Shown: one piece after another, positions 1-64,000 of the stretch | Position numbering within the stretch: the stretch's first letter is position 1 | How the letters are laid out: each line of letters starts with the position of its first letter | Assembly: GCF_041530365.1 (NCBI RefSeq) | Contig: NZ_CP168034.1 | Span: forward strand, 310,001-374,000 | DNA: 64,000 nt | Direction: 5' to 3' | Origin: Capnocytophaga sp. ARDL2 | GTDB lineage: Bacteria > Bacteroidota > Bacteroidia > Flavobacteriales > Flavobacteriaceae | The notes under the pieces: generated by a model | Told to the model about the DNA's origin: nothing | What the model saw: only the letters and a program-made list of their open reading frames with translations | The model's database searches: none | Made by a program: the position numbers and the translations under genes

Positions 1-2
1 CT

Positions 3-974
3 ATCAAACTGTATCAATACGATGCTAATGGTCAATTGGTAAAAGACGAAAACAACAATCCAAAAGTAAAAGAAACCAAAAGTGCTGGAATTTGGTTGGA
101 CTTGGACAAAAATCATTTTCAAAATAAGTTTTTTGCAAACAACAAATACAAAACTTTGATAAATGAAGCCTTGTTTAAAGAATATTTCAAAGGATTGTAT
201 TTGCAAGTAAACAATCCCACAAGTGACGCTTTGGCACAATTTGATTTGACCGAAGGAAGTTTGGTATTTGTTTACAAACAAGACAAATCTGACAAATCTG
301 GAAAAGAGCGTAAAGAATTGGTATTTACCCTCGGTAGAGATTTCGGAACAGACGGCAACAAAAATAATATTTCTGTCGCTCTCATTGAAAATCAACACAG
401 TGGACTTTTGACTACAGCATTGGCACAGGCAAACAATCCATTGATTTTTCTAAAAGGAAACCAACCAACTTATTCAAAAATTTCACTTTTTGGAACAGAT
501 GGAGACAACAACGGAAAACCTGATGAATTGGATGCTATCATTGCCAATAATTGGATGATCAACCAAGCCGTATTGACATTGACAATAGATACACAAACAT
601 CTATCGCCAACGCTCCCAACCGATTGTTTTTGTACGATTTCAAAAACAATAAAGTATTGGAAGACTATGCATTAGACCAATCAACTAATCCTTTGAAAGA
701 AAATTATAACGGAATATTAAACAGCGGAACAAAAAAATATCAATTTAGAATTACCAATTATCTGAAATCATTGATTGAAAAAGATTCGACGAATTTTGAT
801 TTAGGTTTAGTAGTAGCCAACGAAATTAGCAATTCGCTATTCAATGTAACTAAAAACAACAAAAAACTACCATTGACTGCATCTGAGATGCCATTTGGAA
901 CCGTACTCTATGGTCCAAATCACACTGATGTAGACAAAAAAATGAAATTAGAAATATACTATACAAAAAAATAA
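3..974 (+). CDS. DUF4270 family protein, 5' end outside the window
   Basis: The reading frame is open from the first bases of the window, so the true start and lipoprotein signal lie upstream. The visible 323 residues contain the pattern typical of the C-terminal part of flavobacterial DUF4270 proteins: a segment FKGLYLQVNN near residue 62, Asp/Asn-rich turns and a beta-strand-rich C-terminus. Family members are usually outer-membrane-anchored lipoproteins of about 450-600 residues; their molecular role is unknown. It ends 9 bp before glmS on the same strand, and this gene order is common in flavobacteria, so co-transcription is likely. The family assignment rests on recalled sequence character and context. 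Confidence 0.7.
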   Translation: MKLYQYDANGQLVKDENNNPKVKETKSAGIWLDLDKNHFQNKFFANNKYKTLINEALFKEYFKGLYLQVNNPTSDALAQFDLTEGSLVFVYKQDKSDKSGKERKELVFTLGRDFGTDGNKNNISVALIENQHSGLLTTALAQANNPLIFLKGNQPTYSKISLFGTDGDNNGKPDELDAIIANNWMINQAVLTLTIDTQTSIANAPNRLFLYDFKNNKVLEDYALDQSTNPLKENYNGILNSGTKKYQFRITNYLKSLIEKDSTNFDLGLVVANEISNSLFNVTKNNKKLPLTASEMPFGTVLYGPNHTDVDKKMKLEIYYTKK

Positions 975-983
975 CAAACTACT

Positions 984-2831
984 ATGTGTGGAATTGTAGG
1001 ATATATAGGCAAAAAAGAAGCATATCCAATTGTAATCAAAGGATTGAAACGACTGGAATACAGAGGATATGACAGTGCAGGGGTAGCATTGTACGATGGA
1101 GAGAAATTTATTTCATGCAAAACAAAAGGTAAGGTTTCTGATCTAGAAGAAAAATCATCAAATGAAAATATTGTAAATGGTTCAATAGGAATTGGGCATA
1201 CTCGTTGGGCTACTCACGGAGTTCCAAATGATGTAAACTCTCATCCTCACTTTTCAAATTCGGGTGAATTAGTCATCATTCACAACGGAATTATTGAAAA
1301 CTATGAGCCTTTGAAAAAAGAATTAATCGCTCGTGGTTATACCTTCCAGTCTGAAACCGATACAGAAGTACTAGTAAACCTTATCGAAGATGTACAAAAG
1401 AAACATCAAGTAAAATTGGGGAAAGCCGTGCAGATTGCCTTGCAACAAGTGGTGGGAGCATATGCAATCTGTGTAATGGACATCAAAAAACCAGATGAAA
1501 TCGTTTGTGCAAAATTGGGAAGTCCACTGGCAATCGGTATCGGAGAAGGGGAATATTTCGTAGCATCAGACGCAACACCTTTTATCGAATATACAAACAA
1601 TGCTATTTATTTAGAAGATGAAGAAATGGCGATAATTCGCTTACACAAACCTTTGAAAATCCGCAAAATAAAAGACGGAAAAGAGGTTTCTCTATATGTA
1701 CAAGAATTACAGTTAAACTTAGAGCAAATCGAAAAAGGCGGATACGAACACTTTATGTTGAAAGAAATTCATGAGCAACCACAAGTGATTCAAGATACAT
1801 TCAGAGGTAGATTGTTGTCTTCGCAAGGATTAATCAAAATGGCAGGAGTCGACAATCATTTAGATAAATTCACTCAAGCTCGTCGTATCCTAATCATTGC
1901 TTGTGGTACATCGTGGCACGCGGGATTGGTTGGAGAATATATGATTGAAGAATTTGCTCGTATTCCTGTAGAAGTTGAATACGCTTCAGAATTTAGATAC
2001 AGAAACCCAATCATCTATCCAGATGATATTGTGATTGCTATTTCGCAATCTGGAGAAACGGCAGATACTTTGGCAGCCATAAAATTGGCAAAAGAAAAAG
2101 GAGCTTTTGTATTTGGTATTTGCAATGTGGTGGGTTCGTCTATCGCCAGAGAAACACACGCAGGTGCCTATACACACGCAGGTCCAGAGATTGGAGTAGC
2201 TTCGACAAAAGCGTTTACTACTCAAATCACCATTTTGGCATTGATTGCGTTGAAATTGGCTAAAACCAAAGGAACGATTTCTCAAGAGGAATATATGAGA
2301 AACCTCATCGAATTGGAAGCTATTCCAGACAAAGTAAAAAGAGCGATAGAGGAAAACAAAAACATTGAGGAAATCAGTAAAGTATATCAAGAAGCGTCAA
2401 ACTGCTTGTACTTAGGTCGTGGATTCAACTATCCTGTAGCTATGGAAGGAGCGTTGAAATTGAAAGAAATTTCGTACATCCACGCCGAAGGTTATCCTGC
2501 AGCAGAAATGAAACACGGCCCTATTGCTTTGATAGACGAAAATATGCCTGTAATCATCATTGCACCGCAGCAAAACCACTACGATAAGGTGGTGAGCAAC
2601 ATCCAAGAAATTAAAGCAAGAAAAGGAAAAATAATCGCCGTGGTAACTAAAGGCGACAAACAAGTAAGAGAATTGGCAGATCATATCATCGAGATTCCAA
2701 ACTCTACAGAAGCTTTGACATCAATTTTAGCAACGATTCCATTACAATTGTTGTCATACCACATCGCTGTATTGAGAGGTTGTAATGTTGACCAACCGCG
2801 AAATTTAGCTAAATCTGTTACAGTAGAATAA
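984..2831 (+). CDS. glmS: Glutamine--fructose-6-phosphate aminotransferase (isomerizing)
   Basis: Makes glucosamine-6-phosphate from fructose-6-phosphate and glutamine, the first committed step towards UDP-GlcNAc for peptidoglycan and LPS; cytoplasmic. The protein has 615 residues, close to the usual 600-615. It starts MCGIVGYIG, so Cys2 is the N-terminal nucleophile of the class II glutaminase domain (about residues 1-220), with the conserved HTRWATHG near residue 73. Two SIS sugar-isomerase domains follow, with TSWHAG near 309, SQSGETADT near 354 and STKAF near 409. The C-terminus NLAKSVTVE is the family signature. No ribozyme-like leader is seen: only 9 bp separate it from the DUF4270 gene. 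A bidirectional hairpin terminator follows directly. Confidence 0.98.
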   Translation: MCGIVGYIGKKEAYPIVIKGLKRLEYRGYDSAGVALYDGEKFISCKTKGKVSDLEEKSSNENIVNGSIGIGHTRWATHGVPNDVNSHPHFSNSGELVIIHNGIIENYEPLKKELIARGYTFQSETDTEVLVNLIEDVQKKHQVKLGKAVQIALQQVVGAYAICVMDIKKPDEIVCAKLGSPLAIGIGEGEYFVASDATPFIEYTNNAIYLEDEEMAIIRLHKPLKIRKIKDGKEVSLYVQELQLNLEQIEKGGYEHFMLKEIHEQPQVIQDTFRGRLLSSQGLIKMAGVDNHLDKFTQARRILIIACGTSWHAGLVGEYMIEEFARIPVEVEYASEFRYRNPIIYPDDIVIAISQSGETADTLAAIKLAKEKGAFVFGICNVVGSSIARETHAGAYTHAGPEIGVASTKAFTTQITILALIALKLAKTKGTISQEEYMRNLIELEAIPDKVKRAIEENKNIEEISKVYQEASNCLYLGRGFNYPVAMEGALKLKEISYIHAEGYPAAEMKHGPIALIDENMPVIIIAPQQNHYDKVVSNIQEIKARKGKIIAVVTKGDKQVRELADHIIEIPNSTEALTSILATIPLQLLSYHIAVLRGCNVDQPRNLAKSVTVE

Positions 2832-2840
2832 CAATAAAAA

Positions 2841-2867
2841 GGCAGTCGAAATCGACTGCCTTTTTTT
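2841..2867. terminator. Bidirectional terminator between glmS and the enoyl-CoA hydratase gene
   Basis: A perfect 9-bp stem GGCAGTCGA/TCGACTGCC with a 2-base loop (2841-2860) has T7 on its right and A5 on its left, so it can end transcription of both converging genes. Confidence 0.9.
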
Positions 2868-2868
2868 G

Positions 2869-3627
2869 TTATTTCTTTTTAAAAGCGTTTAATGCATTTT
2901 TAGTAAAATCTGATAAAACTAATGTTCCTGAAATTTCGGCACGTTCAAGCAACAAAGTATCCCAATGTTCTGTATCTTTCCACAACACCTTTTTCATTTC
3001 AAATAACGCCTCAGGATTGAACGAACTCAATTGTGTAACAAAGACATCTAACGAAGCATCCATCGTCTCGTAGGAGTCAAATAAACGTGTAAATAACATG
3101 TTTTTGTGTGCCCATTGAGCAGTTTTCCATTCCGTAGCCTCCAAAGTCATTTCTGACATCGCTGGCATACCAATTTTTCTACTTACCGCTGGCTCGATAA
3201 CAAAAGGCCCGATGCCTATTGCCAATTCAGATAATTTGATAGCTGCGTCGGTATGAGCAAAGGTATAATCGCAAGCAGCAACAATACCTACTCCTCCACC
3301 AACGGTTTTTCCTTGTATGCGACCTACGATGATTTTATTGCTTTTACGCATCGCATTGATGACATGAGCAAAACCACTGAAAAAAGCTCTTCCTTTTTCG
3401 ATAGTATCTACTTGCAACAATTCGTCAAATGAGGCTCCAGCACAAAAGGCTTTTTCTCCTTCACTTTTCAAAACAATTACCGAAACTTGGCTGTTATCGT
3501 TTAGTTGTGTAATCGCCTCCGTCAATTGTTTCAATTGCGAACTTGGAAATGAATTGCTCTGTGGGTGAAAAAATGTAATCGTTGCAACCGCTTGATTTAT
3601 TTCTACATTTACAAAAGGATTCATCAA
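2869..3627 (-). CDS. Enoyl-CoA hydratase/isomerase family protein
   Basis: A crotonase-fold protein of 252 residues, the normal size of single-domain enoyl-CoA hydratases. The oxyanion-hole segment is FCAGASFDEL (about 61-70), and a second glycine-rich segment GGGVGIVAACD lies near 108-118. LSELAIGIGPF near 130-140 carries one acidic residue at the usual active-site position. It probably hydrates or isomerises an acyl-CoA in fatty-acid or branched-chain amino-acid degradation (a methylglutaconyl-CoA hydratase-like role is possible), but the substrate cannot be read from the sequence. It lies 3 bp downstream of the UspA gene on the same strand, so the two probably form one transcript. The start MMNPF could equally be the second Met. 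Confidence 0.88.
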   Translation of the reverse strand: MMNPFVNVEINQAVATITFFHPQSNSFPSSQLKQLTEAITQLNDNSQVSVIVLKSEGEKAFCAGASFDELLQVDTIEKGRAFFSGFAHVINAMRKSNKIIVGRIQGKTVGGGVGIVAACDYTFAHTDAAIKLSELAIGIGPFVIEPAVSRKIGMPAMSEMTLEATEWKTAQWAHKNMLFTRLFDSYETMDASLDVFVTQLSSFNPEALFEMKKVLWKDTEHWDTLLLERAEISGTLVLSDFTKNALNAFKKK

Positions 3628-3630
3628 AAA

Positions 3631-4455
3631 TTAGATTTTAAAAGTGATAATGTTTTTCGTTGAATGATTTACTACATCTTCGCTGATACTTCCGTTGATA
3701 AAACGCGATAAACCTGTGCGACCGTGTGTACCCATTACAATCAACGAAGAATTGATTTTTTCAGCGTAATTTGACAATCCTTTTTCGATATCAAAATCAT
3801 TGTAAACGGCAAAAGTATAATCCTCAACTTCCAAGTCTTTCAAAAACTCTTGAATAATTGTTTCTGCCTCGTGTGTAGGCTTGAAACTATTAGGTGTATT
3901 GACCATCAAAAAGTGAGGTTTTGCATTACGCTCTGTCAAGAAATGTAAAATTTTGTTATAAGCTTCTGGATTTTTTTCCAAGAAATCTGATGCAAAAACC
4001 ACATTGTCAAAACTGATATCCGTCTGGTCTCCTTTGATTACCAACACTGGTACTTGCGAAGCACGAACAATTTTTTCGGCATTTGATCCGATAAACATTT
4101 CTTTCAAACCACTGGCTCCATAAGATCCCATGACAATCAAGTCAATAGCATTTTCGTTACTTACCGCTTCCACCTCGTTGAAAAATTTACCTAAGCGAAG
4201 TACTACCGAAACGGTCAACCCTTCCAACGCTGGATTTTTAGCAGATTCGAGAAGTTTTTGCTCAGCCATTTTTTTAAACAACATCACTTCAGGCAAATCA
4301 AACCCTGGCTGAATCATATCTACTGTTTCATGAGGTAAATCAATGACATGCATCAAAATAATTTCAGTATCATATCCCTTTGCAACCGATGCCGCCGCTT
4401 TGATGGCATTGTTTGCTTGATCTGAAAAATCTGTAGGCACTAATATTTTTTTCAT
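3631..4455 (-). CDS. Universal stress protein with two UspA domains
   Basis: A cytoplasmic protein of 274 residues made of two tandem Usp domains (about 1-140 and 148-274), the usual arrangement in Bacteroidota. It begins MKKILVPTDFSDQANNAI. Both domains carry the ATP-binding loop G-2x-G-9x-G(S/N): GSYGASGLKEMFIGSN in the first and GTHGRTGLSRFINGS in the second, so nucleotide binding by both is likely. The family takes part in stress adaptation; no specific partner is visible. It is followed after 3 bp by the enoyl-CoA hydratase gene. Confidence 0.92.
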   Translation of the reverse strand: MKKILVPTDFSDQANNAIKAAASVAKGYDTEIILMHVIDLPHETVDMIQPGFDLPEVMLFKKMAEQKLLESAKNPALEGLTVSVVLRLGKFFNEVEAVSNENAIDLIVMGSYGASGLKEMFIGSNAEKIVRASQVPVLVIKGDQTDISFDNVVFASDFLEKNPEAYNKILHFLTERNAKPHFLMVNTPNSFKPTHEAETIIQEFLKDLEVEDYTFAVYNDFDIEKGLSNYAEKINSSLIVMGTHGRTGLSRFINGSISEDVVNHSTKNIITFKI

Positions 4456-4520
4456 AATTTATCTATTTAATATTTATATTTTCACAAATATATATTTTTT
4501 TATCGCAAAACACAAAAAAA

Positions 4521-4540
4521 CTCGGCTAAGCCGAGTTTTT
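4521..4540 (-). terminator. Terminator of the head-repeat protein gene
   Basis: CTCGGC-taa-GCCGAG, a 6-bp GC-rich stem at 4521-4535, is preceded by A7 (T7 on the minus strand) and followed by T5. It lies 10 bp after the stop codon at 4550. Confidence 0.85.
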
Positions 4541-4549
4541 ACAACTTTA

Positions 4550-6238
4550 TCAATTATGAAATTTTACCCATTGAGTCCCTGTACACCCTTCGAACTTCCC
4601 ATTATTAAAACGAATAGTTCCTGCTGTAGTACTGTCACAAGTGTCCGAATTGCCTACTTTTACCCCTCCGTTTACATCCAATTTTGCTTTTGGATTCATC
4701 ACTCCAACTCCTACGTTTACACCTCCTTCAACTCCTGTTGCTTTTTCATTTCCTAAGACTATTGTGTTACTCAGCAATGAATGATTATCTATACCATTAC
4801 CTATTGCAATGGAATTATTGTATTTATCAGAATTTTCTAAAATTTCGTTCATAACTTCTTTAGAATTTCCGATAAAGATATTTCCATTTCCTGTTTTAGA
4901 AGAAGGTCTTGCCCCAGCGTCGTATCCTATTCCTATTGTATATTTATTCGTTGTATGATTTGAATCTTTCAAAGCGTATTTCCCTATCGCTATATTGTAT
5001 TCTCCTGTAGTCAACACTTGCAATGCATCTTTTCCTATAGCTATATTATCATTTCCAGTTTTATTATTAACTAATGTTTCATTTCCAATAGAAATATTAC
5101 CAGAACCTGTTGTATTTTCTTGAAGTGATTTATACCCCAAAGCTATATTTTCATTCCCTGTAGTATTATATTGCATAGAGTAATTCCCAAGGGCTACATT
5201 TTTCTTCCCTACAGTATTATCTCTCATAGAAGTAACTCCAAAGGCAAAGTTATCCTCTCCAGTAGTATTCAGTCTCAACGCTTCAAATCCTACGGCAAAG
5301 TTTCTAGACCCTATAGTATTGGTTTTCATAGCATCAGGACCAATAGCAACGTTGTTTTTTCCTGATGTGTTAGAAGACAATGATTCTGGCCCTATAGCTA
5401 CGTTGTTTCCTTCAGTATTCTCATGAAGTGCTCTCAAACCTATCGCTACATTATTATCCCCTACTTTATTCTTATACATAGCATTCACTCCAATTGCCAC
5501 ATTATTTTTTCCTGTAGTATTTTCTCTCAGAGCATTTGTACCCAATGCCATATTTCCAGATCCTGAGGTATTTAGCAGCATTGCATGCCCTCCCAAAGCC
5601 ATATTATTTTCTCCAACATTATCACGCATAGCATTTTGCCCTATTGCAATCAATCCAGAACTGGTTTTGTTGTTTTTCAAAGCATTCAACCCAATAGCTG
5701 TATTATTAGATCCTGTTGTATTTGCGACCAATGCACCATTTCCTAATGCTGTATTATTAGACCCTGTTGTAACAGCTTTCAAGTTTCCAGGACCAATGGC
5801 TACATTGGCACTACCTGTACCTAAACTTGTCCCATTCTGTCCAACCCCCGCATCAATCGAAACGTGATTGTTGGTACCTACATAACGCACATCCACGTGT
5901 TTGTACTCAATCAAACGCATCCATTGGTTCAATGATGCATCCCAATAGTAATATCCGGCATCTGTAACCAACGAATATTGTCCGGCTCTATCTACTACAG
6001 GCATATCATCTATCAAAAATGTCATCAATGAATGTTGAGCTGTTGTCAAACCTGGCGTCATCGCCTTCATTTCAGCAGCAGTAATTCTTGGTACTAATAC
6101 CCCTTTTGCTGTTTCAGTAGCCAAGGCATTGATATCTAAAGTTGCATTTGGAACTTCTTTATTGATTCCTACTCTTCCTTCTTGTGCAAAAACATAACCT
6201 CCAACTAACATAGAGGCTAATAAAATTGATTTTCTCAT
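4550..6238 (-). CDS. Secreted protein with YadA-head-like beta-roll repeats
   Basis: The 562-residue protein has a signal peptide (MRKSILLASMLVGGYVFAQ), a segment common in Bacteroidota tail-fibre-like surface proteins (RVGINKEVPNATLDINA; VPRITAAEM), and then roughly 20 consecutive repeats of about 17-18 residues of the form TGSNNTAIGxNALxxNT. This resembles the left-handed beta-roll of trimeric autotransporter heads. The C-terminus reads VGVMNPKAKLDVNGGVKVG and ends TQWVKFHN. There is no YadA-type membrane anchor, no chaperone-of-endosialidase domain and no obvious T9SS C-terminal domain, so how it is displayed is unclear. It is probably a trimeric adhesive or structural fibre. It stands alone with its own terminator. 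Confidence 0.75.
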   Translation of the reverse strand: MRKSILLASMLVGGYVFAQEGRVGINKEVPNATLDINALATETAKGVLVPRITAAEMKAMTPGLTTAQHSLMTFLIDDMPVVDRAGQYSLVTDAGYYYWDASLNQWMRLIEYKHVDVRYVGTNNHVSIDAGVGQNGTSLGTGSANVAIGPGNLKAVTTGSNNTALGNGALVANTTGSNNTAIGLNALKNNKTSSGLIAIGQNAMRDNVGENNMALGGHAMLLNTSGSGNMALGTNALRENTTGKNNVAIGVNAMYKNKVGDNNVAIGLRALHENTEGNNVAIGPESLSSNTSGKNNVAIGPDAMKTNTIGSRNFAVGFEALRLNTTGEDNFAFGVTSMRDNTVGKKNVALGNYSMQYNTTGNENIALGYKSLQENTTGSGNISIGNETLVNNKTGNDNIAIGKDALQVLTTGEYNIAIGKYALKDSNHTTNKYTIGIGYDAGARPSSKTGNGNIFIGNSKEVMNEILENSDKYNNSIAIGNGIDNHSLLSNTIVLGNEKATGVEGGVNVGVGVMNPKAKLDVNGGVKVGNSDTCDSTTAGTIRFNNGKFEGCTGTQWVKFHN

Positions 6239-6401
6239 TTCAAAATTTTTTACTAGACAAAATTACTCTATAAATTTATTATAGAGCTCTATCTTCACAT
6301 AATTTTTTCTTAAATACTTCATTATTTTCGTCTAACACTCAATTCAATTTAAAAATTTATCTCTTAGTTGTTTATATTTCATTTTTCTCTACCTTTTCTG
6401 T

Positions 6402-6858
6402 ATGAAAATTGAAGTGACTATCATCAAAGGATATATCGCTCAACTACCTAAAGGCAGACAAGTGTCGATTGAAAAATTACGAAGCATTCTAAAAAACAAC
6501 CTACTCAATGACTTTGTTGAACAACTGAGCGATGGAATGATTGGCTATGTGGTTCCTCATTCTATCTATCCAAAAAAATATCATTGTACGCCTGAGTTGC
6601 CGTTGCCTCTTATCAATATTGCTTTTCAGAAAAATTTTATCGCCTTATACCATATGGGAGTTTATGCAGACTCTAAACTATTGGAATGGTTTACCAACGA
6701 ATATCCTAAACATTGCAAAACTAAATTGAATATGCGAAAAAGTTGCATCCGTTTCAAAAAAAATGAAAAATATCCCCTACCTCCTCATCACCGAACTATC
6801 TAAAAAAATGACTGTAGAACAATGGATTGAACTATAGGAAAGCAATTATGTAAAATAA
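6402..6858 (+). pseudogene. Broken DUF1801 (YdhG-like) gene
   Basis: The first 123 residues look like an intact DUF1801 protein (IIKGYIAQLPKGRQVSIEKL; PLPLINIAFQKNFIALYHMG; KTKLNMRKSCIRF). At about 6771 the frame shifts and the reading ends in an unrelated tail (YPLPPHHRTI, stop 6801-6803). Continuing in the +1 frame from 6772 gives the expected family ending, IPYLLITELSKKMTVEQWIEL, then a TAG at 6835-6837 where a Tyr codon is expected, then ESNYVK and TAA at 6856-6858. The gene thus has one frameshift and one nonsense codon. The family is small and cytoplasmic with unknown biochemical role. A truncated 133-residue product may still be made. Confidence 0.75.
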
Positions 6859-6898
6859 AAAATTTCCTAAAAGATTCTGATTTCTTTTAGGAAATTTT
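6859..6898. terminator. Bidirectional terminator with a 16-bp stem
   Basis: Arms 6859-6874 and 6883-6898 are perfectly complementary around an 8-base loop, with AAAA and TTTT at the outer ends. It separates the converging DUF1801 remnant and the S9 peptidase gene. Confidence 0.88.
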
Positions 6899-6900
6899 GC

Positions 6901-8802
6901 TTATAATGTCTCTTTTAACCAACGGAAAAACTCTCCTTGCCAGATGTGTGCATTTTGAGCTTGCAGCACCCAGTGGTTTTCGTGAGGGAAATACAAAAAT
7001 CTCGATTTGATTCCTCGCAATTGTGCGGCTTGAAAAGCCTCTTGCCCTTGTCCAATTGGCACACGATAATCTTCTCCTCCATGGATTACCAAAATAGGCG
7101 TGTTCCATTTATCCACCATTTTTTGTGGGTTGAATTTGCTATAAGTTTTCATTGCAGCGGCGTTGTTTTTTTCCCAATAGGCCCCTCCTGCATCAAAATT
7201 TGTAAAGAACACTTCTTCTGTAGTTCCGTACATCGACTCTAAATTGAATACTCCACAGTGTGAAATAAATGTCTTGAAACGATTGTTGTGGATTCCCGCC
7301 AAATAATACACCGAATATCCTCCGTACGACGCTCCTATTGCACCCAGACGGTCTTTGTCCACATACGATTCTTTGGCTACTTCGTCAATAGCTGTCAAAT
7401 AATCGTCCATTACTTGTCCGCCCCAATCCAATGAAATTGCCTCATTCCACTCTACTCCAAATCCTGGCATTCCACGGCGATTAGGTGCTACTACCACATA
7501 TCCTTCTGCCGCCATCAATTGAAAATTCCAACGGAATGAATAAAACTGTGACAATGCCGACTGTGGCCCTCCTTGACAATACAACAAAGTTGGATATTTT
7601 TTTGACGCATCATAGTTTGGTGGCAAAATCACATATACCAACATTTGTTTTCCGTCGGTAGTAGTTACATATTTGCGTTCAACTTTGCTCTTTGCAATGT
7701 TTTTGTAAATGGTATCGTTGGCTCTCGAAATGCGGTTCCATCTTTTCTTTTTCAAATCGTAGGCATACACCTCATTTGCTGTGTTGAAATCTGTACGAGT
7801 TACCACTATTCTATCTTTGGCAAATCCTACCAAACCTGTAATGTCAAAATTGCCTTTGGTCAATTGTTTTACAGCAGTTGAATTACCATCTACTGGGTTA
7901 AATCCTATTTCAAACAACTGTACTGTACCATCAATCGGAGCGGTAAAATAGATTTTCTTTCCATCTTTTGCCCAGATATAACTATTAACCGTTCCGTCCC
8001 ACAAAGCGGTCAGATTTTTATCTACATCATTGATACGAACAATCAAATCATTTTTATCAGCTTCGTATCCATCGCGTTTCATTTGCAACCAAGTCAAATG
8101 TCCGTTTGGCGAAAACAAAGGATGTGTATCGTATCCCAAATTGTATTCGGTAAGATTTTGAGTTTCTTTGGTTTGAATGTTATACGCATACAAATCTGTA
8201 TTGGTACTCAAGGCATAATCTGTACCTGTCAACTTTTTCGAAACATAAATAATCTGCGTACCATCTGGCGACCAAGTATAATCTTCATTTCCTCCAAATG
8301 TTTTTTGAGGTGAATGAAACGGTTGGTCTTTTAAAATATCGGTTTTTTCGCCCGATTCTTTATCAGTAACTACAATGTGATTGAAAGTACCGTCGGTGTA
8401 TGTATCCCAATGTCTGTAATCCAAACCATCGAAAATATAGGCTTCGGACTTGGTCATTTCGGGATAATAATCCTTTCCTAAAACTTTTTCAACTTTTACT
8501 GTTTCTACGGCGATTTCGTGAGTACCTTTAGGAGAAACATTTTTGCTTTTCAACTCTTTTGGATATTCGTCCAATTGTTTGAATTTTTCCCCATCTACAC
8601 TCGTCATCCAATAAGTGCTGGTATAGGTCAATTCCTGCACATTGGGTGTAGAAACTTTGTAATACACATATCGTTCGTCATCCGAAACACCCAAGGCACT
8701 CACTCGCCCCAATTTCCACAGTGTTTCTTTGGTCATTACTTGTTGCTGAGCTTGTACTGAAAGCGTCAGTAGTAATGCTGAAATTCCTATTATTTTTTTC
8801 AT
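6901..8802 (-). CDS. S9 family peptidase (prolyl oligopeptidase / DPP5-like), secreted
   Basis: A serine exopeptidase of 633 residues, exported to the periplasm. I chose the start at 8802 because MKKIIGISALLLTLSVQAQ is a clean signal peptide; an upstream GTG at 8835 would only add 11 charged residues. The N-terminal half is a beta-propeller of PD40-like blades (for example YTWSPDGTQIIYVSKK). The C-terminal alpha/beta-hydrolase domain holds the nucleophile in GASYGGYSV (about residue 490), the Asp in GGEDYRVP and the His in PHENHWVL. It resembles dipeptidyl-peptidase 5-like enzymes used for peptide nutrition in Bacteroidota. It lies alone, 120 bp downstream of gpmI on the same strand. Confidence 0.92.
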   Translation of the reverse strand: MKKIIGISALLLTLSVQAQQQVMTKETLWKLGRVSALGVSDDERYVYYKVSTPNVQELTYTSTYWMTSVDGEKFKQLDEYPKELKSKNVSPKGTHEIAVETVKVEKVLGKDYYPEMTKSEAYIFDGLDYRHWDTYTDGTFNHIVVTDKESGEKTDILKDQPFHSPQKTFGGNEDYTWSPDGTQIIYVSKKLTGTDYALSTNTDLYAYNIQTKETQNLTEYNLGYDTHPLFSPNGHLTWLQMKRDGYEADKNDLIVRINDVDKNLTALWDGTVNSYIWAKDGKKIYFTAPIDGTVQLFEIGFNPVDGNSTAVKQLTKGNFDITGLVGFAKDRIVVTRTDFNTANEVYAYDLKKKRWNRISRANDTIYKNIAKSKVERKYVTTTDGKQMLVYVILPPNYDASKKYPTLLYCQGGPQSALSQFYSFRWNFQLMAAEGYVVVAPNRRGMPGFGVEWNEAISLDWGGQVMDDYLTAIDEVAKESYVDKDRLGAIGASYGGYSVYYLAGIHNNRFKTFISHCGVFNLESMYGTTEEVFFTNFDAGGAYWEKNNAAAMKTYSKFNPQKMVDKWNTPILVIHGGEDYRVPIGQGQEAFQAAQLRGIKSRFLYFPHENHWVLQAQNAHIWQGEFFRWLKETL

Positions 8803-8921
8803 TTGTATTGTTTTTTTCTCCCTGTTTTTAGCCACAAATTACACTAATTTACACTGGTTGTTTTTATTACACAAATTAGCTACTCTACCTATAATAATAC
8901 CTAATACCCAACACTCATAAA

Positions 8922-10439
8922 TCACTCCACCAACGCCTTGCCAGTCATTTCTACCGGTTGAGCCACACCCATCAAATGTAAAATCGTCGGTGCTACATCT
9001 CCCAAAATTCCGTCTGACACTTTGTGTGACATTTTGTCCACCACAATCATCGGTACTGGGTTGGTTGTGTGTGCGGTATTTGGCGTACCGTCTGGATTGA
9101 TCATCGTTTCGCAGTTTCCGTGGTCGGCGATAATCAACAAGGTATAATCATTTTCCAATGCCACAGGTACGATTTCGCTTACACAAGTATCCACTGTTTC
9201 ACAGGCTTTGATAGCTGCTTGTAAATCGCCTGTATGTCCTACCATGTCTCCGTTGGCAAAATTTAAACATACAAAATCCGCAGATTGTGCTTTCAATTCA
9301 GTAATCAAAGCGTTTTTCAAATCGTAAGCACTCATTTCGGGTTTCAAATCATAAGTAGCCACTTTTGGAGACGGACACAAAATGCGTTTTTCGCCCAAAA
9401 ACTCTTCTTCTCTACCTCCTGAGAAAAAGAAAGTTACATGCGGATATTTTTCTGTTTCCGCCATGCGAATTTGCCTTTTACCTGCATTTGCCAAAACTTC
9501 TCCCAAAGTATTTTGAATATTTCCTTTGTCGTAAATCACTTCAATTCCCTTGAAATTATCGTCATAATTGGTCATCGTTACATATTTCAAAGGCAATTTG
9601 TTCATACCAAATTCTGGTAAATCGATTTGTGAAAGCACTTCTGTCAATTGGCGTCCTCTATCGGTGCGGAAGTTGAAGAAAATCACCACATCGTCTGGAG
9701 CAATGGTCGCTGGGCGTTCGTCATTGGCAACAATAGAAATCGGCAACACAAACTCATCGGTAACACCTGCCGTATATGAAGCCTCCATAGCTTGAACTCC
9801 ATTTGCAAACGGCTCACCTACTCCTTTTACCAACAAATCATAGGCTTTTTGTACGCGTTCCCAGCGTTTGTCCCTATCCATTGCGTAATATCTACCAACG
9901 ATAGAAGCTAATTTTGCCGAAGTATTTTGAAGTTTTTTCTCTAAATTTCCAATGTGAATTACCCCCGATTTCGGATCTACATCGCGTCCGTCTGTAAATG
10001 CGTGAACAAATACTTGGTCTAAACCGTGTTTTTCGGTTTCGTCTATCAAGGCAAACAAATGGTCTATATGCGAATGCACTCCACCGTCTGAAACCAATCC
10101 CAACAAATGTACTTTTTTATTGTGTTCTTTGGCAAATGTCAAAGCATCTTTCAATACCTTTTCTTCGCCAAAAGTTCCCAATTTTACCGCACGATTGATT
10201 TTTTCAAGGTCTTGATATACGATACGCCCAGCACCGATATTCATGTGTCCCACTTCAGAATTTCCCATTTGACCTTCAGGAAGTCCCACATGCAATCCAT
10301 CAGTACGCAACTGAGCGTGAGGATAGTCTTTATACAACTGATCGATATACGGAGTATTTGCCAAATCTACCGCCGAAACTTTCGGGTCGGGTGCATGTCC
10401 CCAACCGTCTAAAATCATGAGAATAACTTTTTTATTCAT
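8922..10439 (-). CDS. gpmI: 2,3-bisphosphoglycerate-independent phosphoglycerate mutase
   Basis: Interconverts 3- and 2-phosphoglycerate in glycolysis and gluconeogenesis, using two Mn(II) ions; cytoplasmic. The 505 residues match the family length of about 510. The metal-binding start is KVILMILDGWGHAP, the phosphoserine nucleophile is Ser61 in GQMGNSEVGH, and the substrate-binding HAFTDGRDVDP, the NFRTDRGRQ arginine segment and the metal-binding IADHGNCE are all present. No lesion is seen. It is probably monocistronic. Confidence 0.98.
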   Translation of the reverse strand: MNKKVILMILDGWGHAPDPKVSAVDLANTPYIDQLYKDYPHAQLRTDGLHVGLPEGQMGNSEVGHMNIGAGRIVYQDLEKINRAVKLGTFGEEKVLKDALTFAKEHNKKVHLLGLVSDGGVHSHIDHLFALIDETEKHGLDQVFVHAFTDGRDVDPKSGVIHIGNLEKKLQNTSAKLASIVGRYYAMDRDKRWERVQKAYDLLVKGVGEPFANGVQAMEASYTAGVTDEFVLPISIVANDERPATIAPDDVVIFFNFRTDRGRQLTEVLSQIDLPEFGMNKLPLKYVTMTNYDDNFKGIEVIYDKGNIQNTLGEVLANAGKRQIRMAETEKYPHVTFFFSGGREEEFLGEKRILCPSPKVATYDLKPEMSAYDLKNALITELKAQSADFVCLNFANGDMVGHTGDLQAAIKACETVDTCVSEIVPVALENDYTLLIIADHGNCETMINPDGTPNTAHTTNPVPMIVVDKMSHKVSDGILGDVAPTILHLMGVAQPVEMTGKALVE

Positions 10440-10540
10440 TTGAAAAAAGGATAGTGCTAAAATTAAAGATACAAAGTTAAACTTTTTGTGATAGAAAACC
10501 TCTTTCTACTATCCAATCAATTGGAAAAATCTCAAAAAAA

Positions 10541-10572
10541 CAAAAGGTTGCTCAAAATAGAACAACCTTTTG
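10541..10572 (-). terminator. Terminator downstream of the GEVED remnant
   Basis: CAAAAGGTTG (10541-10550) pairs with CAACCTTTTG (10563-10572). A7 on the left becomes a U-tract on the minus strand. Confidence 0.85.
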
Positions 10573-10587
10573 AATAAAAAATATACA

Positions 10588-11267
10588 TTATTTTTTGATA
10601 AATTTCAAAGTAGATGATTCGTTGTTTACAGCATCTATTTTGATTAAATAAGAAGATGTATTACCATTCCATCCCAAAGTAAACGTCGTATCTGTACGTT
10701 CTTGCATACTGAATGTATTTGGTGAAATACAATTCGGTGCAGCAAGTAATGTAAAAGTATAATCTTGTGCCTCACCGTACCCTCCTTCATTATCACATGG
10801 CTGTGGTGCACCTACATATTGTGTAGCTATTCGCAATCTATAGGTTCCTGCTGAGGTATCCGCAGGAATCAAAATATGATCATCAGAGTCTGATAAAGAA
10901 ATTCCAGAAAAAGCATTTGCAATAATCTCTGTCTCTTCAAATTCTCCATCATTATTAAAGCCCACCCAAATTCTTATAAATTGATTTGAATAACCCGATG
11001 TTGTAGAGAATGTATAAGGAAATCCTGCCTACAATGTGATGGTCTGTGGGGTAAAATCTCCATAAGCACCATCAAAACACCCATCACTATCATGAGTAAA
11101 ATTGGCTGATGGAATTGAAAAAACACCAATATAATCTTCAGTACACCCCAATTCAAAAGATGATGTACAATACGTCTGTGCAGTAGCTCCTACATTACTC
11201 AAAAGAGTTATCAAACCAATGGCTAAAATAGTTTTTAATTGAAAACTGATTGTAATCTTTTATCCAT
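10588..11267 (-). pseudogene. Broken secreted GEVED-domain protein
   Basis: Read continuously from 11214 to 10588 the frame encodes a secreted protein: signal sequence [19 protein letters not shown], mature start [12 protein letters not shown], a GEVED domain (IPADTSAGTYRLRIAT; GGYGEAQDYTF) and the start of a fibronectin-III-like domain before ending KFIKK. One in-frame TAG at 11029-11031 interrupts it after FTPQTITL; the reading continues at once with AGFPYTFSTTSGYS. A plausible ATG (11265-11267) is out of frame by one base; five rather than four A at 11258-11261 would give [12 protein letters not shown] and join it to the signal peptide. No T9SS C-terminal domain remains, so the 3' end may also be lost. 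GEVED proteins are usually T9SS-secreted surface proteins. Confidence 0.72.
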
Positions 11268-11593
11268 ATTCAATATTATTTAAAGTTTTGTAAAAATATA
11301 GTTTTATTTAATACCAAAAAAATTAGAATAATTTATTTTTTAAACATAAAAATTAAATATTTTTAAATACTAATGTTAAAAGCTATTTTTTTTCAAAAAA
11401 TTAAAACAACTCCAACAAGCCAAACAAAAAACACAATTAATCATCAATAACTACTTAAAAATGTTAATTTTAATATTTTCCCCTTCAATCTGTTCAAAGT
11501 ATCCCTAACCTCAAAATCTTTGGAACAAAAATTGAATCCGAAGAAAAAACGAAAACAATCGTTTATATGGATATTTTTTAATAAATTTGCCGC
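11268..11593. other. AT-rich intergenic region upstream of panD
   Basis: No coding potential is seen. A -7-like element TAAATTTG (11582-11589) lies only 4 bp before the panD ATG, so panD may be transcribed with almost no leader; no convincing TTG -33 element is present at the expected distance. Confidence 0.4.
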
Positions 11594-11947
11594 ATGCAAA
11601 TAGAAGTTTTAAAATCAAAAATCCACCGCGTTAAAGTAACAGGTGCTGATTTAAATTATATTGGTAGCATCACAATTGATGCCGATTTGTTGGAAGCAGC
11701 AAATATGATAGAAGGTGAAAAGGTTTCTATTGTAAACGTAAACAATGGCGAACGATTCGAAACCTATATCATCAAAGGTACAAAAGGCAGTGGCGAAATC
11801 ACACTAAACGGACCAGCCGCTCGTAGAGTACAAAAAGACGACATCATCATCGTGATTTCGTACGCTTTGATGGATTTTGAAGAAGCCAAAACGTTTAAAC
11901 CATGGGTGATTTTCCCTAACGAAAACAACAATTCTTTAAAGCAATGA
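11594..11947 (+). CDS. panD: Aspartate 1-decarboxylase
   Basis: Pyruvoyl enzyme that decarboxylates aspartate to beta-alanine for pantothenate and CoA synthesis; cytoplasmic. The 117 residues fit the family (115-127). The self-processing site Gly24-Ser25 is visible in [15 protein letters not shown]; Ser25 becomes the pyruvoyl group. The substrate-binding segment NGERFETY and the conserved [12 protein letters not shown] are present. Its TGA overlaps the ATG of the following membrane-protein gene by 4 bp (11944-11947), implying translational coupling; this pair is usual in flavobacteria. Confidence 0.97.
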
Positions 11948-12885
11948 AATCTTTAAAAAAAATAACTTTTACAATACTCCCACTACTCTTGGGAGTATTT
12001 TTAATTTATAAAAGTTTTGATTTATTGACTGCTGAGCAATTTGAAAAAGTAAAACTCCACTTCAAAAACGCTCACTATCAATACATCCTACTTTCATTAC
12101 TCTTTATGAAGCTCAGCCAGGCTTCCAGAGCCATTCGCTGGTCCTACGCAATCCAACACTTGGGATACAAAACCAATTTTATAGCCAACTTTATCGCTAT
12201 TTCCATAGGGTATATGGTCAATCTCACCATCCCTCGTTCGGGCGAAATCTCACGAGCTCTAATTCTAAAAAAACACAAAAACATCCCCTTTGACAAAGCC
12301 TTTGGTACTATAGTAGCCGAACGCATCGTAGATTTCATCCTACTGGCTACTCTATGTTTCACCGGATTGCTGCTCAACTACAAACTACTGTATCAATTTG
12401 CTTTACAGTTTATCAACATACGACAACTCTCTCTTTTACTAACAATTACAGCAATTATCGGTATAACAATACTTTACTTTTTATTAAAAACCAAAAAAGT
12501 CAGAAAATTCTTTAATGGCTTTATCGAAGGATTATACAGCATACTAAAAATGAAAAAGAGAATGCCTTTCATCCTGCATTCTCTCTTTATATGGGTAGCA
12601 TTTATACTCTCCTTTTATTTTGGCACATTGGCTATCGACGGCACCTCTCAGCTATCAGCAAATGCTATTTTAGCATCCTTTATCACAGGGAGCATTGTCA
12701 TCAGCTTTACCAACGGAGGCATCGGAGCCTTTCCTCTACTCATCGGACAGATTTTACTATCATATCACATCCCCCTCGAAGACGGAACCGCCTTTGGATG
12801 GTTGCTTTGGAGTTCTCAAACCTTACTTGTCATCCTATTAGGAGCCATATCATTGCTATACCTCAGTATATTTTCAAAAAAATAA
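11944..12885 (+). CDS. YbhN / lysylphosphatidylglycerol-synthase-type integral membrane protein
   Basis: 313 residues with about seven or eight hydrophobic membrane-spanning segments. Features of the LPG_synthase_TM (UPF0104) family include [13 protein letters not shown] near residue 62, a glycine/proline-rich [13 protein letters not shown] near 97, the [10 protein letters not shown] segment near 122 and the late [11 protein letters not shown] near 259. The family lacks the cytosolic transferase domain of MprF, so a flippase- or lipid-related role is possible but not proven. The ATG overlaps the panD stop codon. After the stop (12885) follows a palindromic dispersed repeat. Confidence 0.85.
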
Positions 12886-12892
12886 TATTCAT

Positions 12893-13000
12893 TTGGGCGT
12901 GCCCCTTTGGGTCGGGTGTTCGACAGTCGCTTTTTGCTACTCAGCTATCGCTTCGTAGCAAAAGAGCTCCAACAATGCCTCACCCCCTCACGCAAGTTTA
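12893..13000. repeat. Palindromic dispersed intergenic repeat
   Basis: This GC-richer block (GGGCGTGCCCCTTTGGGTCG followed by TTTTGCTAC at 12932-12940 pairing with GTAGCAAAA at 12955-12963) is of a kind I recall as common between genes in Bacteroidota. It runs into the 3' end of pnuC. It does not encode a protein that I can recognise. Confidence 0.55.
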
Positions 13001-13582
13001 TGCCAGTTGTTCGCTTTCTCTTTCCCCTTGCATGATTTTCAACCATTTAAAATAACCCATAATTCCTACTACCAACAAAAACACATACAAAAACGCATAT
13101 CCGTTCAATTCTTTGTAGTACATCAGCGGAATGTTGATAAGGTTACTTACGCTGAGCAAGAGCCAGTTTTCCACTTTTCGCTTTGCCAAAAGCCACATAC
13201 CGCCCCAAGCAAAACAACTCGAAAACGAATCCCAAAACGGCACATCGGTATCCGTAAAATTGGCTAATAAATAATAGCCCAATCCAAAACTCAACAACAC
13301 TATAGCCAAAGTGATTTTCCATTCGATTGCCGTAGTTTTTGACAAGCCTACTTCTCTCTGTTCGATACCATAACACCAATACACCCAACCATATACACTC
13401 ATAATTAGGTAGTACACATTGATAGAAAACTCTGCATACAATTTAGATAAAAACATCACATACAGCATAATCAATATGCCAATGATTCCAAATAAATAAT
13501 GTATAGTTTTGTTGAAAAAAGCAAATGTAACCTGCAAAATGCTAAACAGCACTCCTATGATTTGAATTTCATCTAATTTCAT
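12998..13582 (-). CDS. pnuC: PnuC-type nicotinamide riboside transporter
   Basis: Inner-membrane facilitator that takes up nicotinamide riboside (or a related vitamin precursor) for NAD synthesis. The 194 residues contain about seven hydrophobic segments. The conserved aromatic motif SVYGWVYWCYG lies near residues 62-72, and a Trp/Asn-rich segment KVENWLLLSVSNLINIPLMY (about 136-155) matches the PnuC core. The C-terminus carries the usual hydrophobic VVGIMGYFKWLK. No riboswitch or thiamin gene is adjacent, so the vitamin cannot be fixed from context. It stands alone and is preceded by dispersed repeat sequence. Confidence 0.87.
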   Translation of the reverse strand: MKLDEIQIIGVLFSILQVTFAFFNKTIHYLFGIIGILIMLYVMFLSKLYAEFSINVYYLIMSVYGWVYWCYGIEQREVGLSKTTAIEWKITLAIVLLSFGLGYYLLANFTDTDVPFWDSFSSCFAWGGMWLLAKRKVENWLLLSVSNLINIPLMYYKELNGYAFLYVFLLVVGIMGYFKWLKIMQGERESEQLA

Positions 13583-13604
13583 TTGTTTAATTTGAATTGA
13601 TTTT

Positions 13605-13775
13605 TATTTGTTTCACGCTGATGAGAACAGATTTTTTTTCTTTTATGAAATCAGATTTTCACAGATGTTTTTTTGATAAATCAAAAAAACAAAATCTACG
13701 ATAATCTGCTTTAAACCGTAGGTTTAATCATTTTAAAGTACTGTTTATTAAAAAAACTGTGCTTATCTGTGTTAT
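13605..13775. repeat. Dispersed intergenic repeat, copy 1 of an inverted pair
   Basis: The block TTTCACGCTGATGA...AATCTGCTTTAAACCGTAGG...GTGCTTATCTGTG is matched in reverse complement at 56125-56310. The core over 13665-13730 is nearly identical. No coding frame is present. Confidence 0.7.
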
Positions 13776-13838
13776 ACACCCCACTCTTCGAGCACCCCTC
13801 TTTTTAGAAGGGAAATGCGAGAGAAAACAATCCACAAA

Positions 13839-15953
13839 TTATCTTACTTTCCCAGCCAAATGCAACAAAAAGCTGTACTCTTTTGCTACTTCTCTCAACG
13901 CCTCAAATCGGTCAGACGACGAGCCGTGTCCAGTATCCATATTGGTATCTAAATACAACTGATTGTTGTTGGTACGCAAACTGCGGATTTTCGCTACCCA
14001 CTTCGCAGGTTCCCAATACTGCACCTGCGAATCGTGAAATCCTGTAGAAACATACAAATGCGGATAATCCTGAGCTACCACATTGTCGTAAGGCGAATAG
14101 GATTTCATATAGTCGTAATACTGCTTGTCATTTGGATTTCCCCATTCATCATATTCTCCTGTGGTCAAAGGAATGGTATCGTCGAGCATCGTTGTTACCA
14201 CATCTACAAACGGCACTTGTGCAATTACTCCGTGGTATAACTCAGGACGCATATTGATGACCGATCCCATCAGCAATCCACCAGCACTTCCGCCCTCGGC
14301 ATACAAATGATTAGGCGAAGTATATTTTTCGTTGATTAAATATTCCGAACAAGCAATAAAATCGGTAAATGTATTGCGTTTTTGGAGCAATTTCCCCATT
14401 TCATACCATTGTCTTCCCAAATCTTCTCCTCCGCGAATGTGTGCAATAGCAAATACAAATCCTCTGTCCAACAAAGACAATCTCGTACTTGAAAAATACG
14501 GCTCCATCGAAGCTCCGTATGAACCATAACCGTACAACAACACAGGATTTTCCCCATTGAGTTGAAGACCTTTTTTATAGACCAACGATATCGGAATTTT
14601 CACTCCATCTTCCGCAATAGCCCAAACTCGTTTTTCTTCGTAATTTTCAACTGAAAAATCACCCAATACTTCCTGCACTTTTTTCACTGTTCTTTCCTTT
14701 GTAACCATATCAAAATCGATTACAGAAGCAGGAGTAGCCATCGATTGATAGGCATATCTGAGCGTTGTAGTATCAAAATCGATATTGGTTGTGGTATATG
14801 CAGTGTAAGTTTCGCTGTCAAACGGCAAATAATACCCATCGCCTTCCCATGGTTTAATCCAAATTTGATTCAAACCATTGGTTCTTTCCGAAACTACCAA
14901 AAACTTATCGAAAATATCAATTCCCTCAATCAAAGTTTCCTTTCTATGAGGAATAAATTCTTTCCAAAAACTCGCCGCTGTTTCGTTTTCGGCTGTAGTC
15001 ATAATTTTGAAATTTTCCGCTTTATCTTTGTTTGTAACAATAAAAAATTGATTGCCATAATGTGAAATCGAATATTCCAATCCTTTGGTACGCTTTTGAA
15101 ATATTCTAAAATCCCCAGTAGGATTGTCTGCTTCCAAAATTTGATATTCCGTTGTTAGCGTACTTTCGCTACCGATGATTAAATATTTTTTTGATTTTGA
15201 GCGATAAATAAAAGTTCCAAAAGTGTCGTCTTTTTCCTCAAAAACCAATACATCGTGTTTGGCATCAATACCAACCGTGTGTCTAAAAATCTGAAAAGGT
15301 CTTAGTGTTTGTTTGTCTTTTCGAGAATAAAAAAGTGATTTCCCATCTGCTGCCCAAGTACTTCCACCAGTAGTATTGGTGATTTCGGTATCGAGCAATT
15401 CGCCTGTTTGCAAATCCTTTACTTTGATGGTATATTCTCTACGCGAAACGGTATCCACACCAAAGGCACAATAGCGGTTGTCGTCGGAAATATTAATGCC
15501 CGTCAATTTGAAATAAGCATAACCTTTTGCCAATTCGTTACAGTCAAACAAAATTTCTTCAGGAGCATTGAGCGAACCTTTTTTACGAGCATAAATCGGA
15601 TAGCCTTTTCCTGTTTCAAAACGCGTAATGTACCAGTAACCGTTGTAAAAATACGGTACCGACTCGTCATCTTCTTTGATACGAGCTTTTATTTCTTGGA
15701 AAAGCGTTTCTTGAAAATCTTTGGTATGAGCAGTTTGTTGTTTGTAATACGCATTTTCCTCTTCAAGGTAAGCGATTACCTCAGGATTTTCGCGTTGATT
15801 CAACCAATAGTAATTATCTACTCGCAAATCTCCATGATGATGCATTTCAAACGGAATTTGCTTTGCTTTTGGCTCGTTCTGAGCGATTATATTATTAGTC
15901 ATTATTGAAAAAATTAATATGGAAATACAAAAAGTTTTTACAATTTGTTTCAT
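13839..15953 (-). CDS. ptrB: Oligopeptidase B-like S9A peptidase (protease II), exported
   Basis: A serine oligopeptidase of 704 residues. The first 24 residues (MKQIVKTFCISILIFSIMTN...) form a signal peptide, so the enzyme is probably periplasmic, unlike the E. coli cytoplasmic homologue. The N-terminal propeller starts with the S9A motif DNYYWLNQRENPEV (about 46-59). In the hydrolase domain are GYGSYGAS, AHIRGGEDLGRQWYE, the nucleophile Ser in AEGGSAGGLLMG (about 548-559), PLTTGEYDEWGNP, and the His in MDTGHGSSSDRF near 675. Oligopeptidase B cleaves short peptides after basic residues; that specificity is inferred from the family. It is monocistronic. Confidence 0.9.
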   Translation of the reverse strand: MKQIVKTFCISILIFSIMTNNIIAQNEPKAKQIPFEMHHHGDLRVDNYYWLNQRENPEVIAYLEEENAYYKQQTAHTKDFQETLFQEIKARIKEDDESVPYFYNGYWYITRFETGKGYPIYARKKGSLNAPEEILFDCNELAKGYAYFKLTGINISDDNRYCAFGVDTVSRREYTIKVKDLQTGELLDTEITNTTGGSTWAADGKSLFYSRKDKQTLRPFQIFRHTVGIDAKHDVLVFEEKDDTFGTFIYRSKSKKYLIIGSESTLTTEYQILEADNPTGDFRIFQKRTKGLEYSISHYGNQFFIVTNKDKAENFKIMTTAENETAASFWKEFIPHRKETLIEGIDIFDKFLVVSERTNGLNQIWIKPWEGDGYYLPFDSETYTAYTTTNIDFDTTTLRYAYQSMATPASVIDFDMVTKERTVKKVQEVLGDFSVENYEEKRVWAIAEDGVKIPISLVYKKGLQLNGENPVLLYGYGSYGASMEPYFSSTRLSLLDRGFVFAIAHIRGGEDLGRQWYEMGKLLQKRNTFTDFIACSEYLINEKYTSPNHLYAEGGSAGGLLMGSVINMRPELYHGVIAQVPFVDVVTTMLDDTIPLTTGEYDEWGNPNDKQYYDYMKSYSPYDNVVAQDYPHLYVSTGFHDSQVQYWEPAKWVAKIRSLRTNNNQLYLDTNMDTGHGSSSDRFEALREVAKEYSFLLHLAGKVR

Positions 15954-16014
15954 TTCTGTTAAAAAACTTAAAATGCAAAGATACTAATTTATTGCAAATT
16001 GAAATGTTTTTATA

Positions 16015-16065
16015 TTCTAAGCCTTCTCCTGCCTCCTAAGGAAGGAGTGCCGTTAGGTGGGGTAA
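16015..16065. repeat. Short G/C-rich dispersed repeat fragment
   Basis: Contains CTCCTAAGGAAGGAG and GGTGGGGTAAG, resembling the C/G-rich intergenic boilerplate also seen at 55192-55305. No coding content. Confidence 0.4.
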
Positions 16066-16135
16066 GTTCATTAACAAAAGATTATTTTGTAATAATAATA
16101 TTTGTAAATAGTCGCTAAAAAACAAAAAAAACAAC

Positions 16136-16165
16136 TTGTTTATTAATAATTATTCACTACTTTTG
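16136..16165 (+). promoter_or_regulatory. Promoter of tRNA-Trp
   Basis: TTG (16136-16138), a 19-bp spacer and TACTTTTG (16158-16165) match the flavobacterial -33/-7 consensus, 14 bp upstream of the tRNA. Confidence 0.8.
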
Positions 16166-16179
16166 CAGTCGTAAAATTT

Positions 16180-16250
16180 ACGGGTGTAGTTCAAGGGTAG
16201 AATAGCGGTCTCCAAAACCGTTGATGGGGGTTCGAATCCCTCCACCCGTG
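16180..16250 (+). tRNA. tRNA-Trp (CCA)
   Basis: Acceptor arms ACGGGTG (16180-16186) and CACCCGT (16243-16249) pair fully, with discriminator G250. The anticodon stem-loop GGTCTCCAAAACC has anticodon CCA for Trp, and the T-loop contains GGTTCGAATCC. The 3' CCA is not encoded. In many Bacteroidota tRNA-Trp precedes secE-nusG; here it does not. Confidence 0.96.
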
Positions 16251-16254
16251 CAAC

Positions 16255-16287
16255 AAAAAAGAGTATCTGATTAGGCACTCTTTTTTT
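16255..16287 (+). terminator. Terminator of tRNA-Trp
   Basis: AAAAAAGAGT (16255-16264) pairs with ACTCTTTTTT (from 16277), leading into a T7 tract immediately after the tRNA. Confidence 0.75.
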
Positions 16288-16313
16288 ATTTTAGTTCATA
16301 TTGCACAACGGGT
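16281..16313. mobile_element. Solo end of an IS982-type element
   Basis: The last 12 bases TGCACAACGGGT (16302-16313) equal the terminal inverted repeat of the IS982 element at 32109-33087. The 33-base segment agrees with that element's transposase-side end at about 30 of 33 positions. No transposase sequence or opposite end follows, so this is a relic or a recombination scar. Confidence 0.5.
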
Positions 16314-16745
16314 AAATCTAATCGTTAACTAAAGTATCGGAGTTAATCTATTTCTTTAATTTTCAAGTTGTTTAAGTTATGTATTAAAAACATAATTTAC
16401 TGATTTATTATATATTTTATGAAATCACATTTGATGTTGTTCGACTCTCCTAGTCGTATTTTGAGTGGTCTATTCTTGCCCCAAAGTTTACTCTAAGGGT
16501 CACACATAGTTTGACACTTCGTGTCGCTTCCCGAACGATATCAAAGTTCCGCAAAGCAACTCGAGAGAGTTGAACCATACATAAACCAAGGCGTCAGCTT
16601 TGGGAAAATAACACAGCTATCTAAATCCCGTACGGAGTAAGGCACAAAGATAAGATTATGTCCGAAACTTTAATCTTTAACTCCCAATAAAAGTAGTAAG
16701 ATAGTAATCTAAAATAATCTTTATACCATTATCTTTAATATAACA
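16314..16745. other. Non-coding stretch rich in small hairpins
   Basis: No credible open reading frame is present. From 16442 to 16640 there is a series of short perfect hairpins: CGACT/AGTCG (16442-16456), GACAC-TTC-GTGTC (16513-16525), CAACTC-GAGA-GAGTTG (16557-16572, a GNRA-type loop in the plus orientation), CCAAGGC-GTCA-GCTTTGG (16586-16603, needing a G-U pair that favours the plus strand), and CCGTACGG (16628-16635). The region is richer in G/C than its flanks. It could be a structured RNA or a dispersed repeat; I do not recognise it as 6S, tmRNA, RNase P or SRP RNA. Confidence 0.4.
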
Positions 16746-16773
16746 AAACCCCCCTCGTATGAGGGGGTTTTTC
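16746..16773 (-). terminator. Terminator of the adhesin-PorP-OmpA operon
   Basis: CCCCCTC-gtat-GAGGGGG (16750-16767) is flanked by AAAA and TTTTT, 22 bp beyond the OmpA stop codon. It could work in both directions. Confidence 0.88.
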
Positions 16774-16795
16774 TTTATCACATATTGTATGATGA

Positions 16796-18762
16796 TTACA
16801 TACTAATGATGATGAACTCTGATCTACGGTTTGCTTGGTGTTCTTCTTCCGTACATGGTACACCGTCCGAACATCTGTTAGTCAACTCGTATTCTCCATA
16901 TCCTTTGGCTGTCAAACGTGATGGAGCAATCCCTTTGCTAATCAACCACTCTCGTGTCGATTTCGCTCTTCGGTCTGATAATCGCTCGTTGTATTTAAAC
17001 GAAGCTCTACTATCCGTATGCGAACGGATATCGATAACCATCGTCGGATATTCCTCCATTACTGCCAATACTTTTGCCAACTCTAACGCTGCGTCAGGAC
17101 GAATAAAGTGCTTGTCTAAGTCAAAGTATATCGGATTTAAGTTCAACACCTTAAACAAATCGTCCCCTTCCTTGAACGGTATCTTTACTGGCTCTAACTC
17201 GATCACTACCTTCGTCTCGCCGCTCTTTGCTGGTAAATACGCTACTGTCTCTGCAGCATTGTAACCCGCTTTCTCTGCTTTTACTCGGTAGCTCTCTTTA
17301 CACCCAAAGTCCTTCTCAAATCTATACGCACCATAGTTGTAAGTCGCTCCTCTCTTTTCTACATTGTAAACCAAATCGTACAATGTCAATGAAGCATCCT
17401 TGATCTCTTCTTTGGTATTTCTATCTACTACCACTACAGTCAAGTTTTGTAAACAATCTAATTGTAATGGGCGTACTTCTAAGAAACTATAAATGTCATC
17501 ATTCCCTTTTCCTCCCTCGCGGTTAGATGACACAAATCCTTGTTTGGTTTGATAATCGATGTAATAAGCAAAATCATCTGCGTTGGTGTTGATCGGTGCT
17601 CCTAAGTTTTGAACCTCTCCAAAGCTTCTGTCTGCATACGTTTTTACGCCAAATACATCCAATCCTCCCAAACCTACACGACCGTCTGTTGAAAAGTACA
17701 ACTCGTCATTGCTGGTGATAAATGGAAAGGTATCTCTAAACTCTGTATTGATCGCCGGCCTAAATTCTCAGGCCCTCCAAACGTTCCATTGTCGTGAATC
17801 GATACTCTCCACAAATCCGATCCTCCATATCCTCCTGGACGATCCGAAGCAAAGTACAACAACTTCTCATCATTGCTCAACGCTGGGTGTGCCGTGTTGA
17901 ATTCGTTGCTGTTGAATGGCAATTCCTCAACTTCTTTCCATTGTCCGTCCACCAATTTTGCTCGGTAAATTTTCAACAATGTACTCTTCTCTCCGTCGTA
18001 TTTTCTAACGCCATCAATGATATTGTTGCGTGTAAAATACATCGTTTGTCCGTCTTTGGTAATTACTCCTGTTGACTCGTTTAAGATACTTTTTACCTCT
18101 CCCTTGATGCGTTTTACTGCTGGCTTGTTGTCATTTCTTGTCTCCAAGTCGTGACGATACAAACTTGTAAAGGTCGCATCTGTCCACGTATGTACTTTCT
18201 TTGATAAACTTCCTGTATCACGTGCACTGGTAAAGTACAACTGATTGTCATAAACATAACTTCCGTAGTCTGCATAAGGCGTATTGATTGACAAGTTTTC
18301 CAATCCTTGGTAACGGTTTGAGTTGGCTTTGATTTGATCTCGCAACTCTCGCTCCGATGCTCTGAATTTGGCTACTTGCTTCTCACTCCCTACTTTTTGT
18401 ACAAAGATATCGTAGTATTTCTTTGACAAAGCATTCTCTCCTATATGCTCCAAGGTTTGTGCATAGCGGTAGTAATACTCCTCTGAAATCCCTTCTGATC
18501 CGTACTCTGCAAACAACTGACCATAGTATTTATTTGCTTCGGCATACAAAGCATTAAAATAATATGAATTCCCTAATTTCTCCAAAAGATCTTGACTCGA
18601 GTAACCTCTCTTCAATACTTTCTCGTAAATCTTTGCCGACTCAATGTATGCCCATCGGTCATACTCTTTGTTCGACTTCTTTAATCCTGACTGAGCGTTT
18701 CCTTCTACGCTTCCTATCAAAAATAAGCTCGCTAAGGATAGTACTATTTTCTTTCTGTCCAT
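16796..18762 (-). pseudogene. OmpA-family protein with PD40 repeats, frameshifted (T9SS adhesin partner)
   Basis: Two overlapping frames together give one protein of about 650 residues: signal peptide (MDRKKIVLSLASLFLIGSVEGNA), a TPR-like helical region (about 25-140), PD40/WD40-like blades (for example LYFASDRPGGYGGSDLWRVS), a small carboxypeptidase-like domain (about 450-520) and a C-terminal OmpA peptidoglycan-binding domain (HTDSRASFKYNERLSDRRAK, ending RRSEFIII). The frame breaks at about 17755-17762. The observed GGCCGGCGATC reads LGRRSIQS, while one more C (GGCCCGGCGATC) reads the expected GPAINTEFRDTFPF and joins the second frame. Such proteins usually sit beside PorP/SprF and CHU_C adhesins, as here, and may link the outer-membrane adhesin complex to peptidoglycan. 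True mutation or sequencing error cannot be separated here. Confidence 0.8.
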
Positions 18763-18774
18763 AATCTGTATTTT

Positions 18775-19707
18775 TTAGAAGAAACGTGGCGAATTTACGC
18801 GACGATACTTTTTAAACAATTCATATCGCAAGAACACCTCATGTGAGCCGCTGTTGTAGGTATGCAATTTCGTCGTCTCCGAGTCATACGCATATCCTAT
18901 AAACAACTCGTCTGTCAAATGAAAACCTGCTAATGCACTCCAGGCTGCACTCCATCTGTAACCCGCTCCTAATACCAACTTGTCGTGGATCAAGAAATTT
19001 CCTGTTACATCGGCTTGCAACGGTGCTCCTTCTACTGCTTTTAACAAAAAGGCAGGCTTGAATTTCAACATCGGGTTTACTTCAAAAACATGCCCTCCCG
19101 TTAGGAAAAAGTGCATGCGTTGGTTCATCGAACTATAAACCCCTTCGTCAAATCGATTGTTCTCCAAAAAGTTCGGAACTGACAATCCTAAATACGTATT
19201 GTCGTTGTGCCAGTAAACTCCGGCTCCGATATTTGGTGTAAATTGATTCTCAATATTTGCTGCCAAATACGGATCGTTTGGATGTGCTGCTTTCAAACGG
19301 CTATATTCTACGTTTAAAAAGTTCGCTGTTCCTTTGATACCAAAACTCAATTTACTTCCTCTTTGGTTTAAATCCACAGTATATGAAACATCGATACTAG
19401 CTGTGTTTTCCTCTGTAACCCCCAAACGGTCATTTACAAAACTCAAGCCAATACCCAATTTTGACCCCTCTATCGGAGTGTGAATTGAAAATGCATTGGT
19501 TGTAGGGGCACCATCCAATCCTACCCATTGGGTACGATGTAACCCAAATACACTCAACACGCCTCTATTTCCCGCATATGCTGGGTTGATATTTACCGTG
19601 TTGTACATGTAATTTGTGTATTGAGGATCTTGTTGGGAGTGTGCTTGTGCACACCCCAACAAGATTACTCCCAATAGCATCTTGTTTATTTTACTTGATA
19701 CTTTCAT
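18775..19707 (-). CDS. PorP/SprF family type IX secretion outer-membrane protein
   Basis: 310 residues with a signal peptide (MKVSSKINKMLLGVILLGCAQAHS) followed by the family hallmark QQDPQYTNYMYNTVNINPAY, and then alternating beta-strands of an outer-membrane barrel. PorP/SprF paralogues pair with individual CHU_C-type T9SS substrates and are needed to deliver or anchor them at the cell surface. Here it lies 17 bp downstream of the giant adhesin and 13 bp upstream of the OmpA gene, in the order adhesin-sprF-ompA known from gliding-adhesin operons. This copy is intact, while both neighbours appear frameshifted. Confidence 0.92.
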   Translation of the reverse strand: MKVSSKINKMLLGVILLGCAQAHSQQDPQYTNYMYNTVNINPAYAGNRGVLSVFGLHRTQWVGLDGAPTTNAFSIHTPIEGSKLGIGLSFVNDRLGVTEENTASIDVSYTVDLNQRGSKLSFGIKGTANFLNVEYSRLKAAHPNDPYLAANIENQFTPNIGAGVYWHNDNTYLGLSVPNFLENNRFDEGVYSSMNQRMHFFLTGGHVFEVNPMLKFKPAFLLKAVEGAPLQADVTGNFLIHDKLVLGAGYRWSAAWSALAGFHLTDELFIGYAYDSETTKLHTYNSGSHEVFLRYELFKKYRRVNSPRFF

Positions 19708-21069
19708 TATAATCTAGCTATTATTATTTGGTTTCTAAGTGGATGAATCCTGCTTGGTCTATGTTATAAACCTCACCGTTACCCAAGTCTAACGCGTATT
19801 TAACTACATAGTAGTAAGTACCTGTTGGTAACATTGAGCCTTGTGATATCGTAACTCGTCCGTTTGAGTATCCCTCGAATACATTTCCTTTTGAGTTATA
19901 GTTATCTGTCTCATATACCAATACTCCCCATCTGTTGTAGATCTCTACTCGGTTGCCTGGATAACACTCTATACCATCCAATACCAAATAGTCGTTCAAT
20001 TTGTCTCCATTTGGCGTTACCACATTGGTAATCTCTACTGGACATGACAAGTTGATTGTCTGAGTATAGCTCATAGAGTTTCCACACTCGTCTGTAGCTG
20101 TCCATGTACGTAATATCGCGTATTTCGTTACACATTCTCCTGGTACTACTTCGTCGTTGATTGAGTATGTAACATCTCCACAGTTGTCCTTAGCTTCTAA
20201 TTTCTCAGCTTCTTTCAAATCTTCACATCTGATAAAGATCTCTTTCGCTGGTAAGGTAGAAACAAACTCCGGTGCGGTAGTATCTTGTACTATTACTACC
20301 TGTGTATGTACTGCTTGGTTACCACATGCATCAGTAGCTGTCCATGTTCTTCTCAATGTGTAATTGCTTGCACAATTTCCATCTTTACGAACTTCTTCAA
20401 ACACTACTTCTACATCTGAACAATCTTCTACAGTCAATACTGGAACCGATGGTACTGCATCACACTCTACTGTTACGTCTTGTGGCAATGCTTCTACAAA
20501 CGTTGGTGCTACTGTATCTACAACTGTAATCTCTTGAGTTACTTGACGCTCGTTTCCACAGCTGTCAACCACTGTCCATGTTCTGTAAATAGATTTACCT
20601 GTACAGTTCTCCTTATCTTCAACAACTACATCTTCGTAAGTAATCGTCGATACGTCGATTCTACATGGTGCGTTGTCTGCATCTCCAAATTCTGCCGCAT
20701 CTGTTGGATAGTCTTCACCACATTCGATGGTTACATCTGCCGGTGCTAAATCTACCACCACATAAGCCACAGCCGACGAACAGTTGCTTACCGGTGCTGT
20801 ATTCGTACAGATTGTATACGGATACGCATAAACTCCTGCTGCTACCGTAGGATCAATTGTAATGATTCCTGTATCTGGATCCATCGTAATCTTACCTGGT
20901 ACTGGCGATTCTCCTGGAGTCAATACTACCATTGGTTGTCCTGCTGCTCCAAACTCAATCGCTTCTCCATTTAACAAGTCGTTGTTGTTTACTACATTAA
21001 TTTCTGTAACCCCTCCTATACGACCGTCAAATGAAATATACCAATCATCTTTCGCTTCAATTGTAAACG

Positions 21070-23721
21070 GACTCACTGTAATATACACTGTTGCTGTATC
21101 ACATGCTTGTGGTGTTCCGTTATCACAGATTGTATACTCAAACTGATCTGGTCCTGCAAATCCATTGTTTGGTGTGTATGTAAATGTTCCGTCTGGATTC
21201 ATTACTACAACTCCATTTGATGGTTGTGTATTTCCTGTTACTGTTTGAGCGTGTCCTTCTGGATCTGTATCGTTAGCCAATACATTTCCTGTGATCACAT
21301 TATTTTGTGGCCCATTGTACGCATCGTCGTTTGCGATTGTTACATTCACGCCCGCTGGTACATCTTTTACTTCTACTGTTACTGTAGCTGTATCACATGC
21401 CTGAGGTGTGCCGTTATCACAAATTTCATATACAAACGAATCTGTTCCTACAAAACCTGCTGAAGGTGTATAAGTAATCGTTCCATTTTGGTTTACTACT
21501 ACTGTTCCGTTCGTAGGTTGTGTAGTTACCTCAGTTACTGTGAATGTATTTCCTTCTTGATCGAAGTCGTTCGCCTTAACATTTACTGTTACTGCCACAT
21601 CTTTCGTCGTAACTGCTGTATCATCGTTTGCTACTACTGTGTTTACTCCTGCTACTGGCAATGGCAATACTTCGATTGTTAATGTCGCTGTATCACATGC
21701 CGGTACTGGTGTTACATCATCACATACTTTGTACTCGTAAACTACTGTTCCTGTAAAGTTGTTTGCAGGTGTAAAGGTATATGTTCCGTCTACATTGAAT
21801 ACTAAATTGTGTCCTCCTTGTGTTGGTGAAGTCAACAATTCAAAGCTTGACAACTCATCTCCTTGTGGATCTTCGTCGTTTGTTGAAACATTACCGCTTA
21901 CTGCTGTGTTTACAAATGTATTATTGATGTCATTCTTAGCATCTACTGTGTTTGGACTTACCACAATGTATACTGTTGCTGTATCACATGCTTGTGGTGT
22001 TCCGTTATCACATTTAACATACGTAAACTGATCTGGTCCTACAAATCCATTGTTTGGTGTGTATGTAAATGTTCCGTCTGGATTCATTACTACAACTCCA
22101 TTTGATGGTTGTGTATTTCCTGTTACTGTTTGAGCGTGTCCTTCTGGATCTGTATCATTTGTCAATACATTTCCTGTGATCACATTATTTTGTGGTCCGT
22201 TGAACACATCATCGTTAGCGATTGTTACATTCACTCCCGCTGGTACATCTTTTACTTCTACTGTTACTGTAGCTGTATCACATGCCTGAGGTGTGCCGTT
22301 ATCACAAATTTTATATACAAACGAATCTGTTCCTACAAAACCTGCTGAAGGTGTATAAGTAATCGTTCCATTTTGGTTTACTACTACTGTTCCGTTCGTA
22401 GGTTGTGTAGTTACCTCAGTTACTGTGAATGTATTTCCTTCTTGATCGAAGTCGTTTGCCTTAACATTTACTGTTACTGCTACATCTTTCGTCGTAACTG
22501 CTGTATCATCGTTTGCTACTACTGTGTTTACTCCTGCTACTGGCAACGGCAATACTTCGATTGTTAATGTCGCTGTATCACATGCCGGTACTGGTGTTAC
22601 ATCATCACATACTTTGTACTCGTAAACTACTGTTCCTGTAAAGTTGTTTGCAGGTGTAAAGGTATATGTTCCGTCTACATTGAATACTAAATTGTGTCCT
22701 CCTTGTGTTGGTGAAGTCAACAATTCAAAGCTTGACAACTCATCTCCTTGTGGATCTTCGTCGTTTGTTGAAACATTACCGCTTACTGCTGTGTTTACAA
22801 ATGTATTATTGATGTCATTCTTAGCATCTACTGTGTTTGGACTTACCACAATGTATACTGTTGCTGTATCACATGCTTGTGGTGTTCCGTTATCACATTT
22901 AACATACGTAAACTGATCTGGTCCTACAAATCCATTGTTTGGTGTGTATGTAAATGTTCCGTCTGGATTCATTACTACAACTCCATTTGATGGTTGTGTA
23001 TTTCCTGTTACTGTTTGAGCGTGTCCTTCTGGATCTGTATCGTTTGTCAATACATTTCCTGTTATCACATTATTTTGTGGTCCGTTGAACACATCATCGT
23101 TAGCGATTGTTACATTCACTCCCGCTGGTACATCTTTTACTTCTACTGTTACTGTAGCTGTATCACATGCTTGTGGTGTTCCGTTATCACAAATTTCATA
23201 TACAAACGAATCTGTTCCTACAAAACCTGCTGAAGGTGTATAAGTAATCGTTCCATTTTGGTTTACTACTACTGTTCCGTTCGTAGGTTGTGTAGTTACC
23301 TCAGTTACTGTGAATGTATTTCCTTCTTGATCGAAGTCGTTTGCCTTAACATTTACTGTTACTGCTACATCTTTCGTCGTAACTGCTGTATCATCGTTTG
23401 CTACTACTGTGTTTACTCCTGCTACTGGCAATGGCAATACTTCGATTGTTAATGTCGCTGTATCACATGCCGGTACTGTTGCATTATCACATACTTTATA
23501 TTCGTAAACTACTGTTCCTGTAAAGTTGTTTGCAGGTGTAAAGGTATATGTTCCGTCTACATCGAATACTAAATTGTGTCCTCCTTGTGTTGATGAAGTC
23601 AACAATTCAAAGCTTGACAACTCATCTCCTTGTGGATCTTCGTCGTTTGTTGAAACATTACCGCTTACTGCTGTGTTTACAAATGTATTATTGATGTCAT
23701 TCTTAGCATCTACTGTGTTTG
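21070..23721 (-). repeat. Three tandem 885-bp repeats inside the adhesin gene
   Basis: Each unit encodes 295 residues made of three Ig/cadherin-like domains that open with VDAKNDINNTFVN, VVANDDTAVTTKD and VTIANDD. Units two and three from the left are almost identical at the DNA level; the unit nearest 23.7 kb is 3 bp shorter (VCDNATVPA for VCDDVTPVPA). Confidence 0.92.
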
Positions 23722-26530
23722 GTGCTACTGGCACAGTTACAGTTGCTGTATCACAAATACTCGTACTTGGTACACAGATTTTATAGGTTATCGTATAGTT
23801 ACCTGCTGGTGTTCCTGCTGGTACACTTACCTCTCCTGTTGATGGATCTAATGTAGGTACTGATCCTCCATTGATTGGCGTCGCTTCTGTTACTACTGTA
23901 AGCGTTACCTCTGATGGATTGGTAATTGATCCTCCGTTTTTAGTATCGTTAGTCAATACATTAATAACGTTCGTTGCTCCATTTCCACTATGTACCGGTG
24001 TAGGTACTACATCGTCTTGAGCATCTATTGTATTTACCAATACTGTTACAGTTGCTGTATCACAGTTTGATGGATTTAACTGCTCACAGATTTTATAATC
24101 TATAGTATAAGTTCCTGCTGGTGTTCCTGCTGGTACGCTTACCTCTCCTGTTGATGGATTCAACTCTGGAACGCTAGCTCCTGATGTAGCTGGCGTAGCT
24201 CCTGTTACCACCGTAATAGCTACCTTATCTATAGTCGCCGTTGCTCCATTCAAAGTATCGTTGGTCAATACATTTCCTAATGTAGCTCCGTTTGCTCCAT
24301 TTACTGGTGTACTTGTATAATCGTCGTTTACAGCGTTGATCTCTGCCGCTCTTACTGGCACAGTTACAGTTGCTGTATCACAAATACTCGTACTTGGTAC
24401 ACAGATTTTATAGGTTATCGTATAGTTACCTGCTGGTGTTCCTGCTGGTACACTTACCTCTCCTGTTGATGGATCTAACGTAGGTACTGGTCCTCCATTG
24501 ATTGGTGTCGCTTCTGTTACTACTGTAAGCGTTACCTCTGATGGATCGGCAATTGAACCTCCGTCTTTCGTATCATTGGTCAATACATTCACAACATTCG
24601 TTGCTCCATCTGCTCCGTTTACCGGTGTAGGTACTACATCGTCTTGAGCATCTATTGTATTTACCAATACTGTTACAGTTGCTGTATCACAGTTTGATGG
24701 ATTCAACTGCTCACAAATTTTATAATCTATAGTATAAGTTCCTGCTGGTGTTCCTGCTGGTACGCTTACCTCTCCTGTTGATGGATTCAACTCTGGAACG
24801 CTAGCTCCTGATGTAGCTGGCGTAGCTCCTGTTACCACCGTAATAGCTACCTTATCTATAGTCGCCGTTGCTCCATTCAAAGTATCGTTGGTCAATACAT
24901 TTCCTAATGTAGCTCCGTTTACTCCATTTACTGGTGTACTTGTATAATCGTCGTTTACAGCGTTGATCTCTGCCGCTCTTACTGGCACAGTTACAGTTGC
25001 TGTATCACAAATACTCGTACTTGGTACACAGATTTTATAGGTTATCGTATAGTTACCTGCTGGTGTTCCTGCTGGTACACTTACCTCTCCTGTTGATGGA
25101 TTTAACGTAGGTACTGGTCCTCCATTGATTGGTGTCGCTTCTGTTACTACTGTAAGCGTTACCTCTGATGGATCGGCAATTGAACCTCCGTCTTTCGTAT
25201 CATTGGTCAATACATTCACAACATTCGTTGCTCCATCTGCTCCGTTTACCGGTGTAGGTACTACATCGTCTTGAGCATCTATTGTATTTACCAATACTGT
25301 TACAGTTGCTGTATCACAGTTTGATGGATTCAACTGCTCACAAATTTTATAATCTATAGTATAAGTTCCTGCTGGTGTTCCTGCTGGTACGCTTACCTCT
25401 CCTGTTGATGGATTCAACTCTGGAACGCTAGCTCCTGATGTAGCTGGCGTAGCTCCTGTTACCACCGTGATAGCTACCTTATCTATAGTCGCCGTTGCTC
25501 CATTCAAAGTATCGTTGGTCAATACATTTCCTAATGTAGCTCCGTTTGCTCCATTTACTGGTGTACTTGTATAATCGTCGTTTACAGCGTTGATCTCTGC
25601 CGCTTTTACTGGTACAGTTACTGTTGCTGTATCACAAATACTCGTACTTGGTACACAGATTTTATAGGTTATCGTATAGTTACCTGCTGGTGTTCCTGCT
25701 GGTACACTTACCTCTCCTGTTGATGGATCTAATGTAGGTACTGATCCTCCATTGATTGGCGTCGCTTCTGTTACTACTGTAAGCGTTACCTCTGATGGAT
25801 CAGTAATTGAACCTCCGTCTTTCGTATCATTGGTCAATACATTCACAACATTCGTTGCTCCATCTGCTCCGTTTACCGGTGTAGGTACTACATCGTCTTG
25901 AGCATCTATTGTATTTACCAATACTGTTACAGTTGCTGTATCACAGTTTGATGGATTCAACTGCTCACAAATTTTATAATCTATAGTATAAGTTCCTGCT
26001 GGTGTTCCTGCTGGTACGCTTACCTCTCCTGTTGATGGATTCAACTCTGGAACGCTAGCTCCTGATGTAGCTGGCGTAGCTCCTGTTACCACCGTGATAG
26101 CTACCTTATCTATAGTCGCCGTTGCTCCATTCAAAGTATCGTTGGTCAATACATTTCCTAATGTAGCTCCGTTTGCTCCATTTACTGGTGTACTTGTATA
26201 ATCGTCGTTTACAGCGTTGATCTCTGCCGCTCTTACTGGCACAGTTACAGTTGCTGTATCACAAATACTCGTACTTGGTACACAGATTTTATAGGTTATC
26301 GTATAGTTACCTGCTGGTGTTCCTGCTGGTACCGATACTTCTCCTGTTGTAGGATTCAATGAAGGTACAGAACCTCCGTTGATAGGTGTCGCTTCTGTTA
26401 CTACTGTAAGCGTTACTTCTGATGGATTAGTAATTGGTGTTCCATTCTTCGTATCGTTTGTCAATACATTTACAACACCTGTTGCTCCATTGGCTCCGTT
26501 TACTGGATTCTGAACAATATCATCTTCTGC
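23722..26530 (-). repeat. Tandem 627-bp repeats inside the adhesin gene (A5B4)
   Basis: The A domain (starting DAQDDVVPTPVNGADGATN) and the B domain (starting INAVNDDYTSTPVNGANGAT) alternate with a period of exactly 627 bp, measured at 24001, 24628, 25255 and 25882. There are five A and four B domains. Differences between copies are mostly single bases. The outermost A copies (SINAEDDIVQNP at the N-terminal end, VHSGNGATNVINV at the C-terminal end) are the most divergent. Confidence 0.92.
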
Positions 26531-29500
26531 ATTGATACTTCCTGTAGATTTTATTTCTACCGTATCAAAAGCTGTACAAGGCATTGCATTTGTTACAGTC
26601 CATTTCAATTCTGCAGTAGCCCCTACTGGAATCGTTACTTGCGTATTGTATAAAGTAGCATCTGCAATCTGTACCTCCGTAGTTGCTAAAGTTCCTCCAT
26701 TTACATCCGTTACACTTACTACCGACCACTGACCGTTTTCGCCTGCTGCTGGTTGATTTGCCGCCATTGTAAACGAAGTAACTGTAGAAGCTTGGTCTAC
26801 TCCTGCATTGGCTACTACTGTTTTTACATCAGCCGTTACCTGTGCTCTTTGTGACTCACATCCGTTAAACGTTTCTGCTACATAATAAACTGTTCCATTT
26901 GTCAAAGCAGTTGTTGCTACCAATGGTGTAGTATCTGTAGTATTTGCATACCAATTAAGAGTCGCTCCTACTTGATTTGCTGTTGCTGTCAAATCTGCCA
27001 CTGTAGCTCCTGAACAGAATGTCTGTGTAGCATCTGCTACTGGTGCTACTGGTCTCACGATATTTACCGTAATAGCTTTCTTCTCAGATTCACAACCGTC
27101 TATTGTTTGAGTAGCATAATAAGTACCTGAAACAAGTGGTGTTGTACCTGTTACCTCTTGTCCTTGTGCATTATACCATTTTATAGCTGTTCCTGTAGCC
27201 TGCAATTGTGCTACTGTAGCCGAACAGTTGAATGTTTGTGTAGTTTGTGCTACTGGTTGAGCTGTTGTTTTAAGGCTAATAGTTATCGCTTTTCTTTCAG
27301 ACTCACAACCCAATAAAGCGTCTTTCCAAGCTGCATAGTATTTTATTGCTTGCAAAGGTGTATTTTCATCCAAAGCAGTTCCTCCTGTAGGAGAAGTATA
27401 CCATTTTACGATTCTGTTGGTATTCAACAAAGCCGTTAGATCTGAAACTTTTGGATGATCTGTACTACAATATTCTTTTGTTGCTTGCAGATTCATTTCT
27501 GGGAATGTAAGAACAAACGGAGTATCTTCTTGCAACACCAAGTGTTTGATAGTACAATTTACTGTTGAAGTACACGAAGAACTTGGTATTTGGAATTCAG
27601 AATACACCGAATAACCCAGACCTTTCAAATCAACACATTCTATCTGATTGTTTACATGATCGTAAGTTAAACCTGCTTCTTGAATAAGCAACGATTGTCC
27701 TTGTATAAGATCTCCTATAAATTTATACACATAAGTATTCGATCCTTGATCATGTGATTCGTACTGAACCTTATCAGCATTTGCCCCTGTAAAAACCGTT
27801 TGAGGCGTATCAAACGACCAACCTGTAGGCAATTTGATTGCAATTCTATAAGCACTTGTCAATGGATAATAAACTGCGTTTTGCACTGTATTAGTAAATT
27901 GGAAAGTATATTTTCCTTTAACTTGGCCACCTACGGTTTCTGCATAAAGAACTTTTGCTACCTCTTGATTTACTTGTAAAATAGGTTCGTCCGAAGGTGC
28001 TCCTTCGATTACCACACGATTGCTAATAGCTCCTGTAATGGCAACTATATCACTACCGCAATAGTTTTTACCTTTTGGATAGAATCCGATTCTTTGTCCT
28101 GAACGGAACGAACAATCGTCTTTCAATGACAAAGAAACTTTCACTCGTACCTTTTGTGCTGAATTTAGCTGAACAGTAGCTGGTAAAGTAATCAATATAT
28201 CCGAAGCTGTAACAGCTACATTTGCATCTGAAATCTGTTGATCTGAAGTTTGTACTCCTGTAGAAAACACTGCTGAATGATAAGCAGATCCAGCAACAAA
28301 GTCTAATCCTTCGGCATTTCCTAAAGGAATTCGTACTTTGATATCTTTTGCTAAACCTTGTCCTGAGTTGTTTATTTCTACCTCAAAAGTCAATTGATCA
28401 CAAAGTTTTGCTCTATTTGCAGCATCGGGTTGCATAACAAAAGACGTTTGCAAACCAGCCGTAGTTTTTGTAAAAGTTACCGGTATTTTCACTGCTTTAC
28501 ACGCTGTTTCAGAAACTGCAGTAGGGTATTCTTCACAAGTATTTCCTACAATTATATTTGCATTTCCGTCTTCACATTGTGTATTGGTTGCTTTTACCAA
28601 ATAGTACTTGTTTACATTGGTACCAATATCTCCTATTTGATACACTCCATTTACTTTTGTCAACTCAGCACCTATAGTAGCTGATCCTACTGTTGGTCCG
28701 TTTATCTCTTGTACCGAAGTAATATTCAAGTCTTGAGAACCTAACCAAACTTTGTTGAAAGTGTGGAATTGCGAAACATTTTGTATGCGTACCACCCATT
28801 TCAACTCTTCTGTATTTGATACAGCATCAGCATCTACAACATTACTTGTAAATTTATCCACATCCAACAAATACTTAATCTTCACCTCTTTATTGGTGAT
28901 TTGATCCTCTACTTCGTAATATGCCTTATTACCAAAATTCGTTTCTGTAGCTGTACCCGACCAAATAAGATTTAATTTAATTTCTTCTTCTGGTTGACTA
29001 TTACAATTTTTGCGAATCTCAGGAACCAAATACATAGAGACCCCTTCATCTATATTGAGCGAAGGCACATTGAACTTTTCTTTCAATATCTCTTGTAAAT
29101 CAAAGTCATAATCTTGACCACTCACTGGAGTAGGTAAGGTTACCACCGATTGAGGTAACTGAGCATGAGTAATTGAACTCGTTCCTTGATTTGATACTGC
29201 CATACGCATACCTGTCATAGTCAATCCTTCTGGTACCGAAACCCTCAATTTTTTGAACTGTACAAATTGACGGTTTTCGTTGTTAAAGGCTGCATTCATA
29301 TTCCCATTTCCATTCAATATAATATGAGCTGCAACACCTGGCGAATTGATGGCATTATCTCCAGTACCTCCTGGTTTTCCATTCAGCACACGACAATCAA
29401 TTAACTTGCTTCCTGCCGATGTATAATTATAAACATTAAAAGTAACACGAGATATTACATACACTCCATTTACTTTTTGTTTTGCTCCACATTGATATTT

Positions 29501-32102
29501 CTCTCCGTCTTGCTCATGTAAGAAATAAAATTCTGGATTAAACGTACGAGTAGTTGGTACAGTAACATTCATATTTCTTGGCTTGATTACCAACGAAGCT
29601 CTCAGCTCGTCATCGGCCAAGAAATGTGTAATTGTACCATTATTTAAACCTAAAGTAGTTGCGTCAAAATCCAAACTCACTTTATTGCCTGTGATCGTCA
29701 AAGGTAAATTTTCTACCACATAGGTTTGTCCGCCTCGTTTCAACTCAAACTTACCACTATTTTCCAAAACAATAGTAGAAATATCTGTACTAGACCCTTC
29801 TGTCAGATTATCAGGCATATCGAATTCGAAACGACCTTTTTTCCATTCAGTAGTAGGCGAATCTGAACCATAAACAACTTTTCCTTTATGACTGATTTCT
29901 ACTCTATCTAACACATGGAAAATATTTCCGTTGATATCATCTACTGCTGGATCTACCGTCTGTAAAGGATAAACTGGCTTTCCGCTATCGTCTGGAGTTG
30001 GTGATTTATATCCTAAATCCAAACGCATCGCTTTGGCTTCGCCCAACTGAATCCCTCCTTTTTCACAAGTAGTAGAACATCCTGTAGGAATCAGATTGAC
30101 TGTTGTACAAGGTGACTTGAAAAGATTTGGATTTGAGTCTTCACAACCATAACTTCTCTTTATCTCGGTATGCACCTTGTACCAAGCTTCTTCAGAGCAG
30201 GTATAAGTAGTTTTGAATTGGAAAACACCTCCTCGAGCGTCCAACTCTCCGGCATAAGGAATTTTATAACGCCATATTTTTGAGCCATTTGTTCCAGTTT
30301 CAGGACCACTCATTGTAGTATTTGCAAACACACCTCCATTAGACTTTGTAAGAAGCATACTACCTGTAGTAATGTCTAAAGATGGTGAGGTTTCTACCAC
30401 TATTTCAAAATAGTCGCCTGCTTTTGAATTTCCTGGACTATGATAAATATTCGAACGTAATTTTACAGGAATTTCCTGACCATGAACAGCCGAAAACGAC
30501 GACTCATGTGTCAGACCATAATAATTATTTACGGCTGACTGCGTCGTTCTATTTCCTCCATCATATGTTATAGCTGCCCCACAAGTATTGGCACTTTGAT
30601 AGGTTGCTACTCTTTGTACGTAACCAAGATTGAATATATTTGGTTTGTTTTCACATGCAACAGTTGACAAATAATTGTTGTTACGCAACTTAAATCTCAA
30701 ATAATAGATTTTACCAGGCTCTATCGTAGGAATCGTGACAACCATCGATCTAACTTTTCCGTTAGCACCTGTCAAGCTTGCATTTTGTTGCGTATGGTAC
30801 TCTTTCTGTGCATCAGTCTGAATAGTAGCCCCTGAGAAATTCTCATTTTCAGACAATTCGTACTGATCATAGAAGAAAGTAGAAAAACTTGCATTATCGC
30901 CTATCGTCCAAATCGTAAATTTATAATTCAGAGCAGTAGCCTGTCCTTCATTTTCGATTTTAAAAATTCGATAATAATCTGTATCTAAACAATACCTATT
31001 AGCAGGTCTTGAACCATTAGCTTCCGACTCTGACCAATTATTATGTATCACCACCTTAGGTCTTACCGTGGTATCGATAGAGTTTTGGACATTTACCTTT
31101 GCGTTGTTTTGCCCTTGATAAGTACACTCTTGATACACAGTACCACAACCATAAACAGCCTCATAGCTTTCTGTAAGGTTTTCACAAGAATTGATTTTTA
31201 CTTTTCTTGTAAAAGACACCTCTTGACCTGGGGCTAAAGATGTTGCACCTTGGGCAGCAAAGGTATATTCATTATTTGAATACGTTACCGTCCAACCTGA
31301 AACTGTAGGAGTAGCTGTAGAAATCAATTGTAGGCCCGCTCCTAAAGTAGCTTTTACTTTAAAGTTTTTTAAAGTCCCATTTCCAGTGTTTCTTACCTTG
31401 ATGGTACGCTCGATCTCTGCTCCTACTGGTTTTACAGAAGTAGCAGGAGTAACCGTAGTTTGCAAAACTGCAAAATTTACATTGATTGCCTGACCAAAAC
31501 CAGACTGATTTTGAGTAGCTCCTCCAGCACAACTATCCAAAAGCAACTGATAGGTCATCTTTGGCTTTTGGTCTGGTGCGACTGATGCGGTTGCAATCGT
31601 TTCGCAGTTTGCCTTTGCCTTAAACGACACCTTAAAGTTTTGAGCTCCTACTGTAGAAGTTGCTTGCGGTATGTTTAAAGCAATTGTAAGCTCTTGCCCT
31701 GTATATGATTCGTAAGTAGCCGTAGCTCCGATAGTGTTTTGAGAAACACTTACAGAATTTGGCTCATAAACAAACCCTCCTGGCAAGATTACTTTCAGCT
31801 TAGCAGACGAACAAGCCGTACCTCCGTTTCGCACTGTAACTGTATAGGTGTCTGGATCTCCACAAGCACTTGGCGTAGGAGAGTTGTCCTCATTTACCAA
31901 CAAAGTAGGCCACGCTCCATAAGAACCTCCACTGGGTGGTGGCCGTTCTCGGGCCGCCTATTGTTCCTCCGTTTTGCCCAAAAGAAAATGCAGACATACA
32001 GAAAAAGAGCACTATGGCGTACAACCATCTAAACTGCCTTTTCAAAAATAATTTTTCTTTTTGCATAAAAAAAATTTAGTTAAACAATTAATTAAAATAA
32101 AA

Positions 32103-32108
32103 GACTCA
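32103..32108. repeat. Target-site duplication GACTCA, left copy
   Basis: GACTCA precedes the left inverted repeat and recurs at 33088-33093 right after the other end, as expected after IS insertion. Confidence 0.8.
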
Positions 32109-33087
32109 ACCCGTTGTGCATTTTAAATTATACTTGCTTTAATTTTATTTATTTCCTTTTTTAATACAAATTTGTTAATGTATTGAATTAAGGTTAAAGC
32201 AGTTATTTTACTGATAATTCGTGTTTTAAAACCGTTGAATGATTTAGCATAATTCCTTTTAATCATAAATTGATCACAAAGTTGAGAAAATAGAGTTTCG
32301 ATTCTTTTTCTCTTCTTTTTGAATAAATAAAATTGAGGTTTGTAATCTTTTTGATTTATTCTTTTAGGTGTATCTAACTGAATAGTAGCAGTGTTAAACA
32401 AATCTAATTGATATTGTGACGATATATAACCTCTATCACCAATCAAAACGCAATTTTGAATTTGAGAACTAACATCTTTTAAATAATGAACATCGTGAAC
32501 AGATGCTGGAGTCATATCTAAACTTTGTACAATACCTTCTATTGAACAGATTATGTGTAATTTATATCCAAAATAATGTAACTTCTGACTAGCACAAAAA
32601 CCATAATCAGGATATGAAAAACTTTCGTCTCTACAAATTTTACTTCTCATTGCTCTAGCATTTTCACATATTTTCAAAGGCATACTATCAATTACAAAAT
32701 AACTCTCCTCTCTATTAAAACACATTGCAAGTTTTTCCCTAATCTGATTTATATAATAAAAAAGATTTCGTTTTCTTTTGTTATAAACACTTCTTTCTAT
32801 TTTGTTTTTCAAAGAATTAGGTATTTTTCTAAAGAGTTGTAATTCACTATCAATACTTAAATATTCTGCTGTTAAATTTAAACTCACCAATTCTAAATCA
32901 CTCATTTTTGGCTTTCTCCTTTGATAAGGTAAAAGTTGATGAGGAAAAAAATCTTCTAAAACTTCTAAAATTCTTTCGTATATTTGCTCTAAGTTGTTCA
33001 TTTTTTATTTGTTTTAGCGAACTAAATATACTGAATTTCAGTTAAATGAACAACTTTTTTTATTTTATTTCATAATGCACAACAGGT
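32109..33087 (-). mobile_element. Complete IS982-family insertion sequence
   Basis: 979 bp bounded by imperfect 12-bp inverted repeats ACCCGTTGTGCA (32109-32120) and TGCACAACAGGT (33076-33087), flanked by 6-bp direct repeats GACTCA. It carries one intact transposase gene. It lies 42 bp upstream of the start codon of the giant adhesin and in the same orientation, and therefore separates that operon from its original upstream region. Confidence 0.9.
32123..33001 (-). CDS. IS982 family transposase
   Basis: A DDE transposase of 292 residues, the usual length for IS982. The catalytic triad is visible as Asp105 (VIDSMPLK), Asp189 (LIGDRGYIS) and Glu235 (KRIETLFSQL). The N-terminal region is rich in basic residues for DNA binding. 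The stop codon is 2 bp inside the left inverted repeat, typical for compact IS elements. No frameshift is present, so the element may be active. A second, deleted copy lies at 59605-60207. Confidence 0.93.
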   Translation of the reverse strand: MNNLEQIYERILEVLEDFFPHQLLPYQRRKPKMSDLELVSLNLTAEYLSIDSELQLFRKIPNSLKNKIERSVYNKRKRNLFYYINQIREKLAMCFNREESYFVIDSMPLKICENARAMRSKICRDESFSYPDYGFCASQKLHYFGYKLHIICSIEGIVQSLDMTPASVHDVHYLKDVSSQIQNCVLIGDRGYISSQYQLDLFNTATIQLDTPKRINQKDYKPQFYLFKKKRKRIETLFSQLCDQFMIKRNYAKSFNGFKTRIISKITALTLIQYINKFVLKKEINKIKASII

Positions 33088-33627
33088 GACTCACTATTTG
33101 TCTCAACCCGAGAGTTGTTTAGAAAAGATTTTTTTGCCTCACTCATAATCAGCAATTCTTCTTACGTAACAGACTCTTTAGTAAAGAAAAACAATTTCAT
33201 CTTTTATACCGTATAGTTATCTTACTATAAAGGTAACTATTTTTTTATATATTTTTTAACCTAATTAGGTTCTTTATATTTTTTGCTTATTTTTTTTATT
33301 TCTTTGTTTTAAAAAAATAATACAACATGTATCTTCACTTACCTAGAAAAGAGGTAGGCGACACATCAACAATCTTGCCGTTTTTTTCAAAAAACAGCCT
33401 TCGTGTCTTTTTTTTATTTAATTTAACAACTGCTATTTCATCTACAACAAATGATTAATGTTTTTTGTTCTATATTTTCAGACCAAATATTTTTATCGTT
33501 TTTTGAAAAACACACAACAAGTGTTTTAAACTTCTAATGTATAAGGATGCTCTTAAACTTATTTGTTTTTTTACTTAAATTTTGAATTATACCCAAGTGG
33601 ATATCTTATATAAAAAAAGGATAGTCT
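33088..33627. other. Intergenic region between murF and the IS (original upstream region of the adhesin operon)
   Basis: 540 bp of AT-rich DNA without a credible gene. It holds a terminator-like hairpin on the plus strand (ATAGTTATC, 33213-33221, with GGTAACTAT, 33232-33240, then T7) and the palindrome AACCTAATTAGGTT near 33259-33272. I found no TAnnTTTG element on the minus strand. The adhesin promoter is expected here or in the 42 bp left of the IS. Confidence 0.45.
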
Positions 33628-34911
33628 TTACAATAAGTCAATCAATCGCTCCAAAGACATTCCTCGAGAACCTTTGATTAAAATCGTTTTTCCACTTGTT
33701 TTTTCATTTTCTAAATATTTTTTCAAGATATCGAAATCTTCAAAAAACTGTAAATTTTCACTTTCCTGTTTTATTTGATAAAATTGCTTTCCTACAAAAT
33801 AGCAAGACAATGGTGTCTGTTTCACTTTTTCTACCAACAAAAGATGTTCATTTTCACTTTCTACTCCCAATTCAAACATATCGCCCAAAATCATCATTTT
33901 GTTATCGGCGGACAATTGAGCGAAATTTTCTACTGCGACCGCCATACTACTCGGATTGGCATTGTAGGCATCGAGCAACAATTTATTATTTGTTGTGGTC
34001 ATCCATTGCGAACGGTTGTTTTTGGGTTTGTACTCCTCAATCGCCGATTGAATTTCCTCTGGGGCAACTCCAAAATACTCTCCAATTGCAATTGCCGCAC
34101 ATATATTAGATATATTGTACTTTCCCGTCAATTGTGATTGGATTTCTTTTCCTTTATAGACCACTTTTACCATGGGTTGAGCCGTTGCTTCTTTGATTAT
34201 TACTTTTGCCGATGGATTATTTATTCCAAACGAAACTGCATCTATTCCAATTGATTTTTCTACTTGCAAAGTATCGTCTGCATTGACAAAAACGGTTTTA
34301 TGGTTTTCTCTCAGATAATCATACAACTCACTTTTTCCTTTGATTACCCCCTCTACTCCGCCAAAACCTTCGAGGTGAGCTTTACCAAAATTGGTAATAT
34401 ATCCATAATCAGGCAAGGTTATTTCACACAACTGCTCAATTTCTTTTTGATGATTAGCTCCCATTTCTACAATTGCCAAATCTGCTTCTTCTGAAATCGA
34501 AAGCAATGTCAATGGCACTCCTATGTGATTGTTGAGATTGCCTACTGTAGCTGTGGTATTGTATTTTTTTGACAATACCGCATGAATCAACTCCTTAGTT
34601 GTGGTTTTTCCGTTGCTTCCCGTAAGGGCAATAATAGGCAGTCCTATTTGGTGACGGTGATAACTTGCCAATCCCTGCAAAGCTGTCAACACATCAGGTA
34701 CGAGTAGCATTTTTTCGCTATCGGTGATGAGTTTGGGATTGTCCATCACGGCATATTTCGCCCCTTTTTTTAGGGCTTCTTCCGCTAATTGATTGGCATC
34801 AAAATTTGGACCTTTCAATGCAAAAAACATACAATCGGATGTGATTGTACGTGTGTCAGTAGATATTCCATCTACTGCTAAAAAATATTTGTATAATTCT
34901 TCTGGTCTCAT
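33628..34911 (-). CDS. murF: UDP-N-acetylmuramoyl-tripeptide--D-alanyl-D-alanine ligase
   Basis: Adds D-Ala-D-Ala to UDP-MurNAc-tripeptide using ATP, the last cytoplasmic step of peptidoglycan precursor synthesis. At 427 residues it has the usual flavobacterial length. The ATP P-loop GSNGKTTTK lies at 98-106, the Mur-ligase central segment VGNLNNHIGVPLTLL near 122-136, VEMGANHQKEIEQL near 147, and the C-terminal domain contains LLLDAYNANPSSM and ILGDMFELG. It is followed by a long AT-rich region; upstream lie two membrane or exported genes on the same strand, 14 bp away. Confidence 0.96.
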   Translation of the reverse strand: MRPEELYKYFLAVDGISTDTRTITSDCMFFALKGPNFDANQLAEEALKKGAKYAVMDNPKLITDSEKMLLVPDVLTALQGLASYHRHQIGLPIIALTGSNGKTTTKELIHAVLSKKYNTTATVGNLNNHIGVPLTLLSISEEADLAIVEMGANHQKEIEQLCEITLPDYGYITNFGKAHLEGFGGVEGVIKGKSELYDYLRENHKTVFVNADDTLQVEKSIGIDAVSFGINNPSAKVIIKEATAQPMVKVVYKGKEIQSQLTGKYNISNICAAIAIGEYFGVAPEEIQSAIEEYKPKNNRSQWMTTTNNKLLLDAYNANPSSMAVAVENFAQLSADNKMMILGDMFELGVESENEHLLLVEKVKQTPLSCYFVGKQFYQIKQESENLQFFEDFDILKKYLENEKTSGKTILIKGSRGMSLERLIDLL

Positions 34912-34925
34912 TTTGATCGTTTGCT

Positions 34926-35360
34926 CTACGGGCGTTCTACTTGTTTTTTAAAATTTTCAATATCATTTACACTTATCAAAAAAGTTTTTGTTGATTTGGT
35001 TCGCAAAAGCACTCCTTTTCCCCAGCGTGTATTGTAAAGCGTATCTCCGTCTGGAGTAACTCGTATTCCTACTCCATACCAAAAGGGTATATTTTGCAGT
35101 TTGACAACAGAAATTTTATCTAATGCTATTTTCTTTTTGATAATCCCTATACCAAAGCTGATTTCTAATTCTTTTTTGTCAGTAATTTTCAAATCCAATT
35201 TGTAAAACAACAAAAAAGCTAACAAATTTATCAGCGAAGGTAGGAGCATAGTCGATGGTAGATTTCCTCCTTCTTTACTTGCGATTACATACACAACCAC
35301 CGTTACCAAAACAATAAAGACATATAGTATTATGGTATATTGTGTTTCTATTTTTTTCAT
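34926..35360 (-). CDS. Small membrane protein with PH-like domain
   Basis: 144 residues. Two hydrophobic segments (about 9-27 and 39-54) are followed by a soluble beta-rich part with the pattern DLKITDKKELEISFGIGIIKKKI and VKLQNIPFWYGVGIRVT. This resembles bacterial PH-domain membrane proteins, but I do not recognise a specific family. It fills the space between the TlpA-like gene (start codon directly adjacent to that gene's stop) and murF, suggesting a shared transcript. Function unknown. Confidence 0.7.
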   Translation of the reverse strand: MKKIETQYTIILYVFIVLVTVVVYVIASKEGGNLPSTMLLPSLINLLAFLLFYKLDLKITDKKELEISFGIGIIKKKIALDKISVVKLQNIPFWYGVGIRVTPDGDTLYNTRWGKGVLLRTKSTKTFLISVNDIENFKKQVERP

Positions 35361-36626
35361 CTATATGGTGTCTAAAAACTCTATGAACGAATTGGTAGTA
35401 CGGATAATTGTGTTGTTTTCATCGAGCAAAAAGAAAGTAGGCGTGGCTGAAATGCTAAATATCTGTACGCTTTCGGCTTTCCACCCTTTGATTTCGCTAT
35501 CGCTAATCCATGGTAAGGATTGGGCTACATTATGAAAATTTGCTTTTTCGTCTTCCAATGCAATTCCGATGACTTCTATCCCCTTTGTTTTTAGTTTGTT
35601 GTAGTTTTCTACGATTACTGGCAACTCGGTCATACAATGGCTACAAGTCGTTGACCAAAAAAACACCAATTTTCTATCGGCTTTTATCTCAGCTATACTT
35701 TTTACTTTGGCATTGAGAGCGTTGTTGGTAAATGTATAATTGGGAAATTTTGCTCCGATTTCCACTTTTTTCAAGCCCGAAACCGTTTGTTCCAACAGTT
35801 GATTGCTACACGACATAGCTGCGGCTTTTTGTAAATAATGATGTTTTAAATCGTCTAATTGATACAAGTGAAAAATACTGAGCAATTCCGCTAAAATCAC
35901 TTGCCCACGATTGGAATTTACATCCGCCAATTCGAGCATATCGTCAATATCTTTGACTGGATTGGACTTTGAAATTTTATTCATAAAATTGGAAACAATC
36001 GGTCTGACCAATCCCGAATTTTCAAATCGTCCATCGGGCGTTGCGAAAAACCTCATCAAATCGCTTAGCAAAAAACTACTATCCGTTGCATAAGGCAAAA
36101 CCTCTTGATAATAATACAAATACGGATGTTCAACTTTGCCAAACGACATGCCCTTTGACAAATAATCTCGTTCTTTTTTTAGCGATTGATAAAACTCATC
36201 CTCTGGTTGATATTGCTTGAGTAACTCTTCCAAATAAGGCAATGTTTGTTTTTTTCGTGTACTCAACAATTGAAATTCATTAAACAATCGATTAGATGTA
36301 TCTTTAAATTCAACTTTAGAAAATTCACCTGCCTCATTGTGAATAAATATTTCTATCGGCTGATTTTCCGAAATCATTCGCACATTTTTTTTCACCGTTG
36401 GAAAATACAATTTCATAGCCCCAATATATCGCTCAGGCACTTTTATTTCCCATTCATTTCCCTTTCTTTCTGCCGAAGTCAAAAACATTTCCTTACTCCC
36501 CTCAAAGGAATACACAAAAACCTTTTGTTCTTGCAACTTTGCGGTCGTTTTGATAGTAATATCAAACTGTGAATATCCTTGTTTCACAGCAAATAACACA
36601 CAAAAAATCAATAGAATATTTTTCAT
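35361..36626 (-). CDS. TlpA-like thioredoxin-fold protein, exported
   Basis: 421 residues with a signal peptide (MKNILLIFCVLFAVKQGYS). Residues 20-280 form a domain typical of Bacteroidota TlpA-like proteins (beta-rich start, then helices). The C-terminal thioredoxin fold has the active site FFWSTTCSHCMTELP near 320-334 (CSHC) and the cis-Pro segment ATPTFFLLDENN near 395. It probably reduces or isomerises disulfides in the periplasm; the partner protein is unknown. The stop codon abuts the start of the following small membrane protein. Confidence 0.85.
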   Translation of the reverse strand: MKNILLIFCVLFAVKQGYSQFDITIKTTAKLQEQKVFVYSFEGSKEMFLTSAERKGNEWEIKVPERYIGAMKLYFPTVKKNVRMISENQPIEIFIHNEAGEFSKVEFKDTSNRLFNEFQLLSTRKKQTLPYLEELLKQYQPEDEFYQSLKKERDYLSKGMSFGKVEHPYLYYYQEVLPYATDSSFLLSDLMRFFATPDGRFENSGLVRPIVSNFMNKISKSNPVKDIDDMLELADVNSNRGQVILAELLSIFHLYQLDDLKHHYLQKAAAMSCSNQLLEQTVSGLKKVEIGAKFPNYTFTNNALNAKVKSIAEIKADRKLVFFWSTTCSHCMTELPVIVENYNKLKTKGIEVIGIALEDEKANFHNVAQSLPWISDSEIKGWKAESVQIFSISATPTFFLLDENNTIIRTTNSFIEFLDTI

Positions 36627-36736
36627 AAAACAAAGTTAATAAAATAATTCTAATTTACAAAAGAATTTCTTGTAAACAACTGACAATCACAATAAAAAAC
36701 TTTTTTATTCTATAAAAAAAGAGTTGATTTTATTCC

Positions 36737-36744
36737 TATCTTTG
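36737..36744 (+). promoter_or_regulatory. -7 promoter element upstream of cvpA-like gene
   Basis: TATCTTTG matches TAnnTTTG and lies 13 bp before the ATG. No TTG at the expected -33 distance was found. Confidence 0.5.
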
Positions 36745-36757
36745 CAAAAAAGTAGTC

Positions 36758-37264
36758 ATGCATTTTATCGATATAATTATTTGTTGTTTGTTGGGATACG
36801 CCATGTACAAAGGTTTTAAGAAAGGAGGAATTTCAGCAATTTTGACCTTTATCGCTTTGTTTTTAGGGATTTATGTTTCGGTAAAATTTTCGTTTTTCAC
36901 TCAGACTTTATTGGAAAATCACACCGAATGGAAAAGAGAATATTTGCCTGTTTTTGCCTTTGCACTCACTTTTATCGGTACTATTTTATTGGTGTTTATC
37001 ATTGAAAAAATTGCTGTAAAAACCCTGCGAACCCTACACATGGGCTGGCTCAACCGATTGATTGGTGCCACATTCGAAGGCTTGAAAATGGTTTTGCTAC
37101 TTTCGGTACTTTTAAATTTGTTTGAAAAAATAAACCTCAATCATTTTCTGATTAGCAAAGAGCAGATTAATGCGTCTTTGTTTTATCAGCCCATTCAAGA
37201 TTTAGCAATGGAAATTTCGCCTATTATCAAAGAATGGTATGAGGAATTTGTGAAAACGCTTTAA
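36758..37264 (+). CDS. CvpA family membrane protein
   Basis: 168 residues with four hydrophobic segments. The start MHFIDIIICCLLGYAMYKGFKKG matches the CvpA signature (Asp in the first segment, then a Gly-x-x-x-Gly run and basic residues), and the central LNRLIGATFEGLKMVLLLSVLL is also typical. CvpA homologues were first linked to colicin V production and later to envelope functions; the precise role is unknown. It is followed by a 128-bp gap and a methyltransferase gene on the same strand. Confidence 0.85.
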   Translation: MHFIDIIICCLLGYAMYKGFKKGGISAILTFIALFLGIYVSVKFSFFTQTLLENHTEWKREYLPVFAFALTFIGTILLVFIIEKIAVKTLRTLHMGWLNRLIGATFEGLKMVLLLSVLLNLFEKINLNHFLISKEQINASLFYQPIQDLAMEISPIIKEWYEEFVKTL

Positions 37265-37392
37265 AAACAAACAATTTTATATTGTATATTGTATGGTTGT
37301 ATTCTGTATTAGTTGAGTCATCTTTTTGAATAATGCTATTTTTCTCATTAATACAACCATTTACTTTTTACTAATTTCTAATTACTATATCT

Positions 37393-38106
37393 ATGAAATT
37401 CAACTTTAAACAATTCAGCATATCACAAGAAAAAAGTGCTATGAAAGTGGGTACAGACGGTGTTTTATTAGGAGCATGGACACCCATCGACCATGATCCT
37501 TATAACATTTTAGACATTGGTGCAGGTACTGGACTGATTGCCTTGATGTTGGCTCAACGAAGTGAAGCCGCACAAATAGACGCTATCGAAGTCGAAGAAG
37601 CGGCGTATGAAGAATGTGTAAAAAACTTTGAACAAAGCCCTTGGAACGACCGTTTGTTCTGCTACCACGCCGACTTGGAAGAGTTTACCGACGAGTTTTT
37701 TGAAGAAGAAACCTACGATTTGATTGTTTCCAATCCGCCGTTTTTTTCGGAAAACTATTTTTCGGACGATGCTACAAGAAATTTGGCTCGATTTGAAGAA
37801 AGTTTACCTCACTACACCCTATTGACTTGTGCAGAAGCCCTGCTTTCAGAATCTGGTGTTTTAGCTTTGATTATCCCCTATAAAGAAGAAGAAAAATGGA
37901 TTACTTACGCCCAAGAAATCGATTTATTCCCCTTTAAAATTACACGCGTAAAAGGAACGGAACAATCGGAAATCAAGCGAAGTCTATTGGCTTTTTCACG
38001 AGAAAATATAGACCCAATCATCGAAGAATTGATCATCGAAGAAAGCCGTCATCAATATACAGAACTCTACAAAAATTTGACAAAGGAATTTTATGTAAAG
38101 ATGTAA
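37393..38106 (+). CDS. tRNA1(Val) (adenine-37-N6)-methyltransferase-like protein
   Basis: A SAM-dependent methyltransferase of 237 residues resembling E. coli YfiC/TrmN6. The start FKQFSISQEKSAMKVGTDGV, LLGAW near 26-30, the SAM-binding DIGAGTGLIALML near 42-54 and the catalytic SNPPFF near 112-117 are all present; the N-(D)PPF motif is characteristic of amino-methylating N6-adenine enzymes. It probably modifies A37 of tRNA-Val in the cytoplasm. It is separated from the S8 peptidase gene by 50 bp. Confidence 0.9.
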   Translation: MKFNFKQFSISQEKSAMKVGTDGVLLGAWTPIDHDPYNILDIGAGTGLIALMLAQRSEAAQIDAIEVEEAAYEECVKNFEQSPWNDRLFCYHADLEEFTDEFFEEETYDLIVSNPPFFSENYFSDDATRNLARFEESLPHYTLLTCAEALLSESGVLALIIPYKEEEKWITYAQEIDLFPFKITRVKGTEQSEIKRSLLAFSRENIDPIIEELIIEESRHQYTELYKNLTKEFYVKM

Positions 38107-38156
38107 CTCATTTTTTTTTATTATCTTTACGCTTTGAATCAAAATTATTATCTTTA

Positions 38157-39809
38157 ATGAAAAAAGTTTACTATTTATCTGCCGCTTTGGCAATGGCTTT
38201 AGCAAGCTGTAAAACGACACAGAAAACATCTTGTTGTGCAACTGCTTGCGAATCAAAAACTACTAAATTAGGAATTGCTGACAAAGAATTGCTGACAATG
38301 CCGTCGTATTTTGCAAGTAAAAAAACTGCTTTACCAGAAGAGCAATTGCAAAGATGGTCACACTTGGACTTACACAGAGATTCTGTACCAGGTATGTCTG
38401 TTGACCGTGCGTATGATGAATTGATCAAAGGTAAAAAAGGTTCAAAAGTTGTTGTTGCGGTAATCGACTCGGGTATCGATATTCACCACGAAGATTTGAA
38501 CTACACTATCTGGACCAACAAAAAAGAAATTCCTGGAAATGGTATCGATGACGACAACAACGGATACATCGACGATGTACACGGATGGAATCCTTTGGGT
38601 GGTACTAACGAAGAAAACATGGAGTTTACTCGTATCTTGAAAAAAGGTGACGACGGAACTGCACAGTACCAACGTGCTGTAAAGAAAATGGAAGAGGAAA
38701 AAGCCAATTTGGTACCTTTGAGAATGAGTGCAAACCAATTTAGAAACTCTTACGAATTACTTGTAAAAGCTACAGGTAAAAAAGATTTTGTATTGGCTGA
38801 CTTGGAAAAAGTAAACGCCTCTACAGACGAATTGAAAGAGGCTAAAACTCTTTTTGAACGTTTATTTAAAAATGGTAGAGACGTTTCTATCGTAGAAGCT
38901 ATTGAAAAACAAGCTGATATGTATTCAAAATACTATCTAAACTTGGATTTCAACGGTAGAAAATCAAATGATAATGTTGAAGATATTAGAGATAAATATT
39001 ACGGTGACGGTGATGTGTATGGAGAACCAGAACACGCATTGCACGGTACTCACGTAGCGGGTATTATTGCTCAAAAAAGAGGTAATGACAAAGGTGGTGA
39101 TGGTGTCATCAATGACAATGTAGAAATCATGTCGTTGCGTGCGGTGCCAGACGGTGACGAATACGACAAAGACATCGCGTTGGCTATCCGCTATGCTGTG
39201 GACAACGGAGCAAAAGTAATCAACGGAAGTTTTGGTAAATATTTCGAAACTCATGCAGAATGGGTGTATGACGCTATCGAATATGCTGCAGTAAACGATG
39301 TATTGCTTGTAATGGCAGCAGGAAATGACGCTTTGGATTTGAACGGTGAAGAAACGATTGACCGCTTTCCAAACGACCGTAACATTCTAACAAAAATCAA
39401 CATTGCTCCAAACTTTATATTGGTAGGTGCTTTGAACCCAAAATACGGAGAAGGAATGGTAGCCAACTTCTCAAACTTTGGTAATGTAGATGTGGACGTT
39501 TTTGCACCTGGTGTAAAAATCTATGCTACAGCTCCAGAGGGTGAATACAAATATTTGCAAGGTACCTCTATGGCATCGCCAAATGCTACAGGTGTTGCAG
39601 CAATGATTCGCTCGTACTATCCAACTTTAAAAGCTTGGGAAGTAAAAGAAATCATGAAAGAATCGGGTATCGCAATCGACGGTAAAGTAATCGTTTCTGG
39701 AGACAAAAACGACAAGAGAAACTTCAAAGACATCTCTACTTCTGGTACGATTGTAAACCTTTACAACGCATTGATTTTGGCTGAAAGAAGAGTAAACGCT
39801 AAAAAATAA
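38157..39809 (+). CDS. S8 subtilisin-like peptidase, lipoprotein
   Basis: 550 residues with a lipoprotein signal (YYLSAALAMALASCKTTQ; lipobox Cys at 19), so it is probably membrane-anchored. The catalytic triad is clear: Asp in VIDSGIDIHHEDL (about 103), His in HGTHVAGIIAQ (about 296) and Ser in GTSMASPNATGV (about 470). Between Asp and His lies an unusually long insertion of roughly 190 residues with a charged, helical character, against 30-60 in classical subtilisins. There is no C-terminal T9SS domain. It is a protease of unknown target; a terminator follows. Confidence 0.93.
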   Translation: MKKVYYLSAALAMALASCKTTQKTSCCATACESKTTKLGIADKELLTMPSYFASKKTALPEEQLQRWSHLDLHRDSVPGMSVDRAYDELIKGKKGSKVVVAVIDSGIDIHHEDLNYTIWTNKKEIPGNGIDDDNNGYIDDVHGWNPLGGTNEENMEFTRILKKGDDGTAQYQRAVKKMEEEKANLVPLRMSANQFRNSYELLVKATGKKDFVLADLEKVNASTDELKEAKTLFERLFKNGRDVSIVEAIEKQADMYSKYYLNLDFNGRKSNDNVEDIRDKYYGDGDVYGEPEHALHGTHVAGIIAQKRGNDKGGDGVINDNVEIMSLRAVPDGDEYDKDIALAIRYAVDNGAKVINGSFGKYFETHAEWVYDAIEYAAVNDVLLVMAAGNDALDLNGEETIDRFPNDRNILTKINIAPNFILVGALNPKYGEGMVANFSNFGNVDVDVFAPGVKIYATAPEGEYKYLQGTSMASPNATGVAAMIRSYYPTLKAWEVKEIMKESGIAIDGKVIVSGDKNDKRNFKDISTSGTIVNLYNALILAERRVNAKK

Positions 39810-39824
39810 TCAACCTAATACAAC

Positions 39825-39872
39825 AAAAGTTGTCTAAAAAGTGATACTTTTACTTTTGGACAACTTTTTTTA
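39825..39872 (+). terminator. Terminator of the S8 peptidase gene
   Basis: AAAAGTTGTC (39825-39834) pairs with GACAACTTTT (39859-39868), followed by T-rich sequence, 16 bp after the stop codon. Confidence 0.85.
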
Positions 39873-39884
39873 TTTTTTTAAAAT

Positions 39885-41777
39885 ATGAAAAAAATCATCA
39901 TCTTCTTCTCGTTGATTTCATCAATCACATGGGCTCAACACAACAACCCAAATCCAGGATATTGGCAACAACATGTTGATTATAAAATGGACATACAGAT
40001 GAATGTAAAAAATTTTCAATATTCAGGTACACAAGAATTGATATATACAAACAATTCGCCTGATACATTGAAAAAAGTATTTTATCACCTGTATTTCAAT
40101 GCGTTTCAACCTGGAAGCGAAATGGACGTGCGTCTTACCTCCATTGCCGACCCAGACAAACGTATGGTAAAATCGTTTAAAGGTGGCGATGGCGAACAGG
40201 TAAAAATCAGTAAAATTTCTCAATTGAAACCCAACGAAATTGGCTATATCAAAGTAAAAGAACTTACACAAGATGGCGAACAGGTAAAAACCAAAGTAGT
40301 AGGAACTATTTTGGAAGTTGATTTAGCAAAACCAATTTTGCCAAATTCAAAGACTACATTCAATATGACCTTTGATGGACAAGTACCTGTAATGGTGCGT
40401 CGTGCAGGAAGAAATTCTGCCGAAGGTGTTGCATTGTCTATGTCACAATGGTATCCAAAAATGGCGGAATTTGACTTTGAAGGATGGCATGCCGACCCGT
40501 ATATTGGGCGTGAATTTCACGGAGTTTGGGGAAATTTTGATGTAAAAATTACCTTAGACAAAAACTATACAGTAGGTGCTACAGGATATTTACAAAACAA
40601 AAACGAAATCGGTCACGGATACCAAGATGCAGGAGTAAAAGTTTCGATTCCTAAAAAACAAAAAACTTTGACTTGGCATTTTGTCGCACCGAATGTACAC
40701 GATTTTGCTTGGGGTGCTGACGATAATTTTATCCACGACAAACTTATGGGACCCAACGGAGTAGAATTGCACTTCTTATACAAAAGAGATCGAGAAATCG
40801 TAAAAAACTGGAAAGAATTACAGCCAGCAACTGTAAAATTGTTGGAATACTTTAACGAAACCATTGGTGAATACCCTTACAAACAATATTCGGTAATTCA
40901 AGGTGGTGACGGAGGAATGGAATATGCTATGTGCACCTTGATTACAGGAAAACGTTCATTGCCAAGTTTGGTAGGAGTAACTGCACACGAGTTGGCTCAT
41001 AAATGGTTTCAACATCTATTGGCGACCAACGAAAGCAAACACGAATGGATGGACGAAGGTTTTACAACGTTTATTTCAGATTTTGCTGTAAAAACGGTAT
41101 TGGAAAAAGATTTGCAAGAAGATGAAAACCCTTTTAGAAGCAACTATAACAGTTATTTTTACATGGTGAAAAAAGAACATCAAAATCCATTATCAACCCA
41201 TGCAGATCGTTACGATGACAATATGAATTACGGCATTTCTGCCTATAGCAAAGGAGCGGTTTTCATCACGCAATTGGCGTATGTAATCGGTTGGGACAAT
41301 ACGATGAAAACGCTAAAACGCTTTTACCACGATTACAAATTTTCACACCCAACACCGAACGATTTCAAGCGTACAGCAGAAAGAGTTTCAGGAGCAATTT
41401 TAGATTGGTATTTAGTTGATTGGACACAAACTACAAATACAATAGACTATGCTATCAAAGAACTAAAACAAGAAGAAAACACAGCGAGCTTTACTTTGGA
41501 ACGAATAGAAAAAATGCCTATGCCTATTGATTTGTACGTAGAATATGAGGACGGAAGCATGGAGTCATTTTACATACCAAATACATTGATGCGATGGGAA
41601 AAAGCCAACCCAACACCAGAAATTTCGAGAACCATTTTGAAAGGATGGGATTGGGCACACCCAACTTTTACACACACATTCAATACCAAAGGAAAAAAAA
41701 TCAAACAATTGATTATCGACCCTTCAGAATTAATGGCAGATATTAATAAAAAAGACAATTCAAAGGCTTTGGAATAA
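39885..41777 (+). CDS. M1 family zinc aminopeptidase, secreted
   Basis: 630 residues with a signal peptide (MKKIIIFFSLISSITWAQ). The Zn site HELAHKWFQH lies near 366-375, with the downstream Glu ligand in WMDEGFTTF about 20 residues later. The substrate-binding exopeptidase motif appears as GGDGGMEYAM, a variant of the GxMEN motif with MEY. It removes N-terminal residues from peptides in the periplasm. The C-terminal HEAT-like domain of larger M1 enzymes is absent, as in many Bacteroidota homologues. It lies directly downstream of the S8 peptidase but behind a terminator, so it is probably transcribed separately. Confidence 0.92.
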   Translation: MKKIIIFFSLISSITWAQHNNPNPGYWQQHVDYKMDIQMNVKNFQYSGTQELIYTNNSPDTLKKVFYHLYFNAFQPGSEMDVRLTSIADPDKRMVKSFKGGDGEQVKISKISQLKPNEIGYIKVKELTQDGEQVKTKVVGTILEVDLAKPILPNSKTTFNMTFDGQVPVMVRRAGRNSAEGVALSMSQWYPKMAEFDFEGWHADPYIGREFHGVWGNFDVKITLDKNYTVGATGYLQNKNEIGHGYQDAGVKVSIPKKQKTLTWHFVAPNVHDFAWGADDNFIHDKLMGPNGVELHFLYKRDREIVKNWKELQPATVKLLEYFNETIGEYPYKQYSVIQGGDGGMEYAMCTLITGKRSLPSLVGVTAHELAHKWFQHLLATNESKHEWMDEGFTTFISDFAVKTVLEKDLQEDENPFRSNYNSYFYMVKKEHQNPLSTHADRYDDNMNYGISAYSKGAVFITQLAYVIGWDNTMKTLKRFYHDYKFSHPTPNDFKRTAERVSGAILDWYLVDWTQTTNTIDYAIKELKQEENTASFTLERIEKMPMPIDLYVEYEDGSMESFYIPNTLMRWEKANPTPEISRTILKGWDWAHPTFTHTFNTKGKKIKQLIIDPSELMADINKKDNSKALE

Positions 41778-41789
41778 AATAGACAACCA

Positions 41790-41828
41790 AAAAAACTGTT
41801 TAATCAACGATTAAGCAGTTTTTTTTGT
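41790..41828 (+). terminator. Terminator of the M1 peptidase gene
   Basis: AAAAACTG...TTAATC-aac-GATTAA...CAGTTTTTTTT forms a long stem with a U-tract, about 13 bp after the stop codon. Confidence 0.88.
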
Positions 41829-41867
41829 TAAAAAAACCAAAGGCTTTTTCTTTTTTTAGAAAAAAAT

Positions 41868-41897
41868 TTGCAGATTAAAATCAATACATTACCTTTG
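41868..41897 (+). promoter_or_regulatory. Promoter of the TSP3-OmpA gene
   Basis: TTG (41868-41870), a 19-bp spacer and TACCTTTG (41890-41897) fit the flavobacterial consensus exactly, 35 bp upstream of the ATG. Confidence 0.8.
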
Positions 41898-41932
41898 TGG
41901 ATAACATTATTCAATGTAAAAAATAATAATAT

Positions 41933-43399
41933 ATGAAACATTTAAACAAAGTTTTATCTGCGGTATTGTTGATGTCAGGAATGACATCTCAAGCACAAAA
42001 TGCAGATCAACCATGGTCAGTAACTGTGGGGATGAATGCTTTAGATGGTGCTCGCGTTAGTACTGCTAGCGATATTAGACACCAATTGGGGCAGTATTTT
42101 CAAACAGACAATTGGAGCATTTTGCCTTCAGTTTCTACTTTGAATGTATCACGTAGTGTTTACAAAAACTTTTCAGTAGGAGTTACAGGATCTGTAAACA
42201 GATTGGAAAGATTTGTAGATTACACAGGCGGAACTAGAACTTTAGTACCTACAAATTTGATGTACTACGGAGTTGACGGACAAATCAAGTACAGCTTTGG
42301 TACTTTGAAAGGATGGTTTGACCCATCTGTATTTGTTGGCGGAGGTTACACGTTCTTAGGAAAAGCATCGTCAGGTCACGTAGGTGGAGGATTAGGAGTT
42401 ACTTTTTGGGTAACTGAAAACATCGGATTATCTGCTTCTTCTACTTACAAACACCAATTAGAAGACACTAGAGTATTGAACCTTGACGTACCTTCTCACT
42501 TACAACACATTGTAGGAGTTTCATTCCGTTTTGGAGGTAAAGATACTGACGGAGACGCAATCCTTGACAAATATGATGAGTGTCCAGAAGTAAAAGGATT
42601 GAAAGAATTTAACGGATGTCCTGATACTGACGGAGATGGAATTCCAGATCACAAAGACGAATGTCCATACTTCCCAGGTAAAGCTGAGTACAATGGATGT
42701 CCTGATACTGACGGAGACGGAGTGCCAGATCACCAAGACGAATGTCCAGAAGTTCCAGGTGTGGCTAAATTTAACGGATGTCCTGACACTGACAGAGACG
42801 GAGTGCCAGATCACCAAGACGAGTGTCCTACAGTAGCTGGAGAAGTAAAATTCAAAGGATGCCCTGACACAGACAAGGACGGAGTGCCTGATAGCGAAGA
42901 CAAATGTCCTACTACTCCAGGTCCAAAAGAAAACCAAGGATGCCCTTGGCCAGATATGGATGGAGACGGAGTGCCAGATAAAGACGACGAATGTCCTTCA
43001 GTAGCTGGACCTGCTTCAAACAAAGGATGTCCTGAAGTAAAAGCTGAAACTATCAAAAAATTGAACGACTACGGAAAAGTAATCCTTTTCAACACAGGTA
43101 AATTTACTTTCCAACAAAGTTCGTACAAAGTATTGGATAGCATGGCTGAAATCATGAAAGAATTCCCTAACGCTAAATTTGCAATCGAAGGTCACACTGA
43201 CAGCACTGGTTCTGATAAAATCAACCAACCATTGTCTGCAAACCGTGCAAATGCAGTAAAAGAATACTTGATTTCTAAAGGAATCTCTGCTAACCGTTTG
43301 ACTTCAGAAGGTTTTGGTTCTTCAAAACCAGTTGACACAAACGCTACTGCAGCAGGACGTGCAAACAACAGACGTACTGAAGTAAGATTAGTAAAATAA
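41933..43399 (+). CDS. OmpA family outer-membrane protein with thrombospondin type-3 repeats
   Basis: 488 residues: signal peptide ([22 protein letters not shown]), an N-terminal beta-barrel (about 25-200), then six calcium-binding TSP3-type repeats ([15 protein letters not shown] and variants, about 203-365), and a C-terminal OmpA domain (about 375-488) with the peptidoglycan-binding segment [20 protein letters not shown] and the end [13 protein letters not shown]. It is a typical abundant structural porin of flavobacteria that ties outer membrane to peptidoglycan. A strong promoter and terminator suggest high single-gene expression. Confidence 0.95.
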
Positions 43400-43415
43400 T
43401 CTCACACTATAACAC

Positions 43416-43445
43416 AAAAAAGCAGCCTTATCGGCTGCTTTTTTT
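43416..43445 (+). terminator. Terminator of the TSP3-OmpA gene
   Basis: AAAAAGCAGCC-ttat-cGGCTGCTTTTTTT, a strong GC stem followed by a U-tract, about 20 bp after the stop codon. Confidence 0.92.
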
Positions 43446-43519
43446 GTTTATACACTCTCTTTATCAATGCTTTTGTATATTTTCAAGTGAAAAATAAATT
43501 AAAAAATCTCAAATAATTT

Positions 43520-43548
43520 TTGCAATCAAAAATAATTACTTACATTTG
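43520..43548 (+). promoter_or_regulatory. Promoter of tRNA-Cys
   Basis: TTG (43520-43522), an 18-bp spacer and TACATTTG (43541-43548), 17 bp before the tRNA. Confidence 0.78.
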
Positions 43549-43565
43549 CAATGTCTTATACAAAA

Positions 43566-43636
43566 GGCATCTTGTCCGAGTGGCTAGGAAGCGGTCTGCA
43601 AAACCGTCTACAGCGGTTCGAATCCGCTAGATGCCT
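43566..43636 (+). tRNA. tRNA-Cys (GCA)
   Basis: Acceptor GGCATCT (43566-43572) pairs with AGATGCC (43629-43635). The discriminator is T636, the U73 identity base of Cys tRNAs. The anticodon stem-loop CGGTCTGCAAAACCG carries GCA. The T-arm has GGTTCGAATCC. CCA is not encoded. Confidence 0.96.
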
Positions 43637-43637
43637 C

Positions 43638-43668
43638 AAAAAAAGCAGTCATAAATGACTGCTTTTTT
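43638..43668. terminator. Bidirectional terminator between tRNA-Cys and the thioesterase gene
   Basis: AAAAGCAGTCA-taaa-TGACTGCTTTT with A/T tracts on both sides; it ends the tRNA and the converging minus-strand gene, whose stop lies at 43667. Confidence 0.9.
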
Positions 43669-44161
43669 ATTTAAACTCCGCCGGATCTATCGACTCGTTT
43701 GGAAATGGCAACGCCTTAATATCTTCTTTGGTTAAAACTTTCGTTTTAAACGTTTTTACTTGATGGATTACCTCAACCATCTCCAAAGGCGGAATCGTGG
43801 ATTTACGAGCTCGCATATCTATCCAAACTCCTGTTGCTTCGGCTGTCGCACAATGCGTACCGTCTGGTAGATAAAACTTGTGAATAAATCGATAAATTCC
43901 TCCGTCATCTGATATCCCATCCAATTCCAAACTTACTATCACCTCCTGCCCCATATACATCTCTTTGAAAAACGAATATCGCTCATGCAAAATCACTGAA
44001 CCTATCCCCCATTTGCTCAATTCTCGCATTCCAATTCGATGTTTATTCATAAACGCCATTCGCGTCTGTGCACAATAGGCTACGTAAGCCGTATTTGCCA
44101 AGTGCATGTTGGCATCTAAATCACTCCAACGCACTTCAAATTTGTGAAAAAATGTGTTCAT
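43667..44161 (-). CDS. Acyl-CoA thioesterase, hotdog fold
   Basis: 164 residues in the 4HBT family. The start FHKFEVRWSDLDANMHLANTAY carries the catalytic Asp/Asn-type pattern (DLDxNxHxxN) of hotdog thioesterases. A central helix CAQTRMAFMNKHRIG and strands (SVILHERYSFFKEMYMGQEV) follow. It hydrolyses acyl-CoA thioesters, substrate unknown; probably cytoplasmic. It is a single gene ending in a terminator shared with tRNA-Cys. Confidence 0.88.
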   Translation of the reverse strand: MNTFFHKFEVRWSDLDANMHLANTAYVAYCAQTRMAFMNKHRIGMRELSKWGIGSVILHERYSFFKEMYMGQEVIVSLELDGISDDGGIYRFIHKFYLPDGTHCATAEATGVWIDMRARKSTIPPLEMVEVIHQVKTFKTKVLTKEDIKALPFPNESIDPAEFK

Positions 44162-44245
44162 TATTTATGTTTTTCTATGATTTCAAAAATATGGATATCT
44201 TCTAAAAGTGCAATTTATGTAGAAAAAATGTGAAATCAATACAAT

Positions 44246-44292
44246 AGATACAAATTGCGTAGCAATTTGTACGGGCGAATTGCAATTGTTTC
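44246..44292. repeat. Palindromic dispersed repeat
   Basis: ACAAATTGC-gta-GCAATTTGT is followed by ACGGGCGAATTGCAATTGTT. This motif type is a familiar intergenic repeat; it lies in the upstream gap of the thioesterase gene. Confidence 0.5.
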
Positions 44293-44332
44293 ACCAGTCG
44301 CAAGCTCGTGTTACTCCTACTATTCACTCCAA

Positions 44333-47092
44333 TCAAAACCTCCAATACAAATTGGCAAAATATGTGGTGCCATACGCATAAAAATACCTTGTACCAAATG
44401 TGGCTATTCCACTGGCGGTTGATTTGTTCATTTCTCGATAATTGGCGGCTCGGGATTGTTCAAAACCTCCTGTTTTGTACATTTTTCCAAATACATTATT
44501 GGCTGAAATGAATACGCCTACAAAATGCTTTTTGATACGCCACGATTTTCCGCCTTGCAAACTCAACGAAAACACCGATGGCAATTTTTCTTGTGCTAAA
44601 AAATGCTTGGCTTTGTCCAAATCTATTTCTGGGAAAGACATTCCTCCGCTATTAGGCTGTGCAAAAAACTGTTGTGTACGCAACAACGGAGCTATTTCTA
44701 TATAGGAGTCGGCAAAATAATGTCCTTGTGCGACTACCCACCAAAAATTAGGGTCTCTGTATTCCACTCCCAACGAAAATGCCTTGTGTGGTGTATTTCC
44801 CAATTTGTAATTTTTTATCATTGCCTTGCCATAATCCACCAAAGGCTCTTTGCCTTCCAATACGCGACCGTCTATATGCAATTGTAAATCGGCATCGTCT
44901 GAATACCTCGAATCTGCCAATGAAGCTGCTCCATAAATTTTTACAGTACTGCTCAACGGATATTCTACTCCCAATTCTACACCTGCTGCCTCTTTGCTGA
45001 TGTTTTGCAAACTCTCGGCTACAAAATATTGGTCTATTTCGTCCAAATCGATTCCATCGGCATAGAAAAAATTCAATCGTGTCGCATCTTTTGTATAATT
45101 GTAATAAGCGGTAATTCTCGCTTTCAAATTCAATGCTTTTACAATATAACTCACATCTCCTCCGTAAATTTTCTCAGACTGCATTTGTGGCAATACTCCG
45201 TGATAATTGCGAATATTGGGATACACATTGCGAATAGCAGGTGCTTTTCCGTAAAAAAATCCATTGGTTTCTACAAATTGATTACCTTTGATTTGATAAG
45301 ATATTCCTGTTTTGATTCCGCCGTTTTTAAAGTTGATAGCTTCTCCTTTACCATACGAATCATTGGGAAATAATCCATTTTTGTAAAACCCTTCTCTTTG
45401 AAATTGATTGAAAACCACTTGAGTTCCCACAAAGGCATTCCATTTTTTCTTTTGAAAAAGAATATTGTTGAAAATTGTTACATCAGAAGCATGAATGGCG
45501 TAATGATAGCCATATTTTCCCCCTCGATGAATGGTTCGATTCGGCTGATTCAAATCGGAAATTCCATAATCTCCACTGTAAAATGAGAAAGGTTCAATCA
45601 TCGGAGCATCGCCCAATAAATCTTCTATTCGTCGATAATTTTCCGAATACAGTTTGCGGTATCTTACCCCTGATTGAAAACTAAAATTTGAAGGCAATTG
45701 ACCTGAATAATACACCGAAGCAAAGGCTGTTTTATCTTGATTGACATCGGCAGAAAGCACATACAACGCCTGATTGTTGATTTTATTGGCATGGTACAAT
45801 TTGTTCCAGTTTATCTGTCCGTTTTGTAGGAAAAATATTCGAGCAATTGCCGCTCGTTGATGATTGGGCGTCCACTCGGGAATGTCTGAATAATTGTTGT
45901 GCAAATTCAAATAATAACTTGGCAAATTGCGGTAATAAGTTGGGTCAGGATTATTTACACCGCTGTAATCCAATCGTGAGTGAGCAATACTTCCCCATTG
46001 ATAGCCCAAATGTGCTTCAAATTGTGAAGTTTGAGATATTTTCCATTCATAATTCAACGAAATCATAGGTTCGTCCACCGTACGATAACGAGAATTTCGC
46101 TTTTTTCCATTTTGCCAACCCCAAAACGAATTGTATTTTTCGCCCTTCAAATCGATGACTTCCTGTGTATTGACTGAGTTTTTCCCTCGTTTATTCATTG
46201 CCCAAGTAGCTGTAAGATAGAGGCTATGTTGGTCATTCCATTGTTTTTCTACAGAGGCAAACAAAGATTTGGCATCATAATCTGTACCTTCAAAATAGGC
46301 TTCGTCTGCTCTTCTGTACGACCCCGAAAGTACATAGCCCCAACCGTTTTTGTTGATCCCCGAATTGTGCGTAAACATCACTCGTGTATTGTAATTGGTA
46401 TTACTCCCCATCACAGAAACACGCGTGCCACGAGCAATATTAGACACTTTGGGATTCAGTACCAAACTCCCCAAAGCTCCACCAAATCCATGAGCAAAGA
46501 CACGAATACCGCTGTAAAACTCTTGACTACGCAACACATCGTTGAGTCCGCCCCAATTGGCATATTGCGGACGACCGTCTTGCAATTTATTGATTTGCAA
46601 ACCATTGAAAATCACCACTCCGTGATTGTTTTCCAACATACGAAAGCGAAATCTCGCCTGACCCCAACCAAAAGAAGCCATTTGTTCAAAAATATCACGA
46701 GAAGATTGAAGCAACACCATCGACAATTCCGAATTATCACTCTCTTCGAGAAGTTCTTCGTCTGTAATTAAAATCCCTTGTTCAAAGGCGGTTTGCTGAG
46801 GTTTTTGAAGTATAATGGTATAAAAATCTTGAAGATTTTCTGGAGAATCGATGGTCAATTCTTCCAAAAAATAGGAATCTTTTTCAAATACAAAAGAAAC
46901 AGGAAAGTCTATTGGGTCTATCCATTGAAAAAAACCCAAAGAATCGCTAAGCACATATTTATCAAATGCTTTTAGTGTTATTTTTACCTCCGAAAGATGA
47001 TTTTGGGTATGAGCATCTATTATTTTTCCTTGAAATTCCTGTCCAAAAGTCATCTGTGTAAAAAACATCCATAGATAAACTAATTTTTTCAT
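44333..47092 (-). CDS. TonB-dependent outer-membrane receptor
   Basis: 919 residues with a signal peptide (MKKLVYLWMFFTQMTFG). A carboxypeptidase-regulatory-like domain (about 20-100; GKIIDAHTQNHLSEVKITL) is followed by a plug domain (about 110-235; FGWGQARFRFRMLENNHGVVI, GLNDVLRSQEFYSG) and a 22-strand-type barrel ending in aromatic YFANLYWRF. It imports an unidentified ligand using TonB energy. No SusD partner or metal gene lies beside it, so the ligand cannot be named; the plug sequence is not of the SusC type. It appears intact. Confidence 0.88.
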   Translation of the reverse strand: MKKLVYLWMFFTQMTFGQEFQGKIIDAHTQNHLSEVKITLKAFDKYVLSDSLGFFQWIDPIDFPVSFVFEKDSYFLEELTIDSPENLQDFYTIILQKPQQTAFEQGILITDEELLEESDNSELSMVLLQSSRDIFEQMASFGWGQARFRFRMLENNHGVVIFNGLQINKLQDGRPQYANWGGLNDVLRSQEFYSGIRVFAHGFGGALGSLVLNPKVSNIARGTRVSVMGSNTNYNTRVMFTHNSGINKNGWGYVLSGSYRRADEAYFEGTDYDAKSLFASVEKQWNDQHSLYLTATWAMNKRGKNSVNTQEVIDLKGEKYNSFWGWQNGKKRNSRYRTVDEPMISLNYEWKISQTSQFEAHLGYQWGSIAHSRLDYSGVNNPDPTYYRNLPSYYLNLHNNYSDIPEWTPNHQRAAIARIFFLQNGQINWNKLYHANKINNQALYVLSADVNQDKTAFASVYYSGQLPSNFSFQSGVRYRKLYSENYRRIEDLLGDAPMIEPFSFYSGDYGISDLNQPNRTIHRGGKYGYHYAIHASDVTIFNNILFQKKKWNAFVGTQVVFNQFQREGFYKNGLFPNDSYGKGEAINFKNGGIKTGISYQIKGNQFVETNGFFYGKAPAIRNVYPNIRNYHGVLPQMQSEKIYGGDVSYIVKALNLKARITAYYNYTKDATRLNFFYADGIDLDEIDQYFVAESLQNISKEAAGVELGVEYPLSSTVKIYGAASLADSRYSDDADLQLHIDGRVLEGKEPLVDYGKAMIKNYKLGNTPHKAFSLGVEYRDPNFWWVVAQGHYFADSYIEIAPLLRTQQFFAQPNSGGMSFPEIDLDKAKHFLAQEKLPSVFSLSLQGGKSWRIKKHFVGVFISANNVFGKMYKTGGFEQSRAANYREMNKSTASGIATFGTRYFYAYGTTYFANLYWRF

Positions 47093-47179
47093 AACAGAAA
47101 TTGATTTATAGTTCTTATTCTGCCCTAAAATTAAGAAAATATTTAAAAATAAAAAAAATAGAAACCAAAAGATTTATTT

Positions 47180-47629
47180 TCAGTTTCTATTTTTCTTTTT
47201 GTATATTTTAGATTTTAAATCATCCATAGTAATAAAAATATGTCTGTAACCTTTTTTAGTTAACTCTTTTATCAATTCTTTATCACCACTCAAAATTTTA
47301 TGCCTATACTGTAAATAAAAAGCAATAATAAGGAGAGTCATCTGGATCAATATCATAAGTTATTTTTTCAGACTGAATTATATTTTCTTTTGAGATGCTT
47401 TCAGACAACAAAACGGTAAAGTCTTTCGTTAATTTTCAAATTCTTTTTGAATCTCTTGCTTATTTCTATTTAAATAGCCTTGTATTTCAGACAAATGCTC
47501 CTCTATTTCCTCCAAAAGATAATTGGGAACTAAAAACTGAATACTAGTATCCTTTAATAATTTAGCTACATTTCCTTTGGGAGAAATCAAAGCATTATAT
47601 ATAAAATTTGTATCTGTAATAACAATCAT
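47180..47629 (-). pseudogene. PIN-domain toxin remnant with frameshifts
   Basis: The first 66 codons read MIVITDTNFIYNALISPKG, the first acidic site of a PIN nuclease, then stop at 47429. The homologous reading continues in other frames: DFTVLLSESISKENIIQ...DIDPDDSPYY (conserved central Asp residues) and then IAFYLQYRHKILSGDKELIK with KKGYRHIFITMDDLKSK to the stop at 47180. At least two frame changes separate these three parts. An intact gene would encode about 150 residues of a VapC-like RNase. It is preceded by a likewise broken antitoxin gene. Confidence 0.72.
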
Positions 47630-47641
47630 AACAGACCATAA

Positions 47642-47875
47642 TTAAGCAATCTTGTTATAAAACCTTTCAGCAGCAGATTTTTTTGTTTTTTTGGACAATT
47701 TTTCAACAAATTATTTTTCTTCCAACGATAAATCACTTTCGAAAAAATCATTTTCTACACCTTCTTCCTTTTCATTCTTTACTTCTTTTACTATTACAAA
47801 ATCAAAGGTTTTTAGATAATTTATCAAATTAGTCGCTATACTACTATTACTATTTATACTTACAACATATCACAT
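47642..47875 (-). pseudogene. Antitoxin remnant with in-frame stops
   Basis: Read on the minus strand from an ATG at 47875, codon 2 is TGA; the frame then gives YVVSINSNSSIATNLINYLK, a Glu/Lys-rich middle ending DLSLEEK, a TAA stop, and afterwards FVEKLSKKTKKSAAERFYNK and a final stop at 47642. About 78 codons in total. Its place 12 bp upstream of the PIN remnant and its small size fit the antitoxin of a VapBC-like pair. Homology is inferred from this arrangement, not from a recognised antitoxin motif. Confidence 0.5.
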
Positions 47876-48007
47876 AATTATATTATCTTTTTCAAAAATA
47901 GATTATTTTTTTAAACACAACTATATGATTCATAGAAATTTCACAATAAATGATGTTTCATTTACAATAAACTAAAAATACAAAAAGCAAATTTTAGGAT
48001 AAAATAG

Positions 48008-48015
48008 TACCTTTG
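48008..48015 (+). promoter_or_regulatory. -7 promoter element of the endo/exonuclease gene
   Basis: TACCTTTG, 23 bp upstream of the ATG; the matching -33 element is not clear. Confidence 0.5.
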
Positions 48016-48038
48016 TTTATCTGAAAAATAAAATCAAT

Positions 48039-49118
48039 ATGTTTAAAAAGAAAAATATACTCTACACCCTTGTATTGTTTTGCCTGTTTGCGTTGTTTTC
48101 GGTAAAATGTGGCTTTTCTCAACAGAAAAACTACTTGGTTCACACGGTGGCTTTTTACAATTTGGAAAACCTATTTGATATCATAGACGACCCTAAAAAG
48201 TTTGACGATGAGTTTACTCCAAATGGTGCAAAAAGCTGGGACAAACATCGCTACGAGCAAAAACTGAAAAACTTGAGCAAAGTACTTTCGGAAATCGGTT
48301 ACGACCAAACCAAACAGCCTCCGACAGTCATTGGTGTATGTGAGATTGAAAATCAGCAGGTATTGCAAGACCTTGTAAATCAACCACTACTAAAACCCTA
48401 CAACTACGGAATTGTTCATTACGATTCACCTGACAACCGAGGAATTGATGTGGCATTGCTGTACAGAAAAGACTATTTTACTCCAACAAATACTCAACGA
48501 AGACCGTTATTGCTTTTTGAAAACGATAAAAAATCTCCAAATGGTAAAAAACGAGTGTTTACACGCGATCAGTTGGTGGTAAGTGGAAAATTGGAAAACG
48601 AAGACATTCATTTTGTGGTGAGCCACTGGCCGTCGAGAGGTGGAGGCGAAAAAAAAAGCGAGTTTAAACGAAAGGCAGCAGCCAATCTCAACCGCAATAT
48701 TATAGACTCGCTAAGTAATCGACACAAAGAAGCAAAAGTCATCACTATGGGAGATTTTAACGATACTCCTTCCAACTATTCGGTTGACAAAATACTGAAT
48801 ATCAGCAATGATAAAAACGACGTTTCCGATCATCAATTGTACAACGTCTTAGCTCATTTTTACAAAAAAGGCGAAGGAACCATAGCATATCGTGACACTT
48901 GGATGATTTTTGACCATTTGATCATCACTCCTGCCCTACTCAATAACGAGTACAATTCGTATAAATTGTGGAAATCGGGGATTTTTAGACCGAGTTACCT
49001 CATCGAAAGCAAAGGAAAATACAAAGGTTATCCCTTGAGAAATAAAAATGATGGTACACCAGGATACAGCGACCACTTTCCTGTATACCTGTATTTGATA
49101 AAAGAAAAGAGAAAGTAA
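48039..49118 (+). CDS. Endonuclease/exonuclease/phosphatase family protein
   Basis: 359 residues. The N-terminal hydrophobic segment (about 7-27) acts as signal or anchor. The metal-dependent catalytic motifs of the EEP superfamily are present: FYNLENLFD near 40, GVCEIEN with the catalytic Glu near 100, VVSHWPSRGGG near 196, MGDFNDTPS near 236 and the final YSDHFPVYL His near 348. It is an exported nuclease or phosphodiesterase; substrate unknown. A terminator shared with the M20 gene follows. Confidence 0.9.
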   Translation: MFKKKNILYTLVLFCLFALFSVKCGFSQQKNYLVHTVAFYNLENLFDIIDDPKKFDDEFTPNGAKSWDKHRYEQKLKNLSKVLSEIGYDQTKQPPTVIGVCEIENQQVLQDLVNQPLLKPYNYGIVHYDSPDNRGIDVALLYRKDYFTPTNTQRRPLLLFENDKKSPNGKKRVFTRDQLVVSGKLENEDIHFVVSHWPSRGGGEKKSEFKRKAAANLNRNIIDSLSNRHKEAKVITMGDFNDTPSNYSVDKILNISNDKNDVSDHQLYNVLAHFYKKGEGTIAYRDTWMIFDHLIITPALLNNEYNSYKLWKSGIFRPSYLIESKGKYKGYPLRNKNDGTPGYSDHFPVYLYLIKEKRK

Positions 49119-49153
49119 AAAAGAGGCTGTCCGATTTGGACAACCTCTTTTTT
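49119..49153. terminator. Bidirectional terminator
   Basis: AAAAGAGGcTGTCC-gattt-GGACAaCCTCTTTTTT between the converging nuclease and M20 peptidase genes. Confidence 0.9.
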
Positions 49154-49157
49154 ATAA

Positions 49158-50546
49158 TTATTTACTCAACTCTGTAAAATATTTGTAAAACAATGGAATG
49201 GTTTCGATACCTTTAAAGTAATTGAACAATCCATAATGCTCATTTGGTGAGTGAATTGCATCCGAATCCAATCCGAATCCCATCATGATGGTTTTTGATT
49301 TTAATTCTTTTTCAAACAAAGCTACAATTGGAATAGAACCTCCCGAACGCACTGGAATTGGAGCTACACCAAACGAGTCGTTGTAGGCTTTTGCAGCTGC
49401 TTGGTATCCGATAGAGTCGATAGGAGTAACATATCCTTGTCCTCCGTGATGAGGTTTTACTTCTACCTTTACCGATTTTGGAGCAATGCTTTCAAAGTGT
49501 TTTTTAAACAATTCTGTGATTTCTTCCCAATCTTGATTTGGCACCAAACGCATCGAAATTTTTGCGAATGCCTTTGAAGGAATTACTGTTTTTGCTCCTT
49601 CGCCTGTATATCCTCCCCAGATTCCGTTTACATCCAATGTTGGACGGATAGAGTTTCTTTCGTTGGTCGTATAACCTGCTTCTCCGTGTACATCGTCGAT
49701 GTCTAAAGCTCTTTTGTATTCTTCCAAAGAAAAGGGTCTTTTGCCCATTTCCTCTCTTTCTTCTTTTGACAATTCTTCTACTTTGTCATAAAAACCTGGA
49801 ATGGTAATACGGTTGTTTTCGTCGTGCAAAGAAGAAATCATTTTCGTCAAAATATTAATCGGATTTGCCACTGCACCACCGTACAATCCTGAGTGTAAAT
49901 CGCGGTTTGGACCTGTAACTTCCACTTCTACATAGCTCAAACCTCTCAATCCTGTAGTAATTGATGGTTGTGTATTTGAAATCATACCTGTATCTGAAAT
50001 CAAAATCACATCGTTTTTCAATTTTTCATGATTTCTTTCTACAAACCAAGCCAAAGAAGGCGAACCTACTTCTTCCTCACCCTCAATCATAAATTTCACA
50101 TTACAAGGCAATGTATTGGTTTTCATCATCAATTCCAATGCTTTTACGTGCATAAAAAACTGACCTTTGTCATCACAAGCACCACGAGCAAAAATAGCTC
50201 CTTCTGGGTGAATATCTGTTTTTTTGATTACAGGTTCAAACGGAGGCGAATCCCATAATTCGATTGGGTCGGCTGGTTGCACATCATAATGTCCATATAC
50301 CAAAACCGTTGGCAATTCAAGGTTGATGATTTTTTCACCATACACGATAGGATAGCCTGGTGTTTCGCATAATTCTACTTTATCGCATCCTGCTTCTTCA
50401 AGGAAAAATTTCACTTTATCTGCCGTGTTTAATACATCTTGAGAAAAAGCACTGTCTGCACTAACAGAAGGAATTTTCAACAAGTCAATCAATTCATTTA
50501 CAAAACGATCTTTGTTTTCGTTGATGTAATTTTTTATAATTTCCAT
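49158..50546 (-). CDS. M20 family dipeptidase
   Basis: A cytoplasmic zinc dipeptidase of 462 residues (no signal peptide). Metal-binding and catalytic motifs are VYGHYDVQPADPIELWDSPP (about 83-102), RGACDDKGQ near 120 and EGEEEVGSPSL near 155; a further His ligand lies in IHSPNEHYGLF near 437. The central dimerisation domain contains the conserved LHSGLYGGAVANP. Likely role: hydrolysis of dipeptides taken up by the cell (PepV/CNDP-like). Single gene, 113 bp from tRNA-Leu, which points the other way. Confidence 0.94.
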   Translation of the reverse strand: MEIIKNYINENKDRFVNELIDLLKIPSVSADSAFSQDVLNTADKVKFFLEEAGCDKVELCETPGYPIVYGEKIINLELPTVLVYGHYDVQPADPIELWDSPPFEPVIKKTDIHPEGAIFARGACDDKGQFFMHVKALELMMKTNTLPCNVKFMIEGEEEVGSPSLAWFVERNHEKLKNDVILISDTGMISNTQPSITTGLRGLSYVEVEVTGPNRDLHSGLYGGAVANPINILTKMISSLHDENNRITIPGFYDKVEELSKEEREEMGKRPFSLEEYKRALDIDDVHGEAGYTTNERNSIRPTLDVNGIWGGYTGEGAKTVIPSKAFAKISMRLVPNQDWEEITELFKKHFESIAPKSVKVEVKPHHGGQGYVTPIDSIGYQAAAKAYNDSFGVAPIPVRSGGSIPIVALFEKELKSKTIMMGFGLDSDAIHSPNEHYGLFNYFKGIETIPLFYKYFTELSK

Positions 50547-50610
50547 ATTAATTATGTTTACTAAAAAAAGATATTTTCAACAAATATAAATGAAAATTCT
50601 CAAATTTCTC

Positions 50611-50640
50611 TTGTAGAATAAAAATTTCTTTCTATCTTTG
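50611..50640 (+). promoter_or_regulatory. Promoter of tRNA-Leu
   Basis: TTG (50611-50613), a 19-bp spacer and TATCTTTG (50633-50640), 19 bp upstream of the tRNA. Confidence 0.82.
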
Positions 50641-50659
50641 CACTGTCTTAATACCACTC

Positions 50660-50741
50660 GCGGGTGTGGTGAAATTGGTAGACACGCCAGACTTAGGATC
50701 TGGTGCCGCAAGGTGTGTAGGTTCGAGTCCTATCACCCGCA
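50660..50741 (+). tRNA. tRNA-Leu (TAG)
   Basis: An 82-nt class II tRNA. Acceptor GCGGGTG (50660-50666) pairs with CACCCGC (50734-50740), discriminator A741. The anticodon stem-loop CCAGACTTAGGATCTGG has anticodon TAG. A variable arm TGCCGCAAGGTGT and the T-loop GGTTCGAGTCC follow. CCA is not encoded. Confidence 0.96.
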
Positions 50742-50743
50742 CA

Positions 50744-50778
50744 AGAAAGAATCAGCGAAAGTTGGTTCTTTTTTTGTT
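50744..50778 (+). terminator. Terminator of tRNA-Leu
   Basis: AAAGAATC pairs imperfectly with GGTTCTTT followed by T-rich sequence; a modest hairpin. Confidence 0.55.
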
Positions 50779-50964
50779 TTTATTCTGCAAAATATAATAA
50801 AAAAACTTTTAAATTATAAAACAACAATTTGTCAGATCATCATCAACTAAAAAGTGATTTTCAACTTAATTATTTTTCACTTTTTCATTCTTTTTAACAT
50901 GAAAAAATAATTTATGGCACGCAAATTGAAATAAAGCAAACAAACAATTAAAATTTAATGGGTT

Positions 50965-52371
50965 ATGAGAAATTATGGTATAGCAATTTTAGCAGGATTA
51001 TTCCTTTTAGGAGGAGATGCACAGGCACAGAGAAAAGGAAGAGGAAGTACAACAACTGTAATAGCTCAGAATTACGATGTGTCAGACAACTTGGATTTAC
51101 AAGCTGTTGCATCAATTTTTGGTGAATCAAATGATTTGGAAGACTTCGAAAGAAGATTGAACAACCCAGAATATCAGATATCAAATTTAGACTTGAACAA
51201 AGATGGCTATGTAGATTATTTGAGAGTAATCGAAGTGCCAGATGATGACAATCGTATCATCGTAGTTCAAGCGGTATTAGGAAAAGACTTATTTCAGGAT
51301 GTAGCAACCATCGAGTTGGAAAGAAGAGTAAACCAACAAAGAAATACAGTGGTAAACGTTCAGATTGTAGGAAATCCTTACTTGTACGGACACAACTATA
51401 TTTATGAACCTATTTATTACCACAGACCTGTATTTTTTGACTACTTCTGGATGTCGACGTATAGACCGTATTGCTCTCCTTGGCATTGGGGACACTACCC
51501 TTCGTATTACTACTATTGGGCACCTATGCCAGTGTATAGATACGTACACCACATTCGTCCAATCGTAAATGTGAGAAACGAATACCGCTATGTAGAAACA
51601 AGAAGAATTTCGAGTGCAAATCGTTCTATTTCAAACGTAAGTGGTAGAGCTTATGAAACGTATAACCCAAACAGATCGTTTACTCAAAGAAATAGTAATG
51701 TGAGCAACAGACACACGCTAGACCAAACGAGAAGTATATCTACAGTTTCAAGAGAAACTGCTATCGGAGATGGTCGTAACGTTACTAACGATAGAGATAT
51801 TGCAAACAGTAATGACAGAGGAATAACTACTATTGAAAGAGGTGTTGCAAACACTACTGGAAGAGGTACTGTAAACAGCACAAGAGAAGTTTCTAACGAC
51901 AGAGCAACAACTTTTGACAGAAGTTATGGTCATGACAGAAGTATTTCTACCAACAGAGCAGTAAACACAAACTCAAGACAATCTATCTCTGTAAATGATC
52001 GTTTTGAAAGAGGTACTGTAAACACTTCGGACAGAGCAGTAACCACAAACAACGCTCGTATCGAAAGAGATAGCAGATTCAATACTTCTACTCGGTCTAC
52101 AAACGAAAGTTCATCGAGAAATACTACGATTATTCCTAGAAATAACACTACTATTTCGAGAAGTGTAAACAACTCAGTAAACAGCAATTATAACACCAAC
52201 AGAGGTTATAATACCAGCTCATCAAGAGGTAGTTACAACACTTCAAACAGTAGCATGAGCAGAGGAATGTCTTCCGGAATGTCGAGAAGTAGCGGTATGT
52301 CATCTGGAATGTCAAGAAGCGGAGGAAGCATATCTTCAGGAGGACGCTCAGTATCATCAGGAGGAAGATAA
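50965..52371 (+). CDS. Exported protein with low-complexity Ser/Arg/Asn C-terminus
   Basis: 468 residues with a signal peptide (MRNYGIAILAGLFLLGGDAQAQ). Residues about 35-135 form a conserved domain with an EF-hand-like loop LDLNKDGYVDYLRVIE. Residues 140-210 are rich in Tyr, Trp, His and Pro (PSYYYYWAPMPVYRYVHH). Residues 215-468 are a long repetitive segment rich in Ser, Arg, Asn and Thr with many short R-S/N-R-x motifs, ending SSGMSRSGGS-type repeats. It is probably envelope-associated. I know similar flavobacterial proteins but no assigned function. A terminator follows. Confidence 0.75.
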   Translation: MRNYGIAILAGLFLLGGDAQAQRKGRGSTTTVIAQNYDVSDNLDLQAVASIFGESNDLEDFERRLNNPEYQISNLDLNKDGYVDYLRVIEVPDDDNRIIVVQAVLGKDLFQDVATIELERRVNQQRNTVVNVQIVGNPYLYGHNYIYEPIYYHRPVFFDYFWMSTYRPYCSPWHWGHYPSYYYYWAPMPVYRYVHHIRPIVNVRNEYRYVETRRISSANRSISNVSGRAYETYNPNRSFTQRNSNVSNRHTLDQTRSISTVSRETAIGDGRNVTNDRDIANSNDRGITTIERGVANTTGRGTVNSTREVSNDRATTFDRSYGHDRSISTNRAVNTNSRQSISVNDRFERGTVNTSDRAVTTNNARIERDSRFNTSTRSTNESSSRNTTIIPRNNTTISRSVNNSVNSNYNTNRGYNTSSSRGSYNTSNSSMSRGMSSGMSRSSGMSSGMSRSGGSISSGGRSVSSGGR

Positions 52372-52394
52372 TTTAAACTATAAAACTACTCGAT

Positions 52395-52424
52395 TTAAAA
52401 CCACCTTTTTTAGGGTGGTTTTTT
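52395..52424 (+). terminator. Terminator of the Ser/Arg/Asn-rich protein gene
   Basis: AAAACCACC (52397-52405) pairs with GGTGGTTTT and is followed by TTTT, about 25 bp after the stop codon. Confidence 0.85.
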
Positions 52425-52502
52425 CATATTATACATTTTTTTAACATAATATTTGTTGTATATAAATTAGGGATTACGAATTTGTTTTCCTATTTTTGCA
52501 AT

Positions 52503-52799
52503 ATGCAAAAGTGGATTACACATTTCTTAATCGTTTTATTCGTAGGGTTTCTTTCAACTCCTACCGCTTTTGCTATGACAGATAAAGAAATAGAAAACTA
52601 CATTCTTGCCGAAGAAGAAGAGGAAAGCCACAACTCCAAAAACGGTGAAATCAACGAAAACGAAGTTTTTGCCGATTTTTCCAAAAGTGTAAAGCCTCTC
52701 TTTTCTGCCGAACAAATCTTTCATTTACACACCACTACTCACACACTTTCTGATGATTTGGTAGTGCGTATTCCGTCTCCACCTCCGGAGTTTTCTTAG
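52503..52799 (+). CDS. Small exported protein, unknown function
   Basis: 98 residues when started at the ATG at 52503 (MQKWITHFLIVLFVGFLSTP); an upstream in-frame start at 52482 would place seven residues over the promoter-like TATTTTTG near 52491. The signal peptide probably ends after TPTAFA. The mature part is short and acidic (ILAEEEEESHN) and ends RIPSPPPEFS. No domain is recognised. Such small secreted proteins are common in flavobacteria. Confidence 0.6.
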   Translation: MQKWITHFLIVLFVGFLSTPTAFAMTDKEIENYILAEEEEESHNSKNGEINENEVFADFSKSVKPLFSAEQIFHLHTTTHTLSDDLVVRIPSPPPEFS

Positions 52800-53041
52800 T
52801 TTATTTTTTTCATTTCTATTTGGAAAGAACACTTGTTTACATACATTATTAAAGTAGTGTAGGATATTTATATTAGTAAATTTACAGAAAATATGTATGT
52901 ATAAACATTAATTGAAATTACACTTTATTTCAACAAAATTATTGTACTTTTTATTGAAGGTTGAACTTGTAATTTAAAGTTTTTCTTTTTGATATATTCT
53001 AATATTTTGTTGAATAATCAATTTATAATCAGCTAAATATT

Positions 53042-53560
53042 ATGCTTATGAAAAATCTAATCAAATTATTGACATTTGTAGGAGGTGCATCTATTTTTAT
53101 GGCTTGTTCGAGTAGCGGTGGAAGCGATTCGGATGACTCAAGTGCTTTCTATATCCGCTATAAAATAGACGGTGAACAAAAAGAATTTAGAAACAGTTCG
53201 GTAGCAGCAAATTATAAGTATATACGCTCTTTAGAACGCCACATTTTACTTGATGTTGGCGGAAAACTTACTCCTACTTTGGACACAAAAGAAAGCATCA
53301 CCATCGACTTGTATGTACCAGAAACATCCAATACCAACTTAGTAGCTGGCACCTATTCTACAGGAAATTCGAGCAGTTATTACTTTGATGTAAAGTATTT
53401 TAAAGAAACTGGATACATCTACGAAGATGAATTTACAGTAACCTTTACACAAATTGATAAAAAAGTTGCTAAAGGTACATTTTCAGGTACTTTAGAAAAT
53501 GGACAGGTAATTACAGACGGGGAGTTTTATACAAAAGTACATTATAGCAAAGTCGAATAA
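53042..53560 (+). CDS. Putative lipoprotein (DUF6252-like)
   Basis: 172 residues, or 170 if the second Met (MKNLIKLLTFVGG, 53048) is the start. The lipobox is FMACSSSGG. The mature protein is beta-rich with the pattern FTVTFTQIDKKVAKGTFSG and DGEFYTKVHY, as in flavobacterial DUF6252-type outer-membrane lipoproteins. Function unknown. It lies 41 bp upstream of the SulP transporter on the same strand. Confidence 0.72.
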   Translation: MLMKNLIKLLTFVGGASIFMACSSSGGSDSDDSSAFYIRYKIDGEQKEFRNSSVAANYKYIRSLERHILLDVGGKLTPTLDTKESITIDLYVPETSNTNLVAGTYSTGNSSSYYFDVKYFKETGYIYEDEFTVTFTQIDKKVAKGTFSGTLENGQVITDGEFYTKVHYSKVE

Positions 53561-53601
53561 TCATAAAAAATTTCAACTAAAATTAATCATAAACATTAAA
53601 A

Positions 53602-55191
53602 ATGAATTTTTCAAACTTTACAAAAGAAATCAAGCCTAATTTTGCATCAGGGCTTGTGGTATTCTTAATTGCGTTGCCTTTGTGTTTAGGTATCGCCGTT
53701 GCATCAGGTGCACCGCCATTGGCAGGTCTTATATCAGGTATCGTAGGTGGTATCGTAGTAGGAGCATTGAGTAATTCTCATATTTCTGTTTCAGGACCTG
53801 CGGCAGGATTGACAGCTATAGTATTGGCAGCAATCAATGATTTAGGAACTTTTGAATTATTCCTTTGTGCAGGAATTATTGCAGGAATTATACAAATAGC
53901 CTTGGGAATTTTCCGTGCTGGTAGTATTTCCAACTATTTTCCGACGAGTGTCATCGAAGGAATGTTGGCGGGTATTGGGATTATCATTGTATTGAAACAA
54001 ATTCCCAATGCCATCGGTTTTGATGCAGATTTTCACAACAACGAAAGTTTATTTGACAACGGATACAGCTGGGATGCCATCTCGAGTTATCTAAACAATA
54101 TGGCAAATTCTATCCATTACGGTGCTATTATTGTAACTTTGGTTTCTTTGGCTATCTTGTTGCTATGGGAAAACATTCCTTCCTTGAAAAAACTGAAAAT
54201 GCTACCAGGTGCATTGGTTGCTGTTACAGTAGGTATCTTGTTGAACCAACTCGTTTTTGCAGGAACTTCTCTACATATCACAAGCGAACACTTGGTAAAA
54301 TTGGAAATTCCTAAAACATTAGACGAATTCAAATTTCCAGAATTATCAGGATTTTTAAATCCTAAAGTTTGGGTTGTAGGAGCTACCATTGCCGTAGTTG
54401 CATCGATTGAAACTTTGTTGTGTATCGAGGCAGCAGACCGTTTGGATACGCGTCGTAGAATTACAGATACCAATTTGGAATTGAGAGCTCAAGGAGTAGG
54501 AAATTTGATTAGTTCGTTTATCGGTGGATTGCCTATGACTTCGGTAGTAGTGCGTTCGTCTGCCAATGCCAATGCAGGTGCTACCTCAAAAATGTCGGCT
54601 ATCATCCACGGAATATTGTTACTCATCTGTGTATTGGTGATTCCGATGGTATTAACAATGATTCCGATGGCTACTTTGGCAGCAGTATTATTATTGGTAG
54701 GATATAAATTGGCAAAACCGGCTACGATTATGCACTTTTGGCATAAGGGAAAATACCAATTCATCCCATTCATTGCTACTGTCATTGCCGTAGTTGCAAC
54801 AGACTTGTTGAAAGGTGTGGGAATCGGTTTGGTGATTTCTATTTATTTCATTTTGCAAGGAAATATGAAGAGAGCCTACTATTTCAGCAAGGAAGAATTG
54901 GAAAATGCAGATGAAATTTCATTGAAATTGGCAGAAGAAGTATCGTTTTTAAACAAAGCAGCTATCAAAAAGACACTGAAAAACATCAAAGAAAATTCAA
55001 AAGTAACGATAGATGCAAGAAGCACTTCGTATATCGCAACCGATGTATTGGAATTGATACAAGATTTTGCAAACATCCGAGCAAGAGAAGCCAATATCGA
55101 AGTAGAATTGTTAGGGTTTAAAACCTCATATAGAGACTACGAATCCGACCAACATTCGCATATCATTATCGAGCATAGAAGGTCGATTTAA
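53602..55191 (+). CDS. SulP family inorganic anion transporter (probable bicarbonate)
   Basis: 529 residues, 10-12 membrane segments. The N-terminal NFASGLVVFLIALPLCLGIA, the conserved SGPAAGLTAIVLAA near 72-85 and the core segment RLDTRRRITDTNLELRAQGV near 280-300 mark the SulP family. The C-terminal about 90 residues form a short STAS-like domain (VTIDARSTSYIATDVLELIQ). A beta-carbonic anhydrase follows on the same strand after 121 bp, so bicarbonate is the most likely substrate, though sulfate cannot be excluded. Confidence 0.9.
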   Translation: MNFSNFTKEIKPNFASGLVVFLIALPLCLGIAVASGAPPLAGLISGIVGGIVVGALSNSHISVSGPAAGLTAIVLAAINDLGTFELFLCAGIIAGIIQIALGIFRAGSISNYFPTSVIEGMLAGIGIIIVLKQIPNAIGFDADFHNNESLFDNGYSWDAISSYLNNMANSIHYGAIIVTLVSLAILLLWENIPSLKKLKMLPGALVAVTVGILLNQLVFAGTSLHITSEHLVKLEIPKTLDEFKFPELSGFLNPKVWVVGATIAVVASIETLLCIEAADRLDTRRRITDTNLELRAQGVGNLISSFIGGLPMTSVVVRSSANANAGATSKMSAIIHGILLLICVLVIPMVLTMIPMATLAAVLLLVGYKLAKPATIMHFWHKGKYQFIPFIATVIAVVATDLLKGVGIGLVISIYFILQGNMKRAYYFSKEELENADEISLKLAEEVSFLNKAAIKKTLKNIKENSKVTIDARSTSYIATDVLELIQDFANIRAREANIEVELLGFKTSYRDYESDQHSHIIIEHRRSI

Positions 55192-55306
55192 TGCCCCTAG
55201 CCCCCGAAGGGGAAACTATATGGAGGCAAATTTCTATAAAAATAATTTATTAACTATCCTTTTCATCTCCTCCCCCTTGGGTGAGGTTGGGAGGGGCTAA
55301 AATTAC
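55192..55306. repeat. Dispersed CCCCTAGCCCCCGAAGGGG-type intergenic repeat
   Basis: The block begins CCCCTAGCCCCCGAAGGGG and ends CCCTTGGGTGAGGTTGGGAG, i.e. its two ends are roughly inverted copies of each other. This type of sequence recurs between flavobacterial genes. It lies between the SulP and carbonic-anhydrase genes, which therefore may not form a simple operon. Confidence 0.6.
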
Positions 55307-55312
55307 AATATC

Positions 55313-55993
55313 ATGTCACATTCGTACAAACAAATTTTTGAAAACAACAAACAGTGGATTGAAAAGAAATTAGGGGAAGATTCTAATTTTTTTGACAAAT
55401 TAGCAGAGGGACAATCTCCAGAATATTTATACATCGGTTGTTCGGATTCTCGTGCTACGGCAGAAGAATTGATGGGTTTAAAACCAGGTGAAGTATTCGT
55501 ACACAGAAACATTGCCAATGTAGTAAATACTTTGGATATGAGTTCTACGGCGGTAATCGAGTATGCAGTAAGCCACTTGAAAGTAAAACACATCATTGTA
55601 TGCGGACATTATGGTTGTGGTGGTGTAAAAGCAGCTATGACACCGCAAGATTTAGGATTGTTGAACCCATGGTTGCGAAACATTCGCGATGTGTATAGAT
55701 TGCACAAAGAAGAATTGGATGCTATCCAAGACGAAAAAGCAAGATACAACCGTTTGATTGAATTAAATGTACAAGAGCAATGTATCAATGTAGTGAAAAT
55801 GGCATGTGTACAGGAGCGTTACATTCAGGAACACTACCCTATCGTTCACGGATGGGTATTTGACCTAAAAACAGGAAAGTTGATCGACTTGGAAATCGAT
55901 TTCGAGAAAATCCTAAATGACATCCAAAAAATCTACGATCTAACCAACACAAAATGGGGTATGGGAAAAAGTCAAAATAAAAATTTGAAATAA
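55313..55993 (+). CDS. Beta-class carbonic anhydrase
   Basis: Interconverts CO2 and bicarbonate; cytoplasmic zinc enzyme of 226 residues. Zn ligands and catalytic residues are visible in YIGCSDSRATAEEL (Cys and the Asp-Arg dyad near 41-45) and VCGHYGCGGVKAAM (His and Cys near 98-102). FVHRNIANVV near 62 is also characteristic. The neighbouring SulP transporter suggests a joint role in supplying bicarbonate for carboxylation. Confidence 0.96.
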   Translation: MSHSYKQIFENNKQWIEKKLGEDSNFFDKLAEGQSPEYLYIGCSDSRATAEELMGLKPGEVFVHRNIANVVNTLDMSSTAVIEYAVSHLKVKHIIVCGHYGCGGVKAAMTPQDLGLLNPWLRNIRDVYRLHKEELDAIQDEKARYNRLIELNVQEQCINVVKMACVQERYIQEHYPIVHGWVFDLKTGKLIDLEIDFEKILNDIQKIYDLTNTKWGMGKSQNKNLK

Positions 55994-56001
55994 TTTTTTA
56001 T

Positions 56002-56035
56002 AAAAAAGGTAATTCAACACGAATTGCCTTTTTTG
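56002..56035 (+). terminator. Terminator of the carbonic anhydrase gene
   Basis: AAAAAAGGtAATTC-aacac-GAATTgCCTTTTTT, about 10 bp after the stop codon. Confidence 0.9.
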
Positions 56036-56124
56036 TTTATGAAGTCATCTTGACTTTTTTCTCACGCTTTCCCTTCTAAAATGAGGGGTAGTCGCATCCC
56101 AATAATGTATAGGGACAAGGTGTT

Positions 56125-56310
56125 TCTCAAGCAGATAATCACGGATTTTTTGAAATGATTTAAAAATACTGCACTTAAAAAACGATTAAACCTACGGTTT
56201 AAAGCAGATTACCACAGATTTTGTTTTTTTGATAAATCAAAAAAAATCAGCGAAAATCAAATCAACAGAAAAAATTATAAAAATCTATCTTCATCAGCGT
56301 GAAATAAAAC
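56125..56310. repeat. Dispersed intergenic repeat, copy 2 of an inverted pair
   Basis: Reverse complement of the block at 13605-13775. The core GATTAAACCTACGGTTTAAA and GATAAATCAAAAAA are shared. The 56036-56473 interval has no gene; it also holds a G-rich remnant near 56085. Confidence 0.7.
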
Positions 56311-56448
56311 TAAAATTTAAAAGTCGAGATAACTTCTAAAAAAAAAAACAAAATTATGAAATAGGGTTAAGAATGATTAACCCCTGCAAAAACATTTATC
56401 CAAAAATAAATAATAAGAATAAAAATATTTAACCCCTACATTTTTTTA

Positions 56449-56456
56449 TATTTTTG
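56449..56456 (+). promoter_or_regulatory. -7 promoter element of the symporter gene
   Basis: TATTTTTG, 17 bp upstream of the ATG; no clear -33 TTG. Confidence 0.5.
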
Positions 56457-56473
56457 CAAAAAATAGACAGAAA

Positions 56474-57904
56474 ATGCTTCAATCAAAATTTAAATTTATC
56501 ACAATAGCAGTTGTAACGATTGCGATAGTACTTACGCTTTTGAGAGAACTCGTGGGATTAGACATTTCAGAAACTACGATGTTTGCTACGCGATGGGCGA
56601 TCGCAGCTGTATTAATTATTCACGCTTTTCTAAAGAAAAACCTTACCACTTGGATATTGGTTTGTATGCTTTTAGGTGTTTTTGTTGGAATTGATTATCC
56701 CAACGCAGCGATGGCATTGCAACCTTTGAGTAAAGGATTTATCAAATTGGTAAAAACCATTGTGGCACCGATTATCTTCGGAACATTGGTTTACGGTATC
56801 GCAGGACATAGCGACCTAAAACAAGTGGGACGCATGGCATGGAAATCTATGTCTTACTTCATCACCGCTACTACGATAGCCATTTTTATCGGATTGGCTG
56901 TCATCAATGTTACCAAAGCAGGTGAAGGTATCGATATTCAAAACATGCCGCAGGAAGAATTGCCAACTACAAAAAAAACATCTTCTGCCTTAGAACACCT
57001 GCCTGAACATGTACACGGATTGTACAAAGCTGCAAATTTTCTTTACGATTTATTTCCAGAAAACATCGTAAAATCTATGTACGAAAACCAAGTGCTACAA
57101 GTGGTGGTATTTTCGGTTTTGTTTGGTGTAGGTTTGGCGATGGTAGAAGAGAAAAAACGCAAACCGATGGTAGAGTTTACCGAGAGTTTGTCTGAGGTAA
57201 TGTTTAAATTTACCAATCTCATCATGTACTTTGCACCGATTGGCGTAGGAGCTGCCATGGCATACACCGTAGGACATTTGGGAGTAGATATTTTAAAGAA
57301 TTTATTCATGCTATTGGGGTCGCTTTACATAGCGTTGATTGTCTTTATGTTGGTGGTTTTTGTACCCGTAATGGTATTTTTAAAAATCCCTATCAAACAA
57401 TTCCTAAAAGCCATCAAAGAGCCAGTTTCTATCGCCTTTGCAACGACGAGTTCGGATGCCGCTTTGCCAAAAGCGATGAGCAATATGGAAAAATTTGGCG
57501 TACCGAGAAAAATCGTTTCGTTTGTGATTCCAACGGGCTATAGCTTCAACCTTGATGGGACTTCGCTTTATCTTTCATTGGCGTCGATTTTCGTAGCACA
57601 AGCCGCCGGAATGAACCTTTCGATAGGCGAACAAATGGCAATTGCTTTTACACTAATGGTTACATCAAAAGGAGTAGCCGCTGTACCGAGAGCCTCGCTG
57701 ATTGTATTGATTGCCACAGCAGAACAGTTTGGATTGCCCGTATTTATAATCGCAGCCATTTTGGGAATCGACGAATTGATGGACATGGCAAGAACCTCAG
57801 TAAATGTGATTGGAAACTGTTTAGCAACCGTAGTAGTAGCCAAATGGGAAAACGAATTTGACGACAAAGCTCCTTATAGTTTTGATCAAGCAATAGAAGA
57901 ATAA
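56474..57904 (+). CDS. Dicarboxylate/amino acid:cation symporter (DAACS family)
   Basis: 476 residues, a secondary transporter for glutamate, aspartate or C4-dicarboxylates with Na+ or H+. The re-entrant hairpin 1 motif TTSSDAALPKAM lies near 323-334 (Ser-rich), and the substrate/cation motif GYSFNLDGTSLYLSLA near 355 (NLDGT corresponds to NMDGT). An insertion of about 40 polar residues occurs around 155-195 (QNMPQEELPTTKKTSSALEH). The C-terminal domain RTSVNVIGNCLATVV matches the family. The ligand cannot be fixed. Single gene with its own promoter element. Confidence 0.93.
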   Translation: MLQSKFKFITIAVVTIAIVLTLLRELVGLDISETTMFATRWAIAAVLIIHAFLKKNLTTWILVCMLLGVFVGIDYPNAAMALQPLSKGFIKLVKTIVAPIIFGTLVYGIAGHSDLKQVGRMAWKSMSYFITATTIAIFIGLAVINVTKAGEGIDIQNMPQEELPTTKKTSSALEHLPEHVHGLYKAANFLYDLFPENIVKSMYENQVLQVVVFSVLFGVGLAMVEEKKRKPMVEFTESLSEVMFKFTNLIMYFAPIGVGAAMAYTVGHLGVDILKNLFMLLGSLYIALIVFMLVVFVPVMVFLKIPIKQFLKAIKEPVSIAFATTSSDAALPKAMSNMEKFGVPRKIVSFVIPTGYSFNLDGTSLYLSLASIFVAQAAGMNLSIGEQMAIAFTLMVTSKGVAAVPRASLIVLIATAEQFGLPVFIIAAILGIDELMDMARTSVNVIGNCLATVVVAKWENEFDDKAPYSFDQAIEE

Positions 57905-58098
57905 TTTACTTATATTCACTATGAAACAACCTGTTATCTTTTTACCACATAGACACAATAGTTGTTCACAACGAAGAAATTGATAATATTTTTAGAAATC
58001 AGAGACACTTCGCTTTCAAAGAAAACATAACCTGTAGTGTGTAAATTTGACAGCGTAGAATATGTAATTTCACATAAATTTTATACACTGAATAAAAA

Positions 58099-58506
58099 AT
58101 GAAAAAAGACATAGAAATTCCAAAAAGTGAACATGTATATTTAGCCGCTATACAAGAGTGGAACGACGATTTTCAAGAAAACAATTGGTATGTATATCTC
58201 ATCAACGGCAACAACCAACCCTTAGAAATGGTCATTGCAGTATCGAGAGCCTACGGGACAATTGATGGAGAGCAACGCAAAACAGGAACTTTCCGTCATG
58301 CGTTTACAGAAGTAAAACCCAACGAAGCTATCAAGATAGAATTGTTGGACAAGCAGATTTTGATCTTGAACAACGAGTTTAAAGTAACTTACTTTCTCAA
58401 TGATAAAATGCATGAGAAAAACTTTGTATTCAAAACCAATTCTATCAACGAAAAAGCACAGTCAGATCTTCCTGTTATAGACAAAAGAGGTGTATTGTTG
58501 AAGTAA
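58099..58506 (+). CDS. Conserved hypothetical protein upstream of lipB
   Basis: 135 residues without signal peptide or membrane segment. A beta-rich segment (NWYVYLINGNNQPLEMVIAV; TFRHAFTEVKPNEAIKIELL) is seen, but no family with a known role. The same gene pair with lipB occurs in flavobacteria as far as I recall. It ends 13 bp before lipB, so co-transcription is likely. Function unknown. Confidence 0.75.
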   Translation: MKKDIEIPKSEHVYLAAIQEWNDDFQENNWYVYLINGNNQPLEMVIAVSRAYGTIDGEQRKTGTFRHAFTEVKPNEAIKIELLDKQILILNNEFKVTYFLNDKMHEKNFVFKTNSINEKAQSDLPVIDKRGVLLK

Positions 58507-58519
58507 TAACCCACACAAA

Positions 58520-59239
58520 ATGAACAAAAAAGTAGTACTACAAGATTTAGGGCGAAAAGACTATAAGGAAACTTGGGATTTTCAAGAAAAATTGTTTCAA
58601 GAAATCGTAACTATCAAGTCAAACAACCGAAAAGAGGGAGCAGAACAGCAGATTACGCCCAACCACTTTTTGTTTGTAGAGCATCCACATGTTTACACTT
58701 TGGGAAAAAGCGGTGATATTTCCAATCTATTGCTTTCGGAAGATCAATTACAAGCCAAAGGAGCAACTTTTTACAAAATCAATCGTGGTGGGGACATTAC
58801 GTATCACGGGCAAGGACAGATTGTGGGTTATCCGATTTTGGATTTAGAAAATTTCTTTACAGACATACACAAATACTTGCGCTTGTTGGAAGAAACCATC
58901 ATCCGCACCATAGCCGAATACGGACTAAAAGGTGAACGCAGCGAGGGAGAAACAGGCGTTTGGCTGGATGTAGGGACACCATTTGCCAGAAAAATATGTG
59001 CTATGGGAGTGAGAGCTTCGCGTTGGGTAACGATGCACGGATTTGCCTTGAATGTAAACAGCGATTTGGGGTATTTTGACAATATCATCCCTTGTGGTAT
59101 TCGCGGAAAAGCAGTTGCCTCGCTCAATGTAGAATTGGGTGTGGAAAAAGTAGATGAAAACGAAGTAAAAGATAAAATTATTCGCCATTTTTCAGAATTA
59201 TTTGAAACGGAAATAAAAATCATAGACTCGCTTTATTGA
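58520..59239 (+). CDS. lipB: Octanoyltransferase
   Basis: Transfers octanoate from acyl carrier protein to the lipoyl domains of 2-oxoacid dehydrogenases and GcvH, the first step of lipoate synthesis; cytoplasmic. 239 residues. The signature GGDITYHGQGQIVGYPI lies near 94-110, the conserved Lys in FARKICAMGVR near 158, and the catalytic Cys in NIIPCGIRGKAVASL near 192. The stop codon lies inside the right half of a hairpin. Confidence 0.95.
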   Translation: MNKKVVLQDLGRKDYKETWDFQEKLFQEIVTIKSNNRKEGAEQQITPNHFLFVEHPHVYTLGKSGDISNLLLSEDQLQAKGATFYKINRGGDITYHGQGQIVGYPILDLENFFTDIHKYLRLLEETIIRTIAEYGLKGERSEGETGVWLDVGTPFARKICAMGVRASRWVTMHGFALNVNSDLGYFDNIIPCGIRGKAVASLNVELGVEKVDENEVKDKIIRHFSELFETEIKIIDSLY

Positions 59240-59265
59240 GCGAGTCTATGATTCATTTCTTTTTT
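59222..59265 (+). terminator. Terminator overlapping the lipB stop codon
   Basis: A perfect 11-bp stem ATAGACTCGCT (59222-59232) / AGCGAGTCTAT (59239-59249) around a 6-base loop, followed after 10 bp by a T-tract. The lipB stop codon (59237-59239) lies at the loop/right-arm border. Confidence 0.75.
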
Positions 59266-59274
59266 TTAAAAAAT

Positions 59275-59500
59275 TTATAAATTAAAAAAATAAAAAGTAA
59301 TAATAGAAGGACTTGTGTTATCTGCCATAAAATAAGTGTTACATTCATAATTTATTCTTTTTAAATTAACAATTTCATCTTTTGTAACAGAAGAAGATCT
59401 GCTTAATAATTCATTTGAAACCTCTTGACTTGTTTCTACATCTGTTCTATCACAACTTAAAACTGCAAGTAATGATAGTGAAAAAAATAATTTTTTTCAT
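59275..59500 (-). pseudogene. Small lipoprotein gene with poly-A frameshift
   Basis: An ATG at 59500 is followed by seven A. With six A the frame would read MKKLFFSLSLLAVLSCDRTD, a perfect short lipoprotein signal, and continue for about 74 codons (ETSQEVSNELLSRSSSVTKD, IVNLKRINYECNTYFMADN) to the stop at 59275. With seven A the reading stops after about 16 codons. Either a recent inactivation or slippage-dependent (phase-variable) expression. Function unknown; the gene borders the peptide cassette array but points away from it. Confidence 0.6.
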
Positions 59501-59604
59501 ACTTTCTACTTCTTTTTAAAATGATTAAACTACGAGACAAAATTTTTAAAAAAAACTTTTATTAAAAAAAACATAAATTTAACAATTTTCTAAATTAAAA
59601 TAAA

Positions 59605-60207
59605 ACCCGTTGTGCATTATGAAATAAACAAAAAAAGTTGTTTATTTAACTGAAAATCAGTATATTTAGTTCGCTAAAACAAATCAAAAATGAACAACTT
59701 AGGACAAATCGAAGATTCAATAAAGTTAAATATACGAAAGAATTTTAGAGGTTTTAAAAAAGTTTTTACCTTATCAAAGGAGAAAGCCAAAAATGAGTGA
59801 TTTAGAACTTGTGAATTTGAATTTAACTGCTGAATATTTAAGTATTGATAGTGAAATGTAACTGTTTAGAAAACTGCCTAATTCATTGAAAACCAAAATA
59901 GAAAGGAGTGTTTACAACAAAAGAAAACGAAATCTTTTTTATCATATAAATCAGATTAGGGAAAAACTTTACTTATTTAAGAAAAAGAGGAAAAAAATCG
60001 AAACATTATTTTGACTTCGTCAAATCTTCAATTTCGCAGTTATGTGATCAATTTATGATTAAAAGGAATTATGCAAAATCATTCAACGGTTTTAAAACAC
60101 GAATTATCAGTAAAATAACTGCTTTAACCTTAATTCAATACATTAACAAATTTGTATTAAAAAAGGAAATAAATAAAAGCAAGTATAATTTAAAATGCAC
60201 AACGGGC
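59605..60207 (+). mobile_element. Internally deleted IS982-type element
   Basis: 603 bp with ends ACCCGTTGTGCA (59605-59616) and TGCACAACGGGC (60196-60207). The transposase begins at 59690 (MNNLGQIEDSIKLN in its damaged frame) and resembles the intact copy at 32123-33001, but the segment between QIREKL and YLFKKKRK, which contains the first two catalytic Asp residues, is missing. Further stops (for example after SEM near 59860 and after TLF near 60012) are present. It is non-autonomous but both ends remain. Its right end lies 23 bp before the first double-glycine peptide gene. Confidence 0.85.
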
Positions 60208-60230
60208 ATTAATAATTAAATTTGTAAACA

Positions 60231-60419
60231 ATGAATTTAAACAAATTAAATATTACTGAGTTGAATGTTCAGGAGGTATTAGAGGTAGAAGGTGGTAGAA
60301 AATTTTTAAAAGAAATTGCTATCTTTGTTCTTGAAAAATGTCTTGAAAACGTTCACTTATTTGCTAGTCCAAACAACGAAAGATTTGTATTAGGACATGC
60401 CGGAGGCGGAAGACCATAA
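60231..60419 (+). CDS. Double-glycine-leader peptide 1 (bacteriocin-like precursor)
   Basis: 62 residues. The leader MNLNKLNITELNVQEVLEVE ends in Gly21-Gly22, the cleavage site used by C39-peptidase ABC exporters. The mature part would be 40 residues, starting RKFLKEIAIFVLEKCLENVH and ending GHAGGGRP, with one Cys. The leader is a diverged form of the two further copies at 61553 and 63272. A hairpin follows (60430-60461) and then a CPBP protease gene. The promoter seen before the other two peptides is missing here because the IS remnant occupies that place. Confidence 0.8.
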   Translation: MNLNKLNITELNVQEVLEVEGGRKFLKEIAIFVLEKCLENVHLFASPNNERFVLGHAGGGRP

Positions 60420-60429
60420 ATTTTTTTAA

Positions 60430-60461
60430 ATGGCTGTTTAGATAACTAAATAGCCGTTTTT
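60430..60461 (+). terminator. Attenuator hairpin behind peptide 1
   Basis: GGCTgTTTAG-ataa-CTAAATAGCC followed by GTTTTTT, 8-10 bp before the CPBP gene. It probably lowers transcription of the downstream gene relative to the peptide. Confidence 0.75.
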
Positions 60462-60468
60462 TACTATT

Positions 60469-60957
60469 ATGAAGAAAATATTTGATTTACTGGATGTATA
60501 TTTACCTAAAAACAACATTCTAAGATTTACTGCTATATTTATTTTCATCACTTTAGTTTCAATAGGAACAAGTTATTTTTTGGATGCTATTTTTACGGGA
60601 AGTGTTGTAGAAATAAGAAACATCAACGAAGAAAAAAATATATTCGTATTGTTTTTAGGATTGATAGTATTTGCTCCTTTTTTTGAAACTCTAATATTTC
60701 ATTGGATACCAGTTTTTCTGTATTCTTACTATAAAATAAATTCAAAATACGATTTATTGTTCATTTTTGTTTGTTCTATAATTTTTGGTATTTTACACGG
60801 AGTTAATATTGTAAATATTTTATCTGCGGTAATTGTAGGCTTTTTATATCTATTATTTACAATGTATTATGAGTATAAAGGTAAAAATTACTTTTTTGTT
60901 ATTGCATTTTTGCATCTTTTCAATAATTTATTAGCTTTTCTATACTATATTTTGTAA
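60469..60957 (+). CDS. CPBP (Abi) family intramembrane protease
   Basis: 162 residues with about five membrane segments. The metalloprotease motifs are present in the short Bacteroidota form: FAPFFETLIFHWIP near 68-81 (single Glu instead of Glu-Glu), FGILHG near 107-112 and HLFNN near 151-155. CPBP proteins in bacteriocin loci act in self-immunity or in precursor maturation; here it directly follows a double-glycine peptide, so one of these roles is likely. It is followed 10 bp later by the first HlyD fragment. Confidence 0.82.
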   Translation: MKKIFDLLDVYLPKNNILRFTAIFIFITLVSIGTSYFLDAIFTGSVVEIRNINEEKNIFVLFLGLIVFAPFFETLIFHWIPVFLYSYYKINSKYDLLFIFVCSIIFGILHGVNIVNILSAVIVGFLYLLFTMYYEYKGKNYFFVIAFLHLFNNLLAFLYYIL

Positions 60958-60967
60958 ATGTGAATCT

Positions 60968-61372
60968 ATGAAACTAAAAATCTACCCACTCCTCCTCTTC
61001 TTTTTGTTCATAGCCATTGGAGTTTTATTCATCGTAGAAGTACCTGTTTCCGTTTCTTCTCGTGGGGTGATAAGGTCTCAATCCGAGAATACGCCAATCG
61101 TTTCGGCGGTGAGTGGTAGGGTGGTTTTCAACAAGTTGCAGAAAAACAACCAAGCCATACAGAAAGGAGATACTTTGCTCATCGTTACTACCGAGCAATT
61201 GGACACTCAAAAAAGCCTTACCCATAGCCAAAGTGTAGATTTTCAAGCTCAATTATCAGACCTTTCTAAATTGGTCAATGGTAATTACTCGGGTTTGCAA
61301 ACGGGACTTTATCAACGAGAGGTTTCTGCGATGCAGGAGAGAATCGCACAGGTGCAGTCGCAGTTGGCATAG
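60968..61372 (+). pseudogene. HlyD-type export adaptor, 5' fragment 1
   Basis: 134 codons: cytoplasmic start, one membrane segment (LLLFFLFIAIGVLFIVEVPV), the first half of the lipoyl/barrel domain (SRGVIRSQSENTPIVSAVSG) and the beginning of the coiled coil (AMQERIAQVQSQLA), then TAG. Complete HlyD adaptors for peptide ABC exporters have about 370-430 residues, so two thirds are missing. The sequence 3' of the stop does not continue the family. It is nearly identical to the fragment at 62690-63094. A full-length copy probably lies outside the window. Confidence 0.8.
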
Positions 61373-61604
61373 TTGTTTCATTCTCTACCAGTTTTTCACA
61401 AACTCACATAGTTAAAATTTAGTTAAATACATTTTTTTTTTTTTTACATAAAAAAAATTTAATATAGATTTGCACCCAAGAAGAACAAAAGTGCACAAAA
61501 TATTTTTCTTATGAGTACAAAAAATAAAAATTAATAATTAAATTTGTAAACAATGAATTTAAACAAATTGAATGTTACTGAGTTGAATGCTCAGGAAATG
61601 AAAA
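60991..61604 (+). repeat. Direct repeat, copy 1 (HlyD fragment + promoter + peptide leader)
   Basis: About 614 bp nearly identical to 62713-63323. It covers most of the HlyD fragment, its 3' non-coding tail, the TAGATTTG promoter and the leader codons of peptide 2 up to about codon 17. Identity ends exactly where the leader gives way to the variable GG/mature region. Confidence 0.9.
61465..61472 (+). promoter_or_regulatory. Promoter element of peptide 2
   Basis: TAGATTTG (TAnnTTTG) lies 80 bp before the peptide start. An inverted repeat TGCAC...GTGCA follows at 61471-61495, and a 7-codon open frame MSTKNKN starts near 61511 in the leader. Confidence 0.65.
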
Positions 61605-61714
61605 CAACCGACGGAGGAATCTTGCCTGTCATAGCTGTTGCTGTTGCAGTAGTTTATGTAGCAAGTACTGTTCATGGATTAGCCAATGGGAAGAAATTCA
61701 ATGGACAGCCATAA
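61553..61714 (+). CDS. Double-glycine-leader peptide 2 (bacteriocin-like precursor)
   Basis: 53 residues: leader MNLNKLNVTELNAQEMKTTD ending Gly21-Gly22, then a 31-residue mature peptide starting ILPVIAVAVAVVYVASTVHG and ending KKFNGQP. The mature part is strongly hydrophobic with a basic tail, as in pore-forming class II bacteriocins. The start codon is preceded by AAATTTGTAAACA, identical to the other two copies. A hairpin follows and then two genes of unknown function, which are candidates for immunity. Confidence 0.85.
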   Translation: MNLNKLNVTELNAQEMKTTDGGILPVIAVAVAVVYVASTVHGLANGKKFNGQP

Positions 61715-61736
61715 TACTCTACTAAACGGTTAGTTT

Positions 61737-61770
61737 AAAAAAAACACTTCTTTTTTCGAAGTGTTTTCTT
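61737..61770 (+). terminator. Attenuator hairpin behind peptide 2
   Basis: AAAACACTTC-ttttttc-GAAGTGTTTT, 14 bp before the next gene. Confidence 0.8.
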
Positions 61771-61783
61771 TATTTTTTGAAAT

Positions 61784-62125
61784 ATGTACAAAAAAGATTT
61801 TATAAAAAGAAATATCGATGCTTTTTTAGAAGCGTTAACTATAAGAATTACGGGAGTGGAAATAGAGGATAAAGAAACTGTTTTATCTGATATGGCAAAG
61901 AAATATTTTGGAAAAGAATTGTGTTTTTTTACCGAGACATCGGCTGATCTTTTAATAAACGAATACAGTTGTGAAGATTTAGAATTAATAGTAGCACTAT
62001 TAGAAAATTCTTCAAATCAAAATACTCAAAAATGTATTGATCTATTGGAGTATATCAATAAAAATCACACCGTTTATTCTTTTGAAAGAGAAATGAAATT
62101 GTCTAAATTGAAAAATTACATTTAA
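61784..62125 (+). CDS. Hypothetical 113-residue protein in cassette 2
   Basis: No membrane segment or signal peptide. Charged, probably all-helical: FIKRNIDAFLEALTIRITGV at the start and LELIVALLENSSNQNTQKCI in the middle. No family is recognised. Its position between a double-glycine peptide and a membrane protein suggests a helper or immunity role, which is inference. It is followed after 2 bp by the membrane-protein gene. Confidence 0.65.
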   Translation: MYKKDFIKRNIDAFLEALTIRITGVEIEDKETVLSDMAKKYFGKELCFFTETSADLLINEYSCEDLELIVALLENSSNQNTQKCIDLLEYINKNHTVYSFEREMKLSKLKNYI

Positions 62126-62127
62126 AT

Positions 62128-62679
62128 ATGAATAACAAAAATATAGCTATTTTATTAATAGCATCTAAAACGTTAGACTTAATCTCAACATACTTAGTTG
62201 ACAAAACTCTTTCAACAGAAACGAGCATTTGGGTAAGTCGTTTTAATTTTGGTTGGAGTGGTTTTATATTAGTGAATATTATTTTTGTATTGTTTTTAGT
62301 TTTTTTTCTACAAAAAGTAAACAAAAATACTAAAGTTGTTGAAGAACTAGAAAAAAATAAAACCTTTAATAGTTTTAAAGAATATTTTAATTATATTCTG
62401 TTGGAAAGTAATACCAATAAAAGCTTTATTTATAAATTGTTATTTCAAAAAATTAGACTGTCTATTTTTACATATTTTTTTATTTATGCTCTTTCATATT
62501 CCATAATAACAATGAGTTTTATTGTGTCCTTAAGTAATTTTATGATTTATTTTGATATTTACGATTTATCTCATCTTGAAGATGACTTCTTAGGTCTTTT
62601 GTTGTTTATAATGAATATTTTTTGTCTTATTTATTTTTTTACAAAGCATATTTACAGACGGTATTTAAGATTTAATTAA
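62128..62679 (+). CDS. Hypothetical membrane protein in cassette 2
   Basis: 183 residues with four hydrophobic segments (about 5-20, 38-62, 113-140, 155-176) separated by a Lys/Asn-rich polar loop. AT-rich codon use stronger than in the housekeeping part of the window, suggesting acquired DNA. No family recognised. Small multi-span membrane proteins beside class II bacteriocins are often immunity proteins; this is the likeliest role but unproven. It ends 10 bp before HlyD fragment 2. Confidence 0.65.
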   Translation: MNNKNIAILLIASKTLDLISTYLVDKTLSTETSIWVSRFNFGWSGFILVNIIFVLFLVFFLQKVNKNTKVVEELEKNKTFNSFKEYFNYILLESNTNKSFIYKLLFQKIRLSIFTYFFIYALSYSIITMSFIVSLSNFMIYFDIYDLSHLEDDFLGLLLFIMNIFCLIYFFTKHIYRRYLRFN

Positions 62680-62689
62680 TGATTTTGAT

Positions 62690-63094
62690 TTGAAAAACAC
62701 AGTATATAAAATCCTCCTCTTCTTTTTGTTCATAGCCATTGGAGTTTTATTCATCGTAGAGGTTCCTGTTTCCGTTTCTTCTCGTGGGGTGATAAGGTCT
62801 CAATCCGAGAATACGCCAATCGTTTCGGCGGTGAGTGGTAGGGTGGTTTTCAACAAGTTGCAGAAAAACAACCAAGCCATACAGAAAGGAGATACTTTGC
62901 TCATCGTTACTACCGAGCAATTGGACACTCAAAAAAGCCTTACCCATAGCCAAAGTGCAGATTTTCAAGCTCAATTATCAGACCTTTCAAAATTGGTCAA
63001 TGGCAATTACTCGGGTTTGCAAACGGGACTTCATCAACGAGAGGTTTCTGCGATGCGGGAGAGAATCGCACAGGTGCAGTCGCAGTTGGCATAG
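62690..63094 (+). pseudogene. HlyD-type export adaptor, 5' fragment 2
   Basis: 134 codons from a TTG start, nearly identical from codon 9 onward to the fragment at 60968-61372, including the terminal TAG after QVQSQLA. The first eight codons differ (LKNTVYKI), showing that the repeat begins just inside the gene. Only the membrane anchor, half of the lipoyl domain and the coiled-coil start remain, so an export function of its own is unlikely. Confidence 0.8.
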
Positions 63095-63323
63095 TTGTTT
63101 CATTCTCTACCAGTTTTTCACAAACTCACATAGTTAAAATTTAGTTAAATACATTTTTTTTTTTACATAAAAAAAAATTAATATAGATTTGCACCCAAGA
63201 AAAACAAAAGTGCACAAAATATTTTTCTTATGAGTAGAAAAAATAAAAATTAATAATTAAATTTGTAAACAATGAATTTAAACAAATTGAATGTTACTGA
63301 GTTGAATGCTCAGGAAATGAAAA
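62713..63323 (+). repeat. Direct repeat, copy 2 (HlyD fragment + promoter + peptide leader)
   Basis: Matches 60991-61604 with few substitutions and small length changes in the T-run. It ends in the leader codons of peptide 3. Confidence 0.9.
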
Positions 63324-63400
63324 ACGTTGAAGGTGGTGCTATTCCTCTAATTGTTTGGGTAGCTGCTGCGTTTTTTGCTGGAACTTTTACAGCACGATAA
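63272..63400 (+). CDS. Double-glycine-leader peptide 3 (bacteriocin-like precursor)
   Basis: 42 residues: leader MNLNKLNVTELNAQEMKNVE with Gly21-Gly22, then a 20-residue mature peptide AIPLIVWVAAAFFAGTFTAR, almost a single membrane-spanning helix with a terminal Arg. The leader is identical to that of peptide 2 for the first 17 residues. Preceded by a TAGATTTG element (about 63182-63189) and a 7-codon frame MSRKNKN. A strong terminator follows. Confidence 0.82.
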   Translation: MNLNKLNVTELNAQEMKNVEGGAIPLIVWVAAAFFAGTFTAR

Positions 63401-63404
63401 AAAA

Positions 63405-63440
63405 CAAAAGTTCTTGGTTTAAAAACCAAGAACTTTTTAC
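63405..63440 (+). terminator. Terminator or attenuator behind peptide 3
   Basis: AAAGTTCTTGGTTT-aaa-AACCAAGAACTTTTT, a long perfect stem with a U-tract, directly after the peptide stop codon. Confidence 0.9.
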
Positions 63441-63456
63441 ATATTATCATACACTA

Positions 63457-64000
63457 ATGAAGATATTATCAACTTTACTAACCGTAAGATTTCGCAAACT
63501 CTTGAATAAAAACGATAAAACAGCCGTAGTTTTATTGTTACTATTCTATTTTGCAATAGCATTTGGGGTTTTTCATCAATTTGAAGAATTAGGGAGTTGG
63601 TTTTATTTATTGTTTGTAGATGTTTTGGTGTATCATTTTAAAAGACAGGATGATAGATTATTGAAAATTCATAAAAATTATAAGAAAATTATTTTTATTG
63701 AATATCTTATTTACTCTTTTCCTTTTTTGTTGATTTTGCTTATAAAACAACATTTTTTGGCATTAGGAATATTGATGATTGCATTTTGGATTTTGCCTTA
63801 TTTACCTAAAATTCAAATGAAAACAATCAAATTGCCATTTGAAAGATTTGACCCTTTTTGGCATATTATTTTTAGAAAATATCATCTATTTTTTATTTAC
63901 ATCGCACTTTTGATTTTGAGCGGTATTGCTATTCATCTTTCAAATCAAAATTTACTGGTTGTTTTGTTTGGTAGTGTTGTGATTATTTGTTGTTTACCAG
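63457..64000 (+). CDS. Multi-spanning membrane protein, 3' end outside the window
   Basis: Open for 181 codons to the window end. It starts MKILSTLLTVRFRKLLNKND and has hydrophobic segments at about 24-40, 48-58, 86-103, 108-124, 150-166 and 169 onward. The pattern (basic amphipathic start, then pairs of membrane helices) resembles permease subunits of ABC exporters found in Bacteroidota bacteriocin loci, but no decisive motif is visible. It is the cargo gene of cassette 3 and a candidate for export or immunity. Confidence 0.65.
   Translation, partial: MKILSTLLTVRFRKLLNKNDKTAVVLLLLFYFAIAFGVFHQFEELGSWFYLLFVDVLVYHFKRQDDRLLKIHKNYKKIIFIEYLIYSFPFLLILLIKQHFLALGILMIAFWILPYLPKIQMKTIKLPFERFDPFWHIIFRKYHLFFIYIALLILSGIAIHLSNQNLLVVLFGSVVIICCLP

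Follow-up and report, generated by a model that had tools for sequence, protein, structure and literature searches.

Cassettes and exporter of the array

The locus at the end of the window (the whole stretch of Capnocytophaga sp. ARDL2 DNA analyzed here, 64,000 nt) is probably a modular, polymorphic multi-toxin bacteriocin locus of class II, the double-glycine (GG) leader type, in a member of the Bacteroidota, with truncated copies of the adaptor gene hlyD (hlyD′) as both duplication scar and recombination arm. It comprises four cassettes, five GG precursors and three hlyD′ stubs, all on the forward strand, and continues beyond position 64000. The plan of a cassette is a promoter region, a conserved leader, a variable mature peptide and one or more putative immunity genes. 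Cassettes 1–3 each terminate in hlyD′, the first 134 hlyD codons, at one identical joint; cassette 4 is followed by the whole hlyD gene, which in turn precedes the genes for a C39-peptidase ABC exporter and a TolC-like protein. What can be read from the DNA is an adjoining exporter, the repeat anatomy, identical joints, abrupt steps in identity, recurrence in other genomes and an inter-species cassette with borders of the recombination type. An earlier note on this DNA had described an array of GG peptides; the three precursors it listed are as described, but the array is larger and runs past the window. Its placement of a different gene set behind each peptide, and of HlyD 5′ fragments at the ends of cassettes 1 and 2, was confirmed for the cassettes in the window.

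The exporter genes lie 2.6–7.7 kb beyond the window's end. Full-length hlyD (genome 376581–377672) passed PF13437. The C39-peptidase ABC transporter gene (genome 378186–380333) carries a C39 domain (378189–378584, 119.6 bits), the sole C39 match genome-wide at E ≤ 0.001, and its product passed the peptide cleavage/export model TIGR01193 (529.4 versus a cut-off of 523.85). The TolC-like gene (genome 380342–381685) matched TIGR01844 with an E-value of 2.7e-38, under the cut-off. Full-length HlyD and a C39-peptidase ABC protein beyond 64000 had been named beforehand as a test, and both were found directly downstream; the transporter also excludes the refuting case of a genome with no peptidase-ABC exporter anywhere. 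A single exporter, made of the HlyD adaptor, the C39 peptidase-ABC protein and the TolC-like channel, would recognize the common leader, cleave after Gly-Gly and secrete several different mature peptides, and it may serve all of them. The tRNA synthetase gene downstream has a broken frame in the assembly.

The five precursors are 42–62 aa long, all with a GG site. Peptide 1 (60231–60419; 62 aa) has GG at residues 21–22 and ends in LGHAGGGRP. Peptides 2 (61553–61714; 53 aa) and 3 (63272–63400; 42 aa) match the lactobin A/cerein 7B family (TIGR03949, 29.4 and 30.7 bits, respectively; cut-off 21.5), and peptides 4 (genome 375559–375744) and 5 (genome 376345–376530) belong to cassette 4, outside the window. 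The leader MNLNKLN(V/I)TELN and GG site that the earlier note gave peptides 1–3 are indeed common to them, and the 45 nt around the start codon are identical in peptides 2–4, with peptide 1 differing at two positions. TIGR03949 was thus passed by two of the five precursors; PF10439 stayed under its cut-off for peptides 2 (15.1 bits versus 27.1) and 3, and peptides 1, 4 and 5 passed no bacteriocin family model. Peptide 3 also narrowly passed NF038153, a leader model for class I lanthipeptides (22.9 versus a cut-off of 22), yet no modification enzyme was recognized in the locus. The mature parts had been called unrelated. As DNA this holds: past the leader they cannot be aligned (13–50% per ungapped 30-nt window). 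As proteins, however, some are related, with peptides 2 and 3 both of the TIGR03949 type, peptides 1 and 5 sharing the C-terminal end LGH(A/V)GGGRP, and peptides 1 and 4 aligning at 55% over 56 aa, leader included. The mature peptides may kill other bacteria.

Self-immunity is the most likely role of the cargo. Every peptide would be paired with cargo that protects the producer: for cassettes 1 and 4 a CPBP protein each, for cassette 2 the 113-aa protein together with a membrane protein, and for cassette 3 an ABC pump. Among the neighbors, the CPBP (PF02517) proteins and the cassette 3 ABC pair would suit an immunity role; the cassette 2 proteins fall in no family. Putative immunity protein 1 (60469–60957) is a CPBP (Rce1-like) membrane protein (PF02517, E 1.4e-6, 28.9 bits, cut-off 22.4), and the cassette 4 gene (genome 375754–376338) matched the same family. 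CPBP proteins as a rule carry the motif EExxxR, which is degenerate in the cassette 1 protein (ETLIFH). For the 113-aa putative immunity or accessory protein of cassette 2 (61784–62125), the protein database returned its own sequence only, on 6 contigs; no Pfam match was above cut-off, and the predicted structure (pLDDT 40.6) had no usable fold. The 183-aa putative immunity protein of the same cassette (62128–62679), hydrophobic as judged by eye and probably a membrane protein, matched no Pfam family. Neither protein had a relative among the fetched loci or resembled a known immunity protein. Cassette 3 encodes an ABC permease-like membrane protein (63457–64000 and on to genome 374347; 296 aa) without a Pfam or NCBIfam match, labeled from its position and from a 31% relative that adjoins an ATPase behind a C39 exporter in a Capnocytophaga locus. 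The gene for this protein, the multi-span membrane protein noted earlier, sits immediately upstream of an ABC ATPase gene (genome 374340–374993) and overlaps it. The ATPase had many ABC model matches, all those listed under cut-off; an ABC-F ribosomal-protection model was the top one, scoring higher than the lantibiotic protection model TIGR03740 (E 1.1e-25, likewise under cut-off). Cargo GC is 24–26%, versus 40–41% for hlyD and C39.

Repeats, joints and promoter regions

Copy 1 of hlyD′ (60968–61372) reads through the first 134 hlyD codons to a TAG at the common joint. Copy 2 (62690–63094) starts with TTG and has the same joint, and copy 3 (genome 374974–375378) overlaps the end of the ATPase gene. 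Identity between units of hlyD′, intergenic region and leader is 97.9% (615 nt), 98.0% (607 nt) and 96.8% (650 nt), far above chance. Toward one side it drops to background near the GG codons, and toward the other at hlyD or within ∼12 of its codons. All three stubs lack HlyD residues 135–363, and hence the HlyD_3 match (212–311). A database fragment, P0001, from a contig of 2,512 bp, combines the cassette 4 hlyD N-terminus with an hlyD′ that otherwise resembles copy 3.

The intergenic repeat is probably promoter-bearing. In copy 1 (61373–61552), TAnnTTTG, the Bacteroidota –7 box, occurs twice upstream of the ATG, at –88 and –14; copy 2 lies at 63095–63271. Both promoter-like boxes are retained in cassettes 2–4, and each cassette may be transcribed. 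Cassette 1 lacks the –88 box. The expected site of its upstream repeat, present from 60208 only, is occupied by a degenerate IS982-type insertion remnant (59605–60207, no strand assigned) with terminal inverted repeats ACCCGTTGTGCATT and AATGCACAACGGGC (13/14 matching). A piece at 60055–60216 matched an NCBIfam IS982 transposase weakly (E 0.0011, far under cut-off) and no Pfam family. Terminator- or attenuator-like hairpins lie between peptide 1 and its cargo gene (60428–60459) and 3′ of peptide 2 (61741–61767), and a hairpin lies 3′ of peptide 3 (63406–63437; listed by the search on the minus strand only), so the hairpin claimed behind each peptide is present. Their support comes from placement, as the total of five terminator-like rows in the region, versus 2.5 ± 2.0 in shuffles, is itself unremarkable.

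Taken together, the repeats suggest duplication followed by exchange. The original tandem duplication would have spanned the 5′ intergenic region to a point within hlyD, giving a repeat unit of promoter, leader, cargo and hlyD′; because it ended inside hlyD, only the last copy would keep the whole gene. The leader/promoter region and hlyD′ could then act as flanking homology arms for recombination with DNA of other strains, and cassettes may be replaced, added or lost through those arms.

Recurrence and exchange in other genomes

Of 398 genomes sampled, 58 had an hlyD match, and the hlyD′ array design was found in four of these; at least three further genomes of the genus carry it. The stub is ∼130 codons long in G029 and ∼275 codons in G200 and G294; in each, a copy of the 5′ intergenic region lies behind hlyD′, and hlyD is more distant from the window's. 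In the exporter tree, G029 and the window genome fall in separate lineages; by hlyD identity (64–80% to G029), G200 and G294 group with G029.

One cassette is common to two of these species. Over positions 6377–7754, cassette A of G029, the first of two, and cassette 2 of G200, the second of two, match at 82–100% in each 60-nt block (mean DNA identity ∼91%). Identity falls to 0.62–0.73 from ∼60 nt into hlyD′ onward and is 0.45–0.50 upstream, at 6201–6320, in a global alignment; the best local match between the intergenic regions is 73% over 296 nt. Such steps are what homologous recombination would be expected to leave behind after a cassette exchange.

Related genomes carry different cargo between a similar leader and hlyD. 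An MNL-starting precursor stands upstream of hlyD in 11 of 41 named loci, which are single-cassette and have mostly different mature parts. The earlier proposal of a toxin/immunity-type system open to expansion and shuffling thus gains support, and its refuting case, one fixed cassette set without bacteriocin homology, is contradicted, by between-species comparison only. Arrays with hlyD′ were absent from all 41 named loci, from the 20 hlyD-bearing genomes among 173 of genus g34 and from the 31 among 296 of family f5 (an overlapping set); in the order-level sample (31 of 395 genomes) only G000 and G029 had them. Given this rarity, the stubs are not needed for cargo variation between loci. The chances are slightly below even that a partial adaptor-gene copy behind every cassette is a recurring Bacteroidota design, a standing homology arm for acquiring cassettes and building a multi-toxin arsenal that grows and shrinks by recombination at hlyD′. 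If so, a strain could add a foreign peptide/immunity cassette and leave its own cassettes and exporter intact. The stub is also a simple sequence signature for locating further arrays.

Known systems and alternative readings

In our judgement, secreted peptide toxins of non-gut Bacteroidota are little studied, as is the way in which a Gram-negative cell assembles several such peptides around a single exporter. The locus offers named cassettes, candidates for the immunity genes and well-marked recombination borders, and so permits direct tests of peptide/immunity pairing and cassette gain in laboratory strains. Class II bacteriocin candidates in Bacteroidota are already in print (PMC12648078). 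The locus resembles class IIb or lactobin A/cerein 7B systems (TIGR03949) in its GG leaders, short hydrophobic mature peptides and adjoining C39 exporter; a dedicated C39 peptidase-ABC exporter and an accessory protein adjoin the precursors, as in class II loci. It differs in that peptides 1, 4 and 5 fail the model, the host is Gram-negative, the exporter has three parts and hlyD′ separates the cassettes. Bacteroidetocins (PMC6671954) are likewise GG-leader peptides of Bacteroidetes secreted by a bacteriocin peptidase/transporter; they are described there as class IIa-like peptides containing two or more cysteines, whose genes have those for a TM protein and a thiol oxidoreductase as neighbors but no evident immunity gene. 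The window locus does not fit this description: four of the five mature parts have fewer than two cysteines (peptide 4 has two), and no thiol oxidoreductase was recognized in the locus.

The earlier note had likened the locus to the blp (pneumocin) loci of streptococci. According to PMC4860687, those loci carry multiple GG-peptide genes, together with genes for CAAX proteases and small membrane proteins that are regarded as immunity genes; they diversify by recombination, leaders included, for which transposase-derived sequences are the proposed foci. The likeness holds for the several GG peptides and CAAX-type (CPBP) putative immunity genes. It fails for regulation: blp loci have the quorum-sensing genes blpC/blpH, and no blp-type regulator or pheromone gene was recognized here over the stretch bounded by the lipoyl ligase family and tRNA synthetase genes. 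The foci proposed for blp loci also differ from exporter-gene fragments. In another known system, structural and immunity genes are swapped within a conserved operon, as here, though its description, as far as it goes, is of single-operon replacement without an array of repeated exporter-gene stubs. Orphan cdiA-CT/cdiI modules and MafB-CT cassettes form toxin/immunity arrays bounded by conserved-gene pieces, whose modules interchange (PMC3150448, PMC4287609). Here too the cassettes have a conserved-gene piece in common that would permit recombination, as seen in the hlyD′ and leader repeats and the G029/G200 footprint. In those systems, however, the repeated piece is a part of the toxin gene, which encodes a large protein; in the window locus it comes from the exporter adaptor gene, and the putative toxins are short secreted peptides with their own leaders. 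Cassettes separated by hlyD′ were not found in the literature searched; shuffled cassettes and orphan toxin cassettes have precedents in other systems.

The CDI comparison raises the somewhat unlikely reading that the upstream cassettes serve chiefly as a bank of immunity genes kept for protection against neighbors' peptides, with only some peptides made and exported. CDI orphan pairs express the immunity gene though not the toxin (PMC3150448). The promoter box missing from cassette 1 fits this, as does G200, which kept two cassettes though its exporter is largely deleted. Against it, no upstream peptide has a broken ORF or has lost its start codon, leader or GG site, and the boxes persist in cassettes 2–4. 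That the peptides are instead secreted pheromones, and the cargo processing or sensing proteins, we consider doubtful. GG peptides and C39 exporters also serve signaling, and CPBP proteins can act as processing proteases; one G200 and one G029 peptide have weak BlpC and ComC matches, far under cut-off, and a TPR-HTH protein is the divergent neighbor in G029, with a similar protein adjoining the G200 and G294 arrays. But no regulator was recognized in the window's locus, the hydrophobic peptides 2 and 3 belong to a bacteriocin type, and a signaling role would not readily explain five different peptides whose cargo is swapped. The cassette 3 ABC pair argues the same way through its TIGR03740 match, although the ABC-F model scores higher.

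The remaining alternatives to a toxin array exchanged at hlyD′ concern the repeats. It is very unlikely that the stubs are functional truncated adaptors or regulators under selection. They are three open frames with start codons, one overlapping the ATPase gene, and past codon 12 their private differences amount to 6 synonymous and 2 non-synonymous codon changes, against a neutral expectation of ∼74% non-synonymous, the counts being small. This pattern is equally expected from divergence in donors' functional hlyD or from gene conversion, however; moreover, the HlyD_3 region is missing and cut points vary between arrays. Tandem duplication with cargo diverging in place, without exchange, is highly improbable. 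Some mature peptides are distantly related, and identical joints imply units descended from one duplication, yet separators 97–98% identical enclose cargo of different families without DNA similarity, and the G029/G200 cassette is clearly more alike than its flanks. An artefact of collapsed or misjoined repeats is extremely improbable: near-identical repeats are prone to misassembly and the downstream synthetase frame is broken, but the whole genome is one contig, hlyD′ copies 1–3 each carry private differences, and the same anatomy, with other cut points, occurs in three other genomes.

Layout of the array and its exporter

The host genome is a single contig of 2,508,668 bases, of which the window covers 310001–374000, and the locus lies within its positions 365001–384000 (L002, whose coordinates are used here; adding 55,000 gives window positions). 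Cassette 1 consists of peptide 1 (5231–5419), a CPBP protein (5469–5957) and hlyD' copy 1 (5968–6372), a truncated 5' copy, or stub, of hlyD. Cassette 2 carries peptide 2 (6553–6714), a 113-aa protein (6784–7125), a 183-aa protein (7128–7679) and hlyD' copy 2 (7690–8094), and cassette 3 carries peptide 3 (8272–8400), a permease-like protein (8457–9347), an ABC ATPase (9340–9993) and hlyD' copy 3 (9974–10378). In cassette 4, peptides 4 (10559–10744) and 5 (11345–11530) enclose a second CPBP protein (10754–11338), and the full hlyD (11581–12672) closes the array. A gene of the 23S rRNA-IVP family (PF05635; 12684–13040, minus strand) separates hlyD from the C39-ABC gene (13186–15333), behind which lies a TolC-like gene (15342–16685). 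The earlier note had expected an exporter past the window end, and the full hlyD and C39-ABC genes are present there. The peptide array is real, well above chance, and these data support its interpretation as a set of exchangeable cassettes of putative toxin and immunity genes. The only C39 domain match in the genome (E ≤ 0.001) falls inside the locus; its ABC protein has the N-terminus MLVKQHDIKDCGAAC, plus HHFVVI and DPAYGK, which we take to hold the active-site Cys, His and Asp of the C39 family.

After the TolC-like gene comes a class I tRNA synthetase gene (PF00133; 16847–19000), read as ileS. It appears to shift frame near its start, with an 81-aa ORF lacking a synthetase match followed by the PF00133-matching frame; because the gene is essential, this may be a sequencing error. 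A search for ileS beside the lipoyl ligase gene gave no ileS match in the loci of 20 relatives (∼1.5 kb of flank each), and the window's own locus was also negative.

Curated scores assign peptides 2 and 3 to the lactobin A/cerein 7B family, peptide 3 additionally lying just over the cut-off of a lanthipeptide leader model, while a family model search placed peptides 1, 4 and 5 in no family. The genes of the locus include no recognisable modification enzyme. Peptides 1 (window 60231–60419) and 5 (L002 11345–11530) have different leaders and a common ending, LGH(A/V)GGGRP, possibly a mature motif of a peptide subfamily. The claim that the mature parts are unrelated thus fails in the strict sense, peptides 2 and 3 sharing a family and peptides 1 and 5 ending alike.

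The cargo proteins of cassettes 1 and 4 are of the CPBP family (PF02517), with the motif ETLIFH in the first versus EEIMFR in the second; in blp loci, genes of this family are regarded as conferring immunity (PMC4860687). In cassette 3, the ATPase and the permease are 42% and 31% identical, respectively, to relatives shortly behind C39-ABC in one Capnocytophaga locus. Among the NCBIfam matches listed for the ATPase, all below cut-off, ABC-F ribosomal protection ranks first and lantibiotic protection second. For the 113-aa protein, the protein database contains no relative, only its own sequence on six contigs; the predicted structure, from one sequence, has a mean pLDDT of 40.6. Peptides 1 and 2 are found on one database contig each, peptides 3 and 4 on two and peptide 5 on 12. 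Such unequal counts of peptides and cargo would be compatible with gain and loss of cassettes, but small genes often go uncalled, and the counts are given no weight here. Judged from sequence, peptides and cargo fit a putative toxin-plus-immunity arrangement.

Repeat units and their joints

What recurs along the array is a unit of hlyD', intergenic region and leader: units 1 and 2 are 97.9% identical over 615 nt, units 1 and 3 98.0% over 607 nt, and units 2 and 3 96.8% over 650 nt. Compared with the full hlyD, stub copies 1, 2 and 3 are 97.5% (403 nt), 97.9% (379 nt) and 94.8% (407 nt) identical, and all three depart from it at the identical base (...TTGGCA/TAGTTG...). On the left side of the cargo, identity reaches background at a point between codons ∼15 and ∼30 of the precursors; on the right side, it does so at or within the first 12 hlyD codons. 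The first hlyD codons therefore move with the cassette: copy 1 starts MKLKIYPLL and the full hlyD MKLKIYQLL, and (M/L)KNTVYKIL opens copies 2 and 3. GC content is 24–26% in the cargo, 40–41% in hlyD and C39-ABC, and 36% in the window.

Within the intergenic repeat, TAnnTTTG boxes stand at –88 and –14 ahead of peptides 2–4 (cassettes 2–4 have a TAGATTTG box), against a background mean of 0.33 per 200 nt across the region. Peptide 1 has the –14 box only, with an IS982-type remnant upstream. Hairpins follow peptides 1, 2, 3 and 5; a hairpin search of the locus found none behind peptide 4.

Stub arrays and probable cassette exchange in other genomes

Among 398 genomes of the genus, 58 matched the hlyD of one member, G029, at E ≤ 1e-15, and at least 4 of these 58 have a separate N-terminal hlyD' in a peptide array (best four to five candidates per genome scored). 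The window's genome (G000) has three stubs of 134 codons; G029 has one of ∼130, and G200 and G294 have one each of ∼275. The G294 stub lies on a contig that terminates in a transposase-like gene (HTH_38 match), presumably of IS30 type, and the full hlyD is on a different contig behind another cassette; we infer that both belong to one array. Behind hlyD' in G029, the sequence (L081 8153–8458) is an 84% copy of the locus 5' flank (5993–6296). Corresponding copies are found in G200 (79% over 461 nt) and G294 (82% over 503 nt), and the duplicated unit is therefore 5' flank–leader–cargo–hlyD'.

G029 and G294 also have tandem repeats of 86–90 nt, in 3.5–4.5 copies, within their intergenic repeats (L081 8348–8661; L111 885–1200 and 3366–3770), adjoined by a divergent TPR-HTH type protein (Pfam test in G029, by reading in G294). 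G200 has a similar protein, by reading. A search of the window's array found no tandem repeat of this type.

Stubs were found in none of the 20 hlyD-bearing genomes among 173 of genus g34 (best 11 candidates per genome), nor in the 31 among 296 of family f5, an overlapping set (best six candidates per genome). An order-wide sample of 395 genomes gave 31 with a match, stubs occurring only in G000 and G029. Three candidates (G114, G269, G396) proved to be split or frameshifted single hlyD genes and a fourth (G279) an hlyD-C39 deletion fusion, and all were excluded as arrays; G157 has an hlyD piece of 74 aa only, with two stops. Each of 41 named loci with the window's type of hlyD (from Chryseobacterium, Capnocytophaga, Sphingobacterium and others) has a single hlyD without an extra self-match. 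In eight of them upstream stubs could go unseen, because hlyD lies near the left end of the sequence (within ∼1.4 kb in seven of the 41, within 3 kb in L032). By a simple pattern, an MNL-starting precursor stands upstream of hlyD in 11 of the 41, often with a second double-glycine (GG) peptide behind it. Mature parts mostly differ among these single-cassette loci; those of L018 and L020 are the same, and those of L017 and L024 nearly so.

A database search for HlyD N-terminal fragments gave 20 hits. Five of these, on short contigs (P0013, P0015, P0018–P0020), pass by eye into non-HlyD tails after ∼82–104 codons, and two tails are each paired with two distinct HlyD N-termini, a pattern that further stub arrays would be expected to give. 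Fourteen others continue as HlyD, frameshift, reach a contig end or are ambiguous, and were set aside. The remaining hit, P0001, lies on a contig of 2,512 bp and represents a cluster of nine sequences, probably including the window's own fragments, to judge from a blank source field. P0001 has an hlyD start of the cassette 4 type (Q7, L11), is otherwise like stub copy 3 (Q58, D113, R123) and ends at the same residue. The combination points to DNA elsewhere in the species where a stub adjoins a cassette 4 end.

G029 and G200 provide one clear case in which two genomes share a cassette more closely than its flanks. Cassette A of G029, with two GG peptides and a CPBP gene, is 90.6% identical to cassette 2 of G200 over 1347 nt. 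In 60-nt blocks, identity is 0.82–1.00 at 6377–7754 and 0.62–0.73 at 7755–8054; upstream (6201–6320), it is 0.45–0.50 in a global alignment, the best local match of the upstream intergenic region being 73% over 296 nt. The right border lies ∼60 nt inside hlyD' and the left just upstream of the leader, much like those in the window. The cassette comes first in G029, followed by a stub, and second in G200, followed by an hlyD with internal stops. Divergence of the cargo in place was rejected on the abrupt drops in identity and on the G029/G200 cassette being more alike than its flanks. The arrays are instead read as exchanging cassettes. In G200, the first ∼172 codons of hlyD fuse to the last codons of C39-ABC (L110 5545–6176, minus strand), the exporter being largely deleted, so the two cassettes are kept there without a whole exporter.

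Exporter ancestry and what appears new

Of the 71 exporter sequences in a quick-method, midpoint-rooted tree (G029 entered twice; G200 and G294 left out), 38 form a group that contains the window's C39-ABC together with Capnocytophaga, Chryseobacterium and Sphingobacterium (SH-aLRT 100). The other group of 33 (SH-aLRT 100) includes the G029 exporter, and 30 of its members belong to the genus of the window. The hlyD of G200 and G294 is 64–80% identical to that of G029 and 36–41% to the window's. We infer that the window's exporter came from outside its genus and that stub arrays had at least two separate origins. Plasmid carriage is without support, a search of 72,556 plasmid records having given no near match, as is viral carriage, HlyD having no relative in viral contigs.

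GG bacteriocins, cassette shuffling and orphan toxin arrays are already known kinds. What appears new here is the common piece of homology, a stub from the gene for the exporter adaptor, in at least four genomes and with three cut points. Searches of an open-access library, which leaves most subscription journals outside, yielded no description of a bacteriocin array in which pieces of hlyD recur.

In G294, a 120-aa protein clearly similar, by eye, to the window's PF05635 product is encoded in the same gap and orientation (L116 2548–2910, plus strand). The same gene therefore seems to have entered the hlyD/C39-ABC gap in two exporter lineages.
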